Shown: positions 1 to 64,000 of the stretch, piece after piece | How positions within the stretch are numbered: position 1 is the stretch's first letter | Layout of the letters: each line of letters opens with the position of its first letter | Assembly: GCA_951812525.1 (NCBI GenBank) | Contig: OX638316.1 | Span: forward strand, 1,562,506 to 1,626,505 | Length of the DNA stretch: 64,000 nt | DNA from: an uncultured Poribacteria bacterium | GTDB lineage: Bacteria; Poribacteria; WGA-4E; WGA-3G | Direction of reading: 5' to 3' | Notes under the pieces: generated by a model | What the model was told of the DNA's origin: nothing | The model's input: the letters and a program-made list of their open reading frames with translations, nothing else | The model's database searches: none | Made by a program: the position numbers and the translations under genes

Positions 1-1
1 A

Positions 2-541
2 TTTCGTGCCAAGTGGGCACTACCTGCCTTCTTAATCGTCGCACTTCTCGGATGGTTTCTGACACCAGAAAAACCGTTTACACTGGATTTACCTGTCTTG
101 ACAGGTTTTAACTTCGTTGGTGGACTAAGTTTTTCACCTGAATTCTCCGCCCTTTTAATCGGACTGACTGTTTATACTGGAGCATTCATCGCCGAAGTGG
201 TGAGAAGTGGCATACAAGCCGTCGTAAAAGGGCAACGAGAGGCAGCAAGAGCTGTCGGCTTAAGCGAAGCACAAACCCTGCAGCTCATCGTGCTACCACA
301 AGCTGTCCCGATCATCGTGCCGCCGCTCACGAGTCAGTACCTCAACCTCGCCAAGAACTCCAGTTTGGCTATTGCGATCGGTTTTCCTGATGTCTTCAGC
401 ATTGGCAACACAATGATGCTCCAAACAGGACAATCCATACCTGTGTTCGCAATGATTATGGTAAGTTATCTGATTATGAGTTTAACGACATCGGCGGGTA
501 TGAACTGGTACAACCGCTGGATTAACCGTATTGGACGATGA
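2..541 (+). CDS. aapQ: Amino-acid ABC transporter permease AapQ-like (5' truncated by the window edge)
   Basis: The inner-membrane permease subunit of a general L-amino-acid importer. The reading frame is open from base 2, so the start lies outside the window and only the C-terminal 179 residues are seen. The EAA loop that docks on the ATPase is intact (GQREAARAVGLSEAQT followed by LPQAVPIIVPPLTSQYLN). The stretch PPLTSQYLNLAKNSSLAIAI is characteristic of the AapQ/BztB branch of the HisM family. It is followed by aapM and aapP in the order known for aapJQMP operons; the periplasmic binding protein AapJ would be expected upstream. A TTG at 98 is not the start, because homology continues before it. 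Substrate range is inferred from the family. Confidence 0.88.
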   Translation, partial: FRAKWALPAFLIVALLGWFLTPEKPFTLDLPVLTGFNFVGGLSFSPEFSALLIGLTVYTGAFIAEVVRSGIQAVVKGQREAARAVGLSEAQTLQLIVLPQAVPIIVPPLTSQYLNLAKNSSLAIAIGFPDVFSIGNTMMLQTGQSIPVFAMIMVSYLIMSLTTSAGMNWYNRWINRIGR

Positions 542-574
542 TTAAGAAATTTAAAAAGGAGACAAGGGCAAACT

Positions 575-616
575 GAATAGGGCATAACTATCCCTATTCT
601 TTAGCCCTGTAAGGGC
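575..616 (+). promoter_or_regulatory. Two consecutive hairpins in the aapQ-aapM gap, the second covering the aapM ribosome binding site
   Basis: GAATAGGG (575-582) pairs perfectly with CCCTATTC (592-599), and ATA/TAT extends the stem after a one-base bulge. A second hairpin, GCCCT-GTA-AGGGC (604-616), holds the only purine-rich ribosome binding site (AAGGG, 611-615) just before the aapM ATG at 620. This could lower aapM translation relative to aapQ or stabilise processed mRNA ends. The structure is seen in the sequence; the regulatory role is inference. Confidence 0.5.
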
Positions 617-619
617 GAA

Positions 620-1867
620 ATGTCTATAGAGACTGAATCAAAGCTTACAGAAGAAATTAGACCGCCTAAGAGTTCAACGAGTGTTTTGCCTTGGCTGAAA
701 GAAAACCTCTTTAGCACATGGTACAATAGTCTCCTAACCCTCGTCGCCCTCGGCTTTGTGGTTTTTGTTTTAAAAGGCATTTTGACTTGGGCATTCACGG
801 ACGCGAATTGGGGCGTTATCCCTGCCAATCTACAACTTTTTGCAATCGGTGCCTATCCGAAAGCCGAAGTATGGCGCGTGTGGATTGTCCTCTATACAGT
901 GTGTGCGTTGGCAGGCTTAAGCGGCGGAATCTGGGGCGGATTGACGCTAAGATTTGCTGTCAGCATCGCAGGATTTGGGATCGTATGTACCGTGCTGCCG
1001 ATTAATCTGTCAACCTTGGGCTGGACAACACGAGGATGGATATTAGGTGGTGTAGCGTTGCTCGCAGCGCTACTCTTTCTCGGCACTCGTATGACGCGGT
1101 CCGCATCTGTTACTGGGAACGGAGATTTACTACCAAAAATACGCCGCTGGGTCCTCATAGGATGGGTCCTCTCTTTCCCGTGGACGCTGATAATGCTACG
1201 CGGTTTCGGTGAGAACGCTGTCCTCACAACAAATTGGGGTGGACTTCTGCTAACCCTGATTCTGGCAGCCACCGGTATCTGCTTCTGTTTTCCACTTGGT
1301 GTCTTGTTGGCATTGGGACGGCGGAGCACTTTACCGGCTGTCAAATGGGTCTCAACGGCTTATATTGAGACAGTCCGTGGCGTGCCGTTGGTCGCAATTC
1401 TGTTCATGGCACAGGTCGTAATCCCGATTTTCATGCCAGACAACATTCGGCTTGATAAAGTCTTGAGGGCTATGCTGGGAATAACACTTTTCTCTGCCGC
1501 TTACATGGCGGAGAACGTCCGAGGTGGGCTTCAATCAATTCCAAGAGGGCAGTATGAGGCAGCACAAGCAGTCGGGCTCAACTATCCACTGATGACGCTA
1601 TTTATCGTTTTGCCACAAGCACTCCGCTCTGTCATACCAGCGATTGTTGGGCAATTCATAGCACTCTTCAAGGATACATCTCTTGTTACCATCGTCGGAC
1701 TACTCGATCTTTTGGGTATAGCGAAAACTGTTATTGCAAACCCCGATTGGCTCGGACTGCAAGCCGAGGTATACATCTTCGTTGCAGTAATCTATTTTGT
1801 TTTTAGTTATTCAATGTCCTATGTAAGCCAGAAAATAGAAGAAGCACTCGGCGTCGGAATAACCTAA
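620..1867 (+). CDS. aapM: Amino-acid ABC transporter permease AapM-like
   Basis: Second permease of the L-amino-acid importer; it would pair with AapQ to form the transmembrane pore. At 415 residues it is longer than ordinary HisM permeases because of the extra N-terminal helices typical of AapM/BztC. The start of the protein (WLKENLFSTWYNSLLTLVALGF) matches the WLRxNLFxxWxxxxLTL pattern of AapM. The C-terminal half is the binding-protein-dependent transport domain, with TAYIETVRGVPLVAILFMAQ and the EAA loop (RGQYEAAQAVGLNYPLMTLF, then VLPQALRSVIPAIVGQF). The ATG at 620 lies in a potential hairpin (see 575-616). The next gene, aapP, begins 36 bases downstream. Confidence 0.88.
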   Translation: MSIETESKLTEEIRPPKSSTSVLPWLKENLFSTWYNSLLTLVALGFVVFVLKGILTWAFTDANWGVIPANLQLFAIGAYPKAEVWRVWIVLYTVCALAGLSGGIWGGLTLRFAVSIAGFGIVCTVLPINLSTLGWTTRGWILGGVALLAALLFLGTRMTRSASVTGNGDLLPKIRRWVLIGWVLSFPWTLIMLRGFGENAVLTTNWGGLLLTLILAATGICFCFPLGVLLALGRRSTLPAVKWVSTAYIETVRGVPLVAILFMAQVVIPIFMPDNIRLDKVLRAMLGITLFSAAYMAENVRGGLQSIPRGQYEAAQAVGLNYPLMTLFIVLPQALRSVIPAIVGQFIALFKDTSLVTIVGLLDLLGIAKTVIANPDWLGLQAEVYIFVAVIYFVFSYSMSYVSQKIEEALGVGIT

Positions 1868-1903
1868 TGCTTTTTAACCGGAAATCGGATCAAGGAATAA
1901 AAT

Positions 1904-2665
1904 ATGGCTAATATTGAAAACGTGCTGAACGATCCAATTATTGTATGTGAGGATGTACACAAATGGTTTGACGATTTCCATGTCCTCAAAGGCGTTACAA
2001 CCTCGTTTGAGAAAGGCGAGAGGGCGGTAATCTGCGGTCCCTCCGGATCAGGAAAATCTACATTCATCAGGACGCTGAATCGGCTTGAGGAACATCAGCG
2101 CGGCAAAATTGTCGTTGACGGGATTGAACTCACCGATGACCTGCGGAACATTGATCGCATCCGCCAAGAAGTCGGGATGGTGTTTCAACAGTTTAACCTG
2201 TTTCCACACCTGACCAATCTACAGAATATAACATTAGGTCCTATTCGTGTAAGAAAAATCCCGAAAAGTGAAGCGGAATCACTGGCTTTATCACTCCTAG
2301 AACGCGTGAATATCGCAGACCAAGCAGACAAGTATCCCGCAGAAATTTCGGGCGGGCAACAACAGCGCGTCGCAATCGCAAGGGCTTTAGCAATGGAGCC
2401 CAAGATTATGCTCTTCGATGAACCGACAAGCGCACTTGACCCGGAGATGATCACAGAGGTTCTTGATGTTATGCGTGAACTCGCTCACTCTGGCATGACC
2501 ATGCTTGTTGTCACCCATGAAATGGGGTTTGCCCGTGAAGTCGCTGATCGAATTCTTTTTTTCGATGAAGGAGTAATTGTCGAGGAGGCAGCACCAGCGA
2601 ATTTCTTCGATAACCCGCAGCACGAACGCACAAAACTTTTCATTTCACAAACGCTGCAGCATTAG
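1904..2665 (+). CDS. aapP: Amino-acid ABC transporter ATP-binding protein AapP-like
   Basis: ATPase of the AapQMP importer, 253 residues, cytoplasmic face of the membrane. Walker A is GPSGSGKST (45-53), the Q-loop lies in [12 protein letters not shown] (91-102), the signature is SGGQQQR (149-155), Walker B is IMLFDEP (168-174) with the D-loop SALD after it, and the switch histidine is H205 in [17 protein letters not shown] and THEMGFARE are typical of polar amino-acid importers (GlnQ/HisP/AapP). An AAGGA sequence precedes the ATG at suitable spacing. Same strand and order as aapQ-aapM, so one transcript is likely. Confidence 0.93.
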
Positions 2666-2691
2666 GAACATACAAAAAACGTAGGCAGAAA

Positions 2692-3450
2692 ATGCGATTG
2701 AATAACAAAATTGCCATTGTCACAGGGGGCGGACGCGGTATCGGCAGGGCAGTCGCCCTTCGGTTTGCCGAAGAAGGGGCTAAAGTCGTTGTTGATGACG
2801 TGAACGATGCTATCGGAACAGCAACTGTCTCCGCCATAACTGATACAGGTGGCGAGGCACTATTTGTCAATGCCGATGTCTCTGATGCTACCCATGCAGA
2901 AAGACTCATCGCCGAAGCTGTTAATGCTTACGGCACGGTTGACATCTTAGTGAACAATGCCATCTGTTCGACAGCCGATGTTCTCGACAACAACTGGGAA
3001 GCGAACTTAGCAGTCGCACTCCGGGGAACCAGTCACTGTTCCAGTGCGGTTGTTCCTGTGATGCAAAAGAGTGGTGGTGGTAGTGTTGTTAACATCGCTT
3101 CTGTCAACGGACTCATCGGATTACAGGCGATTCACGCCTATTCTGCGGCAAAAGGTGGTGTTATCGCACTAACCCGTTCTATGGCAGTCGCACACGGTAA
3201 GGACAACATCCGTATCAACTGCATCTGCCCCGGCACAATTCAGACCGAGGTTTGGGAACCGATGATTGAACGCAATCCACAAATCTTAGACGAAATTACA
3301 CCGTGGTACCCGCTCGGACGAATTGGACAACCCATTGACATCGCTAACGCTGCACTCTTCCTCGCCTCTGATGAAGCCGGTTTTGCAACCGGGGCAGTCT
3401 TTGTCATTGATGGTGGATTGACGGCAGGCAATCATCAATTCCCGATCTGA
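2692..3450 (+). CDS. SDR-family oxidoreductase with altered active-site asparagine
   Basis: Classical short-chain dehydrogenase of 252 residues, Rossmann fold. The cofactor motif TGGGRGIG is at 11-18, NNA at 88-90, catalytic Ser137 in NIASVNG, and Tyr150/Lys154 in HAYSAAKGG. The fourth catalytic residue, normally Asn in a VNLxG context, is Ala109 here (VALRG), and the usual NNAG reads NNAI with a slightly shortened loop after it. The Ser-Tyr-Lys triad is intact, so activity is still plausible. It begins 27 bases after aapP and may be co-transcribed. Substrate unknown; FabG or sugar-alcohol dehydrogenase would be generic guesses. Confidence 0.85.
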   Translation: MRLNNKIAIVTGGGRGIGRAVALRFAEEGAKVVVDDVNDAIGTATVSAITDTGGEALFVNADVSDATHAERLIAEAVNAYGTVDILVNNAICSTADVLDNNWEANLAVALRGTSHCSSAVVPVMQKSGGGSVVNIASVNGLIGLQAIHAYSAAKGGVIALTRSMAVAHGKDNIRINCICPGTIQTEVWEPMIERNPQILDEITPWYPLGRIGQPIDIANAALFLASDEAGFATGAVFVIDGGLTAGNHQFPI

Positions 3451-3579
3451 AGTTGGTAAAAGTTGGCTATATTTGACAAGCTTCCCTGCATTAGGACAAT
3501 TGGGGCTCTTGGAATATAGATGTATAGTAAGCTTACAATTACTTATACCCTATCCCTTAATAGAAGTGTGTTCGTAGTA

Positions 3580-3595
3580 GGGCGATTCATCGCCC
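3580..3595. repeat. Short palindromic element
   Basis: GGGCGAT-TC-ATCGCCC gives a perfect 7-bp stem. Its GTAG-plus-palindrome form resembles elements at 26818, 51112 and 59043, so it is probably one member of a dispersed REP-like family. It may also act as a transcript end for the upstream SDR gene. Confidence 0.5.
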
Positions 3596-3665
3596 GTCGC
3601 GCCCGAAAATGCTATAGTATTTTTCTACTTCACTATAAATAGTCCTACCCGCTTCATTTTTTAAT

Positions 3666-3693
3666 TTGACAAAATTTCTTTTTTACGTATAAT
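3666..3693 (+). promoter_or_regulatory. Consensus sigma70-type promoter for the 3794-15366 operon
   Basis: TTGACA (3666-3671), a 16-base spacer, and TATAAT (3688-3693): both hexamers match the consensus exactly. Transcription would start near 3700, giving a leader of about 90 bases before the first ATG. It is the best promoter match I found in the window and lies directly ahead of the eight-gene operon. Confidence 0.8.
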
Positions 3694-3793
3694 TTGCTTC
3701 TGTTATTTCCTGATTAGGACTGCAGTATATTCTTCAAACAATCAAAACCTGAGATAGATCGGCAACATTGGAACAATAGATCAATACCCTTAT

Positions 3794-5218
3794 ATGTTGG
3801 TACAGAAAATGGATAAAGAAGAAATACGGTGGAAAACGAGCCTTTTGCCGTTCTTCATCTATCTATGCTTTTTTATTTTCCTAATAAGTTGTGGCAGCGG
3901 TAAGGATTCGGGTATCCCAGATTTTGAGCCCGCTTCCGACATAACGCCTGGCGATATATCGGACAGGCTTGTTGCGCACATCTATTTTGATGCGACACTC
4001 TCAATGCAAGGCTTCGTTGTTCCCGGTTCAACGCATTACACCCGAATCTGTCCCTCTTTAGAGAGTGTGATTGTGAGCGGTTGGCGAGACGAAACAGTAA
4101 GTTTTTTTCGGTTCGGTGAGAGAGTTGAGCTTATTGATAGAGATACTTACTTGCAGGTAAGGGACAAAAGTTTTTACCAAACAGATATCGGAATAAAAAC
4201 GTACATTGAAAAAATTATTGAGAACGAAGACCCGTTAGTCAAACCTCAAGGGGAAGGAAGCGACACGCTTGAAGGCGCAACAGAGATAGATAAAAATAAC
4301 ATGCCTGAAGAGGGGACCGAGTCAGATAGCACAGAAAACCGATTAGTTGTCATTGTGACAGATCTTTTTCAAGATAACGGTGATATAAACCGATTGATTC
4401 CGGAGCTGAAAGAAAAATGTATTAAAAAAGGCGTTGATGTCGGGTTATTCGGGTTACGGAGTCAATTTGATGGCACGGTCTACGACATCGGTATCGGCGA
4501 AGGATCATCGCTGCGTTATCGGAGCATCCCTGGCAATCCTGAAACGTTTCGTCCGTTCTATCTTCTGGTTTTAGGCAGACACGCCGACATCGCACACTAT
4601 TTTGATAGCTTAATAGCAAACGGATTTTCGCAAGCAGAAACGATAATCTTTTCTCGGTATTTGGTCAATCCTTTACTATCGTTTAAGGGTGCAGAAGTTG
4701 ATACAGATAATTTAAATAAAAAAATCGTCAACCGAGTCCATAGCCAAAATCCGATCTTGGAACAATACGAGATTGTGAGAAACTCCGAACCTGCTAAAAT
4801 TTTTGCCAAAATGGAATACAATCCGTTGCGGTCTGCAATGTCCTTCGATTCTAACACGTTTGAGGTTTCTATTATTGCGGAACATAAACCTGATAGAGAC
4901 GGAAAAAATGAACGAAGCCCAGAGGCTATAAATTGTTTAGAAGTGACACCAACGTTTTCGGAAAATGAACTTGCTGTTGAGTTCACTTTGACGACATCCC
5001 TACCCCGTAAAGCGGTATATCTCTATGAAATCACACTGAATCCAGCAATTGACAGATATAAGGAACCCGATTGGTGTTCAGGATGGGATATGGGAACGGG
5101 ACGCAATGGCGCGAGGACTCTCAATTTAGTTAATTTCGTCCGTGGACTTACGGAAACAACTGTCCGTGAACATCTGCCCAAAATCGCTCAATTTTACTTT
5201 TACATCAAGAAAAGGTGA
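3794..5218 (+). CDS. vWA-like lipoprotein, first gene of the tubulin/actin-like operon
   Basis: 474 residues. A hydrophobic N-terminal segment ends in the lipobox LISC with the acylated cysteine at 33, so the protein is probably a periplasm-facing lipoprotein. From about residue 58 it looks like a von Willebrand A domain: VAHIYFDATLSMQGF holds a MIDAS-like D66-x-T68-x-S70, and a later strand RLVVIVTDLFQDNGD carries the usual TD pair. An acidic, low-complexity insert separates the two. The C-terminal 200 residues are not recognised. A second in-frame ATG at 3809 is possible; neither start has a clear ribosome binding site. As gene 1 of the operon it may be the outer, metal-dependent adhesion or scaffold component. 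The vWA assignment is by motif only. Confidence 0.72.
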   Translation: MLVQKMDKEEIRWKTSLLPFFIYLCFFIFLISCGSGKDSGIPDFEPASDITPGDISDRLVAHIYFDATLSMQGFVVPGSTHYTRICPSLESVIVSGWRDETVSFFRFGERVELIDRDTYLQVRDKSFYQTDIGIKTYIEKIIENEDPLVKPQGEGSDTLEGATEIDKNNMPEEGTESDSTENRLVVIVTDLFQDNGDINRLIPELKEKCIKKGVDVGLFGLRSQFDGTVYDIGIGEGSSLRYRSIPGNPETFRPFYLLVLGRHADIAHYFDSLIANGFSQAETIIFSRYLVNPLLSFKGAEVDTDNLNKKIVNRVHSQNPILEQYEIVRNSEPAKIFAKMEYNPLRSAMSFDSNTFEVSIIAEHKPDRDGKNERSPEAINCLEVTPTFSENELAVEFTLTTSLPRKAVYLYEITLNPAIDRYKEPDWCSGWDMGTGRNGARTLNLVNFVRGLTETTVREHLPKIAQFYFYIKKR

Positions 5219-5233
5219 GGAAGTCGTTTAAAA

Positions 5234-5710
5234 ATGCGGGAACACGTCTATTGTATACTTGGTATTTCGTTTTTTACTGCCCTTTTTGTTTTTCTAGCTG
5301 TTGTCGTAGAACCTCTTATTTTAGAGGCATTTCCACCTGACCTGCGCACGAATCTTACAATGACCCAGTGGTTGGAGAGTTTTGAATTATGGGCACTTGT
5401 TTGCGTCGGAGCTGCTGCAGCGGCGAGTTTTTTGTGGTACGGGATCGGTCAGAACGTTTTCAACGCGAATGGTGGGAAATCCTATGGAAAGCGTGGCCTA
5501 TGGGGATTTCTATTTATTTTACCTGTGTGTGCTGTCATTTTTAGTATCCTTCTTATTGAAGAAGCTGAAAGCAGTTTGTGGTTGGCATATCTGTGTTTTG
5601 TGGTGAATGGATTGGCTCCTTATTACCTTGCAACGGTTTTATTTTCGCCAGTGTCCGTTAAACATACACCAATCGGAGCAGAAGGAATCCGTTCTCGATG
5701 CCCTTGGTAA
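5234..5710 (+). CDS. Four-helix integral membrane protein in the tubulin/actin-like operon
   Basis: 158 residues, family not recognised. Four hydrophobic segments are evident: around residues 5-30 (CILGISFFTALFVFLAVVV), 50-70 (ALVCVGAAAAASFLWYGIG), 88-110 (GLWGFLFILPVCAVIFSILL) and 118-145 (LWLAYLCFVVNGLAPYYLA). It starts 15 bases after the lipoprotein gene, with GAGGAAG upstream, and its stop lies 25 bases before the tubulin-like start, so it is translated as part of the same operon. A role as a membrane adaptor for the tubulin-like protein is an inference from position only. Confidence 0.7.
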   Translation: MREHVYCILGISFFTALFVFLAVVVEPLILEAFPPDLRTNLTMTQWLESFELWALVCVGAAAAASFLWYGIGQNVFNANGGKSYGKRGLWGFLFILPVCAVIFSILLIEEAESSLWLAYLCFVVNGLAPYYLATVLFSPVSVKHTPIGAEGIRSRCPW

Positions 5711-5735
5711 GTATTCTTTTCTTGGAGGTAAATTG

Positions 5736-7193
5736 ATGGGATATTATGCAATCGGTATCGGTGGAACAGGGGCGAAATGTCTTGAGTCCTTGATGCATCT
5801 CGCCGCTGCAGGAATGATGCCGGACAAAAAAGAAGAGCTTTACGTGCTTTTTGTTGATCCCGATAAAGCAAACGGTTGCCTTGAGCGTGCTGTGAAGACT
5901 TTGGAGTGTTATAAGACATTTTCCAATAATCCGCAGCTGGCGGCACAACCACATTTATTACAAACCAAGATAGATTCTGACACCACTCCCATTTTTTCCC
6001 CGTTTGATGATGGTAATGACGACAAGCCTCGTTTAGAGGAATTTTTCAACTATGCTGGTCTTAAGTTGGCAGATGATGGGGCAGCGGATCTCTTTGAAGT
6101 GCTTTATAGCGAAAAAGAGAGAAACACCCAGTTACACGAAGGTTTTCGGGGTCATCCGTCCATTGGTGCAGCGGTCATGGCACAAACGGTGTTCGGAGGC
6201 GATGGACCGTGGAAGACATTTCAGACAAAAGTTGCAAAGGATCCAGACGCGAAGATTTTCTTGGCAGGGTCCATTTTTGGCGGCACCGGGGCATCTGGGT
6301 TTCCTACTATAGCAAAACTGATTAAAAGTGCATTGGATGGAAAACCCATAACTGCACAGATAGGTGGCGCGCTGATCCTCCCCTATTTCACGTTCATCGA
6401 TGCTGGCGGCGATAAACAACTCAGAGCAAAGGCAGAGCATTTTCTAATGAATACCCAAGCAGCCCTTCAGTATTATCAACGCTGGAATAAGGATCTTGTT
6501 TACAATGCGATTTATCTCATCGGCGATGATTCTCAAGTTCAGGTTCAAAACTTCTCTCTTGGCGGGAAGGCGCAGCAGAATGCCCAGCATTTTATTGAAC
6601 TCTACGCAGCCTTAGCTGCTATTCACTTTTTTGGCGACGATGGTGCGGCAGATGGAGGAGCTCGGTATTTCAGGTTAGATCGAGCCAATAATCCGCTTAA
6701 TTGGGCGGACCTGCCGGACGGTGACGGCGGTGTGAAGATACAATCACAACTTCGCAGCTTATACCACTTCTCTGTTGCCTATTTAGACGTTTATAAACCG
6801 ATGCTTGACGAGATTCGCAGTGGGAAAATTAGTGGGAATAATGCCCCATGGTACATCGACTTCTTTAAACGGAATACACCTAATAGAATTTCACTTAACG
6901 ATACTAAGATAGAAGAATCGCTCAATAGGGTCAAAGTCTATTGTGAAGATTTCCTTGTGTGGCTTGCTAATGTTCAACATTCTAAAGACAATAACGGAAA
7001 ATTTAATCCTCTTGATAAGTTTGATCTGACAGGAATTGTTAATCGTATTTCATCGGATACTACTATGCGACCTTTAAGGGCTAAGGCTTTGAACGAACTT
7101 TGGCGAAATATGTGCAGTGCTAACGGAAAAAGTGATGGCACTGGTATTGGAAAATTTCTGAGTGCTTTATACCAAAACTGTAAAAAGATTTAA
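5736..7193 (+). CDS. Tubulin/FtsZ-like GTPase-fold protein
   Basis: 485 residues, cytoplasmic. The N-terminal Rossmann start AIGIGGTGAKCLESL (5-19) and the glycine-rich signature GSIFGGTGASGFPTI (G182-G188 = GGTGASG) are the two nucleotide-binding landmarks of the tubulin/FtsZ superfamily; GGTGAS is close to the GGTG(S/T)G of FtsZ. The rest is divergent, as in the tubulin-like families outside FtsZ and TubZ. The ATG at 5736 has a strong GGAGG at 5724-5728; an in-frame ATG at 5607 would overlap the upstream gene by over 100 bases and adds no homologous sequence. From memory, Makarova and Koonin (2010) described FtsZ-like families linked to vWA and OmpA-family proteins; this neighbourhood fits that description. 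Polymerisation and GTP use are predicted, not shown. Confidence 0.8.
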   Translation: MGYYAIGIGGTGAKCLESLMHLAAAGMMPDKKEELYVLFVDPDKANGCLERAVKTLECYKTFSNNPQLAAQPHLLQTKIDSDTTPIFSPFDDGNDDKPRLEEFFNYAGLKLADDGAADLFEVLYSEKERNTQLHEGFRGHPSIGAAVMAQTVFGGDGPWKTFQTKVAKDPDAKIFLAGSIFGGTGASGFPTIAKLIKSALDGKPITAQIGGALILPYFTFIDAGGDKQLRAKAEHFLMNTQAALQYYQRWNKDLVYNAIYLIGDDSQVQVQNFSLGGKAQQNAQHFIELYAALAAIHFFGDDGAADGGARYFRLDRANNPLNWADLPDGDGGVKIQSQLRSLYHFSVAYLDVYKPMLDEIRSGKISGNNAPWYIDFFKRNTPNRISLNDTKIEESLNRVKVYCEDFLVWLANVQHSKDNNGKFNPLDKFDLTGIVNRISSDTTMRPLRAKALNELWRNMCSANGKSDGTGIGKFLSALYQNCKKI

Positions 7194-7258
7194 TAGACTT
7201 CTTAACTTATCTTATGCGTAATAATGCGTACATGCAAAAACAGATTGGAGATTGTTAA

Positions 7259-10207
7259 ATGGCATTTCCACTCCTGCCACCATTAAAGAATGACGGTGAC
7301 GGATTAGGTCCCGTTGCTATAACAGGTACTTGGGTACAGGTCCCTGCTGTTGCCCTTAATAACATTGCTGAAAACCTCGCCGTTACAAAGATTGATGGTA
7401 AATATATTGACATCGATAGCATTCCCAGTATGTGGGCTCGTCCGCTGCTGTTTGAAATAGCACTTTACGATAAAGAGCATCCGATGCATGACTGTGTTGT
7501 GGACGAATGGCGTGGGCTTTTGGCGATGTTAGCACTCAAGGAGCAACAGAAGTTTCAACTCGAGACCAAGCCAATAACAATTCCTGATGGAGACGGTGGA
7601 AAGACTCCAGAGTTTCTCCAGGCATTACGCAAGTTGCTGCCGCAGCGTACATTAGATGAAGGGACGGCGTGGGATAAACTTTATCTCATTTTGTTTGAGG
7701 GCAGACCAATCGGTATAACTTCGCCAACGACCCTTGTATGTACGTCTATTGACTATACTAAGTATATTTCGGTGAATGATGTACCCTGGTATGCTCCGCC
7801 GTTCCTCTGCGATCCGATCCCGGATCTGAACGATGGTGAAAAAACTTCTGTAGCCGGTTGGCTTAATGACTTTCATAAAAAGACAATTATCCCACTCCCT
7901 GCTTCTCCTATAAAGGCAAATCTGGCTTCACGCATTCTTGATTTTATAACGGACTTAGGGGGGGCACCTGACGAACTGCCAAAATTGGCTGATACACCTC
8001 TCGGGATGAGTGTGGGAATCTTCACCGGTATGAATCTCCCGATAGCCTCCAAGGAATACTTCACCGAAAAACTTTTTGTAATCCCCCGGGCAGACGCTTT
8101 TAAGGAGAATGTTCTTTTGCCTACAGGTGGTGATGCACTTAAAGATGTAGATGGTGAGTCTGTCACACCAATTCTCCCCATCGCAAAGGAATTGTTAAGT
8201 GATTTCAGTGTAGACGCATTAAGCAAACGGATTACATTTAAAACGACTCCTGTTGGGATTGAGGTGAGTCTACAGCTTCCTTCCCCCGATGGTGGTCCGG
8301 ATTTTTCCATTTCTCGAGTCTATGTTAATCAGAAAGATGGTGATGCCCCCATATTTGATAAGCACGAAATTGTGGAAATTCCAAATTTACCGGTATTGGA
8401 AATCTGGCCGAATTTTAGAACTCCGGACTGGAAGGTTTACTATACCTATTTTAACAAGGCACAACAAGACACTTTCTATGTCGATCCTTTTCTCACAGAC
8501 GGTAGGCCTGAAGATGTGAAAATTACAAAAACATCTGCTTTTCCTGAAGCGATGATCTGCAAATATAGGGATCCGAAAGCTGCAAACCCTGAGGATGCGG
8601 GATTTTTGTTTATCAAAGCACCGCCGGTAACAGTCCCTGATGGTGCAAAAACTTGGAACGTCGGCATTGATTTCGGTACAAGTAGTACCACCGTCTATAG
8701 AACAGAATTACCAGACGGGGGACCTTCTGCACCTGTCACGTTAAGGGATCGTCTGCTGCAAATTACTGATTCTGGGGATCTACGATCTCTGGTACAAGAT
8801 GACTTTCTTTCCAATCAAGATGAAGAAACGCCTCTTTTTAGTCTATTTCAAGAAAATTCTATCGGAATACCACCGGATGATCGTATAAAACCATTATTGG
8901 ATGGACGTATCTATTTTGTTGACGACCCTACATTGCCGGAAAATGTCATTAGCAACCTCAAATGGTCAGACGATCCGGTAGATCGCAAGCGTACCCAGGC
9001 GTACTTGGAGCAAATTTGCCTTCAATCTGCTGCAGAGGCAGCTGCTGACGGTGTTAGCAAAGTAAATTGGCGTTTTTCCTATCCAATCGCTTTCTCTGCT
9101 GGAGATAGGGCTGATTTTAAGACTATTTGTGAAGCTGCCGCGAACGACATAAGTGAAACAGGCTTTCAAACAGGAGGTGTGAACCTCGAAACGGAAAGTG
9201 TCGTCGCCGGGAGATTCTTTGGAGGTAAGTTCGGAGGTTTTGCTGATGGGGCAGTGTGCATAGACATCGGTGGAGAGACTTCGGATATCTCAATCTGGCA
9301 AAACAATACGTTATGTTGGCAAACATCAATCAGGTTTGCAGGTAGACATATCTTTTTAGACCTGCTTAAACACAAACCCAATTTCTTGAGAGATGTTGGG
9401 GTTACCGAGGCAGGGATTCCAGCACTACATAACCCCAATGATTTTTATAGTCAAGCAGATACATTGATTGACGCATCAATCAATAACTCTCCAAAAGATT
9501 TGAAAGCAAAATTCGGAATTTACGGTGGAAAAATTAAAGCCACACCGTTCGTACCACTCATCGGTCTTGGGATTTCGGGGCTTTTCTATTATGTTGGATT
9601 GATTCTTAATTACCTCGGTACGGAAACCGAGTTTAGAAAGACGATGCCGAATATATATATCGGCGGTAACGGTTCACGTATTCTACACTGGTTGGCAAAC
9701 GGCGAGTTTAAACCAGACAACTACAGTTGTGGACATCTCAAAGATATTCTCCTTACCGCATCAGGCTTCGACCCAAAGAGTCTTTTTGATCTTGAAATCA
9801 CACCGAAACCCAAACATGAGGCTGCCGCAGGATTAGTTGATGCGGGAACGATTCTCAAGTCAACTGAACGTCAGTTTGACTTTTTAGCAGGAGAAGATTT
9901 TACAGAAAATGGAGAAAATAAAGCATGGACAGAACTTCTGATCTCAGAACGTCTTGGGAACGGTCTGAGATCAGGTGATAAATTAGTAAAAATCGAGACA
10001 TTTATCGAGAAATTCAACGCTGGACTTGGCAAAGCACTCGGTCAATCTGTCTATTTTGATGGAACATTGAGGCATAAACTCGCTGGCGATTTAAATAGCG
10101 GCCTCCAAAACCTCGCTTTCACTGACCCCGGAAAACGTATTGTTGAACCTTTGTTTATTCTTGTATTAAAGAATTTATTAAAGCGGGAAACTGAGACCTG
10201 GAAATAA
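7259..10207 (+). CDS. Large actin/Hsp70-fold ATPase-like protein
   Basis: 982 residues in two parts. Residues 1-460 are not recognised. From 465 the actin/Hsp70/sugar-kinase ATPase fold is clear: phosphate-1 motif VGIDFGTSSTTVY (D471, G473, T474), phosphate-2 motif CIDIGGETSDISI (D669, G671-G672, E673), and the adenosine motif IYIGGNGSRIL (G802-G803, G805). The C-terminal 100 residues follow the fold. The ATG at 7259 has TTGGAG eight bases upstream. It sits between the tubulin-like gene and the membrane genes, 65 bases after the former. It could be a filament-forming actin relative or an Hsp70-like assembly ATPase; the length is also near that of SrfB-type proteins, but I cannot align them here. 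Two cytoskeletal NTPase folds in one operon is unusual. Confidence 0.8.
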   Translation: MAFPLLPPLKNDGDGLGPVAITGTWVQVPAVALNNIAENLAVTKIDGKYIDIDSIPSMWARPLLFEIALYDKEHPMHDCVVDEWRGLLAMLALKEQQKFQLETKPITIPDGDGGKTPEFLQALRKLLPQRTLDEGTAWDKLYLILFEGRPIGITSPTTLVCTSIDYTKYISVNDVPWYAPPFLCDPIPDLNDGEKTSVAGWLNDFHKKTIIPLPASPIKANLASRILDFITDLGGAPDELPKLADTPLGMSVGIFTGMNLPIASKEYFTEKLFVIPRADAFKENVLLPTGGDALKDVDGESVTPILPIAKELLSDFSVDALSKRITFKTTPVGIEVSLQLPSPDGGPDFSISRVYVNQKDGDAPIFDKHEIVEIPNLPVLEIWPNFRTPDWKVYYTYFNKAQQDTFYVDPFLTDGRPEDVKITKTSAFPEAMICKYRDPKAANPEDAGFLFIKAPPVTVPDGAKTWNVGIDFGTSSTTVYRTELPDGGPSAPVTLRDRLLQITDSGDLRSLVQDDFLSNQDEETPLFSLFQENSIGIPPDDRIKPLLDGRIYFVDDPTLPENVISNLKWSDDPVDRKRTQAYLEQICLQSAAEAAADGVSKVNWRFSYPIAFSAGDRADFKTICEAAANDISETGFQTGGVNLETESVVAGRFFGGKFGGFADGAVCIDIGGETSDISIWQNNTLCWQTSIRFAGRHIFLDLLKHKPNFLRDVGVTEAGIPALHNPNDFYSQADTLIDASINNSPKDLKAKFGIYGGKIKATPFVPLIGLGISGLFYYVGLILNYLGTETEFRKTMPNIYIGGNGSRILHWLANGEFKPDNYSCGHLKDILLTASGFDPKSLFDLEITPKPKHEAAAGLVDAGTILKSTERQFDFLAGEDFTENGENKAWTELLISERLGNGLRSGDKLVKIETFIEKFNAGLGKALGQSVYFDGTLRHKLAGDLNSGLQNLAFTDPGKRIVEPLFILVLKNLLKRETETWK

Positions 10208-10225
10208 CGGTGTGGAGGACTTTTG

Positions 10226-11251
10226 ATGCAAGGTATTAAAATTGGTTACGTACATCAAAATCTTTGGTGCTGTATTCTGGTGTGTCTTATCGTCGTCTGT
10301 CCTTTTCTGGCATCGGCAGAAGAGCACGACACGCAATCCGAACCTCAAGAAACACCCCAAGTTCAGAATCAAAGCCCCCCACAGGTGACCCGGCAGGACA
10401 TTCGTGACATGAATACTAGGCTGATTGAACAGCAAGAAATGCTCACGAATCACTTCACTAGATCTATCGTTATATTTGGGATTCTACTGTTTGTAATCTT
10501 GTTATCTTTCACTTGGTTGTTTTACCAATATAGAAGTCTCGCTTCTCAATTGAACGATATTAAGAATCAGGTAGGAAAGTTTTTAAGCGTTAATAGTAGT
10601 TTAAAGCGGGACTTGTCAAATATTAGCAGCCGTATTCAAAAGCTTGCGAAAATATCTAATATAGAAAAGTTAGCGACCGAAAATCAAAATAGCACACAAA
10701 AAATTCTCAAACTTCTTAAACCCGCTGTGAATGAGGCCATAATTGAGGTTTCGTCGCCATGTGAAGAAAAATTGGAATCTTCCGAACAGATAGCGGAAAA
10801 TACAAGGGACCTTGAACTTACACCTGCTATCGCAGGTCTCTGTGCCCGCTACAATGCTGGCATTCAAGACAAAAACAGGCGAAACGATTTTTTACAACGT
10901 TATCACAATCCCTATAAGATTTATGTAGAAAATGCAACAGACCGTCGCGTAAAGCAGCAGATAAAGCCCATATTTAAGACTCACCACGCCGCTGGTAATT
11001 TTTGGGGATGCTATGTTGAAGAAGAAAAATTATATGCAGTTGTCCCTGCTTATCAATTGAGAATAGTACATGCGATCCTTCATTACGGGGCATTTGTTGA
11101 TGTGTTTGAATGCTATGAACATGAATTTGATGATCCAGACGGTTGTTATGAGGTTGTAAGGATTATCAAACCTGCAATTTTTGAACCATATGATGCAAAA
11201 GAAACATGGACGCTTCAATCAAAAGGGATATTAGAATTAAAAGAGGTCTAA
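10226..11251 (+). CDS. Signal-peptide-bearing membrane coiled-coil protein of the operon
   Basis: 341 residues, family not recognised. A cleavable signal peptide ends near PFLASA-EEHD (about residue 33). A short Pro/Gln-rich stretch follows, then a transmembrane helix (SIVIFGILLFVILLSFTWLF, about 85-105), then a coiled-coil region rich in Leu/Ile/Lys (about 110-170), and a C-terminal globular domain (from about 200) with several Trp/Tyr/Cys residues. I chose the ATG at 10226, with GGAGGA at 10214-10219, over the TTG one codon earlier. Topology suggests a periplasmic N-terminus and a cytoplasmic coiled coil and C-terminal domain, so it could link the envelope parts to the tubulin-like or actin-like proteins. 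Confidence 0.7.
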   Translation: MQGIKIGYVHQNLWCCILVCLIVVCPFLASAEEHDTQSEPQETPQVQNQSPPQVTRQDIRDMNTRLIEQQEMLTNHFTRSIVIFGILLFVILLSFTWLFYQYRSLASQLNDIKNQVGKFLSVNSSLKRDLSNISSRIQKLAKISNIEKLATENQNSTQKILKLLKPAVNEAIIEVSSPCEEKLESSEQIAENTRDLELTPAIAGLCARYNAGIQDKNRRNDFLQRYHNPYKIYVENATDRRVKQQIKPIFKTHHAAGNFWGCYVEEEKLYAVVPAYQLRIVHAILHYGAFVDVFECYEHEFDDPDGCYEVVRIIKPAIFEPYDAKETWTLQSKGILELKEV

Positions 11252-11328
11252 AGGACATCTGTTAGCAATTGAAAGTCCGCCGATAAGAGAACTCCAACCG
11301 TTTAAGGCTACTTAATAGAAAAACACTT

Positions 11329-13581
11329 ATGTTATCATTCTTTAGCGAATACCTATCTCCCGCCAACTCAATTGCTTTAGTCATTGTAATATGCCTATTC
11401 TGTTTTTTTATCGCTTGGCTTGTTGGATTGATAACATATTGGCGTAGACTGTCAATAAAAAAGATAGAGATCGAAGATAATCAAGATATCCAACCACTCG
11501 TTACTGCCAGACAAGAACGGGACCGCGGACGTGATGATAATGAAGCAGAAACGGATGCTAATCCGGTTTTCCAAGAATTTTGCGAGCAACGTTCCCTTAG
11601 CAAAGACTCGTTTATCTCAAAACATCTCAAAGCAATTTTCTTAGCTGGTTGGAATGAGAGCCGCCTTGAAGTCAGTGAGTTGATTAATCATACCACCTCC
11701 AACTTGTTTAGATGGAACAGCCTGCTCCGTTCCGTATTAGCAATTTTTATCGTAATTGGGCTGCTCGGCACGCTTTTCGGGCTTACCGATAGTTTGGTGG
11801 AGCTTTCTCCTGCCCTGAAGGCGAGTGCCGAAAGGCGAACCCCGGCAGAAAATGACGAAACGAATGCTCCTGCTGATGCCGATAGCGAGAATAGCAGACA
11901 GATGACCAAAGCGTTAAGTGACCTCATGGATGATATTAAGGGGGCTTTTGCACCGAGCATCGCGGGGGTATTCTTTACAGTATTAGGCGTTATTCTTTAC
12001 GGTATCTTTCTACGATTCGCTTGTCATCCAGTTAAGTCCATTCTGGAACAGTTGACGTTAACCGTCTGGGTACCACAACTCTATCCGACGACATCCCAAA
12101 AACTCATCCAAACCCTTCAAGAGAGTGAAGCCCAGATGCGGAGTGGCTACGAAACTGCGATACGGGTTGATGGATTGGTCGAAAATATACAAACAAACGT
12201 CGATGAATTCAATGAAAGTCTCACGCAAGCCAACGCGATTACCGAACCGCTGGCTGAGTCGGGTACGAAAATCAACGAGGCAGCATCATCTATCAGTACC
12301 GCTGCGTCTGAACTCAACCAAGGTTTTACAAGGAGTCTTAACGATTTCGCAGACATAATTAACAGAGGATTTTTACGGAGTCTCACCGAATTTTCAGAGA
12401 CATTTACATCAAGCATCACCCAGTTAACCGGTTTTCAAGATGAAATCCGCAAACTTCACGGAGAGTTTCAAGAAGCAGCAAACCAAAAATTAGACCGACA
12501 GACTGAAAAATTAAATCAACAGAATCAAAACCTTATTCAAAATTCAAATGCTCTGGACCAGGTACTAAATGTTCTAAAAGACTACGAGACTGCTTATATT
12601 GATTCTCGGAAGCAAATTGACGAAACACTGCAAGACTTTATTAGAAAAGCGACAGGGACAAATACAAGTATCTATACGAAGAATCGCGAGTGGTTTGAAA
12701 AAATAGACGAGACTAACAGACAGCAGTTTGCAGAGATGCAGAGTCAACTGACAACAGAGATCGGAGCTATTCAACAGACATTCAGAAACCAATTAGATGA
12801 CCTTACGGGGCAGTTAACCGAGAAGCTTGGAAACGTGCAGCAAGGTTTGAATAGTGGGTTGACGACGCTAAATGAGCGGTTAGAGAATTTTGATACGCCT
12901 CTCAGAGAAACTGTAGAAGAACTTAAAGGCGGTTTTGATGAACGGTTAGCAACGCTAAATGAGCAGTTAGAAAAATTTAATGAACCTCTCCAAGAGTCTG
13001 CAAAAAATATGAGAGGAACGTTTGCCGATTTAGTTCAACATATGCGAGAGATGTTTGGCAACCTACAACGAGAGATAAGAGAACAAAATGAAAAATACGA
13101 GGCACAACTCATCGGCGTTAAAGATTTAAATAAAGGTGTTATAAACTTGTTGACTCAATTAGATGAGAGCAGTAAAAACCAGAGTACTGCGATTAGCACA
13201 CTCAATTCTAAAGTCGAGAATTTGACCGAAAACACCCAAAACCTCGCTGTTGCAATTACATCCTTTACATCCGATTCGGAAGCTATCAAGGATTACATCG
13301 CAACCATTGAAAGGCATACCGCGACATTAGGCACTACATCGCAACAATTCGTGGAAAAAGTGGCAAGAGCCGATGTTACACCATTGAACGTGAATATCGA
13401 GAGACTCAATACCATTATTGGGGCTATTTCTCGGGACTCTCAAACCTTAGCAATTACTGTTAGCCAATTAGCGAGGCAGATAAATTCATCGGGAACGACT
13501 GAATCAGATCGACATCGGAAGAAACGTTCATTTTTCAGCAAGTTCAACCCATTTTCCCGAAGGAAAACAGATGGAAGATAA
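11329..13581 (+). CDS. MotA/ExbB/TolQ-like channel protein with long coiled-coil tail (ZorA-like architecture)
   Basis: 750 residues. Three membrane helices are visible: about 14-38, 132-155 (SVLAIFIVIGLLGTLFGL, the GLLGT(L/V)xG hallmark of MotA/ExbB/TolQ) and 211-232 (IAGVFFTVLGVILYGIFLRF, matching the final channel helix with its small-residue face). From about 255 to 735 the protein is almost entirely heptad-rich coiled coil with many Gln, Asn, Thr and Leu, ending in a basic tail. A channel domain followed by a very long cytoplasmic tail is the layout of ZorA of Zorya defence. The stop lies 11 bases inside the next gene, the MotB-like partner, which indicates translational coupling. Expected role: peptidoglycan-anchored stator driven by ion flow. 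Confidence 0.8.
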   Translation: MLSFFSEYLSPANSIALVIVICLFCFFIAWLVGLITYWRRLSIKKIEIEDNQDIQPLVTARQERDRGRDDNEAETDANPVFQEFCEQRSLSKDSFISKHLKAIFLAGWNESRLEVSELINHTTSNLFRWNSLLRSVLAIFIVIGLLGTLFGLTDSLVELSPALKASAERRTPAENDETNAPADADSENSRQMTKALSDLMDDIKGAFAPSIAGVFFTVLGVILYGIFLRFACHPVKSILEQLTLTVWVPQLYPTTSQKLIQTLQESEAQMRSGYETAIRVDGLVENIQTNVDEFNESLTQANAITEPLAESGTKINEAASSISTAASELNQGFTRSLNDFADIINRGFLRSLTEFSETFTSSITQLTGFQDEIRKLHGEFQEAANQKLDRQTEKLNQQNQNLIQNSNALDQVLNVLKDYETAYIDSRKQIDETLQDFIRKATGTNTSIYTKNREWFEKIDETNRQQFAEMQSQLTTEIGAIQQTFRNQLDDLTGQLTEKLGNVQQGLNSGLTTLNERLENFDTPLRETVEELKGGFDERLATLNEQLEKFNEPLQESAKNMRGTFADLVQHMREMFGNLQREIREQNEKYEAQLIGVKDLNKGVINLLTQLDESSKNQSTAISTLNSKVENLTENTQNLAVAITSFTSDSEAIKDYIATIERHTATLGTTSQQFVEKVARADVTPLNVNIERLNTIIGAISRDSQTLAITVSQLARQINSSGTTESDRHRKKRSFFSKFNPFSRRKTDGR

Positions 13582-14386
13582 TACATTAGATTTCAATTTT
13601 TGGCCCTCCTTTTCAGACTTAATGCTGACGCTTGTCTTAATATTGGTGATTGTCGTGTTTGCTGTGATTGCCGCATTTTCCATCGGAACAGACGATCTGA
13701 GAGCAGAACTAAAAGATACTAAAAAAGAAATGGCTAAAGTTGAAAAAGAACAGAAAGAGATAGCCGAAGCAATCGCTAAAGTTAAAAAAAAACAGGAAGC
13801 GATAATCCAAGCAATCGCTGAAGCGTACAACGTTAAATGGGAAGATGTCGATGGATGGAAAGATGAAGAAAGCAAGACCAATTTTTTCGAGATTCCAATC
13901 TACCTTGAAAATGGAGGCGACACAAAAATTCAGATCCAAAACGAGGCAACACTCCAACGCTATAGTTTTAGCGACCGTATTCTGTTTAGACGAAACAAAT
14001 ATGATCTGAACGAAGAAGGAAAGAGGACACTTCGGGTTGTCGGTCACGAAATAAAAAAGAATTTAAAGGACATCAAGGAGATACAGATCCAAGGGCATGC
14101 AGACCCTGACGGTCCGGCTAATAAGCCTTTTTTTAACTTAGATCTCGCAGCATCGCGCGCCATTGAGGTCTATAAATTTTTACGACGCAACATTAGAATA
14201 GATCCGGCGAGTCATCTTATGTCAGCAACCTCTTTCGGTGAGTACAAACCTGTTCAACGTTCAACTGATGATCGCACTTATAACCGACAGAAACTCAGGC
14301 AGCATAATAGTCCGCCTGCGTTAAAAGCTAAAAACCGCCGCATTGAAATTCTGCTATTTTATCGACTTGAGCAAACAGACCGATAA
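13571..14386 (+). CDS. MotB/OmpA-like peptidoglycan-binding stator partner (ZorB-like)
   Basis: 271 residues. The N-terminus has FWPSFSDLMLTLVLIL, a single helix with the protonatable aspartate D16 in the position used by MotB/ZorB. A Lys/Glu coiled coil (45-90) follows, then an OmpA/MotB domain (about 125-265) with IQGHADPDGP, NLDLAASRA, ATSFGEYKP and KNRRIEI; the Asp and Arg in these segments are those that hold diaminopimelate in OmpA domains. It overlaps the MotA-like gene by 11 bases and uses AAGGA ahead of the ATG. Together the two should form an A5B2-type ion channel clamped to peptidoglycan. No ZorC or ZorD gene follows. Confidence 0.87.
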   Translation: MEDNTLDFNFWPSFSDLMLTLVLILVIVVFAVIAAFSIGTDDLRAELKDTKKEMAKVEKEQKEIAEAIAKVKKKQEAIIQAIAEAYNVKWEDVDGWKDEESKTNFFEIPIYLENGGDTKIQIQNEATLQRYSFSDRILFRRNKYDLNEEGKRTLRVVGHEIKKNLKDIKEIQIQGHADPDGPANKPFFNLDLAASRAIEVYKFLRRNIRIDPASHLMSATSFGEYKPVQRSTDDRTYNRQKLRQHNSPPALKAKNRRIEILLFYRLEQTDR

Positions 14387-14400
14387 AAGGATAGTTCCGT

Positions 14401-15366
14401 ATGTACATTCGGTTGCTTGCCGCCTTATTTCTCGGGAGTCTCCTTATCACTCTAAACAGCCATGCACAAGACACACTCAGCGACGTTCGGATCGTGGAAG
14501 GAATCGTCCAGCAGCGCCCGCCGAATACCCGACAGACACTCGGGAGACGGTACGTTTGGAATTTTAAGGGAAAATCCTATACCGTGCTCATGACGATTGA
14601 CATCGAAAGGTATAATTTCTATGGCGGTAAAGAACGCTACGATATTCCCCGAATGGTCGAAGAGGGGCGAACAACAATAGGGAACCTTACGCGTGAATTT
14701 CAGAACGTCTTCAAACGGCATCGCGAGTGGTCAAAACAGGATCGTGTAGACTTTGTCCTGAGTTTCGTCCAATCTTTACCCTATACACTCGACGACGTGA
14801 CGACAGGTTACGACGAATTCAGACGCTACGCTATTGAAACTCTGATTGAGGGTGGTGGTGATTGTGAAGATACTACGATTTTGATTGGTGCCATTCTGCG
14901 TGGCTTAGGTGAAAAGACAGCACTCATCTTTACACCTGGACACATTGCTCTCGGTGTGAGTGGCAATTTCACTGGTGCCTCGGTCCCCTACAACGGCACA
15001 GCGTATTATTATTGTGAGACCACTGGCACGGGTTGGACTGTTGGCGATCTGCCTCCGTCCTCTGGCACGACCGTGACCAATATCATCCCTTTAACGCCCT
15101 CGAAAATAGGAACCACCCCGAAACCGAACAGGATAATACCGCCCGCGCCTACGCCTCACACGCCAGCACCAGAAATCATAACACCGACACCGAGAACACC
15201 TCCAATAAAAACGACACCTGAAGCACCCAAATCTGGAACCCAAAATGACACTCAGCCAAAGAGTCGCCTCGGTACTGCTATTGTTATCCTTTTTATCCTT
15301 ATCGGTCTTGGTATCTCTACAGTATATTTCCTGCACCGAGCCTTTAAAGAACAGCGTGAATACTAG
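14401..15366 (+). CDS. Membrane-anchored transglutaminase-like cysteine protein, last gene of the operon
   Basis: 321 residues. A signal peptide (MYIRLLAALFLGSLLITL, cleavage after SHA near 22) leads into a transglutaminase-like domain: catalytic Cys155 in EGGGDCEDTT, His181 in TPGHIALGV, and an acidic candidate E206 in YYYCETTGTGWTVG. A Pro/Thr-rich linker (about 225-285) precedes a C-terminal transmembrane helix (TAIVILFILIGLGISTVYFL). It would therefore sit in the periplasm, tethered to the inner membrane, and could process peptides or cross-links in the envelope. It begins 14 bases after the MotB-like gene with AAAGGA upstream. It closes the eight-gene run; the next gene on the strand is 334 bases away. 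Confidence 0.78.
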   Translation: MYIRLLAALFLGSLLITLNSHAQDTLSDVRIVEGIVQQRPPNTRQTLGRRYVWNFKGKSYTVLMTIDIERYNFYGGKERYDIPRMVEEGRTTIGNLTREFQNVFKRHREWSKQDRVDFVLSFVQSLPYTLDDVTTGYDEFRRYAIETLIEGGGDCEDTTILIGAILRGLGEKTALIFTPGHIALGVSGNFTGASVPYNGTAYYYCETTGTGWTVGDLPPSSGTTVTNIIPLTPSKIGTTPKPNRIIPPAPTPHTPAPEIITPTPRTPPIKTTPEAPKSGTQNDTQPKSRLGTAIVILFILIGLGISTVYFLHRAFKEQREY

Positions 15367-15373
15367 CAAAACA

Positions 15374-15392
15374 CTAACTCGGACACAGTTAG
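15374..15392 (+). terminator. Weak inverted repeat at the operon end
   Basis: CTAACT (15374-15379) and AGTTAG (15387-15392) form a 6-bp stem with a 7-base loop just after the last stop codon. There is no T-run, so it is at best a weak or factor-dependent end. Confidence 0.3.
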
Positions 15393-15527
15393 GGATACCC
15401 TCCTATTGAACTCAGTGATTGATAATTTCGCCGCTGTGTCTTTGAAAAAAATTGCAGCTGAAGTTCAGGAAATTGTTTGAGTTTTTAGTGTGATTTGGAT
15501 TTTTGGCTTATGCAAAACCACAGAATA

Positions 15528-15536
15528 TGATATAAT
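15528..15536 (+). promoter_or_regulatory. Extended -10 promoter candidate for the PhyH gene at 15701
   Basis: TGATATAAT supplies a perfect TATAAT with an upstream TGn. No good -35 stands 17 bases before it, which extended -10 promoters tolerate. The leader would be about 158 bases. Confidence 0.45.
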
Positions 15537-15700
15537 CTATAATAGCGATGCTGGCGTTTGATTCAACCTTCCACGAACTTACTTTACCTATTACCTTAAA
15601 GATTCACTCCTTGCAGCCTATTGCCGTGAGTAGCTGCTTGCGCTGAGCATTAAAATGGACCTTAGGAAAATCCAAAACAATTAATACATGGAGAAACACA

Positions 15701-16552
15701 ATGGTAACACAAGAACAGATCGATTTTTTTCAGGAAAATGGGTACGTCAAGTTTGGAAGGGTTTTAGATAGCGATGGCGTTGAAGCCATGCGAGCTGGAT
15801 TGGATGCTGTCATTGAATTAGAACTCACTGAGGGCGACGACTCGTCACCGGAGTTCAAATACGGACACGACCGGCGCGAAAACCGACTCAATCGAGGGAG
15901 TGGTCACCCGCGCGCAATTCATCAGTACGTCAACATGTGGAAGCGAGATCCGCACTACGAGGCCGCTATTCACCATCCGCTCATCGCAGGGACGGCACGC
16001 GCACTACTGGATACGCCTGAAGTTCGGCTCTGGCACGATCAAGTTATTTCCAAACCACCTCGCGACAACGGGCATTTCGCATTTCACCACGATTTCTTCT
16101 TCTGGCCCCTCAGCCCACCGAACATTGTAAGCTGCTGGCTCGCTTTAGACGATGCAACGGTCGATAACGGGTGCATGCACGTTATGCCGAAGAGCCATAA
16201 AGACGAACGGTTCTCGATCGCCGCTAGGGCGGCGGCAGATGCAGCAGCGGCAAAAGCGCGCGAAGAGGGACGCCAGCCACCTCCCGATCAATGGACAGAA
16301 AGGCGGGAGTTGGACATCAGTCACGGCATTCCAGTGGAATTGAAAGCAGGCGAGTGCATGTTCCACCACTGTCTCAACTTCCACGGCACACCAGCGAATG
16401 TCACCGAGAGACAACGCCGTGCCTTCGTTATGATTTTCATGGCGCATGGGGTCTGCTATAATAACGCACAATCGTCGAACCACGTCCTCGTTCCAGCAAT
16501 CGAGGTCGCTGATGGCGAACCACTCGTTGGTGACGGGTTCCCGGTAGCATAA
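15701..16552 (+). CDS. Phytanoyl-CoA dioxygenase (PhyH) family Fe(II)/2-oxoglutarate oxygenase
   Basis: 283 residues, double-stranded beta-helix oxygenase. The metal triad is complete: H129-x-D131 in HFAFHHDFFFWP and the distal histidine in CLNFHGTPAN (H228), followed by an arginine-rich segment (RQRRAFV) that would hold 2-oxoglutarate. MPKSHKDER matches the PhyH xGSHK motif. It uses GGAGAAAC before the ATG. An alpha-helical Ala-rich insert (AARAAADAAAAKAREEG, about 174-190) is unusual for the family. Substrate unknown; PhyH enzymes hydroxylate many small molecules. Neighbours are an AAA ATPase and a sulfatase, without an obvious pathway link. Confidence 0.88.
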   Translation: MVTQEQIDFFQENGYVKFGRVLDSDGVEAMRAGLDAVIELELTEGDDSSPEFKYGHDRRENRLNRGSGHPRAIHQYVNMWKRDPHYEAAIHHPLIAGTARALLDTPEVRLWHDQVISKPPRDNGHFAFHHDFFFWPLSPPNIVSCWLALDDATVDNGCMHVMPKSHKDERFSIAARAAADAAAAKAREEGRQPPPDQWTERRELDISHGIPVELKAGECMFHHCLNFHGTPANVTERQRRAFVMIFMAHGVCYNNAQSSNHVLVPAIEVADGEPLVGDGFPVA

Positions 16553-16604
16553 CGCTGCATGTCTTTCTTGCTCAAGCAGGGATGCCGAGGTAAGGTGTAG
16601 TGAC

Positions 16605-17828
16605 ATGAAAGATTCAAGGTTTATTACAAGAGTCGTTCTAAGGAACTATAAAAGTATTCCCGTGTGTGATGTGCAGCTGCAGCCTTTAACCTTTCTCGTG
16701 GGTCCCAACGGCGCAGGCAAGAGCAACTTTCTTGATTCGCTCCGATTCGTTGCCGATGCGTTGAATTCATCACTGGATCATGCCTTACGCGACCGTGGTG
16801 GTATCAATGATGTCCGCCGTCGCTCCGGTGGGCATCCAAACCATTTCGGTATCCGTCTTGATTTCACTTTACCTGCAGGGGCTACAGGACACTATGCCTT
16901 TCGTATTATTGCGCGTGAACGTGGCGGATATGAAGTTCAGAGCGAAGAATGTGTGATACAGGACGCGCAGCTTTTCGCGCCACAGAAATACTTCCGCGTT
17001 GTTAATGGTAAGGTAACCAATTCAAGTGTAGATGTGGCACCCGTTGCCGACTGTAGTCGGTTCTACTTGGTAAACGCATCTGGACTGCCAGAGTTTCGGC
17101 CTGTCTATGAAGCATTTTCTCGTATGGGATTTTATAACTTCAATCTTGATAAGATTCGGGATCTCCAAATACCAGAGACTGGCGACATGCTTATGCCAGA
17201 TGGCAGCAATCTAACCAGTGTGCTTGCCCGATTCTCACGTCCTGCTAAGCAACATATTGAGGGATATCTGGCGAAAATCGCGCCCGGTATACATGGGGTC
17301 CGGGTTAAAGAACTTGGACACAAGGAGACACTGGAGTTCCGACAAAGTATGGCAGGTGCAAAATATCCTTGGCGATTTTTGGCAAACAATATGTCTGAAG
17401 GCACACTGCGTGCTTTGGGGATTCTGGTAGCTCTGTTTCAAGGAAATCACGACGAACAGCACCGAGTAATGCTTGTGGGGATTGAAAAACCAGAGATGGC
17501 ACTTCACCCCGCAGCCTTAGGTGTGTTACTTGACGCACTTCGGGATGCTGCCGAGAGCACACAAATTGTTCTCACGAGCCACAGTCCAGACCTACTCGAT
17601 AACAAGGATTTGAATGCCGAGTCAATTCTTGCAGTTGAAGCGCGTGATGGAAATACAGCAATCGCCCAAGTTGACAAAACAGGAAAGTCTGTTCTAAGAG
17701 ACCGATTGTCTACAACGGGGGAACTGCTACGTCGCAATCGACTGAAACCTGATACAGCAGCTACTGTGTCTACTGCAGATACGCCACAGCTTCAGCTGTT
17801 CGGTTCTGAAGAAGCAGATTCTGAGTAA
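16605..17828 (+). CDS. AAA-family (RecF/SMC-like, AAA_21) ATPase without a partner gene
   Basis: 407 residues. Walker A is GPNGAGKSN (33-41), Walker B region MLVGIEKPEMALHP (the usual EEPE reads EKPE), a signature-like MSEGTLRALG lies before it, and LTSHSPDLLD follows. The middle is divergent. This is the layout of stand-alone ATPases related to RecF and OLD that usually pair with a TOPRIM or DUF4276 gene. A second ATPase of this type at 47647 has such a partner; here the next gene is a sulfatase. The C-terminus (DTPQLQLFGSEEADSE) is acidic. GAGGTAAGG precedes the ATG. A defence or DNA-repair role is possible, not shown. Confidence 0.8.
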   Translation: MKDSRFITRVVLRNYKSIPVCDVQLQPLTFLVGPNGAGKSNFLDSLRFVADALNSSLDHALRDRGGINDVRRRSGGHPNHFGIRLDFTLPAGATGHYAFRIIARERGGYEVQSEECVIQDAQLFAPQKYFRVVNGKVTNSSVDVAPVADCSRFYLVNASGLPEFRPVYEAFSRMGFYNFNLDKIRDLQIPETGDMLMPDGSNLTSVLARFSRPAKQHIEGYLAKIAPGIHGVRVKELGHKETLEFRQSMAGAKYPWRFLANNMSEGTLRALGILVALFQGNHDEQHRVMLVGIEKPEMALHPAALGVLLDALRDAAESTQIVLTSHSPDLLDNKDLNAESILAVEARDGNTAIAQVDKTGKSVLRDRLSTTGELLRRNRLKPDTAATVSTADTPQLQLFGSEEADSE

Positions 17829-17921
17829 ATAAAAAGTAAAGGCGTCGACGGATAAGTCAGGCAACTAGTGGAAAATGTATAACCTATTACACCTGCTTTA
17901 CCCATAAGATGGAGGATTAAT

Positions 17922-19325
17922 ATGGAAAACAGACCTAATGTCATTTTTGTTTTAACGGACGACCAAGGACCTTGGGCAGCTGGATGCTGCGGTAACGATG
18001 AGGTACGTACACCCTATCTCGACCAATTGGCTTCAGAAGGCACTCGTTTTCCCAATTTTTTCTGCACAAGCCCTGTCTGTTCTCCGGCGCGTGCCAGCCT
18101 CATGACCGGTCGTATTCCCTCAGCGCACGGTGTACACGACTGGATCCGCGACGGAAACATGCCACCCGACCCTGCGCAATACCTCGACGGATTAACCTGT
18201 TATACCGACGTCTTAGCCGACAATGACTATACAGTTGGGCTTAGTGGCAAATGGCACCTTGGCGATAGTTTAACACCACAACACGGGTTCAGCCACTGGT
18301 TCTCTTTGCTCACCGGTGGAAGTAAGTATAACGATGCAGATATGATTCGAGATGGACAGGTTGAAATGCAACCCGGCTATCTCACCGACGTTATCACCGA
18401 TGATGCGTTGAACTTTATCTCTGCGAACAAAGACGGACCCTTTTATCTCAGCGTCAACTACAACGCACCGCATACCCCTTTCGACGGGCACCCACAAGAC
18501 ATCGTTGACTCCTACGACGATTGTCCCTTCAAAACGTGTCCACAAGAGGCACTGCACCCGTGGGCGGTGCAGGGAGCCGCTGTTCACATGGGCAACCGTG
18601 AATCGCTAAAAGGCTATTTTGCTGCGATCACCGCACTCGACTTAAATGTCGGGCGGATTCTTGATAGACTCGCCGAACTCGGCATCCGTGAAAATACGCT
18701 CGTTGTCTTCAGTAGTGATAACGGCTATTCATGCGGGCATCACGGGTTTTGGCATAAAGGAAACGGCACGTTCCCGCTAAATATGTATGAAAACTCTGTC
18801 AAGGTTCCCTTCATTATGAGTCAACCCGGTAGGATTCCAGAAGGTCGCGTCAGTGAAGCGATGGTCAGTCAATACGATTTCATGCCGACACTGCTTGAGT
18901 ACCTCGGTTTACCTGATCCGAATGACGATATGTCCCCCGGCAGGAGTTTTGTTCCTACACTCTCTGGGGATACAAACGACGCGAAAGATGAGATCGTCAT
19001 CTATGATGAATACGGTCCCGTACGCATGATTCGGACGCAAGAGTGGAAATATGTCCATAGATATCCTTATGGGCCGCATGAACTCTATGATTTGGTTAAT
19101 GATCCAGATGAACGGAAAAATCTTATAGATGAAAGGTCGCAGGAGGCTCGGATAGCCGACATGCGACAGCAGATGGGGGCATGGTTCCAACGATACGTCT
19201 TACCGCAGTTAGATGGCGCAAGATGCTCCGTTACCGGTGGTGGTCAAGCCGCGAAAATAGAGGAAGGGCAGGTTGGTGAAGGAGCATTCCATCCGAGATA
19301 CGCTCCGCCTCAACGGAATGTATAG
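17922..19325 (+). CDS. Type I (formylglycine) sulfatase
   Basis: 467 residues, alkaline-phosphatase fold. Metal aspartates D13/D14 in VLTDDQG; the C-x-P-x-R site CSPAR with Cys53 to be converted to formylglycine; K110/H112 in GKWHLG; H184 in APHTPF; D266/N267 in FSSDNGYS; and a late Lys279. All catalytic positions I can check are present. No signal peptide is evident, so the enzyme is probably cytoplasmic unless exported by another route. ATG at 17922 preceded by GGAGG. Activity needs a formylglycine-generating enzyme or anSME elsewhere. The substrate, perhaps a sulfated glycan or small sulfate ester, cannot be read from sequence. Confidence 0.93.
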   Translation: MENRPNVIFVLTDDQGPWAAGCCGNDEVRTPYLDQLASEGTRFPNFFCTSPVCSPARASLMTGRIPSAHGVHDWIRDGNMPPDPAQYLDGLTCYTDVLADNDYTVGLSGKWHLGDSLTPQHGFSHWFSLLTGGSKYNDADMIRDGQVEMQPGYLTDVITDDALNFISANKDGPFYLSVNYNAPHTPFDGHPQDIVDSYDDCPFKTCPQEALHPWAVQGAAVHMGNRESLKGYFAAITALDLNVGRILDRLAELGIRENTLVVFSSDNGYSCGHHGFWHKGNGTFPLNMYENSVKVPFIMSQPGRIPEGRVSEAMVSQYDFMPTLLEYLGLPDPNDDMSPGRSFVPTLSGDTNDAKDEIVIYDEYGPVRMIRTQEWKYVHRYPYGPHELYDLVNDPDERKNLIDERSQEARIADMRQQMGAWFQRYVLPQLDGARCSVTGGGQAAKIEEGQVGEGAFHPRYAPPQRNV

Positions 19326-19369
19326 AAATAGCGGTTGATGAATGTCAAATAGTGATTAGGAACCCTCGA

Positions 19370-19410
19370 AAATCGCCAACAGCTGACCGCCAACAGCCAA
19401 CAGCTAATAT
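19370..19410. repeat. Degenerate CCAACAGCTGACCG short tandem repeat
   Basis: CGCCAACAGCTGACCG, then CCAACAGCCAACAGCT: about five imperfect 7-8 base units immediately ahead of the AAGGAG of the next gene. Similar runs lie at 22306, 25567 and 30841. Confidence 0.55.
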
Positions 19411-19422
19411 GAAAGGAGCGAA

Positions 19423-20280
19423 ATGGCGAGAGCATTTGCCCCTGGCAACATCTCTTGTGTTTTCAAAGTTATTCCGCACCCCGACACCGCCCGTATGCAC
19501 TCACTCGGCATGGGGTTCACCGTTACGGAAGGTGTAGATGTTACCGTCTCTAATTATCATGAGACAGCAGTGCTATTTAACGGGGAAGACATCGACTTTC
19601 CCACAGTGCGTGCCGTAGTTGATCGGTTAATTCAGAACACAGAGGTCACAGGCATAAAGATAAATCTTACTTCTCCCTTACCTCTCGGCTGCGGCTTCGG
19701 ACTTAGCGGTGCCGCTGCACTCGCAACAGCCTATGCCCTCAATGAACACTTAAATCTCCGCAAGGATACAGAATCGCTCGCCATGATAGCGCATGTTGCG
19801 GAAGTTGAAAATCGTACCGGACTCGGAGATGTATGTTCGCAATATCACGGCGGCTGCCTCGTCAAATTAAAAGAAGGTGCCCCTTTAGTCGCCGATAGGC
19901 TACCAATCGCAGAACAACCCATCTATTACCGATACTTCGGACCTATTCAGACAAGCGAGGTGCTAGGAAATAGAGAACAGACCCTGCGTATCAATCGTGC
20001 CGCAGATATTGCGTTGAACACTTTGCGAACACTTACACATGCTGAGCCGGATGCTGGACTCTTTAACGCCTGTTTTGCCGTCTCGAAGCAGTTTTCAGTA
20101 CAGAGCGGTCTGCTCAGTGATGAAAGGGTAATCGACACAATTGCACAGATTGAGGCAGAAGGTGGCGTGGCATCGATGATCATGTTAGGAAACGGCGTTT
20201 TTAGCACGCACCCTTTTGCAGGTGCCGAAGAAACAAGACTTGTTTACAATCCAGCACGCCTTATAGACAAAAGTTCATAG
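19423..20280 (+). CDS. GHMP-family kinase, pantoate-kinase-like (COG1829 type)
   Basis: 285 residues. It opens with ARAFAPGNIS, like the AFAPGHI start of archaeal pantoate kinases, and has the GHMP phosphate loop PLPLGCGFGLSGAAA (85-99) with the following helix ATAYALN. E129 and D136 lie in EVENRTGLGDV, the metal and base region. A late glycine motif (SMIMLGNGVF) completes the fold. The ATG at 19423 has AAGGAG at the right distance. In archaea this family phosphorylates pantoate for CoA synthesis; bacteria normally use pantothenate kinase, so either this is a transferred enzyme or it acts on another small acid or sugar. Next to it is a membrane protein and a PfkB kinase. Confidence 0.65.
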   Translation: MARAFAPGNISCVFKVIPHPDTARMHSLGMGFTVTEGVDVTVSNYHETAVLFNGEDIDFPTVRAVVDRLIQNTEVTGIKINLTSPLPLGCGFGLSGAAALATAYALNEHLNLRKDTESLAMIAHVAEVENRTGLGDVCSQYHGGCLVKLKEGAPLVADRLPIAEQPIYYRYFGPIQTSEVLGNREQTLRINRAADIALNTLRTLTHAEPDAGLFNACFAVSKQFSVQSGLLSDERVIDTIAQIEAEGGVASMIMLGNGVFSTHPFAGAEETRLVYNPARLIDKSS

Positions 20281-20365
20281 GTCCAACCAACCGACCGGAC
20301 TGGGTATACGTCAAGGATTGTTTTTGCACAACTTGCCTAATCGAACCGCAAGGAAAGTTAAAAGA

Positions 20366-22276
20366 ATGAACCCTTTAATCCTGATGACCCTGATTCTTTT
20401 TTCGGTATCTGTTGCCTTGGGTGCGGTGGAAATTGAGAATGTGACCTTCGGGTTCAACGAGGGTTACAAAACAGGCACGTGGGCACCATTGACTATTACT
20501 GTCCGGAGTCAAGATGAACCCGTCGTATTTGCCGGTGAACTGGCAGTGGAAGTCCGAAACTTTACTTCGGATACACCGCTTGAGCGGTACGCCATCCCGC
20601 TGCGGATCAGCCCAACAGGACGACAACAGAAACAGTTCTATGTTTACTGCTCGAAAAATGCGACGCGACTTATTATCCAACTTTTGCCCACAGCACCCGT
20701 AGAGAGCGATTTGTTATACAGTATGGGTGGGATTTATGACCCAGATTCGTTCCAGGAAGTGTCATTGCCGATACCTATTGCACGCAAAGACTATCTCATG
20801 TTAGTATTAGCACCGAGCGGTGACAGGTTGAAACGGTTTATTGACAAAAAACCACTGAACGTTTCCGATGGCGCAGAGGTTCATGTTAAATACCTTCCTA
20901 ACCCGACTTCACTGCTACGCGACTGGATCGGTTATAGTGCCGTTGATGTTCTCATTATCCGTGAGACCTTTCTGACAGAGAGACATGTCTCTAAAGATCA
21001 ACAGACAGCACTATTTGATTGGGTACAGCGTGGCGGCACGCTCATTACGTCTGGAGGCAGCAGCTTTGATACCCTGCGAGGCAGTTTTTTAGAACCTTTC
21101 CTTCCAGTTGAATTGAAAGGTCTAAAAAAAACAGACGCGCCCCCGGATGCTTTGCGCGACGAACTCGGCTTTCAGTCTTCCGATAACAATGGAACTTTTT
21201 TTCAGCGCGTTGAGTTCGTGCCGAAAACCGGATGTGAGACGTTAATTGGTACAACAGAACAGATTTACGTCGCAAAGCGAAATTTCGGAAACGGTCAAAT
21301 CCTCTGTCTCGCATTTGATTACAACGCGTCACCATTCTCGGAGCAAGAAGTAGGTGAGGCGTTCTGGCACCGTTTACTGAGTGAGTCTGGTAAATCTCCG
21401 CGACATCTCGCAGACCGTTACGCACTCTCTCGTCAACATGAGGAGAAAATTCATAAACAGTTTCTCTCAAAAATGCCGACACAGGTGCCACTTGTTAAAC
21501 TGTTGGTCGTAATCTTACCAGCATACCTTCTCGTTTTTGGCGGCTTTCTACTCTATTTTGGGAAGTCTAAACAAAAATCGTCCGTCTATTGGGTGGGAAG
21601 CTGCATCTTTGTTCTGCTTTCGGTGAGCACAATTGCGGTAGCGAGAAATATTTTCCCTGATAGCATAGCCGTAGACCGACTATCGATTTTATCAGTTTAC
21701 CCAGAGCGTCAGCGTGGACACCTACAAAGTTTTGTTTCTGTCAGAACTACTTCGCGAACAAAAACGTCCATTGAGTTTCCAGAAGGCACTTTTATCCGAC
21801 ATCAGGAAACTGAACTGTTTCAGAAGCTTGGGACCTTGATTCAAGGTCCGCATGTTCAACTCCAAGATGTCTCTGTAGAACCTTGGCATCCTACGACTTA
21901 TGTGAAAGAGGCATTTACCCAACAGTTACCGGTTAGACTTGAAAACGCGTGGCGCATCACAGAAAAAAAGATGACTTACTTAGGAAATATCCGTCTAAGA
22001 GGACAAGATCCGTTTCTGGCAGAAAACGGGATAGCAATTAACCGACGACCCCTAAAAATACCTCCTGATAAAGAACTGAACGGCACACGAAAGGCATTTG
22101 CGCGAATACTACAGCAAGAAGGGGTCCTACAACATCTGACAAATGAGACGGATTTGAACCAGCGACCCTACATTATTGGATGGACTTCTCGCGACTTTAC
22201 TGACACACCAACAGATGGAAATGCGAACACGAATGATGAAACTTTAGTAATTTTTCGCCCTGATACCACGCGCTAA
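20366..22276 (+). CDS. Exported membrane protein with beta-sandwich and GATase1-like domains
   Basis: 636 residues. The signal peptide (MNPLILMTLILFSVSVALG) starts at the ATG at 20366, which has AAGGAAAG upstream; an in-frame ATG at 20318 lacks one. Residues about 20-130 look like a beta-sandwich; about 150-330 resemble a catalytically dead class-I glutamine amidotransferase fold (DVLIIRE, FDWVQRGGTLITSGG). Two transmembrane helices (about 374-398 and 410-430) follow, then a periplasmic C-terminal domain of about 200 residues. Proteins of this type often stand next to ABC exporters, and an ABC ATPase is encoded one gene further on. Function not known. Confidence 0.65.
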   Translation: MNPLILMTLILFSVSVALGAVEIENVTFGFNEGYKTGTWAPLTITVRSQDEPVVFAGELAVEVRNFTSDTPLERYAIPLRISPTGRQQKQFYVYCSKNATRLIIQLLPTAPVESDLLYSMGGIYDPDSFQEVSLPIPIARKDYLMLVLAPSGDRLKRFIDKKPLNVSDGAEVHVKYLPNPTSLLRDWIGYSAVDVLIIRETFLTERHVSKDQQTALFDWVQRGGTLITSGGSSFDTLRGSFLEPFLPVELKGLKKTDAPPDALRDELGFQSSDNNGTFFQRVEFVPKTGCETLIGTTEQIYVAKRNFGNGQILCLAFDYNASPFSEQEVGEAFWHRLLSESGKSPRHLADRYALSRQHEEKIHKQFLSKMPTQVPLVKLLVVILPAYLLVFGGFLLYFGKSKQKSSVYWVGSCIFVLLSVSTIAVARNIFPDSIAVDRLSILSVYPERQRGHLQSFVSVRTTSRTKTSIEFPEGTFIRHQETELFQKLGTLIQGPHVQLQDVSVEPWHPTTYVKEAFTQQLPVRLENAWRITEKKMTYLGNIRLRGQDPFLAENGIAINRRPLKIPPDKELNGTRKAFARILQQEGVLQHLTNETDLNQRPYIIGWTSRDFTDTPTDGNANTNDETLVIFRPDTTR

Positions 22277-22305
22277 AGGAAAATTGTCCTGAGGAAACAG
22301 AGGAA

Positions 22306-22346
22306 ATGGCTACCGACAGCCGACAACTGACTACCGACGACTATCC
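22306..22346. repeat. Degenerate CCGACAACTGACTA short tandem repeat
   Basis: TGGCTACCGACAGCCGACAA then CTGACTACCGACGACTATCC: imperfect 7-base units ahead of the PfkB gene, of the same character as those at 19370 and 25567. Confidence 0.55.
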
Positions 22347-22360
22347 AAAAGAGGTAAACC

Positions 22361-23287
22361 ATGGATGTGCTATCACTCGGCATTTATGTCGTTGATGTAC
22401 TAGGACGACCCATAGATCAGTTTCCCGAAAAGGGAAAATTAGCACTCTTTGATGAACTCGAAATCCATAGCGGAGGCTGTGCCAACAACGTAGCCATTGC
22501 GCTCGCGCGCCTCGGCATCTCTGCTGGGGCAATGGGTAAAGTCGGGACAGATGCGTTTGGTGACCTGATTCTGCAGCGGCTTGCAGGCGATGGCGTCAAC
22601 ACGGTAGGCATGCGACAGGATACCAACGCCAGAACCTCATTTACGTTTGTCGCCGTTGCTTCCGATGGAGAACGGACTTTCTACCACTACATCGGCGCGA
22701 ATGGTGAACTCTGTGAGGCAGACCTTGATTGGGAACTTATCAAATCCGTCAAAATTTTGCACATCGCCGGGGCACTCGTCATGCCCAATTTTGATGGGGC
22801 ACCGATGGAGAACGTTCTACGAAAAGCGAAAGCCTTGGGTATAACTACTTCACTCGACACAGTGTATGATGCCACTGGAAAGTGGATGGAGACCCTTGAA
22901 CCCTGTTTGCCTTACGTGGATATGTTTATACCCAGTATCGTTGAAGCACAACATCTCACCGGTTTATCGGAGTATCGGGAAATCACCCAATTTTTGCGAG
23001 ATAACTACGGTATCCACACCATCGTCATTAAAATGGGAGAAAACGGCAGTTACGCCTCCACACCCGAAGCAGAATACCGCGCACCAGCCTATCCTGTGAA
23101 TGCCGTTGACGCGACTGGAGCAGGAGATGCTTACGCCGCAGGTTTTCTCGCAGGGACCATCATGGGTTGGGATCTGAAAGCGACAGCAGAATTGGCATCT
23201 GCAACCGGTGCCGCATGTGTTACCGCTATCGGTACAACTACTGGTATCCAAAATCTTCAAGAGACTTTAAAAATTTGTCAGAAATAA
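22361..23287 (+). CDS. PfkB-family carbohydrate kinase
   Basis: 308 residues, ribokinase fold. The first PfkB signature is GGCANNVAIALARLG (about 44-58), and the second is VDATGAGDAYAAGFLAG with catalytic Asp256 and the oxyanion hole ATGAG before it. FTFVAVASDGERTF fits the lid or sugar-contact strand. GAGGTAAACC precedes the ATG. It would phosphorylate a sugar or nucleoside with ATP in the cytoplasm. The specific sugar is not clear; 2-keto-3-deoxygluconate, fructose and adenosine kinases share these motifs. The ABC ATPase starts 14 bases later. Confidence 0.9.
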   Translation: MDVLSLGIYVVDVLGRPIDQFPEKGKLALFDELEIHSGGCANNVAIALARLGISAGAMGKVGTDAFGDLILQRLAGDGVNTVGMRQDTNARTSFTFVAVASDGERTFYHYIGANGELCEADLDWELIKSVKILHIAGALVMPNFDGAPMENVLRKAKALGITTSLDTVYDATGKWMETLEPCLPYVDMFIPSIVEAQHLTGLSEYREITQFLRDNYGIHTIVIKMGENGSYASTPEAEYRAPAYPVNAVDATGAGDAYAAGFLAGTIMGWDLKATAELASATGAACVTAIGTTTGIQNLQETLKICQK

Positions 23288-23301
23288 ATACTGGGAAAAA
23301 T

Positions 23302-24264
23302 ATGGGTGATACAGCAATCGTTCAAACAGAAAATCTATCCAAATGGTACGGCGAAGTGATGGGAGTGAACGATGTAACCCTCACAATTCTCCCGGGGATA
23401 ACTGGCTTGCTGGGTCCAAATGGTGCTGGAAAAACGAGTTTAATCAAGCTTATGACTGGGCAACTCAAACCCAACCAGGGCGAAGTCAAAGTCCTAAACC
23501 AACCTGTATGGAACAATCCCGACCTAACGAGACAAGTAGGCTACTGCCCGGACATAGAATTGGCATATCAATTCATGAGCGGTTTTGAGTTTATCACCTT
23601 TTTCGCTACGTTAAGTGGGTACGACAAGACAGAAGTCGAATCACGGAGTCTACAGGTCCTGGAAACGGTAGACATGCTACAGGCGAAGGACCGACCTATA
23701 GGCTCTTATAGCAAAGGAATGCGGCAACGTATCAAACTCGCACAGGCATTGGTGCATGAACCCGAACTCCTTTTCCTTGACGAGCCACTCACCGGCTTGG
23801 ATCCGAACGGGAGACGGCATGTCATCTCGCTGCTGAAAGAACTTGCTGATAAAGGCATTAATATTGTCGTTTCGAGCCATATCCTTTACGAAATCGAGGC
23901 ATTGACAGAGACGATTCTGCTCATTCATCAGGGACGTATTCTCGCTGAGGGTACTATCTCCGATATCCGAGAACTAATTGACGAACACCCGCATAAGGTC
24001 TACTTAAGCACCGATGAACCGCGCCGTTTAGCACAAGTCTGTCTCCCTTTTGACGATATCCTGAGCGTAAATTTTGTTAATGGAGATGATGTTGTAGATG
24101 AATCAGAAACAGACGAAACGAGCGATATTATCATTGAGACTGCCAAGCCCGATGCCTTCTATGCGCGACTCCCTGAACTCCTCATCGAAAACGATTTAAA
24201 CGTCTCTCAACTCTATTCACCCGATGATAATCTCTCTTCTGTGTTTAAATATTTGGTGGGATAG
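23302..24264 (+). CDS. ABC transporter ATP-binding protein (ABC-2 exporter type), no adjacent permease
   Basis: 320 residues. Walker A GPNGAGKTS, signature YSKGMRQRIKLAQAL, Walker B LLFLDEPLTGLDPNG, and switch histidine in VVSSHILYEIE. The long C-terminal extension (about 220-320) is typical of ABC-2/drug-export ATPases. I place the start at the ATG at 23302 because the signature fold begins there; the in-frame upstream frame overlaps pfkB. The next gene is tgt on the other strand, so the membrane subunit must be elsewhere, or the membrane protein at 20366 may be involved. Confidence 0.88.
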   Translation: MGDTAIVQTENLSKWYGEVMGVNDVTLTILPGITGLLGPNGAGKTSLIKLMTGQLKPNQGEVKVLNQPVWNNPDLTRQVGYCPDIELAYQFMSGFEFITFFATLSGYDKTEVESRSLQVLETVDMLQAKDRPIGSYSKGMRQRIKLAQALVHEPELLFLDEPLTGLDPNGRRHVISLLKELADKGINIVVSSHILYEIEALTETILLIHQGRILAEGTISDIRELIDEHPHKVYLSTDEPRRLAQVCLPFDDILSVNFVNGDDVVDESETDETSDIIIETAKPDAFYARLPELLIENDLNVSQLYSPDDNLSSVFKYLVG

Positions 24265-24347
24265 AGGCATTTGGTTCTTTTGTAGGTTGATCTCCAAACT
24301 CCCTTCCATTTAAGAGATACTGAGTGAAATCCAACGGCTTTCTGCTA

Positions 24348-25490
<1,143 letters not shown>

Positions 25491-25495
25491 TTAGC

Positions 25496-25524
25496 ATTTT
25501 ATCATAATCTGAGTCAAAAATCAA
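25496..25524 (-). promoter_or_regulatory. Minus-strand promoter for tgt
   Basis: Read on the minus strand: TTGATT (25524-25519), a 17-base spacer ending in TGA, and TAAAAT (25501-25496). The extended TGn -10 agrees with other promoters here. Transcription should begin about 0-2 bases before the tgt ATG. Confidence 0.6.
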
Positions 25525-25566
25525 CTACCAGCAGAATCATTCAGTCCTCTTGTAGGACGGATCTCC

Positions 25567-25602
25567 CGATTGCCAACCGCCAACCGCTAATTGCCAATCG
25601 CT
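25567..25602. repeat. Degenerate TTGCCAACCGCCAACCGC short tandem repeat
   Basis: CGATTGCCAACCGCCAACCG followed by CTAATTGCCAATCGCTG. It lies between the divergent tgt and HIT promoters and has the same character as the runs at 19370, 22306 and 30841. Confidence 0.55.
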
Positions 25603-25616
25603 GAAAGTATTTGCTA

Positions 25617-25645
25617 TTGCTTTTCTACATCAGATTTGCTAAAAT
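25617..25645 (+). promoter_or_regulatory. Promoter for the HIT gene
   Basis: TTGCTT (25617-25622), a 17-base spacer ending in TGC, and TAAAAT (25640-25645). The leader of about 27 bases carries AAGGA before the ATG at 25679. Confidence 0.6.
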
Positions 25646-25678
25646 ATATGACAAGATTTAGGCTAAGGACACAGCACA

Positions 25679-26086
25679 ATGGATTGTATTTTTTGTGAAA
25701 TTATCGCTGGTAACATCCCAGCAGCCACAGTTTATGAAGATGAACACGTCTTCGCTTTTATGGATATTGCCCCCGCAAATCCAGGGCATACGCTTGTCAT
25801 ACCGAAGCATCACTACAGAAATATCTTTGATATGCCCACAGAAGTAGGCAGTAAAATTATGGAAGCCTCGATTCCGATCGCAAACGCCATCAAGGCAGCA
25901 TTGAAACCTGATGGGCTTAACCTGTTTCAGTCAAACGAAGCTGCGGGGTTTCAGACCGTATTCCATTTTCATCTCCATCTGATTCCACGCTGGGAAGGGG
26001 ACCCGCTACGTTTGCCGTGGCGACCCAGCGAAGGTAACATGGAGGAGATCGGCAACATTGCCGCAAAAATTCGAGACGCTTTGTAA
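25679..26086 (+). CDS. HIT-family nucleotide hydrolase
   Basis: 135 residues. The histidine triad HFHLHLIPR (H96, H98, H100) sits at the usual place, and C3/C6 of CIFCEI are the N-terminal zinc pair common in Hint/HinT-type proteins. NLFQSNEAAGFQTV matches the conserved loop before the triad. It would hydrolyse nucleotidyl phosphoramidates or dinucleotides in the cytoplasm. AAGGA precedes the ATG. The SDR-like gene follows 22 bases downstream, so co-transcription is likely. Confidence 0.93.
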   Translation: MDCIFCEIIAGNIPAATVYEDEHVFAFMDIAPANPGHTLVIPKHHYRNIFDMPTEVGSKIMEASIPIANAIKAALKPDGLNLFQSNEAAGFQTVFHFHLHLIPRWEGDPLRLPWRPSEGNMEEIGNIAAKIRDAL

Positions 26087-26108
26087 TAGCAGGTCAGAGA
26101 GGAGTTTT

Positions 26109-26819
26109 ATGGATATTTTAATTACTTCTGCTGGTTCTGAACTGGCACGCAATGTAGCTGAAGCATTGGCAAATGCGCACACGCTCCGATTAACGGAGCT
26201 TCAACCTGTCGAAAATATTGTAGGCGATTTCGTGCAGAGCGAACTTGGACACGACGAGGCAACTAACGAACTCGTCCGCGGCATGAATGCCATTATCCAC
26301 ATCGCCGAGGTGCCACCCGAATGCCTCGCTGAAGCAGATCAATCTGACAATTACGCTATCGATTATCAGACCCGCTGCACCTATAATCTACTCATGGCAG
26401 CATCTGAGGAAGGTGTGGAGCATGTCATTTACGCCAGCACGCTTCGCCTTTTTGAGCAACACGGCGAAGACTGGACGGTCACTGAGAGTTGGCGACCACG
26501 ACCCTCTGTCGATAGTTTCGTGCTTTCAAAGCACTTGGGTGAATTCACATGTAGGGAATTCGCACGCCAAGGAAAACTCAATGTAACATGCCTCCGTCTT
26601 GGCAATCTCGTCACCGCTGAGACCGCAGCAACCACCGAATATGATTCCATGTGGCTGGAGATGAACGACGCAGTCGCCGCCTTTAACTGCGCTCTCAATT
26701 CATCCTCGCCGTGGCAAATCTTTCACATTCAGTCAGAGTTTCCAGGATCACGCTTCTCAACCGGGAAAGCCAAATCACGTCTGGAGTTCAACCCACAGTT
26801 CGTACCATCACCTCGGTAG
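26109..26819 (+). CDS. Extended-SDR/epimerase-like protein with Tyr-to-Phe change
   Basis: 236 residues. The fold is that of NAD-dependent epimerase/dehydratases: DILITSAGSELARNVAEAL replaces the GxxGxxG loop with a weaker S-A-G-S version, and IIHIAEVP, YNLLMAASE and HVIYAST occupy the usual strands. The catalytic YxxxK reads F137-V-L-S-K141, so the general acid Tyr is lost. GGAG at 26101 supports the ATG at 26109 over one at 26058. A better preserved relative follows at 26864, so this copy may be regulatory or have another chemistry. Confidence 0.72.
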   Translation: MDILITSAGSELARNVAEALANAHTLRLTELQPVENIVGDFVQSELGHDEATNELVRGMNAIIHIAEVPPECLAEADQSDNYAIDYQTRCTYNLLMAASEEGVEHVIYASTLRLFEQHGEDWTVTESWRPRPSVDSFVLSKHLGEFTCREFARQGKLNVTCLRLGNLVTAETAATTEYDSMWLEMNDAVAAFNCALNSSSPWQIFHIQSEFPGSRFSTGKAKSRLEFNPQFVPSPR

Positions 26820-26837
26820 GAGCGATCTCCGAATCGC
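26818..26837. repeat. Short GTAGGAGCGAT palindromic element
   Basis: TAGGAGCGAT-CTCCGA-ATCGC: GCGAT (26822-26826) pairs with ATCGC (26833-26837). It has the GTAGG plus palindrome form of the elements at 51112 and 59043 and sits between two SDR genes, overlapping the first stop codon. Confidence 0.5.
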
Positions 26838-26863
26838 GATACTTTTCTCAAGGAGGCATACCA

Positions 26864-27589
26864 ATGAAAGTTCTCATTTTAGGTGGTAACGGTTACCTCG
26901 GACCGCATGTCGTCAAAGCCTTAGAACCCTACTACACCTTACGCGTCACAGACATTAACGCAATCGAAACAAAACATGAATCCATGCACATTGATGTCGG
27001 CTCATTAGATCAGGTCATGCGCGCCGCTGAAGGAATGGACGCGATCCTCAATTGCTCCGTACTCCGGCACGACCGACAGTTGGCTTTTGATGTGAGTACC
27101 CGCGGGTGTTATAATACAATGCGCGCCGCTGTCGAACACGGGATCCATCGTGTCATCAACACTGGACCCCATTTTACCATCCAAGGTGACGATTATACCA
27201 CCTACGACTACGAGATTAACCCAGATGTTCCGCCCCATACAAGCACCGGACTCTACCCAATAACCAAAGGACTCGGACAGGAAATCTGCAAAATCTTCAC
27301 CGAGCATTACGATATCTATGTCCTCTGCTACCTGTTTCTCAGTTTCCGTGAACACGAAGACGTGGCAGAAGGAACAGATCTCAACCCATTTTCCGTCAGT
27401 TGGCGAGACGCAGGTGAAGCATTCCGACTCGGTTTAGAAATTGATCTCGAAGAACTACCATCGCGCTGCGAAATCTTCAACATCTTCGCCGATCTCCCAC
27501 ATCAACAGTTCTCCAATGTCAAAACGAAACGCATCTTAGGGTTCGCACCACAGGATAATTTTGAACAGATGTGGCATAAGAAGAATTAG
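26864..27589 (+). CDS. NAD-dependent epimerase/dehydratase family protein
   Basis: 241 residues. GGNGYLG (7-13) is the NAD loop; ILNCSVLRHDRQLAFDVSTRGCYNTMRAA follows the epimerase pattern; the catalytic pair is in LYPITKGLGQEI (YxxxK intact). AGGAGG at 26851-26856 supports the ATG at 26864; the upstream in-frame ATG would overlap the preceding gene. It is a paralogue of the gene before it. Likely acts on a nucleotide sugar or sugar lactone; which one is not visible. Confidence 0.85.
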   Translation: MKVLILGGNGYLGPHVVKALEPYYTLRVTDINAIETKHESMHIDVGSLDQVMRAAEGMDAILNCSVLRHDRQLAFDVSTRGCYNTMRAAVEHGIHRVINTGPHFTIQGDDYTTYDYEINPDVPPHTSTGLYPITKGLGQEICKIFTEHYDIYVLCYLFLSFREHEDVAEGTDLNPFSVSWRDAGEAFRLGLEIDLEELPSRCEIFNIFADLPHQQFSNVKTKRILGFAPQDNFEQMWHKKN

Positions 27590-27721
27590 GTATAGGATGA
27601 TTCTTGCTCCACCCACATACCTTGAAACCCACCGAGATCTGTGTTAAACTTATAGAATACAAAGATTACGGATAGGTATGAATTGTGCTAAAAAAGTGTA
27701 TCAAGCCTCGCAGGAGAAATA

Positions 27722-28213
27722 ATGATGGCAAGCATTGAGAATCCAACAGAACTAAAGGTTGAACATTTGCTGCATAGTGTTAAACAGTTATCGCCTGTCG
27801 AATTGGATGAATTTACCCAAAAATTTACCGAATGGCAGCAACTACAAAAAGTGTTGATGAGTAAGGAGATTGATCCTAACGCATCAGATGCCGATATACT
27901 GGCGTTCATAAGGAAAAATTCCCAGTTGCCCGAAAAAGAGAATCGACGTTATTGGCAGTTGCGGCGCAAGCGTGAAGATGAAACTTTGAGCGATATCGAG
28001 ATGCCAGAGTATGAGGAACTTATCACGCGGTTGGATGCTATGAATATCAAGCGTCTTGAAGCGTTGACTATCTTGGTACAACGTTGGGGAAAACCTGTAA
28101 AAAAAATTATGGCGGAATTAGGGTTATTTGTGTCTCATTTTGATGAACCCCAATTCTCTGAGGAGATTACTCAAGAAGGTCATTCTGGAAACCGAAGTCA
28201 GGAAAAGAGGTAA
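27722..28213 (+). CDS. Hypothetical protein paired with an HNH endonuclease
   Basis: 163 residues, all-helical in appearance, not recognised. The N-terminus (VEHLLHSVKQLSPVELDEFT) resembles short helical regions seen before toxin or nuclease genes, and the rest is rich in Glu, Lys and Arg. AGGAG at 27712-27716 serves either ATG at 27722 or 27725. The HNH gene begins 7 bases after its stop codon, so the two are almost certainly expressed together. It could be a chaperone, DNA-binding partner or inhibitor; none is shown by sequence. Confidence 0.6.
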   Translation: MMASIENPTELKVEHLLHSVKQLSPVELDEFTQKFTEWQQLQKVLMSKEIDPNASDADILAFIRKNSQLPEKENRRYWQLRRKREDETLSDIEMPEYEELITRLDAMNIKRLEALTILVQRWGKPVKKIMAELGLFVSHFDEPQFSEEITQEGHSGNRSQEKR

Positions 28214-28220
28214 AGAAACA

Positions 28221-28652
28221 GTGCCTTCTGAGCGTATTTCTCTAGCTGTACGCCGGCATGTACAGGAGCGTGCCAAAGGATTGTGCGAGTATTGCCAAGC
28301 ACCTGACAGCTTTGCCACGTCTCCTTTTCACTGTGAGCATATCATTCCTCAAAGGGCTGGCGGCGAGAATGTACTGGACAATTTGGCATGGGCATGCCCG
28401 AGATGCAACAATCATAAACATGTCAAAACGCATGCTATTGATCCACAAACAAGGAAACAGGTCACGCTCTTTAATCCACGCCTAAAACGATGGCACCGCC
28501 ATTTTATGTGGAGTGAAGATTTGCTGTTTATTATTGGGCGCACACGGACAGGTAGAGCGACGATTGAGGCATTGAATATGAATCTTTCCCAGCGGGTAAA
28601 TCTCCGAAGAGCGTTGTTAAGTTTAGGCGAACATCCGGCAGAAACTGTTTGA
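28221..28652 (+). CDS. HNH endonuclease
   Basis: 143 residues from a GTG start at 28221 (GAGG at 28207-28210). The zinc-ribbon HNH core is clear: C22-x2-C25 (CEYC), H40 in HCEHIIPQRAGG, N54 in LDNLAWAC, and C59-x2-C62 with NNHK after it. The C-terminal 75 residues (QVTLFNPR, FMWSEDLLFIIGRTRTGRAT) match the extension seen in many cyanobacterial and Chloroflexi HNH proteins. The open frame continues upstream to 28128, overlapping the preceding gene, but no start with a good ribosome binding site lies there. A nicking or double-strand DNase is expected. Confidence 0.85.
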   Translation: MPSERISLAVRRHVQERAKGLCEYCQAPDSFATSPFHCEHIIPQRAGGENVLDNLAWACPRCNNHKHVKTHAIDPQTRKQVTLFNPRLKRWHRHFMWSEDLLFIIGRTRTGRATIEALNMNLSQRVNLRRALLSLGEHPAETV

Positions 28653-28662
28653 ATAATTAACT

Positions 28663-29430
28663 ATGAAGCTTAAACTCTTAGCACATCGTGGCGGCATGGG
28701 ACGCGCACCGGAAAATACCCTCACCGCCTTTAAACAGGCGTTGACAGATGGTGCTGACGGATATGAGTGCGATGTGTGTCTCACCCAAGACAAACAACCC
28801 GTGTTGATCCATGTCGGCTTCAACAAAAATAATATTCAGAAAGCCACCCGATGCCCAACCCCACTCAACCAGCTCGATTGGAAAGAGGTACAGCAGCTGA
28901 CAGTCGAGACTTCCAACGAACCCGTAGCACACCTTGACGACGCCCTCCGGTTCGCACGAGAGAATCAGATGCCGTGTTTTGTTGAACCAAAGGCAGATGC
29001 CCTAGAAATACTTCCTATCATCGTAGAACGGATCCGACACTTTGAGGTCGTTCATCTCGTCAGTATCCTCACTTTTTACCTCAGGAAGCATCTGCTTGTC
29101 GATGCTAAACGTTTAGAGCCGAGGTTGCAGACGAGTGCAATACTCATCAATCCAATGGCGAACTTCCTCAAAGCAGCCACCGCGATTCAGGCAGACCGCA
29201 TTATCTTAGGTTGGAACGGGATTAATCACTTCGGACTCTATAACGCTTTCACACGCACCGTTACACGTCAAGTCAAACAACTGCGTGCAAACGGGATTGT
29301 TGTGGAAGCTGGATTTATTCAAACACCGAAGGACGTGGCTTGGGCAGTCTCTCCGCATAAAGCTGGCGGTATTGATGGCTTGTGGGTAGACGATGTGCCT
29401 TACATCAGACGCTGCCTCCAAACGATCTGA
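28663..29430 (+). CDS. Glycerophosphodiester phosphodiesterase family protein with altered HD motif
   Basis: 255 residues, TIM barrel. AHRGG (7-11), APENT (15-19) and YECDV with E35/D37 as metal ligands fit the family. The next motif, normally HD (general acid His followed by Asp), reads H50-V51. The later Glu-Pro-Lys of MPCFVEPKA is present. No signal peptide, so cytoplasmic. It lies 10 bases after the HNH gene; no ribosome binding site is clear. Either an active GDPD with an uncommon residue or a relative with another phosphodiester substrate. Confidence 0.78.
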   Translation: MKLKLLAHRGGMGRAPENTLTAFKQALTDGADGYECDVCLTQDKQPVLIHVGFNKNNIQKATRCPTPLNQLDWKEVQQLTVETSNEPVAHLDDALRFARENQMPCFVEPKADALEILPIIVERIRHFEVVHLVSILTFYLRKHLLVDAKRLEPRLQTSAILINPMANFLKAATAIQADRIILGWNGINHFGLYNAFTRTVTRQVKQLRANGIVVEAGFIQTPKDVAWAVSPHKAGGIDGLWVDDVPYIRRCLQTI

Positions 29431-29470
29431 CCTGGTAGGCATGCTTTGACAGGGCAGGAGAGAAATAATT

Positions 29471-30763
29471 ATGAACATCGCTGTGTGTAATCCACTATTG
29501 AGAACCCCACTCTCCCTTATCGTTGACGATTCATGCCCGGTAGTTAATCTTACCTACTACTGGATACATCAGCGACACGCGTGGAAAGCACGACACCAAC
29601 CCGGCGTTCCTCCTGACCGCTGGGAAGGCAACGCCTCTCAACTCAAAAAGATCCCACCAACAATTCCAGCTGATTTCGCGTGGGAGTGGGCAGAATGGTG
29701 CTGGGAAAATGGTGTAAAGGGTAAATTTAGTCTCATTCCATATCCGGCTGGTGTCGGGCGCGTTGACGAAGGATTTCCCGATTTTCCGGTACAGGAATAT
29801 CAGGCATGGCTGCGAATCTACCGAGAAATTATCTGGCCCAACTTCGATTTGACACCGGAGATGCTTACCCACACTGCTGTTGTCGATCTGGATACGTTTA
29901 CCCTCACCGAGGAGTGGGAACAGGTAGAATGGGTAGATCCACCTGTTGACAACAGACTGACAGATTATATCATCACAGCGATGGAAATGCTTGATAACGT
30001 CGGTATTCTCTGTGAAGGCGTAACGAGTCCTGGCGCATTCGGAAAACGCCAAGAGGCTGCGTATGCGAAAGCGGTACTAACCGCTTCACAAGAGGTCACT
30101 AACGATCCACGTCCTTTCTATTTTCTCTGGCTCAAACATGACGAACTCCCAGATGTACCGATTTGGTATGCTGAAAAGGAGAAAGGCATCGCCATTGCCA
30201 GCATTGTTTCATGTGCAGGGGATTGGTTTGGGGGTTGGACAGGATACGATTTGGGAAGTGCTGATCGGTTTATCACGGAAGACTTACAGGGCGGTCGCCT
30301 GCCACCAATTCTCGAAGAGGAACTTCCCTGTGTTCTTGTCGGACATTGGCCCGGATTCTATTTCAACGGTGAAAAAAGTGGATTTGACGTACTGAAAACC
30401 GTCAAGGCGCGGCTCAATAGTTACGATCCAGATGGTACAAAAACGCTCTGGATGAAGAACTCGGAGATTGGTCACTACTGGATGGCGCGCGAATTCACTG
30501 AGATTACGGTAGGTAAAGAAAAAGCGGATTCCATACCTGTTCCTGAGGAAAGGCGAATTAACCTCTCCACACAATTCCCAACAGCAAACTTCACCTTGGC
30601 TATCGACGAATCAATACGTCATGTTCAAATCAACGGGTGGGATCTGCGCGAAGTACATTCATGGCGCGATTTCCAGAGGGACACTTTTCTCTGTGAGGGC
30701 AAGCAAACCTTCATCGCCTTTGATTTGGAAGTCGGTGATACCCTTCTTGAACTGATATTATAG
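29471..30763 (+). CDS. Polysaccharide-deacetylase-like (NodB-fold) protein, tentative
   Basis: 430 residues. LSLIVDDSCPVV (D19/D20) resembles the opening D-D motif of the NodB carbohydrate esterases; FAWEWAEWCWENGVKGKFSLI and the later FYFLWLKHDEL and VGHWPGFYFNG are compatible with a beta/alpha barrel. The C-terminal 100 residues look like a beta-rich add-on. GGAGAG before the ATG. No signal peptide. I do not recognise the exact family, and glycoside hydrolase is an alternative. Confidence 0.45.
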   Translation: MNIAVCNPLLRTPLSLIVDDSCPVVNLTYYWIHQRHAWKARHQPGVPPDRWEGNASQLKKIPPTIPADFAWEWAEWCWENGVKGKFSLIPYPAGVGRVDEGFPDFPVQEYQAWLRIYREIIWPNFDLTPEMLTHTAVVDLDTFTLTEEWEQVEWVDPPVDNRLTDYIITAMEMLDNVGILCEGVTSPGAFGKRQEAAYAKAVLTASQEVTNDPRPFYFLWLKHDELPDVPIWYAEKEKGIAIASIVSCAGDWFGGWTGYDLGSADRFITEDLQGGRLPPILEEELPCVLVGHWPGFYFNGEKSGFDVLKTVKARLNSYDPDGTKTLWMKNSEIGHYWMAREFTEITVGKEKADSIPVPEERRINLSTQFPTANFTLAIDESIRHVQINGWDLREVHSWRDFQRDTFLCEGKQTFIAFDLEVGDTLLELIL

Positions 30764-30840
30764 GTGTCTCACAAAGGGGTGGGTGAGGTATCCCACACCT
30801 GACAGCGATTCTACTGAGGAGCGAGCTGTGTTCGCAACAC

Positions 30841-30872
30841 TTCTTACCGCTAACTGCTGATTGCCGGCAGCC
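30841..30872. repeat. Degenerate TACCGCTAACTGCTGATTGCC repeat
   Basis: CTTACCGCTAACTGCTGATT then GCCGGCAGCC: a run of the same degenerate 7-8 base repeat as at 19370, 22306 and 25567, in the gap between convergent genes. Confidence 0.45.
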
Positions 30873-30873
30873 A

Positions 30874-31623
30874 TTACGGAATCAAAATACGTCCGCCACT
30901 CGCAATTACCGTCGAACCTGTCATATAGCTTGATTCCTCACTCAGGAGGAACGCTATTACACCTGCCATCTCTTCGGGTTCACCGAGCCTGCCAAGTGGT
31001 GTCGTAGACCGGAGCTGCTCCACCATTTCTGGCGAAACTTCACTTAACATATCCGTTGCGATTGCCCCCGGGGCAACCGAATTAATACGTATATTGTTGC
31101 GAGCAAGCGGTCCACAGCACGATTTCGTCAGAGAAATAATACCGGCTTTCGCTGCTGCATAAGGCAGCTGATCTGGACGGACTGCCAAGGCAGCAATAGA
31201 CGAAACATTGACGATACGTCCGAACTGCCGCGCAACCATTCCCGGTTTAACTGCCCACAGCACGTTGAAGGGACCCGTCAGGTTAATCGCAATAATCCGA
31301 TCCCAGTGTTCAGGCGTAAGTTCGTCAAACGTTACATCACCGACATCTCCAGCGTTGTTCACTAACAATTCGATGCCGCCGAGTTCTTCAGTCACCGTTC
31401 TGACCATTCTATTCACAGCCTCTCTATCGGCGATATCCGCTTGCACTGGTATCGCTTGTTGTCCCAAGGCACGAATCTGCTCACAGACTTCTTCTGCTTT
31501 CGCAGCTGAACGTGAATAGTGGACAGCAACGGTCGCACCTTCACCAGCAAGTTTAAGGGCTGTTGACTTTCCGATACCGCGGCTTCCGCCAGTTACCAAT
31601 GCAACCCTTCCCTGAAATTTCAT
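30874..31623 (-). CDS. SDR-family oxidoreductase (FabG-like)
   Basis: 249 residues. TGGSRGIG (11-18), NNAG (89-92), and the full tetrad N114, S142, Y155, K159 are present (AINLTG, NVSSIAA, LPYAAAKAG). The ATG at 31623 has AAGGAG upstream on the minus strand; an earlier in-frame ATG at 31662 would overlap the aldo/keto reductase gene. Last of a four-gene minus-strand run with TIM-barrel, cupin and AKR genes, so probably a sugar or sugar-acid dehydrogenase rather than a fatty-acid enzyme. Confidence 0.9.
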   Translation of the reverse strand: MKFQGRVALVTGGSRGIGKSTALKLAGEGATVAVHYSRSAAKAEEVCEQIRALGQQAIPVQADIADREAVNRMVRTVTEELGGIELLVNNAGDVGDVTFDELTPEHWDRIIAINLTGPFNVLWAVKPGMVARQFGRIVNVSSIAALAVRPDQLPYAAAKAGIISLTKSCCGPLARNNIRINSVAPGAIATDMLSEVSPEMVEQLRSTTPLGRLGEPEEMAGVIAFLLSEESSYMTGSTVIASGGRILIP

Positions 31624-31634
31624 CAGCTCTCCTT

Positions 31635-32537
31635 CTATAAGAATGTCTGTAACTGTTCCCATATATCATCGGGTACAGAGGTCGTAGCGGCGGCGAAATT
31701 CTGCTCTACCTCGGTCGCATTCTTAGAACCCGTTAAGTTCATTGCAATGCGAGGTTGGCGAAAGCAGAATTGAATGGCAAGATTCAGCAGATTCAAGTTG
31801 TTATCTGCTGCCCACTCCCAGAGACGATGTGCCTTTTCAGCATCGGATGTACCCAAGTGCATTCGTTGGGCTGACACATCTGGCTCAACGCCAGAGAGCA
31901 ACCCCATCGCGATAGGACTTCCATTAATAATCCCGATATCGTTTTCAGAAGCAAATGGTAACAGCCACTCGTTGGCAGTTTGACTCAGGAGCGTGTAATC
32001 CAAATACGTTAGAATCACATCGACAACCCCGGTCTCGATAGCAATTTTATGAAATTCGTGTTGTCGAACCCCAAGTCCAATAAACTTAATCAGCCCTTCC
32101 TCGCGCATCCGTTGGAGTTCATCCAGCGCACCGCCTTTTGCAACAACAGGGTCCATGCTATCTGGGTCATGCACCAAGCAGACATCGAGGTAATCGGTCC
32201 CCAACAGCCGTATACTATTTTCAACGCTTCGACGGGTACCTGCTCCACTAAAGTCGCCACGCCATTCCGGGTGGGTCCCTATCTTCGTAGCAAGATAAAT
32301 CTTCTCTCGCCAACCATCAGCAAGCGCAAGCCCTACCCGTCTTTCACTCTCACCATAGAGTGGCGCAGTATCAAGATAGTTTATCCCCAAGTCGATGGCT
32401 CGGTGAACCGCTTCGATCGCTTCATCGTCGGTAGTATCACCTCTGCCGAGTCCCGCGCCTCCCATGCCGAGGCATGTAACCTCTAACTCCGTTCGTCCTA
32501 ATCGTCGCAGCGGCAACGGACGTGTTTGTGTTGACAT
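31635..32537 (-). CDS. Aldo/keto reductase
   Basis: 300 residues from the ATG at 32537 (GAGGAAGC upstream on the minus strand). Catalytic tetrad: D56 and Y61 in NYLDTAPLYG, K85 in LATKIG, H123 in CLVHDPDS. NLAIQFCFRQPRIAMNLTGSKNATEVEQN matches the NADPH-binding end of AKR proteins. Similar proteins act as L-fucose or galactose dehydrogenases, but the substrate here is a guess. It begins 65 bases after the cupin gene ends on the same strand. Confidence 0.9.
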   Translation of the reverse strand: MSTQTRPLPLRRLGRTELEVTCLGMGGAGLGRGDTTDDEAIEAVHRAIDLGINYLDTAPLYGESERRVGLALADGWREKIYLATKIGTHPEWRGDFSGAGTRRSVENSIRLLGTDYLDVCLVHDPDSMDPVVAKGGALDELQRMREEGLIKFIGLGVRQHEFHKIAIETGVVDVILTYLDYTLLSQTANEWLLPFASENDIGIINGSPIAMGLLSGVEPDVSAQRMHLGTSDAEKAHRLWEWAADNNLNLLNLAIQFCFRQPRIAMNLTGSKNATEVEQNFAAATTSVPDDIWEQLQTFL

Positions 32538-32601
32538 AATTTCAGCTTCCTCATCGCTAGGCGAGATTAGCACCTCGCCGGTTCTCTGTCGCAATCCCTA
32601 C

Positions 32602-32961
32602 TTACCGATGTAAATGCCCGCGACGGGCATCAGGAGGAATAACACTCACCCACTGTACCCCTTTAACAACATCATCTGGGATATGTCCGTGCTCAACGCC
32701 TTTAGGCGTAACAACCAGATCCCCCGGACCAATACGATAGGATTCCGACTGCCCATCAGCTGTTCGGAGCGTTACAGTCGTTGTGCCTTCCGTAAAATAC
32801 CAATACTCATCAAAATCGTGAAAGTGAAGTTCAGTCGGATTTTCCTTGGAAACAGCGAAAGCTCCGATCGTCGTCATATCTGGGGTGGCCAAGACCTTTC
32901 CGAGAATGTCGCCAATCCGTTCGCCTTCACCCAGTCGGATGACACACAGGTTTGTATGCAT
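32602..32961 (-). CDS. Cupin-domain protein
   Basis: 119 residues, a single cupin. Motif 1 is ELHFHDFDEYWYFTEG (two His and a Glu for metal) and motif 2 is GDLVVTPKGVEHGH with the distal His. Its ATG overlaps the stop codon of the TIM-barrel gene by one base (TAATG), so the two are translationally coupled. It may be a sugar isomerase, an oxygenase or a sensor. Confidence 0.86.
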   Translation of the reverse strand: MHTNLCVIRLGEGERIGDILGKVLATPDMTTIGAFAVSKENPTELHFHDFDEYWYFTEGTTTVTLRTADGQSESYRIGPGDLVVTPKGVEHGHIPDDVVKGVQWVSVIPPDARRGHLHR

Positions 32962-33722
32962 TATATGACCCCTATGTCTTTCAGGTGTTGAAGCGAATCC
33001 GCTACGCGCGCCTGAACACCGGATTCGTCAAGATTTTCGCCCTCAATACCCTCCAATTCCATTGTGAAGGGACCGTAGAAACCAGCATCGTTCAACGTCT
33101 GGAATACCGCTTTGAAATCGACTACACCTTCACCGAGTGTCGGAAAATGCCACGTTCGATAACCGCCGTTTGTATCCTTGAGGTGAACAGCACCAGTATG
33201 TGAGAGAACTTTCTGGACTTCCGAAACAGCCGTCACATTGTGATTGTAATAGTAGACATTACCCGTATCGAAATTGACACAAATATTCGGATGATTCACG
33301 GCTTGCATCGTTTCCAGGGCAATGTCCCCATTGTGGACCAGATCCGGATGTGTTTCCAAACACACTTTAATGTCTGCTGATGCGGCATTCTCGCCGATAG
33401 CGCGGAGCCGATCGTATACGACGTTCCGATCCGTATCACCCGCATGGACACTAACGAAGATAATCTTCACTTCCATCTGAGAAGCAATATCCAGAGCCGT
33501 CTGGAAATCCGTAACAACCGTTTCAGACTGAACATCGCATCTACCGAGAAGACTCGTAGCCGTGAGTCCATGTGCATTTAATTCTGATTGGAGTGCATCC
33601 ACAGATTCAGTCGAAGGCACAGCAATCTCCACGTTCGTCAAACCTATTTCTGCTAAGTGGGCGTATGCTCCCGTGCGAAACTGTCGATAACTCCCTAAAT
33701 TGCATGCAATAATATTTTTCAC
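32961..33722 (-). CDS. Xylose-isomerase-like TIM-barrel sugar epimerase/isomerase
   Basis: 253 residues, AP_endonuc_2/IolE-type barrel. Metal ligands: Glu in VCLETHPDL, Asp in VNFDTGNVYYY, His in VHLKDTNG, and Glu in FTMELEG. GTG start at 33722 with AGGAGG five bases ahead. First gene of the minus-strand run TIM-barrel, cupin, AKR, SDR, which fits uptake-independent degradation of a sugar or polyol. The substrate is not visible. Confidence 0.88.
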   Translation of the reverse strand: MKNIIACNLGSYRQFRTGAYAHLAEIGLTNVEIAVPSTESVDALQSELNAHGLTATSLLGRCDVQSETVVTDFQTALDIASQMEVKIIFVSVHAGDTDRNVVYDRLRAIGENAASADIKVCLETHPDLVHNGDIALETMQAVNHPNICVNFDTGNVYYYNHNVTAVSEVQKVLSHTGAVHLKDTNGGYRTWHFPTLGEGVVDFKAVFQTLNDAGFYGPFTMELEGIEGENLDESGVQARVADSLQHLKDIGVI

Positions 33723-33753
33723 TATAGCCTCCTACAAACTTTCCTGAGAAAGT

Positions 33754-34761
33754 TCACGGAATTTTTCGTAGTAGCGTATTACTCAATAAAATCTCTATCC
33801 CTAACAGCAGGACTGTAGGTATCAAGAAATATGCTGCCATCTCTTTGTGGACAATGGAACTGACTGTCTCAAATTTCGTCTTTTCAAACCTATCAATTTC
33901 TGTATAAATCTGCTTCAACGATTGTGTATCTGTAGCGCGAAAATAACGGCCTCCCGTCCCATTAGCAATCTGTTTCAAAGTATCCTCGTCGAGATAGGTT
34001 AAAACCTCGCGATATCGTTTGCCAAAAGTTGTATCTGCATAAGGAATCCGCGCACCTCCTTCTTTTCCCATACCAATAGTGTAAACCTTAATTTCGAATG
34101 ACTGGGCAAGAGATACCGCTGTTCTTGGATTGATAGTACCGGCATTGTTTTCCCCATCCGTCAAGAGGATGACGATCTTCGTTTTCGATGCTGAAACACG
34201 GAGCCGATAAATAGCGGTTGCGAGGGCATCACCAATAGCCGTGCCGTCCTGCAACTGTCCGATCTCTACATCGCGTAGCAGTTCTACCAATACTGGATAA
34301 TCCAGCGTAAGGGGACAGAGCGTAAAGCTCTCGCCGCTAAAAACAACTAAGCCGATCCGATCATTTTCGCGATGGGTCAGAAAATCCTTAACGACCGATT
34401 TGGCTGTTTGAATGCGGTTTACCCCTTCAAAATCCTCTGCTCTCATACTCTCCGAGATGTCGAGAGCTAAAAGGATATCAATACCTTCAGCTGATTTATG
34501 CACACGACTTTGGGAGAGTTGGGGACGGGCAAGCGTAAGGATAAGAAGCGCGAGCACAATAAATCTTACTACCCTGAGTATCGGAAGTGCTTTAACCGAA
34601 AAGGTTTGCCGCATTTCTTGGATACCCGTCGCGAATCCGTGTCTGAAGTCAGAAAAACGGACGACCGGTACAATCGCCTCTTTTCGGAACCATCGTAGCG
34701 CAATTATGAGCAGCGGCACTACTATCAGCAGAATGAGGAAAAACGGAGAAACTAACTGCAT
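33754..34761 (-). CDS. BatA-like vWA membrane protein
   Basis: 334 residues. Two N-terminal helices (5-22 and 61-78), then a vWA domain with a complete MIDAS D101-x-S103-x-S105 (LDISESM), threonine in LQDGTAIGDAL and aspartate in LLTDGENNAG, and a C-terminal helix. This is the standard layout of BatA/CoxE-linked vWA proteins. The ATG at 34761 starts five bases after the stop of the upstream gene. MoxR and DUF58 genes, which normally accompany BatA, are not present in the window. Confidence 0.88.
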   Translation of the reverse strand: MQLVSPFFLILLIVVPLLIIALRWFRKEAIVPVVRFSDFRHGFATGIQEMRQTFSVKALPILRVVRFIVLALLILTLARPQLSQSRVHKSAEGIDILLALDISESMRAEDFEGVNRIQTAKSVVKDFLTHRENDRIGLVVFSGESFTLCPLTLDYPVLVELLRDVEIGQLQDGTAIGDALATAIYRLRVSASKTKIVILLTDGENNAGTINPRTAVSLAQSFEIKVYTIGMGKEGGARIPYADTTFGKRYREVLTYLDEDTLKQIANGTGGRYFRATDTQSLKQIYTEIDRFEKTKFETVSSIVHKEMAAYFLIPTVLLLGIEILLSNTLLRKIP

Positions 34762-34766
34762 ATCAG

Positions 34767-35765
34767 CTAAACCCTTTCTGACCAGGAGATATTTCTGCGC
34801 TGGTCTTGAGACAGCATCGCGCGAATACCACCCAGCAAACATAACCCGATACTGATAGCGTTGACAAGGAGAAATGTCACCCAATCAATATACGGCAGGG
34901 ATGTCGCCATGAAATAGAGAATGTAGCTAAAAATTACCCCGAGTGGTTTTAATCGCCCTAAAAAGATTGTACTGCCAAGCGTAAGGAAAATCGCTGTCTT
35001 ACCACAGACTGCCAACGGAAACAAGAGTGCTAACCCCAATAGCATGAATGGCACACCAACAATTGACAAGGTCAGTAGCGTGAGAATCAGAGGTATCACA
35101 GGCAACATCAGAATACCAAATAGAATACTTCCAATGGGTCTACGTGCCAGAATACCGCCTATCGCGTTTATCGGTTTTGGAAATAAAGCAAATATCAGCA
35201 GGTACATCAGAACAGAAAGCCCAGACTTAACCAGCGTCAGCCGGAAATTTGTCTGCCTATCAGGGATTTTCCAGAAGATATACGGGTGCATCATCAGTTT
35301 CACTGCAGCGGGTATCATCTCCCAATCATTGCTTACTTGGAGATTCGTTACGCCGTCCATGCTCCCCGATACCTGTCCGCCTATAATCTGGAGTGTCCCG
35401 TTCACCTGTGATCCTGGCGTGAATTCGACATCTCCACCGAGGACCAGCACATTGCCAGTGACGCTCCCTTGTAGCTTCGCATCACCAGCAACCACAATAA
35501 GCGTCGTTAATACCTCATCCGATGTCAACTCATAGTCGTTAACCACCTTTAATATTCGTCGCTTCTTTTCTTCCTGCGTCCATTCTTTTTCCTGTGTTAC
35601 ACCGTTCTCTTGGTCAGCAATCCCAACTTGGGTCTGGGTCGACTGTTTTTCAGAACTCTCTTCGGAGGGCGAGTCTGAGACTTGGGAGCTACTATTTGAG
35701 GTTTGCCCGAGCACGGGCAGTACACTAAAGGTTAAAAAGAAAAAAATAATTGCTAAATCTTTCAT
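34767..35765 (-). CDS. Membrane protein with bactofilin-like beta repeat
   Basis: 332 residues. Signal peptide ending near LPVLG; a Ser/Gln/Glu-rich spacer; then GDAKLQGSVTGNVLVLGGDV and similar short beta units (about 95-150), which recall the polymer-forming beta-helix of bactofilins; then four or so hydrophobic helices (about 185-320). Probably an envelope protein with an external beta domain. It precedes and abuts the BatA-like gene, so a joint role in the envelope is likely. Exact family unknown. Confidence 0.6.
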   Translation of the reverse strand: MKDLAIIFFFLTFSVLPVLGQTSNSSSQVSDSPSEESSEKQSTQTQVGIADQENGVTQEKEWTQEEKKRRILKVVNDYELTSDEVLTTLIVVAGDAKLQGSVTGNVLVLGGDVEFTPGSQVNGTLQIIGGQVSGSMDGVTNLQVSNDWEMIPAAVKLMMHPYIFWKIPDRQTNFRLTLVKSGLSVLMYLLIFALFPKPINAIGGILARRPIGSILFGILMLPVIPLILTLLTLSIVGVPFMLLGLALLFPLAVCGKTAIFLTLGSTIFLGRLKPLGVIFSYILYFMATSLPYIDWVTFLLVNAISIGLCLLGGIRAMLSQDQRRNISWSERV

Positions 35766-36143
35766 ATCACCCTATATTTCGTGTCAAGATAATTGTGTGG
35801 AGAATTATAAACTGAACTTTCTTTCATGTCAACGCTTTTTTCCCAGTGACTACAGTCGTTTCGCTCTCGGTGAGACGGTTTTTCGCTGTGTTGTTTTCCG
35901 TGTGTTCGACTGAACGCGGATATAACGTGGGCTACACACAAAGGGTGTAAAAGACACAGGAATACCAAAACACGAAATGCTTTCCAATTTCATTTTTTGC
36001 TTGACATCTACCCGCGAATCTGGTACGATAAATGTGTATGATATTTACAGTGATCTATGCCTTACCATAGTCGTGTGTTCATGTAAATCGCTATAGACAT
36101 GTATATAAAGTCTTTGAACTGTAATATTGGACGGGAGGTAAAA
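35766..36143. other. Intergenic region between divergent genes
   Basis: 378 bases without a convincing gene. A strong promoter for the LamG gene lies at 36001-36029. The minus-strand promoter for 35765 is not clear. A short minus-strand open frame at 35762-35968 has no coding character. Confidence 0.6.
36001..36029 (+). promoter_or_regulatory. Promoter for the LamG-type gene
   Basis: TTGACA (36001-36006), 17-base spacer ending in TGG, and TACGAT (36024-36029). Perfect -35 and an extended -10. The leader is about 108 bases. Confidence 0.7.
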
Positions 36144-36974
36144 ATGAATTTCGGTGATATTTTTTCTGCCAAGTTTTGGCTTGCGAGTTTAGTGTTGGTA
36201 TGCTTCAGTCTCTTTTTTCTTGGTGTTTTGTTTGTCTCTAACACCTCTGCTGTGATCGATCCCGCAAATGTCGTTGGATTGTGGCTCTTTGATGAGGGTA
36301 AAGGAAATGTTGCAACCGATGCTTCTGAAAATGGACTAGACGGCGAATTCAAGGGTAAACCGAAGTGGGTTGATGGTAAATTTGGGAAGGGCCTTGAATT
36401 GGATGGTAAAGCTGCTTACGTTCAGATCCCAGATCATGATAACCCAAATGACGCAATCACCGTTTCAATCTGGGTTAAAAGTCTAACGCCTGTCTGGAAC
36501 CAACACGGCTGGATGGTCGAAAAACGAAATGCTTATATCATCCATCCCAACGAAGGGACAAAAAACGTTTCTTGGCCCATTTGTAATGGTGGCTGTTGGA
36601 ATAAACCTGGTGGTTGGCGCGACGGCGAAATCGGTCCTAAAGATATTGAGGAATGGCACATGTACACCACCACTTTTGATAGCAAAACCGGTGAATGGTA
36701 CATCTATATTGATGGGAAACCGGAGAGCGATATGGATATCGCCAAAAATCCGCTTGACGCAGACGGTGGACCCGTCAATATAGGGTTTGATGACTGTTGT
36801 GGTGGTGCACGGTACGGGAATGCCCTCATTGATGAAGTTGTCATTCTTGATGTTGCTTTAGAGGAAGCTGATATTCAAAAAATGTATGACCAGGGTCTCT
36901 ATTTGTCGATCCTCGCTGTTGAACCCGCTGACAAAATGACAACCACCTGGGCAAACGTGAAAGTCAAATACTAA
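36144..36974 (+). CDS. Exported LamG/concanavalin-like protein with C-terminal LAVEP-TTTW motif
   Basis: 276 residues. GGGAGG at 36133-36138 supports the ATG at 36144. A membrane-spanning signal (SLVLVCFSLFFLGVLFVSNT, about 14-32) leads into a LamG-like sandwich: VGLWLFDEGKGNVATDASEN, FGKGLELDGKAAYVQIPD, DAITVSIWVKS, WYIYIDGKPES and IDEVVILDVAL are its recurring strands. It ends with LAVEPADKMTTTWANVKVKY, almost the same as the end of the unrelated protein at 49470. LamG domains bind glycans. The protein is expected in the periplasm or on the surface. Confidence 0.85.
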   Translation: MNFGDIFSAKFWLASLVLVCFSLFFLGVLFVSNTSAVIDPANVVGLWLFDEGKGNVATDASENGLDGEFKGKPKWVDGKFGKGLELDGKAAYVQIPDHDNPNDAITVSIWVKSLTPVWNQHGWMVEKRNAYIIHPNEGTKNVSWPICNGGCWNKPGGWRDGEIGPKDIEEWHMYTTTFDSKTGEWYIYIDGKPESDMDIAKNPLDADGGPVNIGFDDCCGGARYGNALIDEVVILDVALEEADIQKMYDQGLYLSILAVEPADKMTTTWANVKVKY

Positions 36975-37024
36975 GCCCTTTGATACTTAGAGATGGTTCA
37001 GAAGTTGCTGGATATTGAGAAATG

Positions 37025-37085
37025 GTGTATGGGCGGACCGGGGTCCCGGCAGTGGATAGCATGCGGGGTCGGTGTCCGCCTACAC
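37025..37085 (+). ncRNA. GC-rich structured element between LamG and TPR genes
   Basis: GTGTA plus GGCGGAC (37025-37038, two-base bulge) pairs with GTCCGCCTACAC (37074-37085), 12 bp in all. Inside, CCGG-GGTC-CCGG makes a second hairpin. The element is much richer in G and C than its surroundings. It could be a structured leader, a small RNA or a degenerate mobile palindrome; only the pairing is seen. Confidence 0.35.
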
Positions 37086-37201
37086 GCGTAATGAGGGATA
37101 TGTCTATACAACCTATCGCCTCAAGGCAACTCAACCGACCATAAATTGTAGGTTTGCTATCCAACACGCCTTGGTGCAAGAAACAAATAACGGAGGAACA
37201 G

Positions 37202-37795
37202 ATGTTATTTAACCATGATGAAGAAATAAATGAATTGGATGATGAGACGCAGGATTTATTGCCGGATGGAGAAGATAATGCTGGTTTCGATAGTGATGCC
37301 TCTGATGATGAAGAACCTCCTGAAGCGGAACCAGAAGTAATGGAAAAACAGGATGACGACCGTAATGACGGCGATGAATCCAGTCCCTATGAACGCATTG
37401 TAGAGACACTCAAAGGCGACAAATTAGAGGAAGTCTCATCATCGATGCTCGTAAAGCCACAAGACACGCTTTTTCGGCTCTACGAACAGGACAATCACGC
37501 CTACAGAGACGCCGTGACAGCCTATTTTGAAGAGAAAAATTATCAACAGGCGATTGATAAATTTGAGGAAGCAATCACCGACGCATCCCAACGCGCAACG
37601 CGTGATCTGACTGAGGAGCAAGCTGGCGAAATCGTAGCTAAATCAATGTACTGGCAAGCAGAGGCTTGCGTTAAAACGCAAAACATTCAGCAAGCTGTTG
37701 AGATTTTCAAAGCCCTTATACAAAATTGTCCAGGGCATTATCTCACATTAGCTGCACAACGTAGAGCAGACGAATTGAACGCCGAAGACTCCTAA
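37202..37795 (+). CDS. Acidic TPR-like protein
   Basis: 197 residues. The first 80 are strongly acidic (runs of D and E) and probably disordered. The remainder holds about two TPR-type helix pairs (AYRDAVTAYFEEKNYQQAIDKFEEAI and QQAVEIFKALIQNCPGHYLTLAA). GGAGGA at 37192-37197 supports the ATG at 37202. No signal peptide. Function unknown; probably a protein-protein adaptor. It lies upstream of the transketolase gene on the same strand. Confidence 0.6.
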   Translation: MLFNHDEEINELDDETQDLLPDGEDNAGFDSDASDDEEPPEAEPEVMEKQDDDRNDGDESSPYERIVETLKGDKLEEVSSSMLVKPQDTLFRLYEQDNHAYRDAVTAYFEEKNYQQAIDKFEEAITDASQRATRDLTEEQAGEIVAKSMYWQAEACVKTQNIQQAVEIFKALIQNCPGHYLTLAAQRRADELNAEDS

Positions 37796-37866
37796 AACCT
37801 AAAGAATCTTAGTACTCCGTTTGCGAACCTAAACTGCAAAGCACAACCCCATATTAAGGAAAAGGA

Positions 37867-39729
37867 TTGACGAAACCTGTGGAAACCTTGAAAGACCTTC
37901 TCAAGCAAAAGGCAACTAATTTACGGATTCATTCCATTATCTCCACATCGGAAGCAGGCTCTGGACACCCAACCACGTGTCTCTCTGCTGCGGATATCGT
38001 CTCTGCGCTCTTTTTTCACGCCATGCGCTATGACATCACCGATGCACAGAATCCCAATAACGATAGATTCATATTATCCAAAGGACATGCTGCACCCCTC
38101 CTTTACGCCGCCTATGCCGAGGCAGGCATCATACCATCTGACAAACTGCGCACGCTGCGGCAAATTGACAGCATTTTGGAGGGACATCCAACACCGCGGT
38201 TTGAATGGACAGAGGTGGCGACAGGATCTCTCGGTCAGGGCTTATCGCTTGGCGTCGGTATGGCGCTCAATGGAAAATATTTAGACGCATCTGATTACCG
38301 CGTCTACGTCCTGCTCGGCGACGGCGAGACTGCCGAGGGTGGCGTTTGGGAAGCCGCCGCTTTGGCATCGCACTACCAACTCAATAACCTAGTCGGAATT
38401 ATCGATGTCAACGCTCTTGGACAGAGCCAGCGCACCATGTATGCTTTCGATATTGACACATACTGCCGACGTTTCGAGGCGTTCGGATGGCAAACTATCG
38501 GTATTGATGGACATGATTTTGACGAAATCCTACCCGCACTTGCTAAAGCCAAAGCCGCAACTGATAAACCTACAATGATAGTTGCCAAGACCTTCAAAGG
38601 CAAGGGCGTTTCATTTCTTGAAAACGAAGACAACTGGCACGGGAAAGCGGTCGCCAAAGGCGAAGACCTTGATAAAGCATTGGCTGAACTCGGTCCAGTA
38701 CATACAGATATTCCCATTCAAATTGAATCGCCTACCCCCACAAAACCAAGTGCCGATCGTGCTGTCCCAACCGAGTGTGAGCCACCCGACTATGCCCACG
38801 ATGAGGAAGTCGCAACGCGAGGCGGCTACGGCACAGGGCTCGCTAAACTCGGCACTGCGAATCCCGATGTTGTTGCCCTTGATGGTGATACTAAAAACTC
38901 TACCTATGCCGAACAATTTATGAAGCTCCATCCTGGTCGCTACTTTGAAATGTTCATCGCAGAGCAGAATTTGGTCGGAGCAGGCATCGGTTTAGCAAAA
39001 CGTGGAAAAATCCCCTTTGTTTCCACATTCGCAGCGTTTTTGTCGCGCGCCTACGATCAGATCCGAATGTCTGCCATCTCGCAAGCCAACATTAAGTACG
39101 CTGGATCACACTGTGGCGTCTCAATCGGTGAGGATGGACCGTCACAGATGGGTTTAGAGGACCTCGCAATGTTCCGGGCGATTCCCGGAGCAGCCGTACT
39201 CTATCCGAGCGATGCCGTCTCCGCCGAACGCCTCGTTGCAGAAGCTGCGGCGTACCAAGGCATCGTCTATCTCCGCACATCGCGTCCAACAACCCCTATT
39301 CTCTATAATGTTGACGAGAGTTTTCCTATCGGCGGATCCAAAGTCCTTCGGGAAAGCGACAATGATAGCGTAACCGTTGTTGCTGCCGGTGTAACGCTTC
39401 ACGAAACGCTTAAAGCACACGAGATACTTGCTGCAGATGGCATCGCAATCCGCGTGCTTGACCTATACTCCCTCAAGCCGGTTGATAAAAAAGCACTACA
39501 AACGGCAGCGTCTCAGACCAACAACACCTTAATCACCGTCGAGGACCACTACCCTGAGGGTGGTTTGGGAGATGCCGTGTTAGGGGCTGTTGCAGCTGAT
39601 GGCGTTTGCGTCCACAAGCTTGCGATTACAGGAATGCCACGCTCCGGGAAACCCGATGAACTCTTGGAACATCACGGGATTAGTGCGAATGCTATTATGC
39701 GGAAAGTAAAAGAGACCATCGCGCTATAG
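37867..39729 (+). CDS. tkt: Transketolase
   Basis: 620 residues, single-chain, of the animal-like length. It moves a two-carbon ketol unit between sugar phosphates using thiamine diphosphate and Mg. The TPP motif LLGDGETAEGGVWEAAALAS (about 148-167) continues to the metal-binding Asn in IIDVNALGQS; catalytic Glu is in IAEQNLVGAG (about 366), and the pyrimidine domain has STFAAFLSRAYDQIRM. SGHPTTCLSAADI is the N-terminal substrate loop. It starts at TTG (37867) with AAGGA at 37856-37860; no ATG in frame gives a full N-terminus. Confidence 0.93.
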   Translation: MTKPVETLKDLLKQKATNLRIHSIISTSEAGSGHPTTCLSAADIVSALFFHAMRYDITDAQNPNNDRFILSKGHAAPLLYAAYAEAGIIPSDKLRTLRQIDSILEGHPTPRFEWTEVATGSLGQGLSLGVGMALNGKYLDASDYRVYVLLGDGETAEGGVWEAAALASHYQLNNLVGIIDVNALGQSQRTMYAFDIDTYCRRFEAFGWQTIGIDGHDFDEILPALAKAKAATDKPTMIVAKTFKGKGVSFLENEDNWHGKAVAKGEDLDKALAELGPVHTDIPIQIESPTPTKPSADRAVPTECEPPDYAHDEEVATRGGYGTGLAKLGTANPDVVALDGDTKNSTYAEQFMKLHPGRYFEMFIAEQNLVGAGIGLAKRGKIPFVSTFAAFLSRAYDQIRMSAISQANIKYAGSHCGVSIGEDGPSQMGLEDLAMFRAIPGAAVLYPSDAVSAERLVAEAAAYQGIVYLRTSRPTTPILYNVDESFPIGGSKVLRESDNDSVTVVAAGVTLHETLKAHEILAADGIAIRVLDLYSLKPVDKKALQTAASQTNNTLITVEDHYPEGGLGDAVLGAVAADGVCVHKLAITGMPRSGKPDELLEHHGISANAIMRKVKETIAL

Positions 39730-39756
39730 CAGCAAGCGGGGGACTTAACGGAGACT

Positions 39757-39779
39757 GTAGGCGCGGTTGGAAATCGCGG
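39757..39779. repeat. GTAGGCGCGGTTGGAAATCGCG palindromic element
   Basis: GTAGG, then GCGGTT and AATCGC on either side of GGA: an imperfect palindrome of the same GTAGG family as at 26818 and 51112. It sits in the 65-base gap before the cytochrome gene. Confidence 0.4.
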
Positions 39780-39794
39780 ACGGTTCATATTAGT

Positions 39795-40163
39795 ATGCAA
39801 AATGCAATTATCTGGATCGCTGTCTTGGGGATCATCCTTCTCGTAGGTATTGGAATGATCTACGCATTACGCGTGCCGCGCGTCGCCCCGAAAACCTACC
39901 CGGCGGATAAGGGACCCAACTTTATTGATGTTACTGACTATTCGCCTGAAATGCAGGAGACTTACGAACTTTTCGCTCGTAAATGCAGTCGATGCCATAC
40001 TGTTGCACGTCCAATTAACTCTGTTTTTACACCCGAGGAGTGGCGGGAGTATGTATATAAAATGATGAAAAAACCAGGATCTGGACTTACCCCGAAAACC
40101 GCCGACAAAATAATTGAATTTCTCATTTACGATTCTCAGCACAGAGAGAAAAAGACACTATGA
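39795..40163 (+). CDS. Membrane-anchored monohaem cytochrome c-like protein
   Basis: 122 residues. An uncleaved helix (IIWIAVLGIILLVGIGMIYAL, 5-25) anchors it, and a single haem site C64-S-R-C67-H68 follows; M90 or M91 in YKMMKKPG may be the sixth ligand. The protein should face the periplasm and pass single electrons. Its TGA stop overlaps the ATG of the next gene (ATGA), a thioredoxin-like probable selenoprotein, so the two are translationally coupled and a shared redox path is plausible. Confidence 0.85.
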   Translation: MQNAIIWIAVLGIILLVGIGMIYALRVPRVAPKTYPADKGPNFIDVTDYSPEMQETYELFARKCSRCHTVARPINSVFTPEEWREYVYKMMKKPGSGLTPKTADKIIEFLIYDSQHREKKTL

Positions 40164-41299
40164 TCATTACAATATGGAACCACAAGATGCACCACGCACT
40201 AAAGTTTGCAGTGTTTGTAGTATTGTTCTGTGTAATAGATTTAGCGGTAGGAAGAGTCCAAGGAGATGACATGAAAAGCGTCGATTTTCAGGTTTCAATA
40301 GATGCACAACCTCTCACATTTACCGCACCACCCATCTTAAAAGATGGTGTATGGTTAGTACCTGTAGCACATTTCGCGGAACAACTCGGATTGAAAGTCG
40401 AATATCCAGAAGGTGGGGAGATAGTAGTTCTCTGCGGAGGGGTAGAATCAGAACGCTGTGTACCACTTCGCCTTCAAGATAGTAAAGACGGTGCTATAGA
40501 AGTTGGCGATGTGATTTATGCACGACTTGCAAGCATCGCGAAACCTTTCGGTTTTGAAATTTACGCAACATCACCAAATGTCATAGAGATTATCCAACCT
40601 GAATATCTTGCCCCGGAATTCACGCTCCCCGATCTCCTCGATACCCCAAGAAATTTACGAGATTTCCGCGGAAAAAAGACCCTCCTTTATGTTTGGGGAT
40701 CGTGGTGAGGTTGTCGTGAGCAGCTGCCGGGCTGGCAGAAATTTTATACCAAACACCGTGAAAAATTAAACCTTGTTTCTATCGCTCTTGATGCGCAGGG
40801 TGTCTCTGTTGTCCGTCCGTGGCATGATGCCGCGAACGCCGATTTTATCACACTCGTCGATTCACAGAATGTATTCGGCACCCGCTATAACCTTAAAGCT
40901 ATTCCCTATGGTGTTATGATTGATGAAGCTGGTCGGCTCGTTAAAGCACCTTTCAATATCAATGTTACGAATCAGGAAACCCTCGCAATGCTTGAAAAGT
41001 GGCTTTCAGACCCTGACTATAATGCGGTGCTCCTCCGCGATCTGAAGCGATCAAATGAGCCAGTTTCGCAAGTTATCACCGAAGCTACTGCCCGTTTTCA
41101 GCTTGGTCTCGTCTTGCTGGAAGTCGGGAAAGAACAGGAAGCGATGGCAGAATGGCGAAAGGCACTCGCATTGGATCCACAAAACTGGATTATTCATAAG
41201 CAAATTTGGGCGGTTGAACACCCCGACAAATTCTACAAAGGTAATGTTGATTACGGGTGGCAGAAGACACAGTTAGAGGCAGAAAAAAGTAAACAGTAG
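40160..41299 (+). CDS. Probable selenoprotein: exported thioredoxin-fold thiol oxidoreductase with in-frame TGA (Sec) and TPR tail
   Basis: One frame runs from ATG 40160 to 41299, interrupted only by TGA at 40706-40708. Upstream it reads LLYVWGSW, directly where TlpA/ResA proteins have W-x-S-W-C; downstream it continues GCREQLPGWQKFY with no other stop. TGA thus replaces the first active-site residue, giving W-Sec183-G-C185-R, a U-x-C motif. A 5-bp hairpin begins 16 bases after TGA with loop GGGCT (see 40706-40738), very like the bacterial SECIS of fdhF. N-terminal signal peptide (about 1-33), then a region resembling Cu-amine-oxidase N-domains (about 45-145), the redoxin domain (about 150-300), and a TPR-like end. 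The ATG overlaps the cytochrome stop. A sequencing error or nonsense mutation is the main alternative. Confidence 0.78.
40706..40738 (+). promoter_or_regulatory. UGA codon with SECIS-like hairpin
   Basis: TGA (40706-40708), a spacer of 15 bases, and then CTGCC (40724-40728) pairing with GGCAG (40734-40738) around loop GGGCT (40729-40733). In the E. coli fdhF SECIS the loop is GGTCT at nearly the same distance, held by a short G-C-rich stem. It would bind SelB with Sec-tRNA. Confidence 0.62.
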
Positions 41300-41326
41300 G
41301 AGTAACCTCACGGTTGCTCCTGTTTT
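41298..41326 (+). terminator. Rho-independent terminator
   Basis: AGGAGTAACC (41298-41307) and GGTTGCTCCT (41312-41321) form a 10-bp stem (one T-G wobble) with loop TCAC, followed by GTTTTG. It overlaps the stop codon of the selenoprotein gene. Confidence 0.8.
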
Positions 41327-41613
41327 GTAAGAACGGTGCCTCTGTTGGATTGGAATGACTTTGCTAATTTGTGTGAGATTTGCTATACTATCTGTAGTCT
41401 TAAATCTTATAAATTAAACAGACGAGTGTGCTTGCAAAGTGCTTCTACTGAGGCAAACTGTAATGTCTCTCAGACACATCTACCTCTTAGGAATGGTAGT
41501 AAGAATCGTAGTATTTTTCGATGTATGGAAAACCAAAACCTGTGTCGCATTAATGATTTAGTAGATAGGTAGAATGTTATAGGAGGGATCTCTGTCTTCT
41601 AAGTATCAGAATC
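41300..41613. other. Intergenic region before the Yip1-like gene
   Basis: 314 bases. It holds the terminator at its start, a promoter at 41361-41389 and a long leader of about 217 bases with an AGGAGGG at 41581-41587, which is 26 bases from the ATG and so too far to serve it. Nothing coding is convincing. Confidence 0.55.
41361..41389 (+). promoter_or_regulatory. Promoter with extended -10
   Basis: TTGCTA (41361-41366), 17-base spacer ending in TGC, TATACT (41384-41389). Reads toward the Yip1-like and DUF4175-like genes. Confidence 0.6.
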
Positions 41614-42300
41614 ATGAGAGAGAGTTGGCGAAATCTCATTGATCTCATTGCGAACCCGAAAGCTACGTTCACGCGACTAAAATCTAAACCTAAGTACGGA
41701 GTCGCATTCCTTGTCTTCTGCTTCCTTGTCGTAGTATTAGCATGGATAGTTTTCCCATTTACGCAGCGGTTCCTTAACCCACAGCAAGCTAGTGTTTTAG
41801 CCAGCCTTGAGTTGTTTGGATCTGCTAAAGCAGCAGCTATGTCACTTGTTGCCGTGAGTGGGATTTTTCTTGGGATTCTTTGTGCTGTTGTATTCAGTAT
41901 TATACTCATCGTTGTATCGCGGGCTTTCAAGGTAAATGAGGCACTCAAATTTAAACATATCTTCGCGGCTTGGTGGCATACTATCTTAATTAATCCATTT
42001 GTATTTTTTGTTAATACAGCATTCATTCCAGTTTTTAGGCGTGTTGAGGATATTAATTCACTCATTGATATAAGAATTATTCCCGGAATCCACATGTTGG
42101 TGCCATCCGTCGAGAATCTGTATCTTCTAATGTTTTTCAGTTATATAGATCTCTTGAGTATATGGAATATCTTTGTTTTAACCGTGGCGGTTTCTACACT
42201 CGCCGAAGTCAGTAAAACAAAGGCATGTTTTACGGCAGTAATCATTTGGCTATTAAGAATCGGCATTGATGTTGTATTCCAGGTTAGCTCTGTTTCTTAG
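41614..42300 (+). CDS. Yip1-domain membrane protein
   Basis: 228 residues with about five helices. The opening WRNLIDLIANPKATFTRLKSKPK is the typical amphipathic lead-in of bacterial Yip1 proteins (an IxNPxxTF segment), followed by helices at about 27-48, 68-98, 112-130, 155-178 and 190-220. Bacterial Yip1 proteins are of unknown function. It precedes the large DUF4175-like gene by 66 bases. Confidence 0.7.
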   Translation: MRESWRNLIDLIANPKATFTRLKSKPKYGVAFLVFCFLVVVLAWIVFPFTQRFLNPQQASVLASLELFGSAKAAAMSLVAVSGIFLGILCAVVFSIILIVVSRAFKVNEALKFKHIFAAWWHTILINPFVFFVNTAFIPVFRRVEDINSLIDIRIIPGIHMLVPSVENLYLLMFFSYIDLLSIWNIFVLTVAVSTLAEVSKTKACFTAVIIWLLRIGIDVVFQVSSVS

Positions 42301-42366
42301 GAACGTATGGATGGAAAAGAATAGTAGGATTTTATGAATCGTGGATAATGTAGGTGGAGGAAAATG

Positions 42367-45300
42367 ATGAATACAAAAGAGGATTATGCAGAATTACAAG
42401 CGCGAATTTTAGATGCGCGACGCGTCTGGAAACGGAGTCTCTTCTGGACAGGGTTTGCTATTGTCCTGACAGGTATTATCGCTGTGTTTACTGGTGAAGC
42501 CATCGTCGATTGGCTGATGCCGCTCCCGAGTTCTGTACGTATCGTATTATTGACAGTCGGTGCAGTGGTTACCTGTTACCTACTGTATAAATATCTCATT
42601 CAACCGCTTAGGGCATCACTTACCCTTCGTGATATCGCCCTCAACGTTGAACGCAACCACCCTAACCTTGAAGATAGATTAGTGAGTGCAATCGAATTCG
42701 GAAACCGTGAATCGACAGATCCGATTGAAGCGCACATGCTTCAACGTTTGCTTGAAGATACCACACAGCGGACAGAAAGCATCGATTTCAAGGCAACCAT
42801 TGATCACAGTCGCACCCGTAAGCATGTCGGCATTGCCGCTTTGGTTCTTGTAGGTTGCTGTGTACTCTCGCTCTTATTCCCGACAGAAATCCACACCAGC
42901 CTGCTCCGTGTGCTCGCTCCTTGGGAGAAAACCGATCCAATTTTGACAACCAAACTCACCGTTGAGCCAGGAAATGCTCGTATCCTCCGCGGCAAAAGCC
43001 TGCCTATTCACGCCACTGTCACCGGAAAATCTGCTGATAAGGTGGTTCTAACTTACGGAAACCTTAGTGAACGAGATGCGTCTACCTCCGAGGTCAAAAC
43101 GACAGAACAACAGATTAATATGTTGCAAAGCTCAAATGACAAACGTGGATTCGCCTATGAGATTTTCAACATTGATGCCGATATGGAATACTACATCGTC
43201 GCAAATGAGATTACCTCAGAACGCTATACCGTCGAAGTATTTGATATGCCGAGGGTGACTGAAATATCCGTCGCTTACACCTACCCAGACTATACCGGGC
43301 TTAAACCTGTTGTACAAACAGGCACTGGTAATATTCAGGCTGTTGTTGGTACACAGGCAGAACTCAAATTCGTAACGAATAAGGCTATTCAAACCGCAAC
43401 TTTTTCGATTAAGAGAGATACCCAACAGATTTCTTTTTTCGCAGATTCAACGGAAGCCTCAGAATCCGACCCAACGCAAATGGTCATCTCTGATGGAAAC
43501 ACATTGACAACACCCGTGGATGTTATTGGCGATGGGGTATATACTGTTGAGCTTCTCTGTATCGACGGATTCAACAACGAAATACCGATTGAATACGCCA
43601 TCAAAGCCGTTCCAGATGCTGCTCCAGAAGTTGTTATTAAAGAACCTGGACGCGATGTCAAAACCACGAAATTAGGTGAAGTAGAAATTATTGCTGAGGC
43701 GACAGACGACTATGGTCTTGCAGAATTGAAACTCAGGTATCGTATCGGTGCCGCTGGCTTGCAGGAGTTTGTGCTTAATTCCATTCCGTCTTCTTTAAGC
43801 ACTGGCGAAGGCGAAGCAGCAAGAACCACATCTACACGTCGCTTTATAGATGGCAGCTACACCTTCTATCTCGAAGAATTTGACGTAGAACCCGGTGATG
43901 TTATCTCTTACTATGCCCATGCCACCGATAACAATACCCGCACCGGTCCTGGTGAAGCCAGCAGCGACATTTACTTCATCGAAATTCGACCCTTTAATGA
44001 GGATTTCCACGAGGGTGAAGCAGAGCAAGCACAAGCACAAGCCGAACCGAATCCACTCTTAGGGATCATTGCCTCTCAGAAGCAGGTTATTCGAGAGACT
44101 TGGAAACACAGCGGCGTGCAATCTACATCCAGTGAAGAATATCGGTCTGCCGTCAAGAAAACCGCTGACAAACAAGCCGAATTAAAGGACAAAGTGCAGA
44201 GGTTCGTAGATGAACTTAGCGTGGCTATGCAGACAACGGCGCAGGTTTCACCTGAGATTCTGATGAACTTGGAAGACGCAATAGACAAGATGCGTGAGGC
44301 GACTGATAGTCTGAATGCTATCCAACCGTCAGAAGCAATACCACCCGAACAGAACGCCCTCGAACTGCTGATTAAAGTTAGCCTTGAGATTCCTAAAGTA
44401 CTCATGCAGATGCGGAATAGTAACCCCCAACTTGCTGAAGACTTTGAACTCGAAATGGAAGAGATGCAGAGCGAACTTGAGAACCAGCAGAATGAACTTG
44501 ATGCCGAGATGCAAGAACAGACACAGGAGATGTTGGATCAAGCACGCCAGATGTTGACAGAACAACAACAGCTGAGTCAACAGAGCCAGCAGTTAGGACG
44601 TGAAAACCAACCACCTCCGAGTGAGATGCAGCAGAATAGCCAGCAGCAGGGACAGTTATCACAACAAGCCCAACAGATGGCACAGCAACTCGGCACCATG
44701 CAGCAGAATGGACAAGGGACACAAGGCGAACGCCTAAATCAAGCCGGTCAAGCAATGCAGCAGGCTGGCGAACAGATGGAAGAAGCCTCGCAAGGCATGG
44801 AACAGCAACAACCTCAACTCAGTGCAGCCAAGGGTCAAAAAGCCGAAGAGAGGCTTGAGGATGCCATTGAGCAGTTAGAGAAGGTCGCCGCCGAATTTAC
44901 CGACGCTGCTCTTGACAGAGCCGCACAGCAACTTCAGGAATTGACGGAAGCGCAGTCTGGTGTCCAACAGGAGACACAGGAACTCAGAAACCGATCGGAA
45001 CAGTCAGAAATGCGTCCCGAGGATTTCCGAAGGGCATCTGAGCTCGCCAACCAACAGCGCGAACTTCAGCGAGATCTGGAAACACTTGAGCGCACACTCA
45101 GGAACCTTCAGACACAACTCGACCAGGAAAGTCCTGAGGCAGCCCAAAACGTAGCTGATGCCACAAGACGTCTTGCCGAAGAGCAGACGCTGGAAGATAT
45201 GTCAACCGCACAACGCGCCTTGCAATGGCGGAGTTTCCAAGCCGCAGACCAGAACCAGCAAGAGGCTCTGGAGGCACTAAATCAGGCACAAGCGGATCTC

Positions 45301-45852
45301 CAACAGGCACAAGCGAATATGGCGAATACTGAAGAAGAACAACTCGAAGCTGCACTCCAACAACTTCAGCAAGCCGAGGAACAGATGGAAGATATACAGC
45401 GTGAACTTCAGGCAATGGAGGGGCAAGAGCAGACGGAAGAACAACAACGCCGTCAGCAACAGCTCGCACAACAGCAGCAACAGATTCAAGAACGGCTGCA
45501 ACAAGCGCAAGAGGCGAGGCAAGGACAAAATAACCAGCAGCCTGGACAGCAACCCGGACAAGGTGAAGCCGAAAACCAAGAAGCACGTGCTGGTGGTAGG
45601 GAATCGGATAGTGAAATTAGTGAACTCTGGCTCGGTATGCTTGATACTATGGACTACCGTCCTGGAAACCGCTCAAATCCGTTCCCTAACTACGAATTTG
45701 TTATTCGAGACTTAAACAAACTTGAAGCCGCTCTCGAAGAACGGCTCGACACCCTTCAGGAGAAAAAGCGGCTCACACAGGTCGCCAAGGAGGATGTCCC
45801 ACCTGAATACCGCAGACTCGTTGATAGTTACTACGAGTCTTTATCCCAATAA
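42367..45852 (+). CDS. DUF4175-like large membrane protein with long Gln-rich coiled coil
   Basis: About 1161 residues. Helices at about 20-45, 55-78 and 150-172 are near the N-terminus, then beta-sandwich domains (about 180-520), then a 500-residue Gln/Glu-rich coiled coil (QQNSQQQGQLSQQAQQ and the like), and a short conserved end (ISELWLGMLDTMDYRPG). This matches DUF4175 proteins that often sit near BatA/MoxR genes. GGAGG at 42356-42360 fits the second ATG (42367, spacing 6) better than the first (42364). Function unknown; probably an envelope-spanning scaffold. Confidence 0.75.
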   Translation: MNTKEDYAELQARILDARRVWKRSLFWTGFAIVLTGIIAVFTGEAIVDWLMPLPSSVRIVLLTVGAVVTCYLLYKYLIQPLRASLTLRDIALNVERNHPNLEDRLVSAIEFGNRESTDPIEAHMLQRLLEDTTQRTESIDFKATIDHSRTRKHVGIAALVLVGCCVLSLLFPTEIHTSLLRVLAPWEKTDPILTTKLTVEPGNARILRGKSLPIHATVTGKSADKVVLTYGNLSERDASTSEVKTTEQQINMLQSSNDKRGFAYEIFNIDADMEYYIVANEITSERYTVEVFDMPRVTEISVAYTYPDYTGLKPVVQTGTGNIQAVVGTQAELKFVTNKAIQTATFSIKRDTQQISFFADSTEASESDPTQMVISDGNTLTTPVDVIGDGVYTVELLCIDGFNNEIPIEYAIKAVPDAAPEVVIKEPGRDVKTTKLGEVEIIAEATDDYGLAELKLRYRIGAAGLQEFVLNSIPSSLSTGEGEAARTTSTRRFIDGSYTFYLEEFDVEPGDVISYYAHATDNNTRTGPGEASSDIYFIEIRPFNEDFHEGEAEQAQAQAEPNPLLGIIASQKQVIRETWKHSGVQSTSSEEYRSAVKKTADKQAELKDKVQRFVDELSVAMQTTAQVSPEILMNLEDAIDKMREATDSLNAIQPSEAIPPEQNALELLIKVSLEIPKVLMQMRNSNPQLAEDFELEMEEMQSELENQQNELDAEMQEQTQEMLDQARQMLTEQQQLSQQSQQLGRENQPPPSEMQQNSQQQGQLSQQAQQMAQQLGTMQQNGQGTQGERLNQAGQAMQQAGEQMEEASQGMEQQQPQLSAAKGQKAEERLEDAIEQLEKVAAEFTDAALDRAAQQLQELTEAQSGVQQETQELRNRSEQSEMRPEDFRRASELANQQRELQRDLETLERTLRNLQTQLDQESPEAAQNVADATRRLAEEQTLEDMSTAQRALQWRSFQAADQNQQEALEALNQAQADLQQAQANMANTEEEQLEAALQQLQQAEEQMEDIQRELQAMEGQEQTEEQQRRQQQLAQQQQQIQERLQQAQEARQGQNNQQPGQQPGQGEAENQEARAGGRESDSEISELWLGMLDTMDYRPGNRSNPFPNYEFVIRDLNKLEAALEERLDTLQEKKRLTQVAKEDVPPEYRRLVDSYYESLSQ

Positions 45853-45956
45853 TTCGTGTCAGATCTTTATATTATGGTGGGCAGGCGATGCCTTACGCCA
45901 AATTGTATTGTTAAAGCACGATTTGTTTAATCTTTGCCCTAATGGTTGGAAAATCT

Positions 45957-46775
45957 ATGATGGAACTTAAGCCTGAGAATATGATTGTTAAGCCTGGTGA
46001 GCTCGTCAGTTTGGACGATTACACACCCGAATATACGGGAGCTTACCAGAAAAAGCGCCAAACCACATCGCGACTCAAAAAACTACATAAGCAGCTCTTG
46101 GAACTTCAGGGATTGCTTTTCGCTGAGAGCCAGCATGCCCTTCTCATCATTCTACAAGGCATGGATACATGCGGCAAAGACGGTACCATTCGCCGCGTAA
46201 TGTCTGGCATCAACGTCCAGGGATGCGATGTCTTTAATTTCAAAGTCCCTTCTACGGATGAACTCTCGCGTGATTTCTTATGGCGCGCACACAAAGCCGT
46301 CCCCTCTAGGGGAAAAATCGGCATCTTTAACCGTTCGCATTATGAAGATGTCCTCGTTGTTCGGGTACATAATCTGGTGCCAGAACAGATATGGTCGCAG
46401 CGGTATCAGCAAATCAACGATTTTGAGAAGATGCTCGTTGAAAATGGGACGGTCGTTCTGAAATTTTTCTTGCATATCTCGAAGGATGAACAGAAGGCGC
46501 GTCTTGAATCACGGATAAGCGATCCGACAAAACATTGGAAAGTCGAGGCATCCGATATTCGGGAACGTGCCTATTGGAATGACTACATGCAGGCGTATGA
46601 AGTTATGGTCCAAAGGTGTAGTACGGAATGGGCACCTTGGCATATAATCCCTGCCAATAAGAAATGGTATCGGAATCTCGTTATCACAGAATGTATTGTT
46701 GATAGACTCAAGAAGCTCGACATGAAGTATCCCAAACCTGCTATTGATGTTACTAAAATTAGGATTGATGATTGA
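45957..46775 (+). CDS. Polyphosphate kinase 2 (PPK2) family phosphotransferase
   Basis: 272 residues. The P-loop GMDTCGKDG (68-76) reads TC where most PPK2 have AA; the Walker B/lid motif IGIFNRSHYEDVLVVRV (about 121-137) and WKVEASDIRERAYWNDYMQAYE follow the family. It moves phosphate between polyphosphate and nucleotides, and PPK2 classes differ in preferring NDP or NMP. TTGGA at 45946-45950 favours ATG 45957 over 45942. A stand-alone gene after the DUF4175-like gene. Confidence 0.9.
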   Translation: MMELKPENMIVKPGELVSLDDYTPEYTGAYQKKRQTTSRLKKLHKQLLELQGLLFAESQHALLIILQGMDTCGKDGTIRRVMSGINVQGCDVFNFKVPSTDELSRDFLWRAHKAVPSRGKIGIFNRSHYEDVLVVRVHNLVPEQIWSQRYQQINDFEKMLVENGTVVLKFFLHISKDEQKARLESRISDPTKHWKVEASDIRERAYWNDYMQAYEVMVQRCSTEWAPWHIIPANKKWYRNLVITECIVDRLKKLDMKYPKPAIDVTKIRIDD

Positions 46776-46835
46776 CGCATACTGGGTTTGTAAGACAAAG
46801 TTCCTGTATCCTATTACCTTCACCTTCTAACCGAA

Positions 46836-47633
46836 ATGTTGATGGACAAAACTATGCTTTCAGAACAACAGTTAACGCAATTTGAAGAGACAGGCTATCT
46901 ACTGCTTCCAGGATTGATTCCACAAGAGACTGTCACAAAAGCAGAGGCAGCGATGTGGCGTATGATGGGCATGGATTCGGATAACCCGGATTCATGGGAA
47001 CATTTCAAGCGGCCACACCTCGCCGGGTTTTATATGGAGAAAATGGGAGATGGAAAACGTATTGAACTTTACGGCGTTACCAATCCCGATGTCTTGGCGT
47101 GTTGCACACCTGATTACCTCACCATCATCAAGCAACTCGCCGTCCGCTATCCAGAGATCCCACATTGTGAAAGTCAACATCCAGATGGTATCTGGGCACT
47201 CAATCAATTCCCCGTTTCAGCCGAGTGGAAAAGCCCGGCACCTCACTTAGATGGCGGCTTTCGGGATCTACGACTGGATCCTGGAACATTCCGAGTAACC
47301 AGTTTAACCTACCTCACGGATGCGAAGGCACACTGTGGAACGACAATAATATGGCCCGAAGGTCCGCAACGGATTCGCGAATTCCGTAAGAAAAATCCAG
47401 AATTTTCAAATCATATCCGCGATGTTGGTGCACATTTTCCAAAGATGGATTTAGGCGAACCGATGGAAGTTGTTGTCAAACAGGGAGATGTCCTGTTTTT
47501 CCACCACCTGTTGCCGCATTGTGGCACAATGAATGTCGGTTCTGCCCCACGTTTCGCAATCCGATATATGTGCTTATGCCTCGCATGTCGCAAATGGGAG
47601 AAAAAAGGGGAATGGAATCTCTGGATGCCGTAA
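46836..47633 (+). CDS. PhyH-family Fe(II)/2-oxoglutarate oxygenase
   Basis: 265 residues. The HxD motif is in SPAPHLDGGFRD, and the distal histidine in LLPHCGTMN. The surrounding DVLFFHHLLP and PRFAIRYMCL fit the family. The middle has VTSLTYLTDAKAHCGTTIIWPEG in the place of the PhyH GSH loop. Three in-frame ATG codons (46836, 46842, 46854) are possible starts; none has a clear ribosome binding site. An AAA-ATPase gene follows after 13 bases. Substrate unknown. Confidence 0.82.
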   Translation: MLMDKTMLSEQQLTQFEETGYLLLPGLIPQETVTKAEAAMWRMMGMDSDNPDSWEHFKRPHLAGFYMEKMGDGKRIELYGVTNPDVLACCTPDYLTIIKQLAVRYPEIPHCESQHPDGIWALNQFPVSAEWKSPAPHLDGGFRDLRLDPGTFRVTSLTYLTDAKAHCGTTIIWPEGPQRIREFRKKNPEFSNHIRDVGAHFPKMDLGEPMEVVVKQGDVLFFHHLLPHCGTMNVGSAPRFAIRYMCLCLACRKWEKKGEWNLWMP

Positions 47634-47646
47634 GGAGATTTAAAGG

Positions 47647-48867
47647 ATGCGACAGACTGTCCCTCGTATTGAATCATTGCGCGTGAAGAACTACCGCGCA
47701 TTACGTGATGTGGAATTGCGAAAAATCACACCGCTGTCTGCTTTTTTGGGACCAAACGGTAGTGGAAAGTCAACGTTGTTCGATGTTTTTGCTTTTCTCG
47801 CGGAATGTTTCACAGATGGAATGCGACGGGCATGGGACAAAAGGAGACGTTTTAAGGAACTGCGAACGCGCGGTAGCGATGAACCGATTGAATTTGAATT
47901 GAAATATCGTGAGAAACCAGGGACACCCATCATCACCTATCATTTGGCTATTGGTGAGAATACAAAGGGTCCCTATGTTGATGCTGAATGGCTGCAATGG
48001 CGGCGCGGAAGTCGAGGAAAACCATTTCGCTTCCTTGATTTTCAGGCAGGTGCTGGTCGTGTTATCGCTGGTGAAATACCAAATGAAGGAGACACACGAA
48101 TTGATGAACGACTTGACGATGCGTCAATGCTTGCTGTAAGTACACTTGGGCAGTTGGCACGGCACCCTCGTGTGAGTGCTCTGCGTCGTTTTATTACGAG
48201 TTGGCATCTTTCCTACCTTTCTGCGGATGCAACGCGTGGTGTCCCCGAAGCGGGACCACAAGAGCGGTTGTCTGAAACCGGCGACAATCTGCCCAATGTT
48301 ATTCAGTATTTGAAAGAACAACACCCACACCGTTTAAATAATATTCTCTCTATTCTGTCGGGTCGTGTGCCGCGTTTAGAAAAAGTTGATGCAGAACTGA
48401 TGATGGACGGACGCCTCCTGCTTCAAGTTAAAGATGCCCCATTTGATCAACCTATCTTGGCAAAATTTGTCTCCGATGGTACATTGAAAATGCTGTCATA
48501 CCTGACCTTGTTACATGATCCAGAACCGCCACAATTAATTGGTGTTGAGGAACCTGAAAATTACCTGCATCCACGCCTATTGACTGGTTTAGCAGAAGAG
48601 TGCCGTGAAGCATCAACGTTATCCCAACTCATGATTACAACCCACTCACCCCATTTTGTCAACGAACTTCGCGCTGAGGAGGTATGGGTCCTGTACCGAA
48701 ATGAACAAGGGTTTACAGTTTGCAAGCGTACAGCAGATATGCAAGGTATCCCCGATTTTCTGAGGATGGGAGCAAAGTTGGGGCAACTCTGGATGGAAGG
48801 TTACTTTGAATTCGGGGATCCACTAACCAATGCGGGCGGTCCAAACGGAGGTAGACATGCACATTGA
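47647..48867 (+). CDS. AAA-family (AAA_21) ATPase paired with a TOPRIM-like protein
   Basis: 406 residues. Walker [10 protein letters not shown] (35-43), signature-like [11 protein letters not shown], Walker [14 protein letters not shown], and [11 protein letters not shown]: an OLD/RecF-type ABC-like ATPase. It starts 13 bases after the PhyH gene. The DUF4276-like gene overlaps its end by 11 bases, so the pair is one translational unit. Two-gene ATPase plus TOPRIM modules include OLD-like, AbiL-type and PARIS-type phage defence; this may be a relative, though the genes lie in a metabolic region. Confidence 0.85.
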
Positions 48868-49483
48868 GTTCCTCTTGGAGGAACAATCCGCTGAAGCAGC
48901 ATTGAAAACCATCTTGCCCAAGATTCTTCCGGAGAATATTAGCTTCCATTTCCATGTCTTTGAGGGCAAGCACGACCTGCTTCGGAAATTGCCCTCGCGG
49001 TTGAAGGGATACCGTTCTTGGATACCTGGTGATTGGCGAATTGTCGTCCTTATTGATGAGGATCGTCAGAATTGTCAGAAACTGAAGGAACGGTTAGAAA
49101 GGACAGCGAGCGAAGCAGGCTTTGTGACGAAATCTGGCGCGCCTCCAGATGGCTATTTTCAGGTAATGAATCGATTGGCAATTGAAGAATTAGAAGCATG
49201 GTTCTTTGGAGACATTACGGCTTTGCGAGAGGCTTATCCGAGGATCTCAAAAACCTTCCAATACCGAGCAAAATATCGAGATCCTGATGCAATCCCAGGC
49301 GGCACACATGAGGCACTAGCGTGTCTGCTAAAAACATACTATCCGAAATGGTTGCCTAAGATTATGGTAGCACAAAACATAGCTCCTCACATGGAACCAA
49401 GTAGGAACATCTCAAGAAGTTTTCAGGTATTTGTTGAGGGGCTCAAGGCCTGCGTGGGGGGAGAGAGAAATGAATCAACATAG
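48857..49483 (+). CDS. DUF4276-like/TOPRIM-fold partner of the AAA ATPase
   Basis: 208 residues. [11 protein letters not shown] (E9, E13) resembles the first acidic TOPRIM motif and [11 protein letters not shown] (D67, D69) the DxD motif; [13 protein letters not shown] and the C-terminal helices fit DUF4276. GGAGG at 48847-48851 supports the ATG at 48857, inside the last codons of the ATPase gene. If the motifs are catalytic, it is a metal-dependent nuclease controlled by the ATPase. The C-terminal end overlaps the next gene start by 14 bases. Confidence 0.75.
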
Positions 49484-50252
49484 ACATCATATGAAGTTCC
49501 AGGTCGCAAACACAGAAATTTCAAAACCTTTTATGAGAATGGCTTTTGCTATAGTTGTTGTTTTGAACTTTGTTGTGGTGCAAAATACAATTGCCCAAGA
49601 AGTCTACGTCCAGACCGGCTTTGAGGAATTCGCTGTCGGCGACCCACCCAAAGACTGGGAAACGAACGGCGGAGACTTTGAAGTCGCTAAGGACACCGTC
49701 AAAACCGACAAACAGGCACTTGCTATCTTAGGTGGTGCCGATGGAGACGGACTCGGTGTCCCTATAGAAACCGACAACCCTATCATTTCGGTCGAATTCT
49801 GGATTTATGTTGAAGGTGGTGGACGCTCTCTCAACATCAAAGTCGCCTCTGCTGATAACATTGGTGAAAACAACGGGTGCACCTATATTAACTGGAACGC
49901 CGATATGGTCCGCCTCTACGATGGTGCCGCATGGCAACCCATTGGCGACTTTGAAACCGATACATGGAAATACGTTCACATCGTCGCCGATGTCGGCAAA
50001 AGCGAGTTTGAGTTCGCCTCAGGAAACGACAGGAGCGATGCATTGAATGCCAAGGCGGAAGACGGACTCCCCTTTCGGAATCCCGCACTCGCTCCCACCG
50101 CCAAATGGTTCGCTTTCTATCTATGGGGGATGACATCTCCAGCTTACGTCGATGATTTGCTCGTCTATGAAGGCGCAGATCCACTCAACCTCGCCGTTGA
50201 CCCAATCGAAAAACTCACCACACGCTGGGGACAGCTTAAGAACGGATTGTAA
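49470..50252 (+). CDS. Exported jelly-roll-type protein with C-terminal LAVDP-TTRW motif
   Basis: 260 residues from the ATG at 49470, which has a GGGGGAG upstream and overlaps the preceding stop by 14 bases; 49491 is an alternative. A signal peptide (RMAFAIVVVLNFVVVQNTIA) is followed by a beta-rich domain (VYVQTGFEEFAVGDPPKDWE, VEFWIYVEGGGRSLNIKVAS, YVHIVADVGKSEFEF) of carbohydrate-binding or concanavalin type. It ends with LAVDPIEKLTTRWGQLKNGL, closely matching the end of the LamG protein at 36144. Probably secreted or surface-bound. Its nearness to PhyH and sulfatase genes fits a glycan-related role. Confidence 0.7.
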   Translation: MNQHRHHMKFQVANTEISKPFMRMAFAIVVVLNFVVVQNTIAQEVYVQTGFEEFAVGDPPKDWETNGGDFEVAKDTVKTDKQALAILGGADGDGLGVPIETDNPIISVEFWIYVEGGGRSLNIKVASADNIGENNGCTYINWNADMVRLYDGAAWQPIGDFETDTWKYVHIVADVGKSEFEFASGNDRSDALNAKAEDGLPFRNPALAPTAKWFAFYLWGMTSPAYVDDLLVYEGADPLNLAVDPIEKLTTRWGQLKNGL

Positions 50253-50280
50253 TAAACATTCTTGGTCTTGGAGATAGACA

Positions 50281-51099
50281 ATGAAAAGCAATGAAACAAT
50301 TTGCCTAACGCCGGCACAGCGACTGCACTTCGACATTTACGGATTTGTATTATTGGAGAATGTTCTGAATGACGGCGAAGTTGAGCGTATGAAGGGTGCT
50401 CTCTACAGGATGAAAGCGGACGAGAACTTGGATGCCAAAAGTGTCTATGCCCGTGGACGGAGTGAACACCATGTGCTTTTCGGGAATCTTGTTGCGTATG
50501 ATCCAGCACTGTTAGAATACGCCGCACATCCACAACTCGTACCGCTCGTAGAGGAAATAGTGGGAGGTGCAGTCCGTCTTGAGGAAACCGAAGCGATCAT
50601 CAATAGCCGTAACCCAGAAACACCACTCGATGAACTCCACAAACGCCGTTATAATCCGACCGGCTTCCACCGTGGAACGCAACACGGGTGGGGCACCTAT
50701 ATGGAACAGAACAAGTTCCACTGCATCTTTGTCAAAACCCTCGCCTACCTTACGGATGTCGGACCGGACGATGGTGGCACGTGTGTTATACCGGGAAGCC
50801 ACCGCTTAACGTGGAATCAGAGGGAAATGATTGAAGCAGCACTTACTGATGACAAACTCATCTACCAAGTTGAAGCAAGTGCTGGTTCTGTCCTGCTTTT
50901 CGCGGAATCTCTCGTTCACAGTACCACTGCTATCCGTAGTGATAAAGAGCGCGTCATCCTCATCTCCGGCTACACACCGCCAATGGTGCGCGAATGGCCC
51001 GGTAACGAAGTCAGTCCCGAATTTATTGAGACCTTACCAGAAGACATCCGTCCACTCATTTCAGGAAGCGACAGTTGGCACTGGAAACGGCGGTATTGA
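50281..51099 (+). CDS. PhyH-family protein with HxG in place of HxD (possible halogenase-like or inactive oxygenase)
   Basis: 272 residues. The fold and surroundings are those of PhyH: TLAYLTDVGPDDGGTCVIPGSHR and the distal histidine in SLVHSTTAIRSDKERVIL with the 2-oxoglutarate arginine after it. The usual H-x-D reads H130-R-G132 (TGFHRGTQHGWG). In Fe/2-oxoglutarate halogenases the Asp is replaced by Ala or Gly (SyrB2 and WelO5), leaving room for halide. The substitution is seen; halogenase activity is only a hypothesis, since H135 or a nearby acid might complete the site. It starts 28 bases after the exported protein gene. Confidence 0.75.
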   Translation: MKSNETICLTPAQRLHFDIYGFVLLENVLNDGEVERMKGALYRMKADENLDAKSVYARGRSEHHVLFGNLVAYDPALLEYAAHPQLVPLVEEIVGGAVRLEETEAIINSRNPETPLDELHKRRYNPTGFHRGTQHGWGTYMEQNKFHCIFVKTLAYLTDVGPDDGGTCVIPGSHRLTWNQREMIEAALTDDKLIYQVEASAGSVLLFAESLVHSTTAIRSDKERVILISGYTPPMVREWPGNEVSPEFIETLPEDIRPLISGSDSWHWKRRY

Positions 51100-51111
51100 T
51101 TTAAGCATAGA

Positions 51112-51189
51112 ATGCGAGAACTGTCCTTGTGGGAGGGGTTTATAACCCCGATGCGAGAACTGTCTTTGTGGGAGGGGTTTATAACCCCG
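51112..51189. repeat. Tandem pair of 39-bp GGGGTTTATAACCCC elements
   Basis: Two adjacent copies, 51112-51150 and 51151-51189, differ at one base (TCC versus TTC). Each starts ATGCGAGAACTGT and holds the palindrome GGGGTT-TAT-AACCCC (51135-51149, 51174-51188). They sit between convergent genes ending at 51099 and 51197 and could end both transcripts. Confidence 0.85.
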
Positions 51190-51196
51190 ATGCCTT

Positions 51197-52711
51197 TTAT
51201 GCCCCGGAAGTCCTCGGCATCCACAAAGGTTCATTCCCCATCTCTGCGAACAGCAACTTCGTAACCAAATCCGCCTTTAACTCGGCATGCTCAGCCGAAT
51301 TCCACAGATTATTGACTTCTCCAGGATCCTCTTGTAAATCGAACAACTCACCGTACTCTCGGTTGTAATAGACGGTCAATTTATAGCGATCATTAACATA
51401 GGTTTTAACGTGTACCGTTGTCGGCTCATGACGGTTTTCGACGATGATGTGGTCGCGTGCCTGTTCCTCTTCTCCCGACCAGACCGGTGTCTGATCTACA
51501 CCCGTCATCTGACGCGGAATGTCTATTCCTGTAACACTCAGAAACGACGGAGCTAAATCCACCAGTGTTTGCAACGCCTCCGATTGTCTGCCCGCGGGCA
51601 CAACCCCCGGATGCCGGACAATGAATGGCACCCGAATGACATCTTCATAGTGGAATGCCCCTTTTGCGACCAGTCCGTGTTGTCCATAAAAGTGTCCATG
51701 ATCGGAAGTAAACACAACCAGTGTGTTATCTGCTAGATCGAGTTCGTCGAGCTTCGCCAAGATTTTGCCGATATACTTATCCATCAGACTCACCATACCG
51801 TAATAGACAGCGATGTCTTTAGCGAGTTCATCACGATCCCGTAAATGCGAGTTGAATCCGTGGACCCCTTTCCCACTTTCACGCCAAGTAGAAAAATCCG
51901 GCTTCTCTTGCTGTGTTAGCTGGAAATGTGGCGGATTATTGTCGTGTTCTCCTGCCGTCACAGAAGGCACCGTCAATTCTGCTGGGTCATACATCGTATC
52001 CCACGGTTCTGGAACAAGATATTTCGGATGTGGATCGAAGAAGCTTGCCCAAAGGAAAAAGTTCTCACCATTTTGCTGATATGTTTCCATAAGTGCATTG
52101 GTGCGTTCGGCAATCCATGTATCGTAATGATATTCCTCTGGAATCGGCCACTTTCGATATTGACCATGGGCGTTCCCTGTTGGTGGGGCAAAGTAGTCGC
52201 GCCAGTTTGTAAGACCTTTTTCTTCCATCCAGATGGCGTAGTGCTGTCCAACATGTGCTTCATCGGCGTGATTACGCGCAAGTTCAACATGGTCAAACCC
52301 GTAAAACGGCTCATTGAAACTTCGCCAAAAATCCAAATCTTGGAGAATTGGGTAGGATTCGAGAGATGGAAATTCATCAGTTCCATGCAGAGGTTGGAAA
52401 TGTGCTTTGCCGACAAGAGCGGTACGATAACCCGCATCTGTAAAATCTTCGCCGACAGTATGTTCATCTTCGGAGAGTTTCGTCCCAAGCGACCAAGCAC
52501 CGTGTTGACTCGGATACTTTCCAGTGATAATTGATGCGCGTGTTGGTGTGCAGGTAGGGTTTGGACAATAGGCTCTATTGAAGAGTGTCCCTTGCTGTGC
52601 CAATGTGTCCAAATGCGGGGTCTGAATTTCAGGATTGAGGCATCCCAAAGTGTTCCAATGCTGCTGATCGCTGGTTATAAATAAAATATTAGGTCTGGTT
52701 TCGGTTTCCAT
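51197..52711 (-). CDS. Type I sulfatase
   Basis: 504 residues. TSDQQ near 13-17 supplies metal ligands; C54-T-P-T-R58 is the formylglycine site; GKAHFQPL and FTSDHGHFYGQHG supply the later catalytic residues. A PNxxFITSDQQHWNTLGC opening fits the choline-sulfatase/arylsulfatase group. No signal peptide. The gene lies opposite the PhyH gene at 50281 and is divergent from the sulfatase at 52983. Long inserts (about 80-240) distinguish it from the sulfatase at 17922. Confidence 0.93.
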   Translation of the reverse strand: METETRPNILFITSDQQHWNTLGCLNPEIQTPHLDTLAQQGTLFNRAYCPNPTCTPTRASIITGKYPSQHGAWSLGTKLSEDEHTVGEDFTDAGYRTALVGKAHFQPLHGTDEFPSLESYPILQDLDFWRSFNEPFYGFDHVELARNHADEAHVGQHYAIWMEEKGLTNWRDYFAPPTGNAHGQYRKWPIPEEYHYDTWIAERTNALMETYQQNGENFFLWASFFDPHPKYLVPEPWDTMYDPAELTVPSVTAGEHDNNPPHFQLTQQEKPDFSTWRESGKGVHGFNSHLRDRDELAKDIAVYYGMVSLMDKYIGKILAKLDELDLADNTLVVFTSDHGHFYGQHGLVAKGAFHYEDVIRVPFIVRHPGVVPAGRQSEALQTLVDLAPSFLSVTGIDIPRQMTGVDQTPVWSGEEEQARDHIIVENRHEPTTVHVKTYVNDRYKLTVYYNREYGELFDLQEDPGEVNNLWNSAEHAELKADLVTKLLFAEMGNEPLWMPRTSGA

Positions 52712-52844
52712 AATTTTCCCGTAGTTTGCAAGCGAGAACTTGCATTACAAAAGTCCTTTGTTTGTATTTGTTGATGGAATCAGCATAGCACTTTGCAAGG
52801 AATAATTCAAGGGGAATACAAGTGAACGATTTATTTCTTTTCTC

Positions 52845-52873
52845 TTGACGAGAGATCCAGGAGGTAGTATTTT
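52845..52873 (+). promoter_or_regulatory. Possible promoter for the sulfatase at 52983
   Basis: TTGACG (52845-52850), 17 bases, TATTTT (52868-52873). Good -35, moderate -10. Confidence 0.35.
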
Positions 52874-52982
52874 AAAAGCATCTAGTGATCTTCCCTTATA
52901 CTAAGTTAATGTAATTTTGGGTATATCCTCCTGCTGAAAGACCTGACTTTTTATCGCACATTATGCGAAAAATAGGGGTGCC

Positions 52983-54395
52983 ATGTCTTCAAAACAAAAA
53001 CCCAATCTCCTCATCATCATGTCCGATGAACACGCACCGATGTTCAGCGGTCCCTACGGACATCCTTTCGTTCAAACCCCACACATGGACAGACTCGCTG
53101 AAGACGGTGTCACCTTCGCGAATGCTTACTGCAATTCACCGCTCTGTATGCCCTCGCGGATGTCCTTTATGACCGGTAAATACATCCATCACATCCGTGC
53201 GTGGGATAACGCCACACCTTTAGCCTCCGATGAAGTCACGTGGGCACACCTCCTCCGCGCAGCCGGGTACGATGTCGTCCTCTCCGGGAAACAGCACTTC
53301 GGAGGGATGGACCAGCTCCACGGATTCCGCACCCAACTCGCTCGCGATTTGCACGCAGAACGACAGCATAGCCTTTCGGACTGGGATAACGGCACACCGG
53401 CAGCACCCCGTCCGTGGCAAGGACTCGCACAAGCCGGTCCAGGGACAACAGAGGAGATTGAGATAGACGACCTCGTGGAAACAGAAGCTTTGGCGTATCT
53501 CCAAGACCCAGTTCGGAAGGAGCAGCCGTGGGCACTCAACGTTTCGTTTATCGCACCCCATTTTCCCCTTGTTGTTCCTCAGTGGTTCTGGGATCTCTAT
53601 CCGCTTGATGAAATCGATCTCCCCAACATTCCAGAGGGACACCTCGCAAACCAGCACCCAGTCTATCAACGGATGCGACGTATGTTTGGATGCGTTGATT
53701 TTCCTGAACAACTCGTTCGTCGAGGGAGAGCTGGCTATTATGGGTTAATTACATACCTTGATGAAAAGATTGGTAGATTGCTCAAGGCACTTGAGGAGAC
53801 CGGGCAGTTGGAGAATACCGTTGTCATCTATACCAGCGACCACGGTGAAATGAACGGTGAGCACGGCATGTGGCGCAAATCAAACTTCTATGAGGCATCC
53901 GCTCGTATCCCTCTACAAATCGTATTTCCCGATAAGATATCCGCAGGTAAACGTGTTGATGAAGTGGTGTCGCTTGTAGATCTAACGGCAACCCTCGCTG
54001 ATGTTGCCGGTGCGCAACCCTTAAGTCTACTTGATGGTGATAGTCTGCTGCCGCTGATGCGAGGTGATGCAACGGATTGGAAAGATTTCGCGTTCTCCGA
54101 ATACCTCGCACACGGCGTTGAACGTCCGATGGCGATGCTACGGAAGGGACGTTACAAATTCAACTATAGTCTTGGCGACCCACCTGAACTTTACGACATC
54201 GCCGAAGATCCAAATGAATTTCAAAACCTTGCCAATGACGAAGGACATCAGGCGATTTGCCAGGAACTTGAGACGAAACTGTTAGCAGAATGGGATCCTG
54301 TTGAAATCGAGAAGCAGGTTCGGGCGAGTCAAAAAGCCCGTCTTCTGGTGGATCAGGTCACTCACGGACAATGGAGAAAACCACCCAATCCATGA
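52983..54395 (+). CDS. Type I sulfatase
   Basis: 470 residues. IIMSDEH (D15/E16 in place of the common DD), C55-M-P-S-R59 as formylglycine site, SGKQHFGG, APHFPLV, and YTSDHGEMNGEHGMW with the Asp/His pair. HP and HE spacing suits the choline-sulfatase-like or phosphonate-hydrolase-like branch. No signal peptide. A GGGGTG stands before the ATG. Together with its neighbours it makes three sulfatases in 5 kb. Confidence 0.93.
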   Translation: MSSKQKPNLLIIMSDEHAPMFSGPYGHPFVQTPHMDRLAEDGVTFANAYCNSPLCMPSRMSFMTGKYIHHIRAWDNATPLASDEVTWAHLLRAAGYDVVLSGKQHFGGMDQLHGFRTQLARDLHAERQHSLSDWDNGTPAAPRPWQGLAQAGPGTTEEIEIDDLVETEALAYLQDPVRKEQPWALNVSFIAPHFPLVVPQWFWDLYPLDEIDLPNIPEGHLANQHPVYQRMRRMFGCVDFPEQLVRRGRAGYYGLITYLDEKIGRLLKALEETGQLENTVVIYTSDHGEMNGEHGMWRKSNFYEASARIPLQIVFPDKISAGKRVDEVVSLVDLTATLADVAGAQPLSLLDGDSLLPLMRGDATDWKDFAFSEYLAHGVERPMAMLRKGRYKFNYSLGDPPELYDIAEDPNEFQNLANDEGHQAICQELETKLLAEWDPVEIEKQVRASQKARLLVDQVTHGQWRKPPNP

Positions 54396-54399
54396 CGTA

Positions 54400-54416
54400 A
54401 CAGTTTACAGAACTGT
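54400..54416 (+). terminator. Weak inverted repeat after the sulfatase gene
   Basis: ACAGTT (54400-54405) and AACTGT (54411-54416) around TACAG: a 6-bp stem directly after the stop. No clear T-run, so weak. Confidence 0.3.
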
Positions 54417-54536
54417 CTAAAAGACGAAAATCTACTGAAATATATTATGCCGCAGGTGTGAAAATGCACCTCCGCTCGCTACTACTAATGTCCACTGAAT
54501 TCTAAAATCTACTATCATTGCCTTTGGAGAGTCTTG

Positions 54537-55955
54537 ATGCCTCGTTCAACCGAAAAACGACCCAATCTCGTCTATGTTTTCGCCGATCAACTCCGCTACC
54601 AGTCTTGTGGCTACGCCGGAGATGCACGCGCGCATACACCTAATATTGACCAGTTTGCGACAGAGAGTGCGGATTTCTGCAATGCTGTTTCTGGTAGTCC
54701 GATGTGTGCTCCTTACCGAGCCTCTCTCTTCACCGGAAAATACGCCAGTAGCACCGGCATGGCAATTAATGAACTCCGAATGAACCCAAATCACGACTGT
54801 TTCGGGCATGTGCTACATCGTAACGATTACCAGACGAGTTACATCGGGAAGTGGCATCTCTGGGCAAATCAATTGGGGAGGCATGACGATCCGAGGAATT
54901 CTTACATCCCACCCGGACAGCATCGACTCGGTTTCGATGGAGAATGGTCGGCGTACAATTTTCATCATTTATATTTTGACGCGTATTATCACAAGGACTC
55001 GCCTGAGAAAATTGTAATTCCCGGATATGAGCCGGACGGACAAACCGACTTGGCGATCGACTACCTGCAACGGGCTTCAACAACGGATGACCCCTTTGCC
55101 CTTTTCCTTTCAATCGGGACACCACACGATCCATGGACACAAGACAATGTTCCAGCCGAGGATTATGAGATGTTCCGGGATGTCGATTTCCCGTTACCAC
55201 CAAACTACCGAGACGAAAACGATCCTTATGGCGATACATGGGCGATTATGTCGGCTGCAGAACGCGCCAGACTCCCTGAGTGGTTGCGCGTCTATTATGC
55301 AATGACCGCCAATCTGGATCGAAACATCGGACGGTTGCTGCGTGCTGTTGACGACTTAGGATTGCGCCACAACACGATCTTCGTCTTTACTTCAGATCAC
55401 GGTGAGATGTTTGGAGCACAAGGGCGCCGCGCGAAGAACATCTTTTACGAGGAGGCGGTCCGCGTTCCATTCCTTGTCCGATGGGGCGAACACATTCCGG
55501 AAGGACATGTTTCAGATGCGTGTCTGAATACACCCGACATCATGCCGACACTACTGTCGATGATGGATCTGCCGATTCCCGCGGATGTTGAAGGCACAGA
55601 TTTAAGTAGAACTGCTTTTAATCAACCGACTGATGAGCCGGATGCAGCGTTTATGCAAGGGATGGGGTGTACGGCGAAGTGGGAAGACGGATATGAGTGG
55701 AGAGCACTACGCACGAAGCAGCATACATACGCTGTTCACCGTCCAGACAGAAGCGAGAAACTCTTTGATAACGTCGCTGACCCGTTCCAAACCCGTAATC
55801 TGATTGATGAACCAGCATCAACCGAACTCGGAGAACGTTTCCGAGCAATGTTAAAACAACGTATGGATGCGCTTAACGATACCTTTGAGGCGTGTACGTG
55901 GTATCGAGACAATTGGACCGAGGATCGAATCATCCTACGTACCGCGACGCTATAG
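54537..55955 (+). CDS. Type I sulfatase
   Basis: 472 residues from ATG 54537 (GGAGA at 54526-54530; the TTG one codon earlier is less likely). FADQLRYQSCG at the N-terminus, C57-A-P-Y-R61 as the formylglycine site, GKWHLW, TPHDPW, and FTSDHGEMFGAQGRRAKN. All core residues present except that the metal DD is reduced to a single Asp. No signal peptide. The nearest relatives by motif are the arylsulfatases acting on sulfated carbohydrates, but the substrate cannot be fixed. Confidence 0.93.
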   Translation: MPRSTEKRPNLVYVFADQLRYQSCGYAGDARAHTPNIDQFATESADFCNAVSGSPMCAPYRASLFTGKYASSTGMAINELRMNPNHDCFGHVLHRNDYQTSYIGKWHLWANQLGRHDDPRNSYIPPGQHRLGFDGEWSAYNFHHLYFDAYYHKDSPEKIVIPGYEPDGQTDLAIDYLQRASTTDDPFALFLSIGTPHDPWTQDNVPAEDYEMFRDVDFPLPPNYRDENDPYGDTWAIMSAAERARLPEWLRVYYAMTANLDRNIGRLLRAVDDLGLRHNTIFVFTSDHGEMFGAQGRRAKNIFYEEAVRVPFLVRWGEHIPEGHVSDACLNTPDIMPTLLSMMDLPIPADVEGTDLSRTAFNQPTDEPDAAFMQGMGCTAKWEDGYEWRALRTKQHTYAVHRPDRSEKLFDNVADPFQTRNLIDEPASTELGERFRAMLKQRMDALNDTFEACTWYRDNWTEDRIILRTATL

Positions 55956-55979
55956 ACCTCTCAATCTGATTTCTAGAAC

Positions 55980-57875
55980 TTACCGATACGTCTTAAACCC
56001 AGCCTCTACACGTGTTCTATGATAGAGGTTTAGCGTCCCACCCTCAACCCTCGCCGTCACCCGTCTACCATCGCTGAAGGTCACTTGGAATTGCGTATCG
56101 GAATCCTGCGAAACTTCCTCCGCCTTCGGCAACGGAATTTCCTTCTGTTTTGCCCACTCCGTAATCAGTTTCATGAGTGAATCTACGTCACTTGGTGCGG
56201 GTGTTGTCTCTTTCAAGGCAATACTGAAAGCAGGCATGCTCTTCTTGACGTAATTAAACCAACGCGCTGTTCGCAAGAATGGCACGAGTGCCTGCAGTGC
56301 TTCGGCGGTCCCAATCCGACCCAACGCCTCCGAGGAGAATCCGCGCACATAAGCCGACTCGCTCATCAGTGCCTCGCGCAACGCCGGAACGGCTTCGGTT
56401 GCATCCAGTCCAATACGCGCCAGTGCTTGCGCCGCAAAAAACGCCAAATCCGTATCTTCGCGGTCTTCCAGAACTCGTACTAGCGCGAGAACCGTTTTCG
56501 ATACTGGCACCTTGATCATACCCAACGCCGAAGTCGCATGACGGCGCACCTCCTCTGATTCATCGGTTAATAACGCAATAAGTCCATCAACCGACTCTGC
56601 TGCGACTGGACCCATCTCGCCTAACGCGTACGCCGCTGAAGCGCGGACGTTCTCGCCTTCGTCTTCCAATGCGGTTATAAGTGCAGGTACAGCCGAAGCA
56701 CCCGTTGCCGCCAGCCCATGCGCCGCATCACAGATATGGAGAATCGGTTCCATATCAAACGCCTCTTTTTCTGAGTCGAGTGCAGTAATGAGGGGTTCAA
56801 CGGCGGATTGCCCAATCGCACCGAGCGCATAAATGGCGTTTCGACGCATCGGTTCATAACTGTCCTGAAGTGCATCAACGAGTGCCGGAACCGACTCGGC
56901 GGCATCTGTTCGCATAAAGCCCAGTTCGTTGGCGGCTTTCATCCTCACATTTGGATCTTCTGTTTTCAGGGACTCAACTGCCGAGGCAACATCCGTTGTG
57001 GTATTCGGACGGTCGGTTTCATACAGATCGGTCTTTCCATACATCCAGTTCCACATATAGGTCCAGAGAATCTCTGCATCGTACGGAACGTGGTTGACTT
57101 TAGGCGGCTGCCACATTGAGGTCTCACTGTTCCATGAAGGTGCTGTCGGTTGCTCCGTGCGCATAAATACAAACTTCATGCCGTAACGGTTCAGTGGGGT
57201 GTAGTTCTGGAGGAATGAATGTACCATGTCGAAGTGCATAATCCACACCGTGCCGAGTTCACCCGACATCGGAACCAGATTTCGGTTCAGGAAATGCTCA
57301 GCGAGCAGTCGTGTCCCGTTTTCACCTTCGGCATGCCTCTCGTGCCGTTGACGTTCGCCATCCAACATAAATTCCCGAATGTATTGCGTCCCCGGAATGA
57401 TACAGGTCGGTCCCCGCTCTTCGAGACAGGGCTGCGGATAATAGAAAAGGATTGCCCAGCGCGGCGTTCGATGCCGAGGCCGCTTTCCACCAGCGTGTCC
57501 ATCTTTGTGAAGCGGCATCATCAACCGCTCCTCACCATTCTCTTTTCCGGTCGGTGTGCTTCCCGCAAAATTAGGATGACAATGCCGATGCGGATGCATG
57601 ACGTACCCGTTGCCAAGAATACTGGTGAGCGCGCCGCGCACCTCCGCAGACTCCAACACTATCTGAAGTTCCGGCACCATCGGTAAAATGTTATTGAGTG
57701 GGTTATGTTGCCGATCGCCTCGGAAATCCGCCGCACCAGCGAAAAGCTCATCCGTTTTGTTATAGATAGTCTCGTGGATGTGCGTCGGCACGTCGGCAGT
57801 GACGTTGGCATACCCATTCACAATAAAATGGCGAATCTGTTCATCATTTAGAAGATGTTGTTTAGTTGTTGTCAT
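55980..57875 (-). CDS. PhyH oxygenase fused to HEAT repeats
   Basis: 631 residues. Residues 1 to about 270 are a PhyH oxygenase with H123-K-D125 (PLHKDGHAGG) and a distal His (H214 or H219 in MHFDMVHSF). Residues about 290-545 hold some seven HEAT units of the kind VRMKAANELGFMRTDAAESV, VRASAAYALGEMG and VRRHATSALGMI, ending in a short beta tail (TFSDGRRVTARVEGG). HEAT repeats of this type are common in phycobilisome lyases and in scaffold proteins. The fusion suggests a protein-linked substrate or a partner-bound oxygenase. AAAGGGG on the minus strand before the ATG. Confidence 0.88.
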   Translation of the reverse strand: MTTTKQHLLNDEQIRHFIVNGYANVTADVPTHIHETIYNKTDELFAGAADFRGDRQHNPLNNILPMVPELQIVLESAEVRGALTSILGNGYVMHPHRHCHPNFAGSTPTGKENGEERLMMPLHKDGHAGGKRPRHRTPRWAILFYYPQPCLEERGPTCIIPGTQYIREFMLDGERQRHERHAEGENGTRLLAEHFLNRNLVPMSGELGTVWIMHFDMVHSFLQNYTPLNRYGMKFVFMRTEQPTAPSWNSETSMWQPPKVNHVPYDAEILWTYMWNWMYGKTDLYETDRPNTTTDVASAVESLKTEDPNVRMKAANELGFMRTDAAESVPALVDALQDSYEPMRRNAIYALGAIGQSAVEPLITALDSEKEAFDMEPILHICDAAHGLAATGASAVPALITALEDEGENVRASAAYALGEMGPVAAESVDGLIALLTDESEEVRRHATSALGMIKVPVSKTVLALVRVLEDREDTDLAFFAAQALARIGLDATEAVPALREALMSESAYVRGFSSEALGRIGTAEALQALVPFLRTARWFNYVKKSMPAFSIALKETTPAPSDVDSLMKLITEWAKQKEIPLPKAEEVSQDSDTQFQVTFSDGRRVTARVEGGTLNLYHRTRVEAGFKTYR

Positions 57876-57937
57876 GCTTCCCCTTTCTCTAATCTCCTTT
57901 TCAGTAGTATGTTTTCCACCCGTGCAACGCTATTTTT

Positions 57938-58903
57938 CTAATACCATGCTGCTTTATTAACCACATTGCGTAACGGGGTGCCTGCGGCAAAGCGACGGGC
58001 GTTTTCTAAGATAATCTCAAACCTCCGCTCTGGGATGTTCTCGGCATCCTTAACAGCAATGTGCGGAGTGAGCATAACATTGGGGAGGGTCCAAAGCTGG
58101 CTCTCGGCGGGCAACGGCTCAACTTCAAACACATCTAATCCGCACCCTGCAATATCCCCATTTTCTAATGCGGCAATAAGGTCGGCGAGTTTCATAGTCT
58201 TGCCGCGCCCGATGTTGATGAAGTAAGCAGTCTGTTTCATCAAGTCAAAACGCGTTTTATTCCACATCCCCTCGGTTTCCGGTGTATGTGGGGTGGTGGC
58301 TATCACAAAATCGGCGCGCGGCAGCACCGTATCCAGTTCAGCGGGGGCGTGCATCTCAACAAAGGACAATTCATATTCTGGGCGAGGATCTACACCAATC
58401 ACCTTCATGCCAAACTCATCACAAAGCCGCGCCGTCTCGTGTCCGATACCGCCAACACCTACGATCAGAGCAGTCGCCTGCGCGAGATCAATATATCCGC
58501 TTTTCCGAGCGTCTTTGTCCCATCTCCGTTCGCGTTGGGCGTCCATATAGTAGGGCAATCCACGAGAGAGTCCCAACACAAACATCATAATATGCTGACT
58601 GATATGGTCAAAGTAGATACCGCGCGGATTGCATATCGTAACCGGATGTTCTATCAACGCTTGGTAATAATAGCCAGGGAAGGGACCGGCATCTGGGTTT
58701 TGTATCCATTGCAATTTCTTTGCTAACTGGAGTGCTTCTGGGGAGACCCAACCGTATACAGCATCCGCATCAACGATAGCCGATAGAATCTCCGCATCTG
58801 TCTCCGGCAGAATTACTTGATATTCTGATAGTTCTGATTCAAGACATTTTGCCCACTCTCGCTTATAGGCATCTTGGGGCGGCATCATTATAAATTTGAT
58901 CAC
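57938..58903 (-). CDS. D-isomer-specific 2-hydroxyacid dehydrogenase
   Basis: 321 residues from GTG at 58903 with AGAGGA upstream on the minus strand. The NAD motif is VGVGGIGHETARL; catalytic Arg in FINIGRGKTM, Glu in GLDVFEVEPLP, and His in MLTPHIAV. Family members reduce 2-oxoacids such as glyoxylate, pyruvate or phosphonopyruvate. It lies 62 bases from the fusion PhyH gene on the same strand and may be co-transcribed with it. Confidence 0.92.
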   Translation of the reverse strand: MIKFIMMPPQDAYKREWAKCLESELSEYQVILPETDAEILSAIVDADAVYGWVSPEALQLAKKLQWIQNPDAGPFPGYYYQALIEHPVTICNPRGIYFDHISQHIMMFVLGLSRGLPYYMDAQRERRWDKDARKSGYIDLAQATALIVGVGGIGHETARLCDEFGMKVIGVDPRPEYELSFVEMHAPAELDTVLPRADFVIATTPHTPETEGMWNKTRFDLMKQTAYFINIGRGKTMKLADLIAALENGDIAGCGLDVFEVEPLPAESQLWTLPNVMLTPHIAVKDAENIPERRFEIILENARRFAAGTPLRNVVNKAAWY

Positions 58904-59042
58904 GGGTTTTGTCCTCTCTGTAGTTTTTAAGTCTAAGATACGCCTATTTTAGCACAGCGGCATTAGAAGATCAAGATTTGTTAAAACTTTATGGCTATAT
59001 AATAAACATAAATATTTTCTCCTCATAACAGAGAACGCATAC

Positions 59043-59116
59043 TAATACCTGTAGGAGGGGTTTGTAATCCCGACTCCGTTAATACCTGTAGGAGAAGTTC
59101 GTAACCCCGACTCCGT
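59043..59116. repeat. Tandem pair of 37-bp TAATACCTGTAGGAG elements
   Basis: Two adjacent copies, 59043-59079 and 59080-59116, begin TAATACCTGTAGGAG and end CCGACTCCGT. The middle is GGGGTTTGTAATCCC in copy one and GAAGTTCGTAACCCC in copy two. They are related to the 51112 element by GTGGGAGGGGTTTATAACCCC-like cores. Confidence 0.85.
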
Positions 59117-59215
59117 ACGTTTTTATCAGATACTCCGTAACTTTTCACGCTGCATCTCGTAAAAAATATATATATACCTATAAAGCCCATCTATCAAATA
59201 ACTGCTCCTAAAAAC

Positions 59216-59243
59216 TTGATTTTCTGCTGGATTTTGGTATAAT
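59216..59243 (+). promoter_or_regulatory. Promoter for the XPB-like helicase gene
   Basis: TTGATT (59216-59221), 16-base spacer ending in TGG, and TATAAT (59238-59243). Perfect extended -10. Confidence 0.68.
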
Positions 59244-59297
59244 AGAGATATTAACAGGTCTTAAAAAGGTTTCAGTTCAAAACTTTGAGAAAACATT

Positions 59298-60683
59298 ATG
59301 TCCTCGCCACTAAAAATCAACTTCGACAAAGGCACCCTCATTCTGCAGGACGTTCCAGACGAACTCCAAACCCAGTTACCAGATCTGCGTTGGGATGCAC
59401 GCACGCTTGCCTTTCGAGCACCTGCCTACTGTTATCGGGACATCGTCTCACATCTACGCGCACATGACATCTCTTATCAGGATACAGCACGGCAATTCAC
59501 AACTGGAACCTTCCCGCTCCAGAAAGAGATATTACCCTACTGTTATCAGACCGAGGCAATTGACGCATGGAACGCCAATGGCAGACGTGGTGTCGTATGC
59601 CTCCCTACAGGGGCAGGAAAAACCTTCATCGCAATTCTCCTCATCGCAGATACACAACGTCCTACACTCGTGCATGTCCCGACAATTGACTTGATGCACC
59701 AGTGGTATGATGTGTTGAAGGAGCACTTCGGGCGAGAAGTAGGACTTTACGGCGGCGGCTATCACGAATTGCGAGATCTCACCGTGACAACCTATCAATC
59801 CGCTGTCCTGCATGCACCCCACTATGGCAATCAGTTCGGCTTCGCTATTTTTGATGAATGCCATCACCTGCCGGGAGAACAGTATCAATATGCTGCGATC
59901 AGCAGTATCGCTCCCTTCCGATTGGGGTTAACAGCAACACCTGAACGTGTTGATGGAAAAGAGAGCCGACTCTATGAACTCGTTGGTGAGTGTTGTTATG
60001 AGGCGAAGGTGCAAGACCTCTCCGGAAAAATGCTTTCCAAGTACCGTGTTGTAACGATAGCAGTTGAAATGGAAGACACCGAGCGGGTCCGATACGAGGA
60101 AGCCCGCCACACCTACTTGGGCTTCCTCAAGACGGCGAAAATCAATATGGGCACACCCCGTGGGTGGCATCTATTCCTCTGGAAGACCTCTCAAACCGAT
60201 GAAGGACGCGAAGCTTTCCAGGCATATCTCACCCAAAAGCAGCTCAGTTTTGCCTCGACGACAAAGCAAGAGTGGGTGTGGAAACTGATTCAGAGACACC
60301 GCGGCGACCGGATCCTCATCTTTACACAGGATAACGACACAGCCTACCGAATCGGCGAGCAGTTCTTTCTACCGGTACTAACGCACCAGACCAAGGTCAA
60401 GGAGCGGAACGCCTTTTTGAACGGATTTCGGGACGGCACTTATTCTATTTTGGTCACCTCAAAAGTGCTAAACGAGGGAGTGGATGTCCCAGAAGCGAAT
60501 GTCGCTATTATCGTCTCAGGCAGCGGGAGCGTACGAGAGCATGTGCAGCGGTTAGGACGCATCCTCCGCAAACGCAAGGGCAAGCAGGCGGTGCTTTACG
60601 AACTCGTCTCCAAACAGACCGGCGAGCACTTTGTCAACAAGCGGCGCAGACAGCACGACGCTTATCGAGAATCGAAGTATTAG
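59298..60683 (+). CDS. XPB/Ssl2-type superfamily-2 helicase
   Basis: 461 residues. Walker A LPTGAGKTF (102-110), DECHH box (D186-H189), motif III LGLTATPER, and motif VI HVQRLGRILRKRKGK. The N-terminal 80 residues match the damage-recognition region of the archaeal/bacterial XPB group. At 461 residues it is compact. Translated next to a Bax1-like nuclease, its known partner in archaea. A DNA translocase in nucleotide-excision-type repair or a defence function is expected. ATG at 59298 has a weak ribosome binding site. Confidence 0.88.
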   Translation: MSSPLKINFDKGTLILQDVPDELQTQLPDLRWDARTLAFRAPAYCYRDIVSHLRAHDISYQDTARQFTTGTFPLQKEILPYCYQTEAIDAWNANGRRGVVCLPTGAGKTFIAILLIADTQRPTLVHVPTIDLMHQWYDVLKEHFGREVGLYGGGYHELRDLTVTTYQSAVLHAPHYGNQFGFAIFDECHHLPGEQYQYAAISSIAPFRLGLTATPERVDGKESRLYELVGECCYEAKVQDLSGKMLSKYRVVTIAVEMEDTERVRYEEARHTYLGFLKTAKINMGTPRGWHLFLWKTSQTDEGREAFQAYLTQKQLSFASTTKQEWVWKLIQRHRGDRILIFTQDNDTAYRIGEQFFLPVLTHQTKVKERNAFLNGFRDGTYSILVTSKVLNEGVDVPEANVAIIVSGSGSVREHVQRLGRILRKRKGKQAVLYELVSKQTGEHFVNKRRRQHDAYRESKY

Positions 60684-60714
60684 GCACACGCCGCGTACCG
60701 TAAACCGCAATACC

Positions 60715-61953
60715 ATGCTTACCAGAGATCTGCTCCGTTACAAAATTCGGAGCAGGCAAATCTATCCACAATTTATAGAACCCACCGACCGCCAGTTATT
60801 GACATGTGCTGAGCAATTGATCGCCGTTTTTGAAAAATCGCCGAACACGCCACGCGCCACGCTTTTGGAAGCCAGTAAACAAATCATTGATGGCACACCA
60901 GGGGCACCTATAGTCAAGCGTGGACTCGAAAAACTTTTGTTAGACCGGACCGAATTTGATACTGCACCTAACGAGGCACTGATTGCATTCCGGCGAAGGC
61001 TTTTCATGGAGACGAGTCGCTTGCTTTCAGAGGAACAGTTTCAGGATTATACCGACTATCAGCACAGAGTATCACAGATAACAGCAGGCGAATCACAACC
61101 TGAGATTGCCTCTTTGGTAGAAAGGGAATCAGCATCTAAACTCTACGCTGATCTGCCAAGTTGTCAACCCATTCTGAGTTTCAGAACTCTTTCTGCCGAA
61201 CGCTTACTTCACCGCTACAATGCCGCACAAGTGCAAGGGCTGCTACTCCATTGTAACGCCGTCACCTTAAGACTCGCCGACGCTATGACAGCCGAGCTGC
61301 GTCAACTCTTCAAGTACCTCAGATTCAATCAGCTGTTATCTACAATTCGGAAAGAAGAGGAGCTATATCAAATTACGGTAGATGGACCCCTTAATCTCTT
61401 TTACAAAACGAAACGGTACGGCATGAATTTAGCGAATTTCTTTATTGCCGTGCTACATCAAACCAAGTGGGAACTTACTGCAGAGATCCAGTTTCGGAAC
61501 AGGCAACGTTCTCGGTTATCGCTTGATGAATCGTGTGGTATCAAACCGATTTCGCAACAATTCCTCGCCTACATTCCTGAGGACATTCAACTTTTTCAGA
61601 CAATGCTCCACAACAAAACCGACGACTGGCAGATCCGCCCTGGAAGCCAATTCCTCCCTTTAGCAGGCGATTTCTACTGTTTTCCAGACTACCAACTCCT
61701 TCACGAAAGCGGTGTAGAGACCGCTATTGAACTATTCCATCCATGGCATCAGGGGCATCTCATTGCGAGGATCAACACGCTTGCTGAACAGCAGGATGCG
61801 TCTCTTATTCTCGGAGTCTCAAGGGAGTTGGAAAAAAAGCCACTGATAGCAGATGCACTCGCGTCATCGGCATATTTCTCGAAGTTCGGTTTCACATTTA
61901 GAGATGTACCAACCATGCGCGCCTTGCTCCCAATCCTGAATTCACTTGTGTAG
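60715..61953 (+). CDS. Bax1-like (DUF790) XPB partner nuclease
   Basis: 412 residues. The start LTRDLLRYKIRSRQIYPQFIE is the hallmark of DUF790/Bax1, and the C-terminal segment with CFPDYQL and AIELFHPWHQGHL carries acidic residues of a PD-(D/E)xK-type active site. I place the start at 60715; the open frame from 60631 overlaps the helicase gene and adds unrelated residues. In Sulfolobus and Thermoplasma, Bax1 is the nuclease that incises DNA opened by XPB. The pairing in this bacterium suggests the same module. Confidence 0.86.
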   Translation: MLTRDLLRYKIRSRQIYPQFIEPTDRQLLTCAEQLIAVFEKSPNTPRATLLEASKQIIDGTPGAPIVKRGLEKLLLDRTEFDTAPNEALIAFRRRLFMETSRLLSEEQFQDYTDYQHRVSQITAGESQPEIASLVERESASKLYADLPSCQPILSFRTLSAERLLHRYNAAQVQGLLLHCNAVTLRLADAMTAELRQLFKYLRFNQLLSTIRKEEELYQITVDGPLNLFYKTKRYGMNLANFFIAVLHQTKWELTAEIQFRNRQRSRLSLDESCGIKPISQQFLAYIPEDIQLFQTMLHNKTDDWQIRPGSQFLPLAGDFYCFPDYQLLHESGVETAIELFHPWHQGHLIARINTLAEQQDASLILGVSRELEKKPLIADALASSAYFSKFGFTFRDVPTMRALLPILNSLV

Positions 61954-61980
61954 TCTAACAGTACGTAGTGTTCAAAAAAT

Positions 61981-62009
61981 GTGACATTCTATCGCTTCTA
62001 TGGTATCCT
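61981..62009 (+). promoter_or_regulatory. Possible promoter for the WD40 gene
   Basis: GTGACA (61981-61986), 17-base spacer ending in TGG, TATCCT (62004-62009). Confidence 0.45.
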
Positions 62010-62063
62010 TAAAGGCAAAAATCCCAAATACCCGAAAGTCCTTCGCAAATAGAGAACACCATT

Positions 62064-62480
62064 GTGAAAACCGATCCCATTCAATGTCTACCTCACATCA
62101 CGATTGAAGGAGCTAAAAGAGGAATCAATAGTGTCGCTTTCAGCCCTGATGGCATAACACTCGCGAGTGATAACGACAACACGATCCGACTCTGGGATGT
62201 TGTCACAGGACAAAAGAAGAAAATATTCTGGGTCGATATAGGAAGGAATATCACCGCGGCTGTTGATAGCGTTGCCTTCAGTCCTGATGGACTAACACTG
62301 GTAACTGGGAGTGAAGACCAAACTATTCGTCTCTGGGATATAGCCACAGGTGAAAAATGCCTGACAATCAAAGGACATACAGCACCTGTCATGAGTGTTG
62401 TCTTTAGTCCAGACGGACAGTTACTCGCAAGCGGTAGTAAAGATGGTACAGCACGCCTGTGGAGACTAAGAAAATGTTGA
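62064..62480 (+). CDS. Short WD40-repeat protein
   Basis: 138 residues from a GTG at 62064. Three WD40 units are clear: VAFSPDGITLASDNDNTIRL-W-D, VAFSPDGLTLVTGSEDQTIRL-W-D and VVFSPDGQLLASGSKDGTARL-W. Seven blades make a normal propeller, so this protein must oligomerise, complete another propeller or be a remnant. Its TGA overlaps the start of the hydrolase gene by 7 bases. No signal peptide. Confidence 0.7.
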   Translation: MKTDPIQCLPHITIEGAKRGINSVAFSPDGITLASDNDNTIRLWDVVTGQKKKIFWVDIGRNITAAVDSVAFSPDGLTLVTGSEDQTIRLWDIATGEKCLTIKGHTAPVMSVVFSPDGQLLASGSKDGTARLWRLRKC

Positions 62481-63718
62481 ATTCTAATCTAACCGCAGCA
62501 CCTCACGAAGTAGGGCTATCAAAAAAGCAGCTTGAGCACATCTCTGATACCGCGCAGAGGTTTATTGACGAAGATCGACTCGCTGGTGCGATCACGGTTG
62601 TAGCACGACGCGGCAAAGTTGCGCACTTCGAGGCGTTCGGTATGATGGACATTGAAACAAACAAACCGATGCGAAAGGATACCATCTTCCGAATCTACTC
62701 AATGACCAAGCCAATCGCCGCCGCTGCAGTGATGATGCTCTGTGAGGAAGGAAAACTACAACTTGATGCTCCGGCTTCGGTCTACCTGCCCGAATTAGGT
62801 GGATTAAAAGTCGCTAAGGACCCCGATGCCGAAACACTCACACTGGTTGAAGCAGATCGAGAAATAACCGTTCAGGACCTAATGCAGCATACAGCCGGAC
62901 TGCCCGGTGCCGCCCGATACATGGCAGGTCAAACTGCTGTCGATAAATACTACCGCAAGGTGGGACTACACCATCTGCATGCATGCAACCTTCAAGAGAT
63001 GGTTAAGAGGCTTGGCAAGATCCCGTTGTTGTACCAACCCGGATCCAAGTGGCACTACAGCATCGCTGCAGATGTCTTAGGCAGACTAATTGAGGTAGCT
63101 TCTGGACAGTCCTTTGATGTATTTTTAGCCGATCAAATCTTCCAGCCGTTAGGCATGCATGACACCGGATTTTATGTGCCGGAAGAGAAGATAGACCGTT
63201 TCTCGGGCATGTACGGTCCAAAACCAGGTGGAGGTTTGCAGGCTATTGATGCACCAGAGGGCGGAACCGGTAATGTATCCAAAACCAGTTTTAAACGGAA
63301 ACCGAAATTCCTGTCTGCGGGTGGCGGTTTAGTCTCTACTGCAACCGATTTTGCCCGATTTTGTCTAATGCTCTCTGGCAAAGGAGTACTCGCCGGGAAA
63401 CGACTGATGAAAGCCGAGTCTGTCGAATTGATGACGCGCAACCATTTGCCAGATCACTTAATACCGTTGGACAAAAAACCGGAGGCACGTTACGCCGGGC
63501 TCGGTTTTGGACTGGGTGTCTCGGTTCGAGTCAAACAAACGGACTGGATACCTGCCTCCCAAGTCGGTGAATATGGCTGGATCGGCGGAACAAGCACCGA
63601 ATTCTGGATTTCACCGGGAGATGAATTAATAGCAATCACGCTCGCGCAGCACATACCTTTTTCGGAGCTCAGCGAGAAAATCAAACCACTCGCCTACGCC
63701 GCCATCTTGACAGAATAG
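62474..63718 (+). CDS. Serine hydrolase of the beta-lactamase class C/esterase family
   Basis: 414 residues from ATG 62474 (GTGGAG at 62459). S76-M-T-K79 is the nucleophile motif, Y195-S-I replaces the usual YxN, and GWIGGTSTEFW fits the KTG-equivalent strand. QHTAGLPG is the conserved loop. Such proteins are usually esterases, D-aminopeptidases or carboxypeptidases, not antibiotic-degrading. No signal peptide. Overlaps the WD40 gene. Confidence 0.88.
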   Translation: MLNSNLTAAPHEVGLSKKQLEHISDTAQRFIDEDRLAGAITVVARRGKVAHFEAFGMMDIETNKPMRKDTIFRIYSMTKPIAAAAVMMLCEEGKLQLDAPASVYLPELGGLKVAKDPDAETLTLVEADREITVQDLMQHTAGLPGAARYMAGQTAVDKYYRKVGLHHLHACNLQEMVKRLGKIPLLYQPGSKWHYSIAADVLGRLIEVASGQSFDVFLADQIFQPLGMHDTGFYVPEEKIDRFSGMYGPKPGGGLQAIDAPEGGTGNVSKTSFKRKPKFLSAGGGLVSTATDFARFCLMLSGKGVLAGKRLMKAESVELMTRNHLPDHLIPLDKKPEARYAGLGFGLGVSVRVKQTDWIPASQVGEYGWIGGTSTEFWISPGDELIAITLAQHIPFSELSEKIKPLAYAAILTE

Positions 63719-63870
63719 TGCTCAGTTATGATAATTCCGATGCATCTCTTGTCTCAAGATGAACACACGCTTATCTCTCTCGTAAAGTGGATAGCGGATA
63801 ATTTCTTGAAGTACTTATGCGTTTTCGGATTTGACTATAATGATGTGAGTTTGATAGAGAGAACTTGTAC

Positions 63871-63889
63871 CGCAAACTGTTAGTTTGCG
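63871..63889. repeat. CGCAAACT-GTT-AGTTTGCG palindrome
   Basis: Perfect 8-bp stem with loop GTT in the tail after the last gene. Followed by a degenerate AACTGACAATCGATAACTACC run at 63943-63958 of the type seen at 19370. No T-run follows. Confidence 0.6.
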
Positions 63890-64000
63890 ATACTTTTGAG
63901 GAACACTTAATAGACATCCGAAACCTCTTTAACTGAAAACTGACAATCGATAACTACCAAAATGATTATCAAAAACACCCCGGAACATGTAAGCACCAAT

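Follow-up and report, generated by a model that had tools for sequence, protein, structure and literature searches.

An accessory poribacterial operon that joins a tubulin-like protein and an actin/Hsp70-like ATPase with a predicted ion-driven stator

We analyzed a 64,000-nucleotide stretch of DNA from an uncultured member of the Poribacteria, bacteria that live in sponges (hereafter, the window), in which eight open reading frames, g1 to g8, were confirmed on the forward strand at positions 3794-15366. From g1 to g8, the intergenic distances are 15, 25, 65, 18, 77, -11 and 14 bases. The strongest promoter before the operon, a sigma-70-type site on the same strand (TTGACA-16-TATAAT, 3666-3693), lies 100 bases upstream and matches the consensus at 12 of 12 positions. 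A preliminary description of this DNA, which proposed eight same-strand genes behind one consensus promoter, was thus correct in both respects. The exact promoter is found at the same position in six of nine aligned relatives, and a seventh (L015) keeps TTGACA but has TATACT instead of TATAAT. It should be noted that the promoter scan yielded no more sigma-70-type sites than did shuffled sequence.

The third gene (g3, 5736-7193) encodes a short tubulin-like protein of 485 residues that matches the Tubulin_2 profile with E=2.8e-8 and 33.9 bits, over the curated cut-off of 27. Tubulin_2 is likewise matched by all 11 g3 homologues (E<=0.05), six of which also match PF00091. The loops GIGGTG (T1) and FGGTGAS (T4) are present, and FGGTGA, a variant of the GTP-binding signature GGGTG(S/T)G, is invariant across phyla. 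Neither a tubulin T7 catalytic motif nor an FtsZ_C domain was recognized in g3 and, as a separate 437-residue FtsZ is encoded elsewhere in the genome, a role of g3 as the division FtsZ was rejected. The tubulin assignment of the preliminary description stands by profile in g3 and in every homologue. The AlphaFold2 model of g3, built from seven sequences, reached a pLDDT of only 39. By sequence profile, g3 is a predicted tubulin and a member of Tubulin_2 (the FtsZl1 superfamily). In the superfamily as described by Makarova and Koonin in 2010 (PMC2875224), the majority of FtsZl1 proteins carry a long coiled coil and a helical C-terminal domain; g3 lacks both, being far shorter than the proteins of 1038-1163 residues in long-form loci.

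The neighboring g4 (7259-10207, 982 residues) carries the motifs of the actin/Hsp70 superfamily (ASKHA) of ATPases, namely phosphate-1 (D471xGTSxT, 471-477), connect (E646), phosphate-2 (D669IGGxTSD, 669-677) and adenosine (GGNGSR, 802-807), which are kept wholly or in large part across phyla. A Pfam match was obtained only through the phosphate-2 segment (FtsA, 8e-4, sub-threshold), and this segment also matches MreB/FtsA structures (4e-5). The N-terminal ~460 residues have no known relatives. As with g3, the AlphaFold2 model from seven sequences is of low confidence (pLDDT 38; 37.6), since sequence depth was too small for either protein. Considering the motifs conserved across phyla, g4 is nonetheless a predicted ASKHA ATPase.

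Three further genes encode putative envelope proteins. The first, g1 (3794-5218, 474 residues), is a lipoprotein with a lipobox (LISC33) and a MIDAS motif of the DxTxS form (D66-A-T-L-S70 with T189-D190), and C33, D66, S70, T189 and D190 are invariant. The canonical DxSxS form occurs in the homologues of L012, L015 and L094, with DASASM/DNSGSM in the cross-phylum homologues L094 and L119. No Pfam match was found for g1, so it is the MIDAS motif that identifies it as a putative vWA protein. A PDB sequence search with poribacterial profiles returned nothing useful for g1, g3 and g4. The predicted inner-membrane protein g2 (5234-5710, 158 residues) has four hydrophobic segments; its profile matches proteins in L088, L089 and L115, and elsewhere a multi-TM protein of similar size occupies the same slot. 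The third, g5 (10226-11251, starting at ATG 10226 with an alternative TTG at 10223), is a putative membrane-anchored coiled-coil adaptor with a signal peptide and a TM segment at 82-100, the C-terminal domain of which is probably cytoplasmic. A TM and coiled-coil protein stands at the g5 position in L094, L118 and L119, and the g5 profile also matches in cyanobacterial loci.

The following two genes resemble a stator pair. The 3-TM channel protein g6 (11329-13581), of the MotA/ExbB/ZorA type, matches PF01618 (MotA_ExbB) over the cut-off (1.8e-5) and continues into a tail of ~480 residues in which predicted coiled coil is abundant. Its partner g7 (13571-14386), of the MotB/ZorB type, has one TM segment with an invariant Asp16, found also in L094, and matches the peptidoglycan-binding OmpA domain PF00691 over the cut-off (5.6e-12) as well as MotB structures (1e-7). 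The pair is, judged by these matches, a MotA/ExbB-MotB/OmpA stator with a conserved, putatively ion-binding Asp, and a predicted actin/Hsp70 protein in one operon with a MotA/MotB-type pair, as first described, is indeed what was found. As g7 is ZorB-like (PADLOC, 1e-15) and g6 resembles a long-tailed ZorA, a Zorya-type anti-phage defense should be considered, in which the stator would sense envelope perturbation and its tail would recruit or trigger the tubulin/Hsp70 proteins as effectors. The published Zorya logic, a conserved ZorAB core with varying cytoplasmic effectors (PMC11890865), agrees with this reading; however, the NCBIfam Zorya cut-offs are far from reached (33 of 190 and 31 of 400 bits) and among the domains recognized in the operon none is of a killing type, such as a nuclease or a helicase. 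We regard such a defense as a realistic but tentative possibility.

The last gene, g8 (14401-15366), encodes a putative periplasmic LapG-like cysteine protease with a signal peptide, a Pro-rich linker and a C-terminal TM segment. It matches PDB 4fgo (3e-5), a cysteine protease of transglutaminase fold, and C155 and H181 of its putative Cys-His-Asp triad are invariant. As it reaches only 19 of the 320 bits of the curated LapG cut-off, g8 is probably related to LapG but is not LapG proper. It is the most conserved protein of the operon (mean distance 0.16) and is found nearly unchanged in three long FtsZl1 loci of Poribacteria, which would suit a system of surface-structure control, where the protease cuts an envelope protein under the governance of the stator and the vWA lipoprotein. 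No g8 homologue was, however, seen in loci outside Poribacteria, and we consider this explanation improbable.

The full eight-gene order was found again in nine other poribacterial genomes, as the co-occurrence check proposed earlier had called for, and order and content are kept in every complete poribacterial copy. Chance adjacency of the eight genes is thus ruled out. The tubulin and Hsp70 profiles matched the identical 12 of 85 poribacterial genomes, with a 13th containing one short Hsp70 fragment only. Several other phyla have a core of g1, g2, g3 and g4 in collinear arrangement; it was seen on cyanobacterial plasmids, in Prevotella, in G136 and in the phylum to which G091 belongs. The phylum of G224 has five genomes with seven genes in order, the stator pair among them but not g8, while in cyanobacteria and Bacteroidota the core occurs without the stator. 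As stator and protease are missing from several relatives, the core does not depend on them, and the stator is a module. Among viral contigs and phages, no relative was confirmed.

For g3, g4 and g5, the pairwise distances correlate with each other (r 0.75-0.97, Mantel p<=0.001), whereas they show no such correlation with the distances of g7 or of g8 (r close to zero or negative). Across phyla, tubulin and Hsp70 distances correlate with r=0.98. By these distances g3, g4 and g5 are tightly co-inherited, although such linked divergence can also come from the physical linkage of neighbors.

The operon lies in an insertion of 12.25 kb (3451-15700) between an SDR gene ending at 3450 and a PhyH gene starting at 15701. 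In 12 relatives, these two genes are only ~48-114 bases apart, and eight relatives carry the operon at one common other site; in L015, the upstream genes are the same as in the window. Direct and inverted repeats were sought at the insertion edges and not found. Synonymous divergence along the operon is mosaic, and the pattern shows recombination in which g3, g4 and g5 would move together and g7 and g8 independently. As empty sites, the other site in eight relatives, occurrence in 12 of 85 genomes, plasmid copies and mosaic divergence all indicate, the operon is an accessory set that has moved between genome sites. This patchy, moving and recombining distribution would be in line with the Zorya-type defense considered above; against it, several relatives lack the stator, the flanking genes are mostly metabolic, and no clear defense island was seen in the flanks, where PADLOC matches were mostly generic ATPases. 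The cyanobacterial plasmids could also suggest a plasmid or chromosome segregation system of the TubZ/ParM kind. This is very improbable and was rejected, as the Gloeothece plasmid has a separate ParA, the envelope parts and chromosomal copies speak against it and no centromere-binding gene was recognized.

There is, in our view, about an even chance that the operon encodes an accessory envelope machine in which a tethered tubulin/Hsp70 module is coupled to a wall-anchored ion motor. The proposal starts from what can be read in the sequence, namely the predicted domain identities, the intact nucleotide and ion-path motifs, the gene order across phyla and the co-inheritance of g3, g4 and g5. 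The vWA lipoprotein, the peptidoglycan-binding arm of g7 and the LapG-like protease would lie in the periplasm, the g6/g7 ion channel, g2 and g5 (with its C-terminal domain facing the cytoplasm) in the inner membrane, and the long g6 tail, the predicted GTP-binding tubulin and the predicted ATP-binding Hsp70/actin-like protein in the cytoplasm. The tubulin-Hsp70 assembly would be tethered to the membrane by g5 and g2, the g4 ATPase may load or remodel the g3 tubulin, and the stator, anchored by g7 and powered by ion flux, could pass envelope state or force to the assembly via the g6 tail. That a tubulin/Hsp70 polymer tethered to the membrane is driven or gated by ion flux through g6/g7, with the wall as brace, is rather unlikely, and no bacterial precedent for an ion-driven motor acting on a cytoskeletal assembly was found. 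If the stator does act in this way, such a device would exist in two versions, with short and long tubulins, and would be used as an exchangeable accessory cassette.

As for the role of the machine, the membrane remodeling, defense and secretion named in the preliminary description are all still candidates. An accessory response to envelope insult, by phage or other attack, is by analogy to Zorya a plausible candidate that falls short of an even chance, and local membrane remodeling, vesiculation or surface-structure assembly is a candidate to be held with some doubt. In a machine devoted to remodeling or vesicle formation, tubulin/Hsp70 assemblies would deform the membrane while the stator gives force against the wall. 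The membrane anchors g2 and g5 and the parallel part list of the long FtsZl1 loci agree with such a machine, as does the affiliation of g3 with Tubulin_2 together with its vWA and OmpA neighbors, since it was for this system that remodeling was originally proposed (PMC2875224). However, that proposal was based on gene context, and a rare accessory occurrence suits a housekeeping role poorly, so that we would advance it only tentatively. Whatever the role, a predicted tubulin GTPase, actin/Hsp70 ATPase and ion-driven stator, usually studied apart, are here one inherited unit, with a linkage that recurs across phyla. We found no experiments in the literature on the function of the FtsZl1 superfamily, and as culturable cyanobacteria (Picosynechococcus, Gloeothece) carry the core, it can be tested there.

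No earlier description of the combination of tubulin, actin/Hsp70-like ATPase and stator was found in the literature, the relevant hits being limited to the 2010 paper and to a survey from 2023 in which Tubulin_2 is set aside. With Zorya ZorAB (PMC11890865), the operon shares a MotA-type long-tailed channel and a MotB-type peptidoglycan-binding partner; it lacks ZorC, ZorD and ZorE, having the tubulin and Hsp70 partners instead, and with ZorA and ZorB below the curated cut-offs, membership in Zorya was rejected. With the LapG family (BTLCP), g8 shares the Cys-His transglutaminase-like sequence, the signal peptide and periplasmic location and the 4fgo match, but differs in its C-terminal TM anchor and its place inside a tubulin/stator operon. 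The virulence-factor family SrfB (PF07520) is of similar size to g4; the long-form Hsp70 partner matches it weakly (0.0011), while g4 itself does not. The closest comparison is with FtsZl1 neighborhoods, of which the operon was correctly described as a relative, having a Tubulin_2 homologue beside vWA (g1, MIDAS) and OmpA (g7, PF00691) genes, although its vWA gene is not recognizably homologous (HH probability <=16%). A P-loop GTPase is a frequent but not universal FtsZl1 neighbor, and no GTPase family match was found among the seven genes other than g3. The available text of PMC2875224 names neither an Hsp70/actin partner nor MotA, and the preliminary description had taken both as additions peculiar to this operon. 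This does not hold, as MotA (homologous to g6, HH 98.8%), OmpA, vWA, TM-coiled-coil and Hsp70-like partners are already present in the long FtsZl1 loci that Poribacteria have, the last adjoining the tubulin in L122 (PF00012, 2e-29). The FtsZl1 superfamily thus gains a fuller part list, and the short operon and the long FtsZl1 loci are, judged by their predicted parts, two versions of one machine.

At positions 3794-15366 of the window, eight genes lie on one strand with small gaps and one overlap. A perfect sigma-70-type site precedes them at 3666-3693, is kept at the same position in six of nine aligned relatives and reads TATACT in a seventh, while the frequency of such sites in the region does not exceed that in shuffled sequence. 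Three products matched Pfam over the cut-off: the short tubulin-like g3 (Tubulin_2, 2.8e-8), the channel protein g6 (MotA_ExbB, 1.8e-5) and its partner g7 (OmpA, 5.6e-12). The only further match in the operon was a borderline, low-complexity one in the g6 tail, and none passed the threshold for g1 (vWA-type lipoprotein), g2 (four-TM protein), g4 (actin/Hsp70-superfamily, ASKHA, ATPase), g5 (coiled-coil adaptor) or g8 (cysteine protease).

The T1 (GGxG) and T4 (FGGTGA) residues of g3 are invariant across phyla, and all 11 g3 homologues match Tubulin_2, six of them also PF00091. No T7 motif was recognised in g3; for the FtsZl1 (Tubulin_2) superfamily, the T6-H7 elements could not be placed either, according to the 2010 paper (PMC2875224). 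In g4, the ASKHA phosphate-1, connect, phosphate-2 and adenosine motifs are wholly or largely retained from phylum to phylum, and over the phosphate-2 segment the g4 profile aligns with MreB and FtsA structures; residues 1-460 match nothing. AlphaFold2 predictions for g3 and g4 (seven sequences) gave no usable model (pLDDT 39 and 38). g1 contains a lipobox and MIDAS residues, canonical (DxSxS) in its homologues at loci L012, L015, L094 and L119. g5 consists of a signal peptide, TM segment, coiled coil and C-terminal domain, with an N-terminal part that varies among poribacterial classes. g6 and g7 are a channel and its wall-binding partner, with Asp16 of g7 invariant, and the LapG-like g8 has invariant Cys155 and His181 and a C-terminal TM segment. 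The membrane topology is predicted from hydrophobic segments.

The complete set, in the same order, occurs in nine further poribacterial genomes, and contig ends interrupt two additional copies. Tubulin and Hsp70 profiles match the identical 12 of 85 poribacterial genomes; a 13th has a short Hsp70 fragment alone. Beyond Poribacteria, profile searches (one genome per species) found g1, a TM gene, g3, g4, a TM coiled-coil gene, MotA and MotB/OmpA, in this order, in five genomes of one phylum (G224, G412, G424, G408 and G425), where g2 and g5 of G424 and G408 were assigned by position only and part of the G408 assignments came from raw hits. G136 has the core (g1-g4) and the TM coiled-coil gene without the stator. 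In a further phylum, G091 and G539 have tubulin and Hsp70, preceded in G539 by g1 and a TM gene. Within that phylum, the position of g5 is occupied by a protein of 903-999 aa with a hydrophobic N-terminus (L093:4976-7972; L189:10275-12983); that of L093 has fn3/Ig-like domains. Neighbouring tubulin and Hsp70-like genes were found by tblastn on Gloeothece and Picosynechococcus plasmids and in Prevotella. The collection scan used a single-protein query, which detects close relatives only. No paper describing the tubulin/Hsp70/stator combination was found in the open-access literature.

The operon has moved. In 12 relatives, only about 48-114 bases separate the SDR and PhyH genes that border the operon in the window, where the distance is 12.25 kb, and eight relatives carry the operon at a different site, common to all eight; L015 shares its upstream genes with the window. 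Terminal repeats were sought at the insertion edges and none were found. In G082, pieces of IS630-type transposase genes lie upstream of the operon and a HigB/HigA-like toxin-antitoxin pair downstream (L066:5039-6222 and 19245-19912), identified by reading rather than by profile. Within the left edge of the insertion (3519-3640) lies a dispersed repeat with a GGGCGATTCATCGCCC core, of which the genus's other genomes hold many copies. Near the insertion, but on the side of the resident locus that carries PhyH, an AAA_21 ATPase (16605-17825) strongly matches PADLOC HEC-01A (3.7e-157). The gene directly upstream of the operon in L018 (14413-15285) has a Swt1-like HEPN match just below the cut-off, and the stretch from the SDR gene to the operon in L015 includes a gene (2955-6617) for a 1221-aa protein that has WD40 repeats by Pfam and matches HEAT-ARM in PADLOC.

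Relative to the window, synonymous divergence shifts sharply along the operon (g3 0.24, g5 0.57 and g7 0.16 in L013; g3 0.70 and g7 0.18 in L018), a pattern not readily expected from selection on the proteins alone; the breakpoints fall inside g4 and g6. g3, g4 and g5 are co-inherited, and their pairwise distances are correlated (0.75-0.97, Mantel p<=0.001), to which the adjacency of these genes may contribute; those of g2 correlate with g3-g5 at 0.64-0.74 (no Mantel test), those of g7 and g8 are uncorrelated with them, and g6 is intermediate. About 0.8 kb past g8, L017 has a degenerate duplicate of that gene's final 225 bases (4001-4217, minus strand), apparently left over from an earlier copy or from recombination at this end of the operon; the unrelated 202-aa gene in between has a start region common to L013.

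We also considered seven places in Poribacteria with long FtsZl1 loci (L120-L126, L123 being a 5-kb contig), whose tubulins have 1038-1163 aa. In six of the seven, a MotA homologue, an OmpA homologue, a vWA protein, a small TM protein and a g4-like partner surround the tubulin. The MotA and OmpA homologues match g6 and g7 (HH 98.8% and 99.9%), and the partner aligns to g4 (HH E 1.3e-5) and in L122 matches PF00012 at 2e-29. The vWA genes of the two versions have no recognisable homology (HH at most 16%), the one long-locus protein read having the motif DVSGSM, and the alignment between short and long tubulins is confined to the region of the T4 loop (HH 52%, E 1.4e-4). Close g8 homologues occur in L122, L124 and L126 (E 1e-133 to 3e-173); none was seen in L120, L121, L123 and L125, but the fetched stretches end before or near its expected place and are thus too short to show absence. 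The searches found no genome among the 85 with both versions, which is unsurprising with the short one in 12 genomes and the long one in about 10.

As to the role of the operon, we make no firm choice between envelope defence and membrane remodelling. In the proposed mechanism, g5 and g2 would tether a tubulin/Hsp70 assembly to the membrane, and the g6 tail may couple this assembly to the ion-driven, wall-anchored stator, by analogy with ZorAB (PMC11890865).
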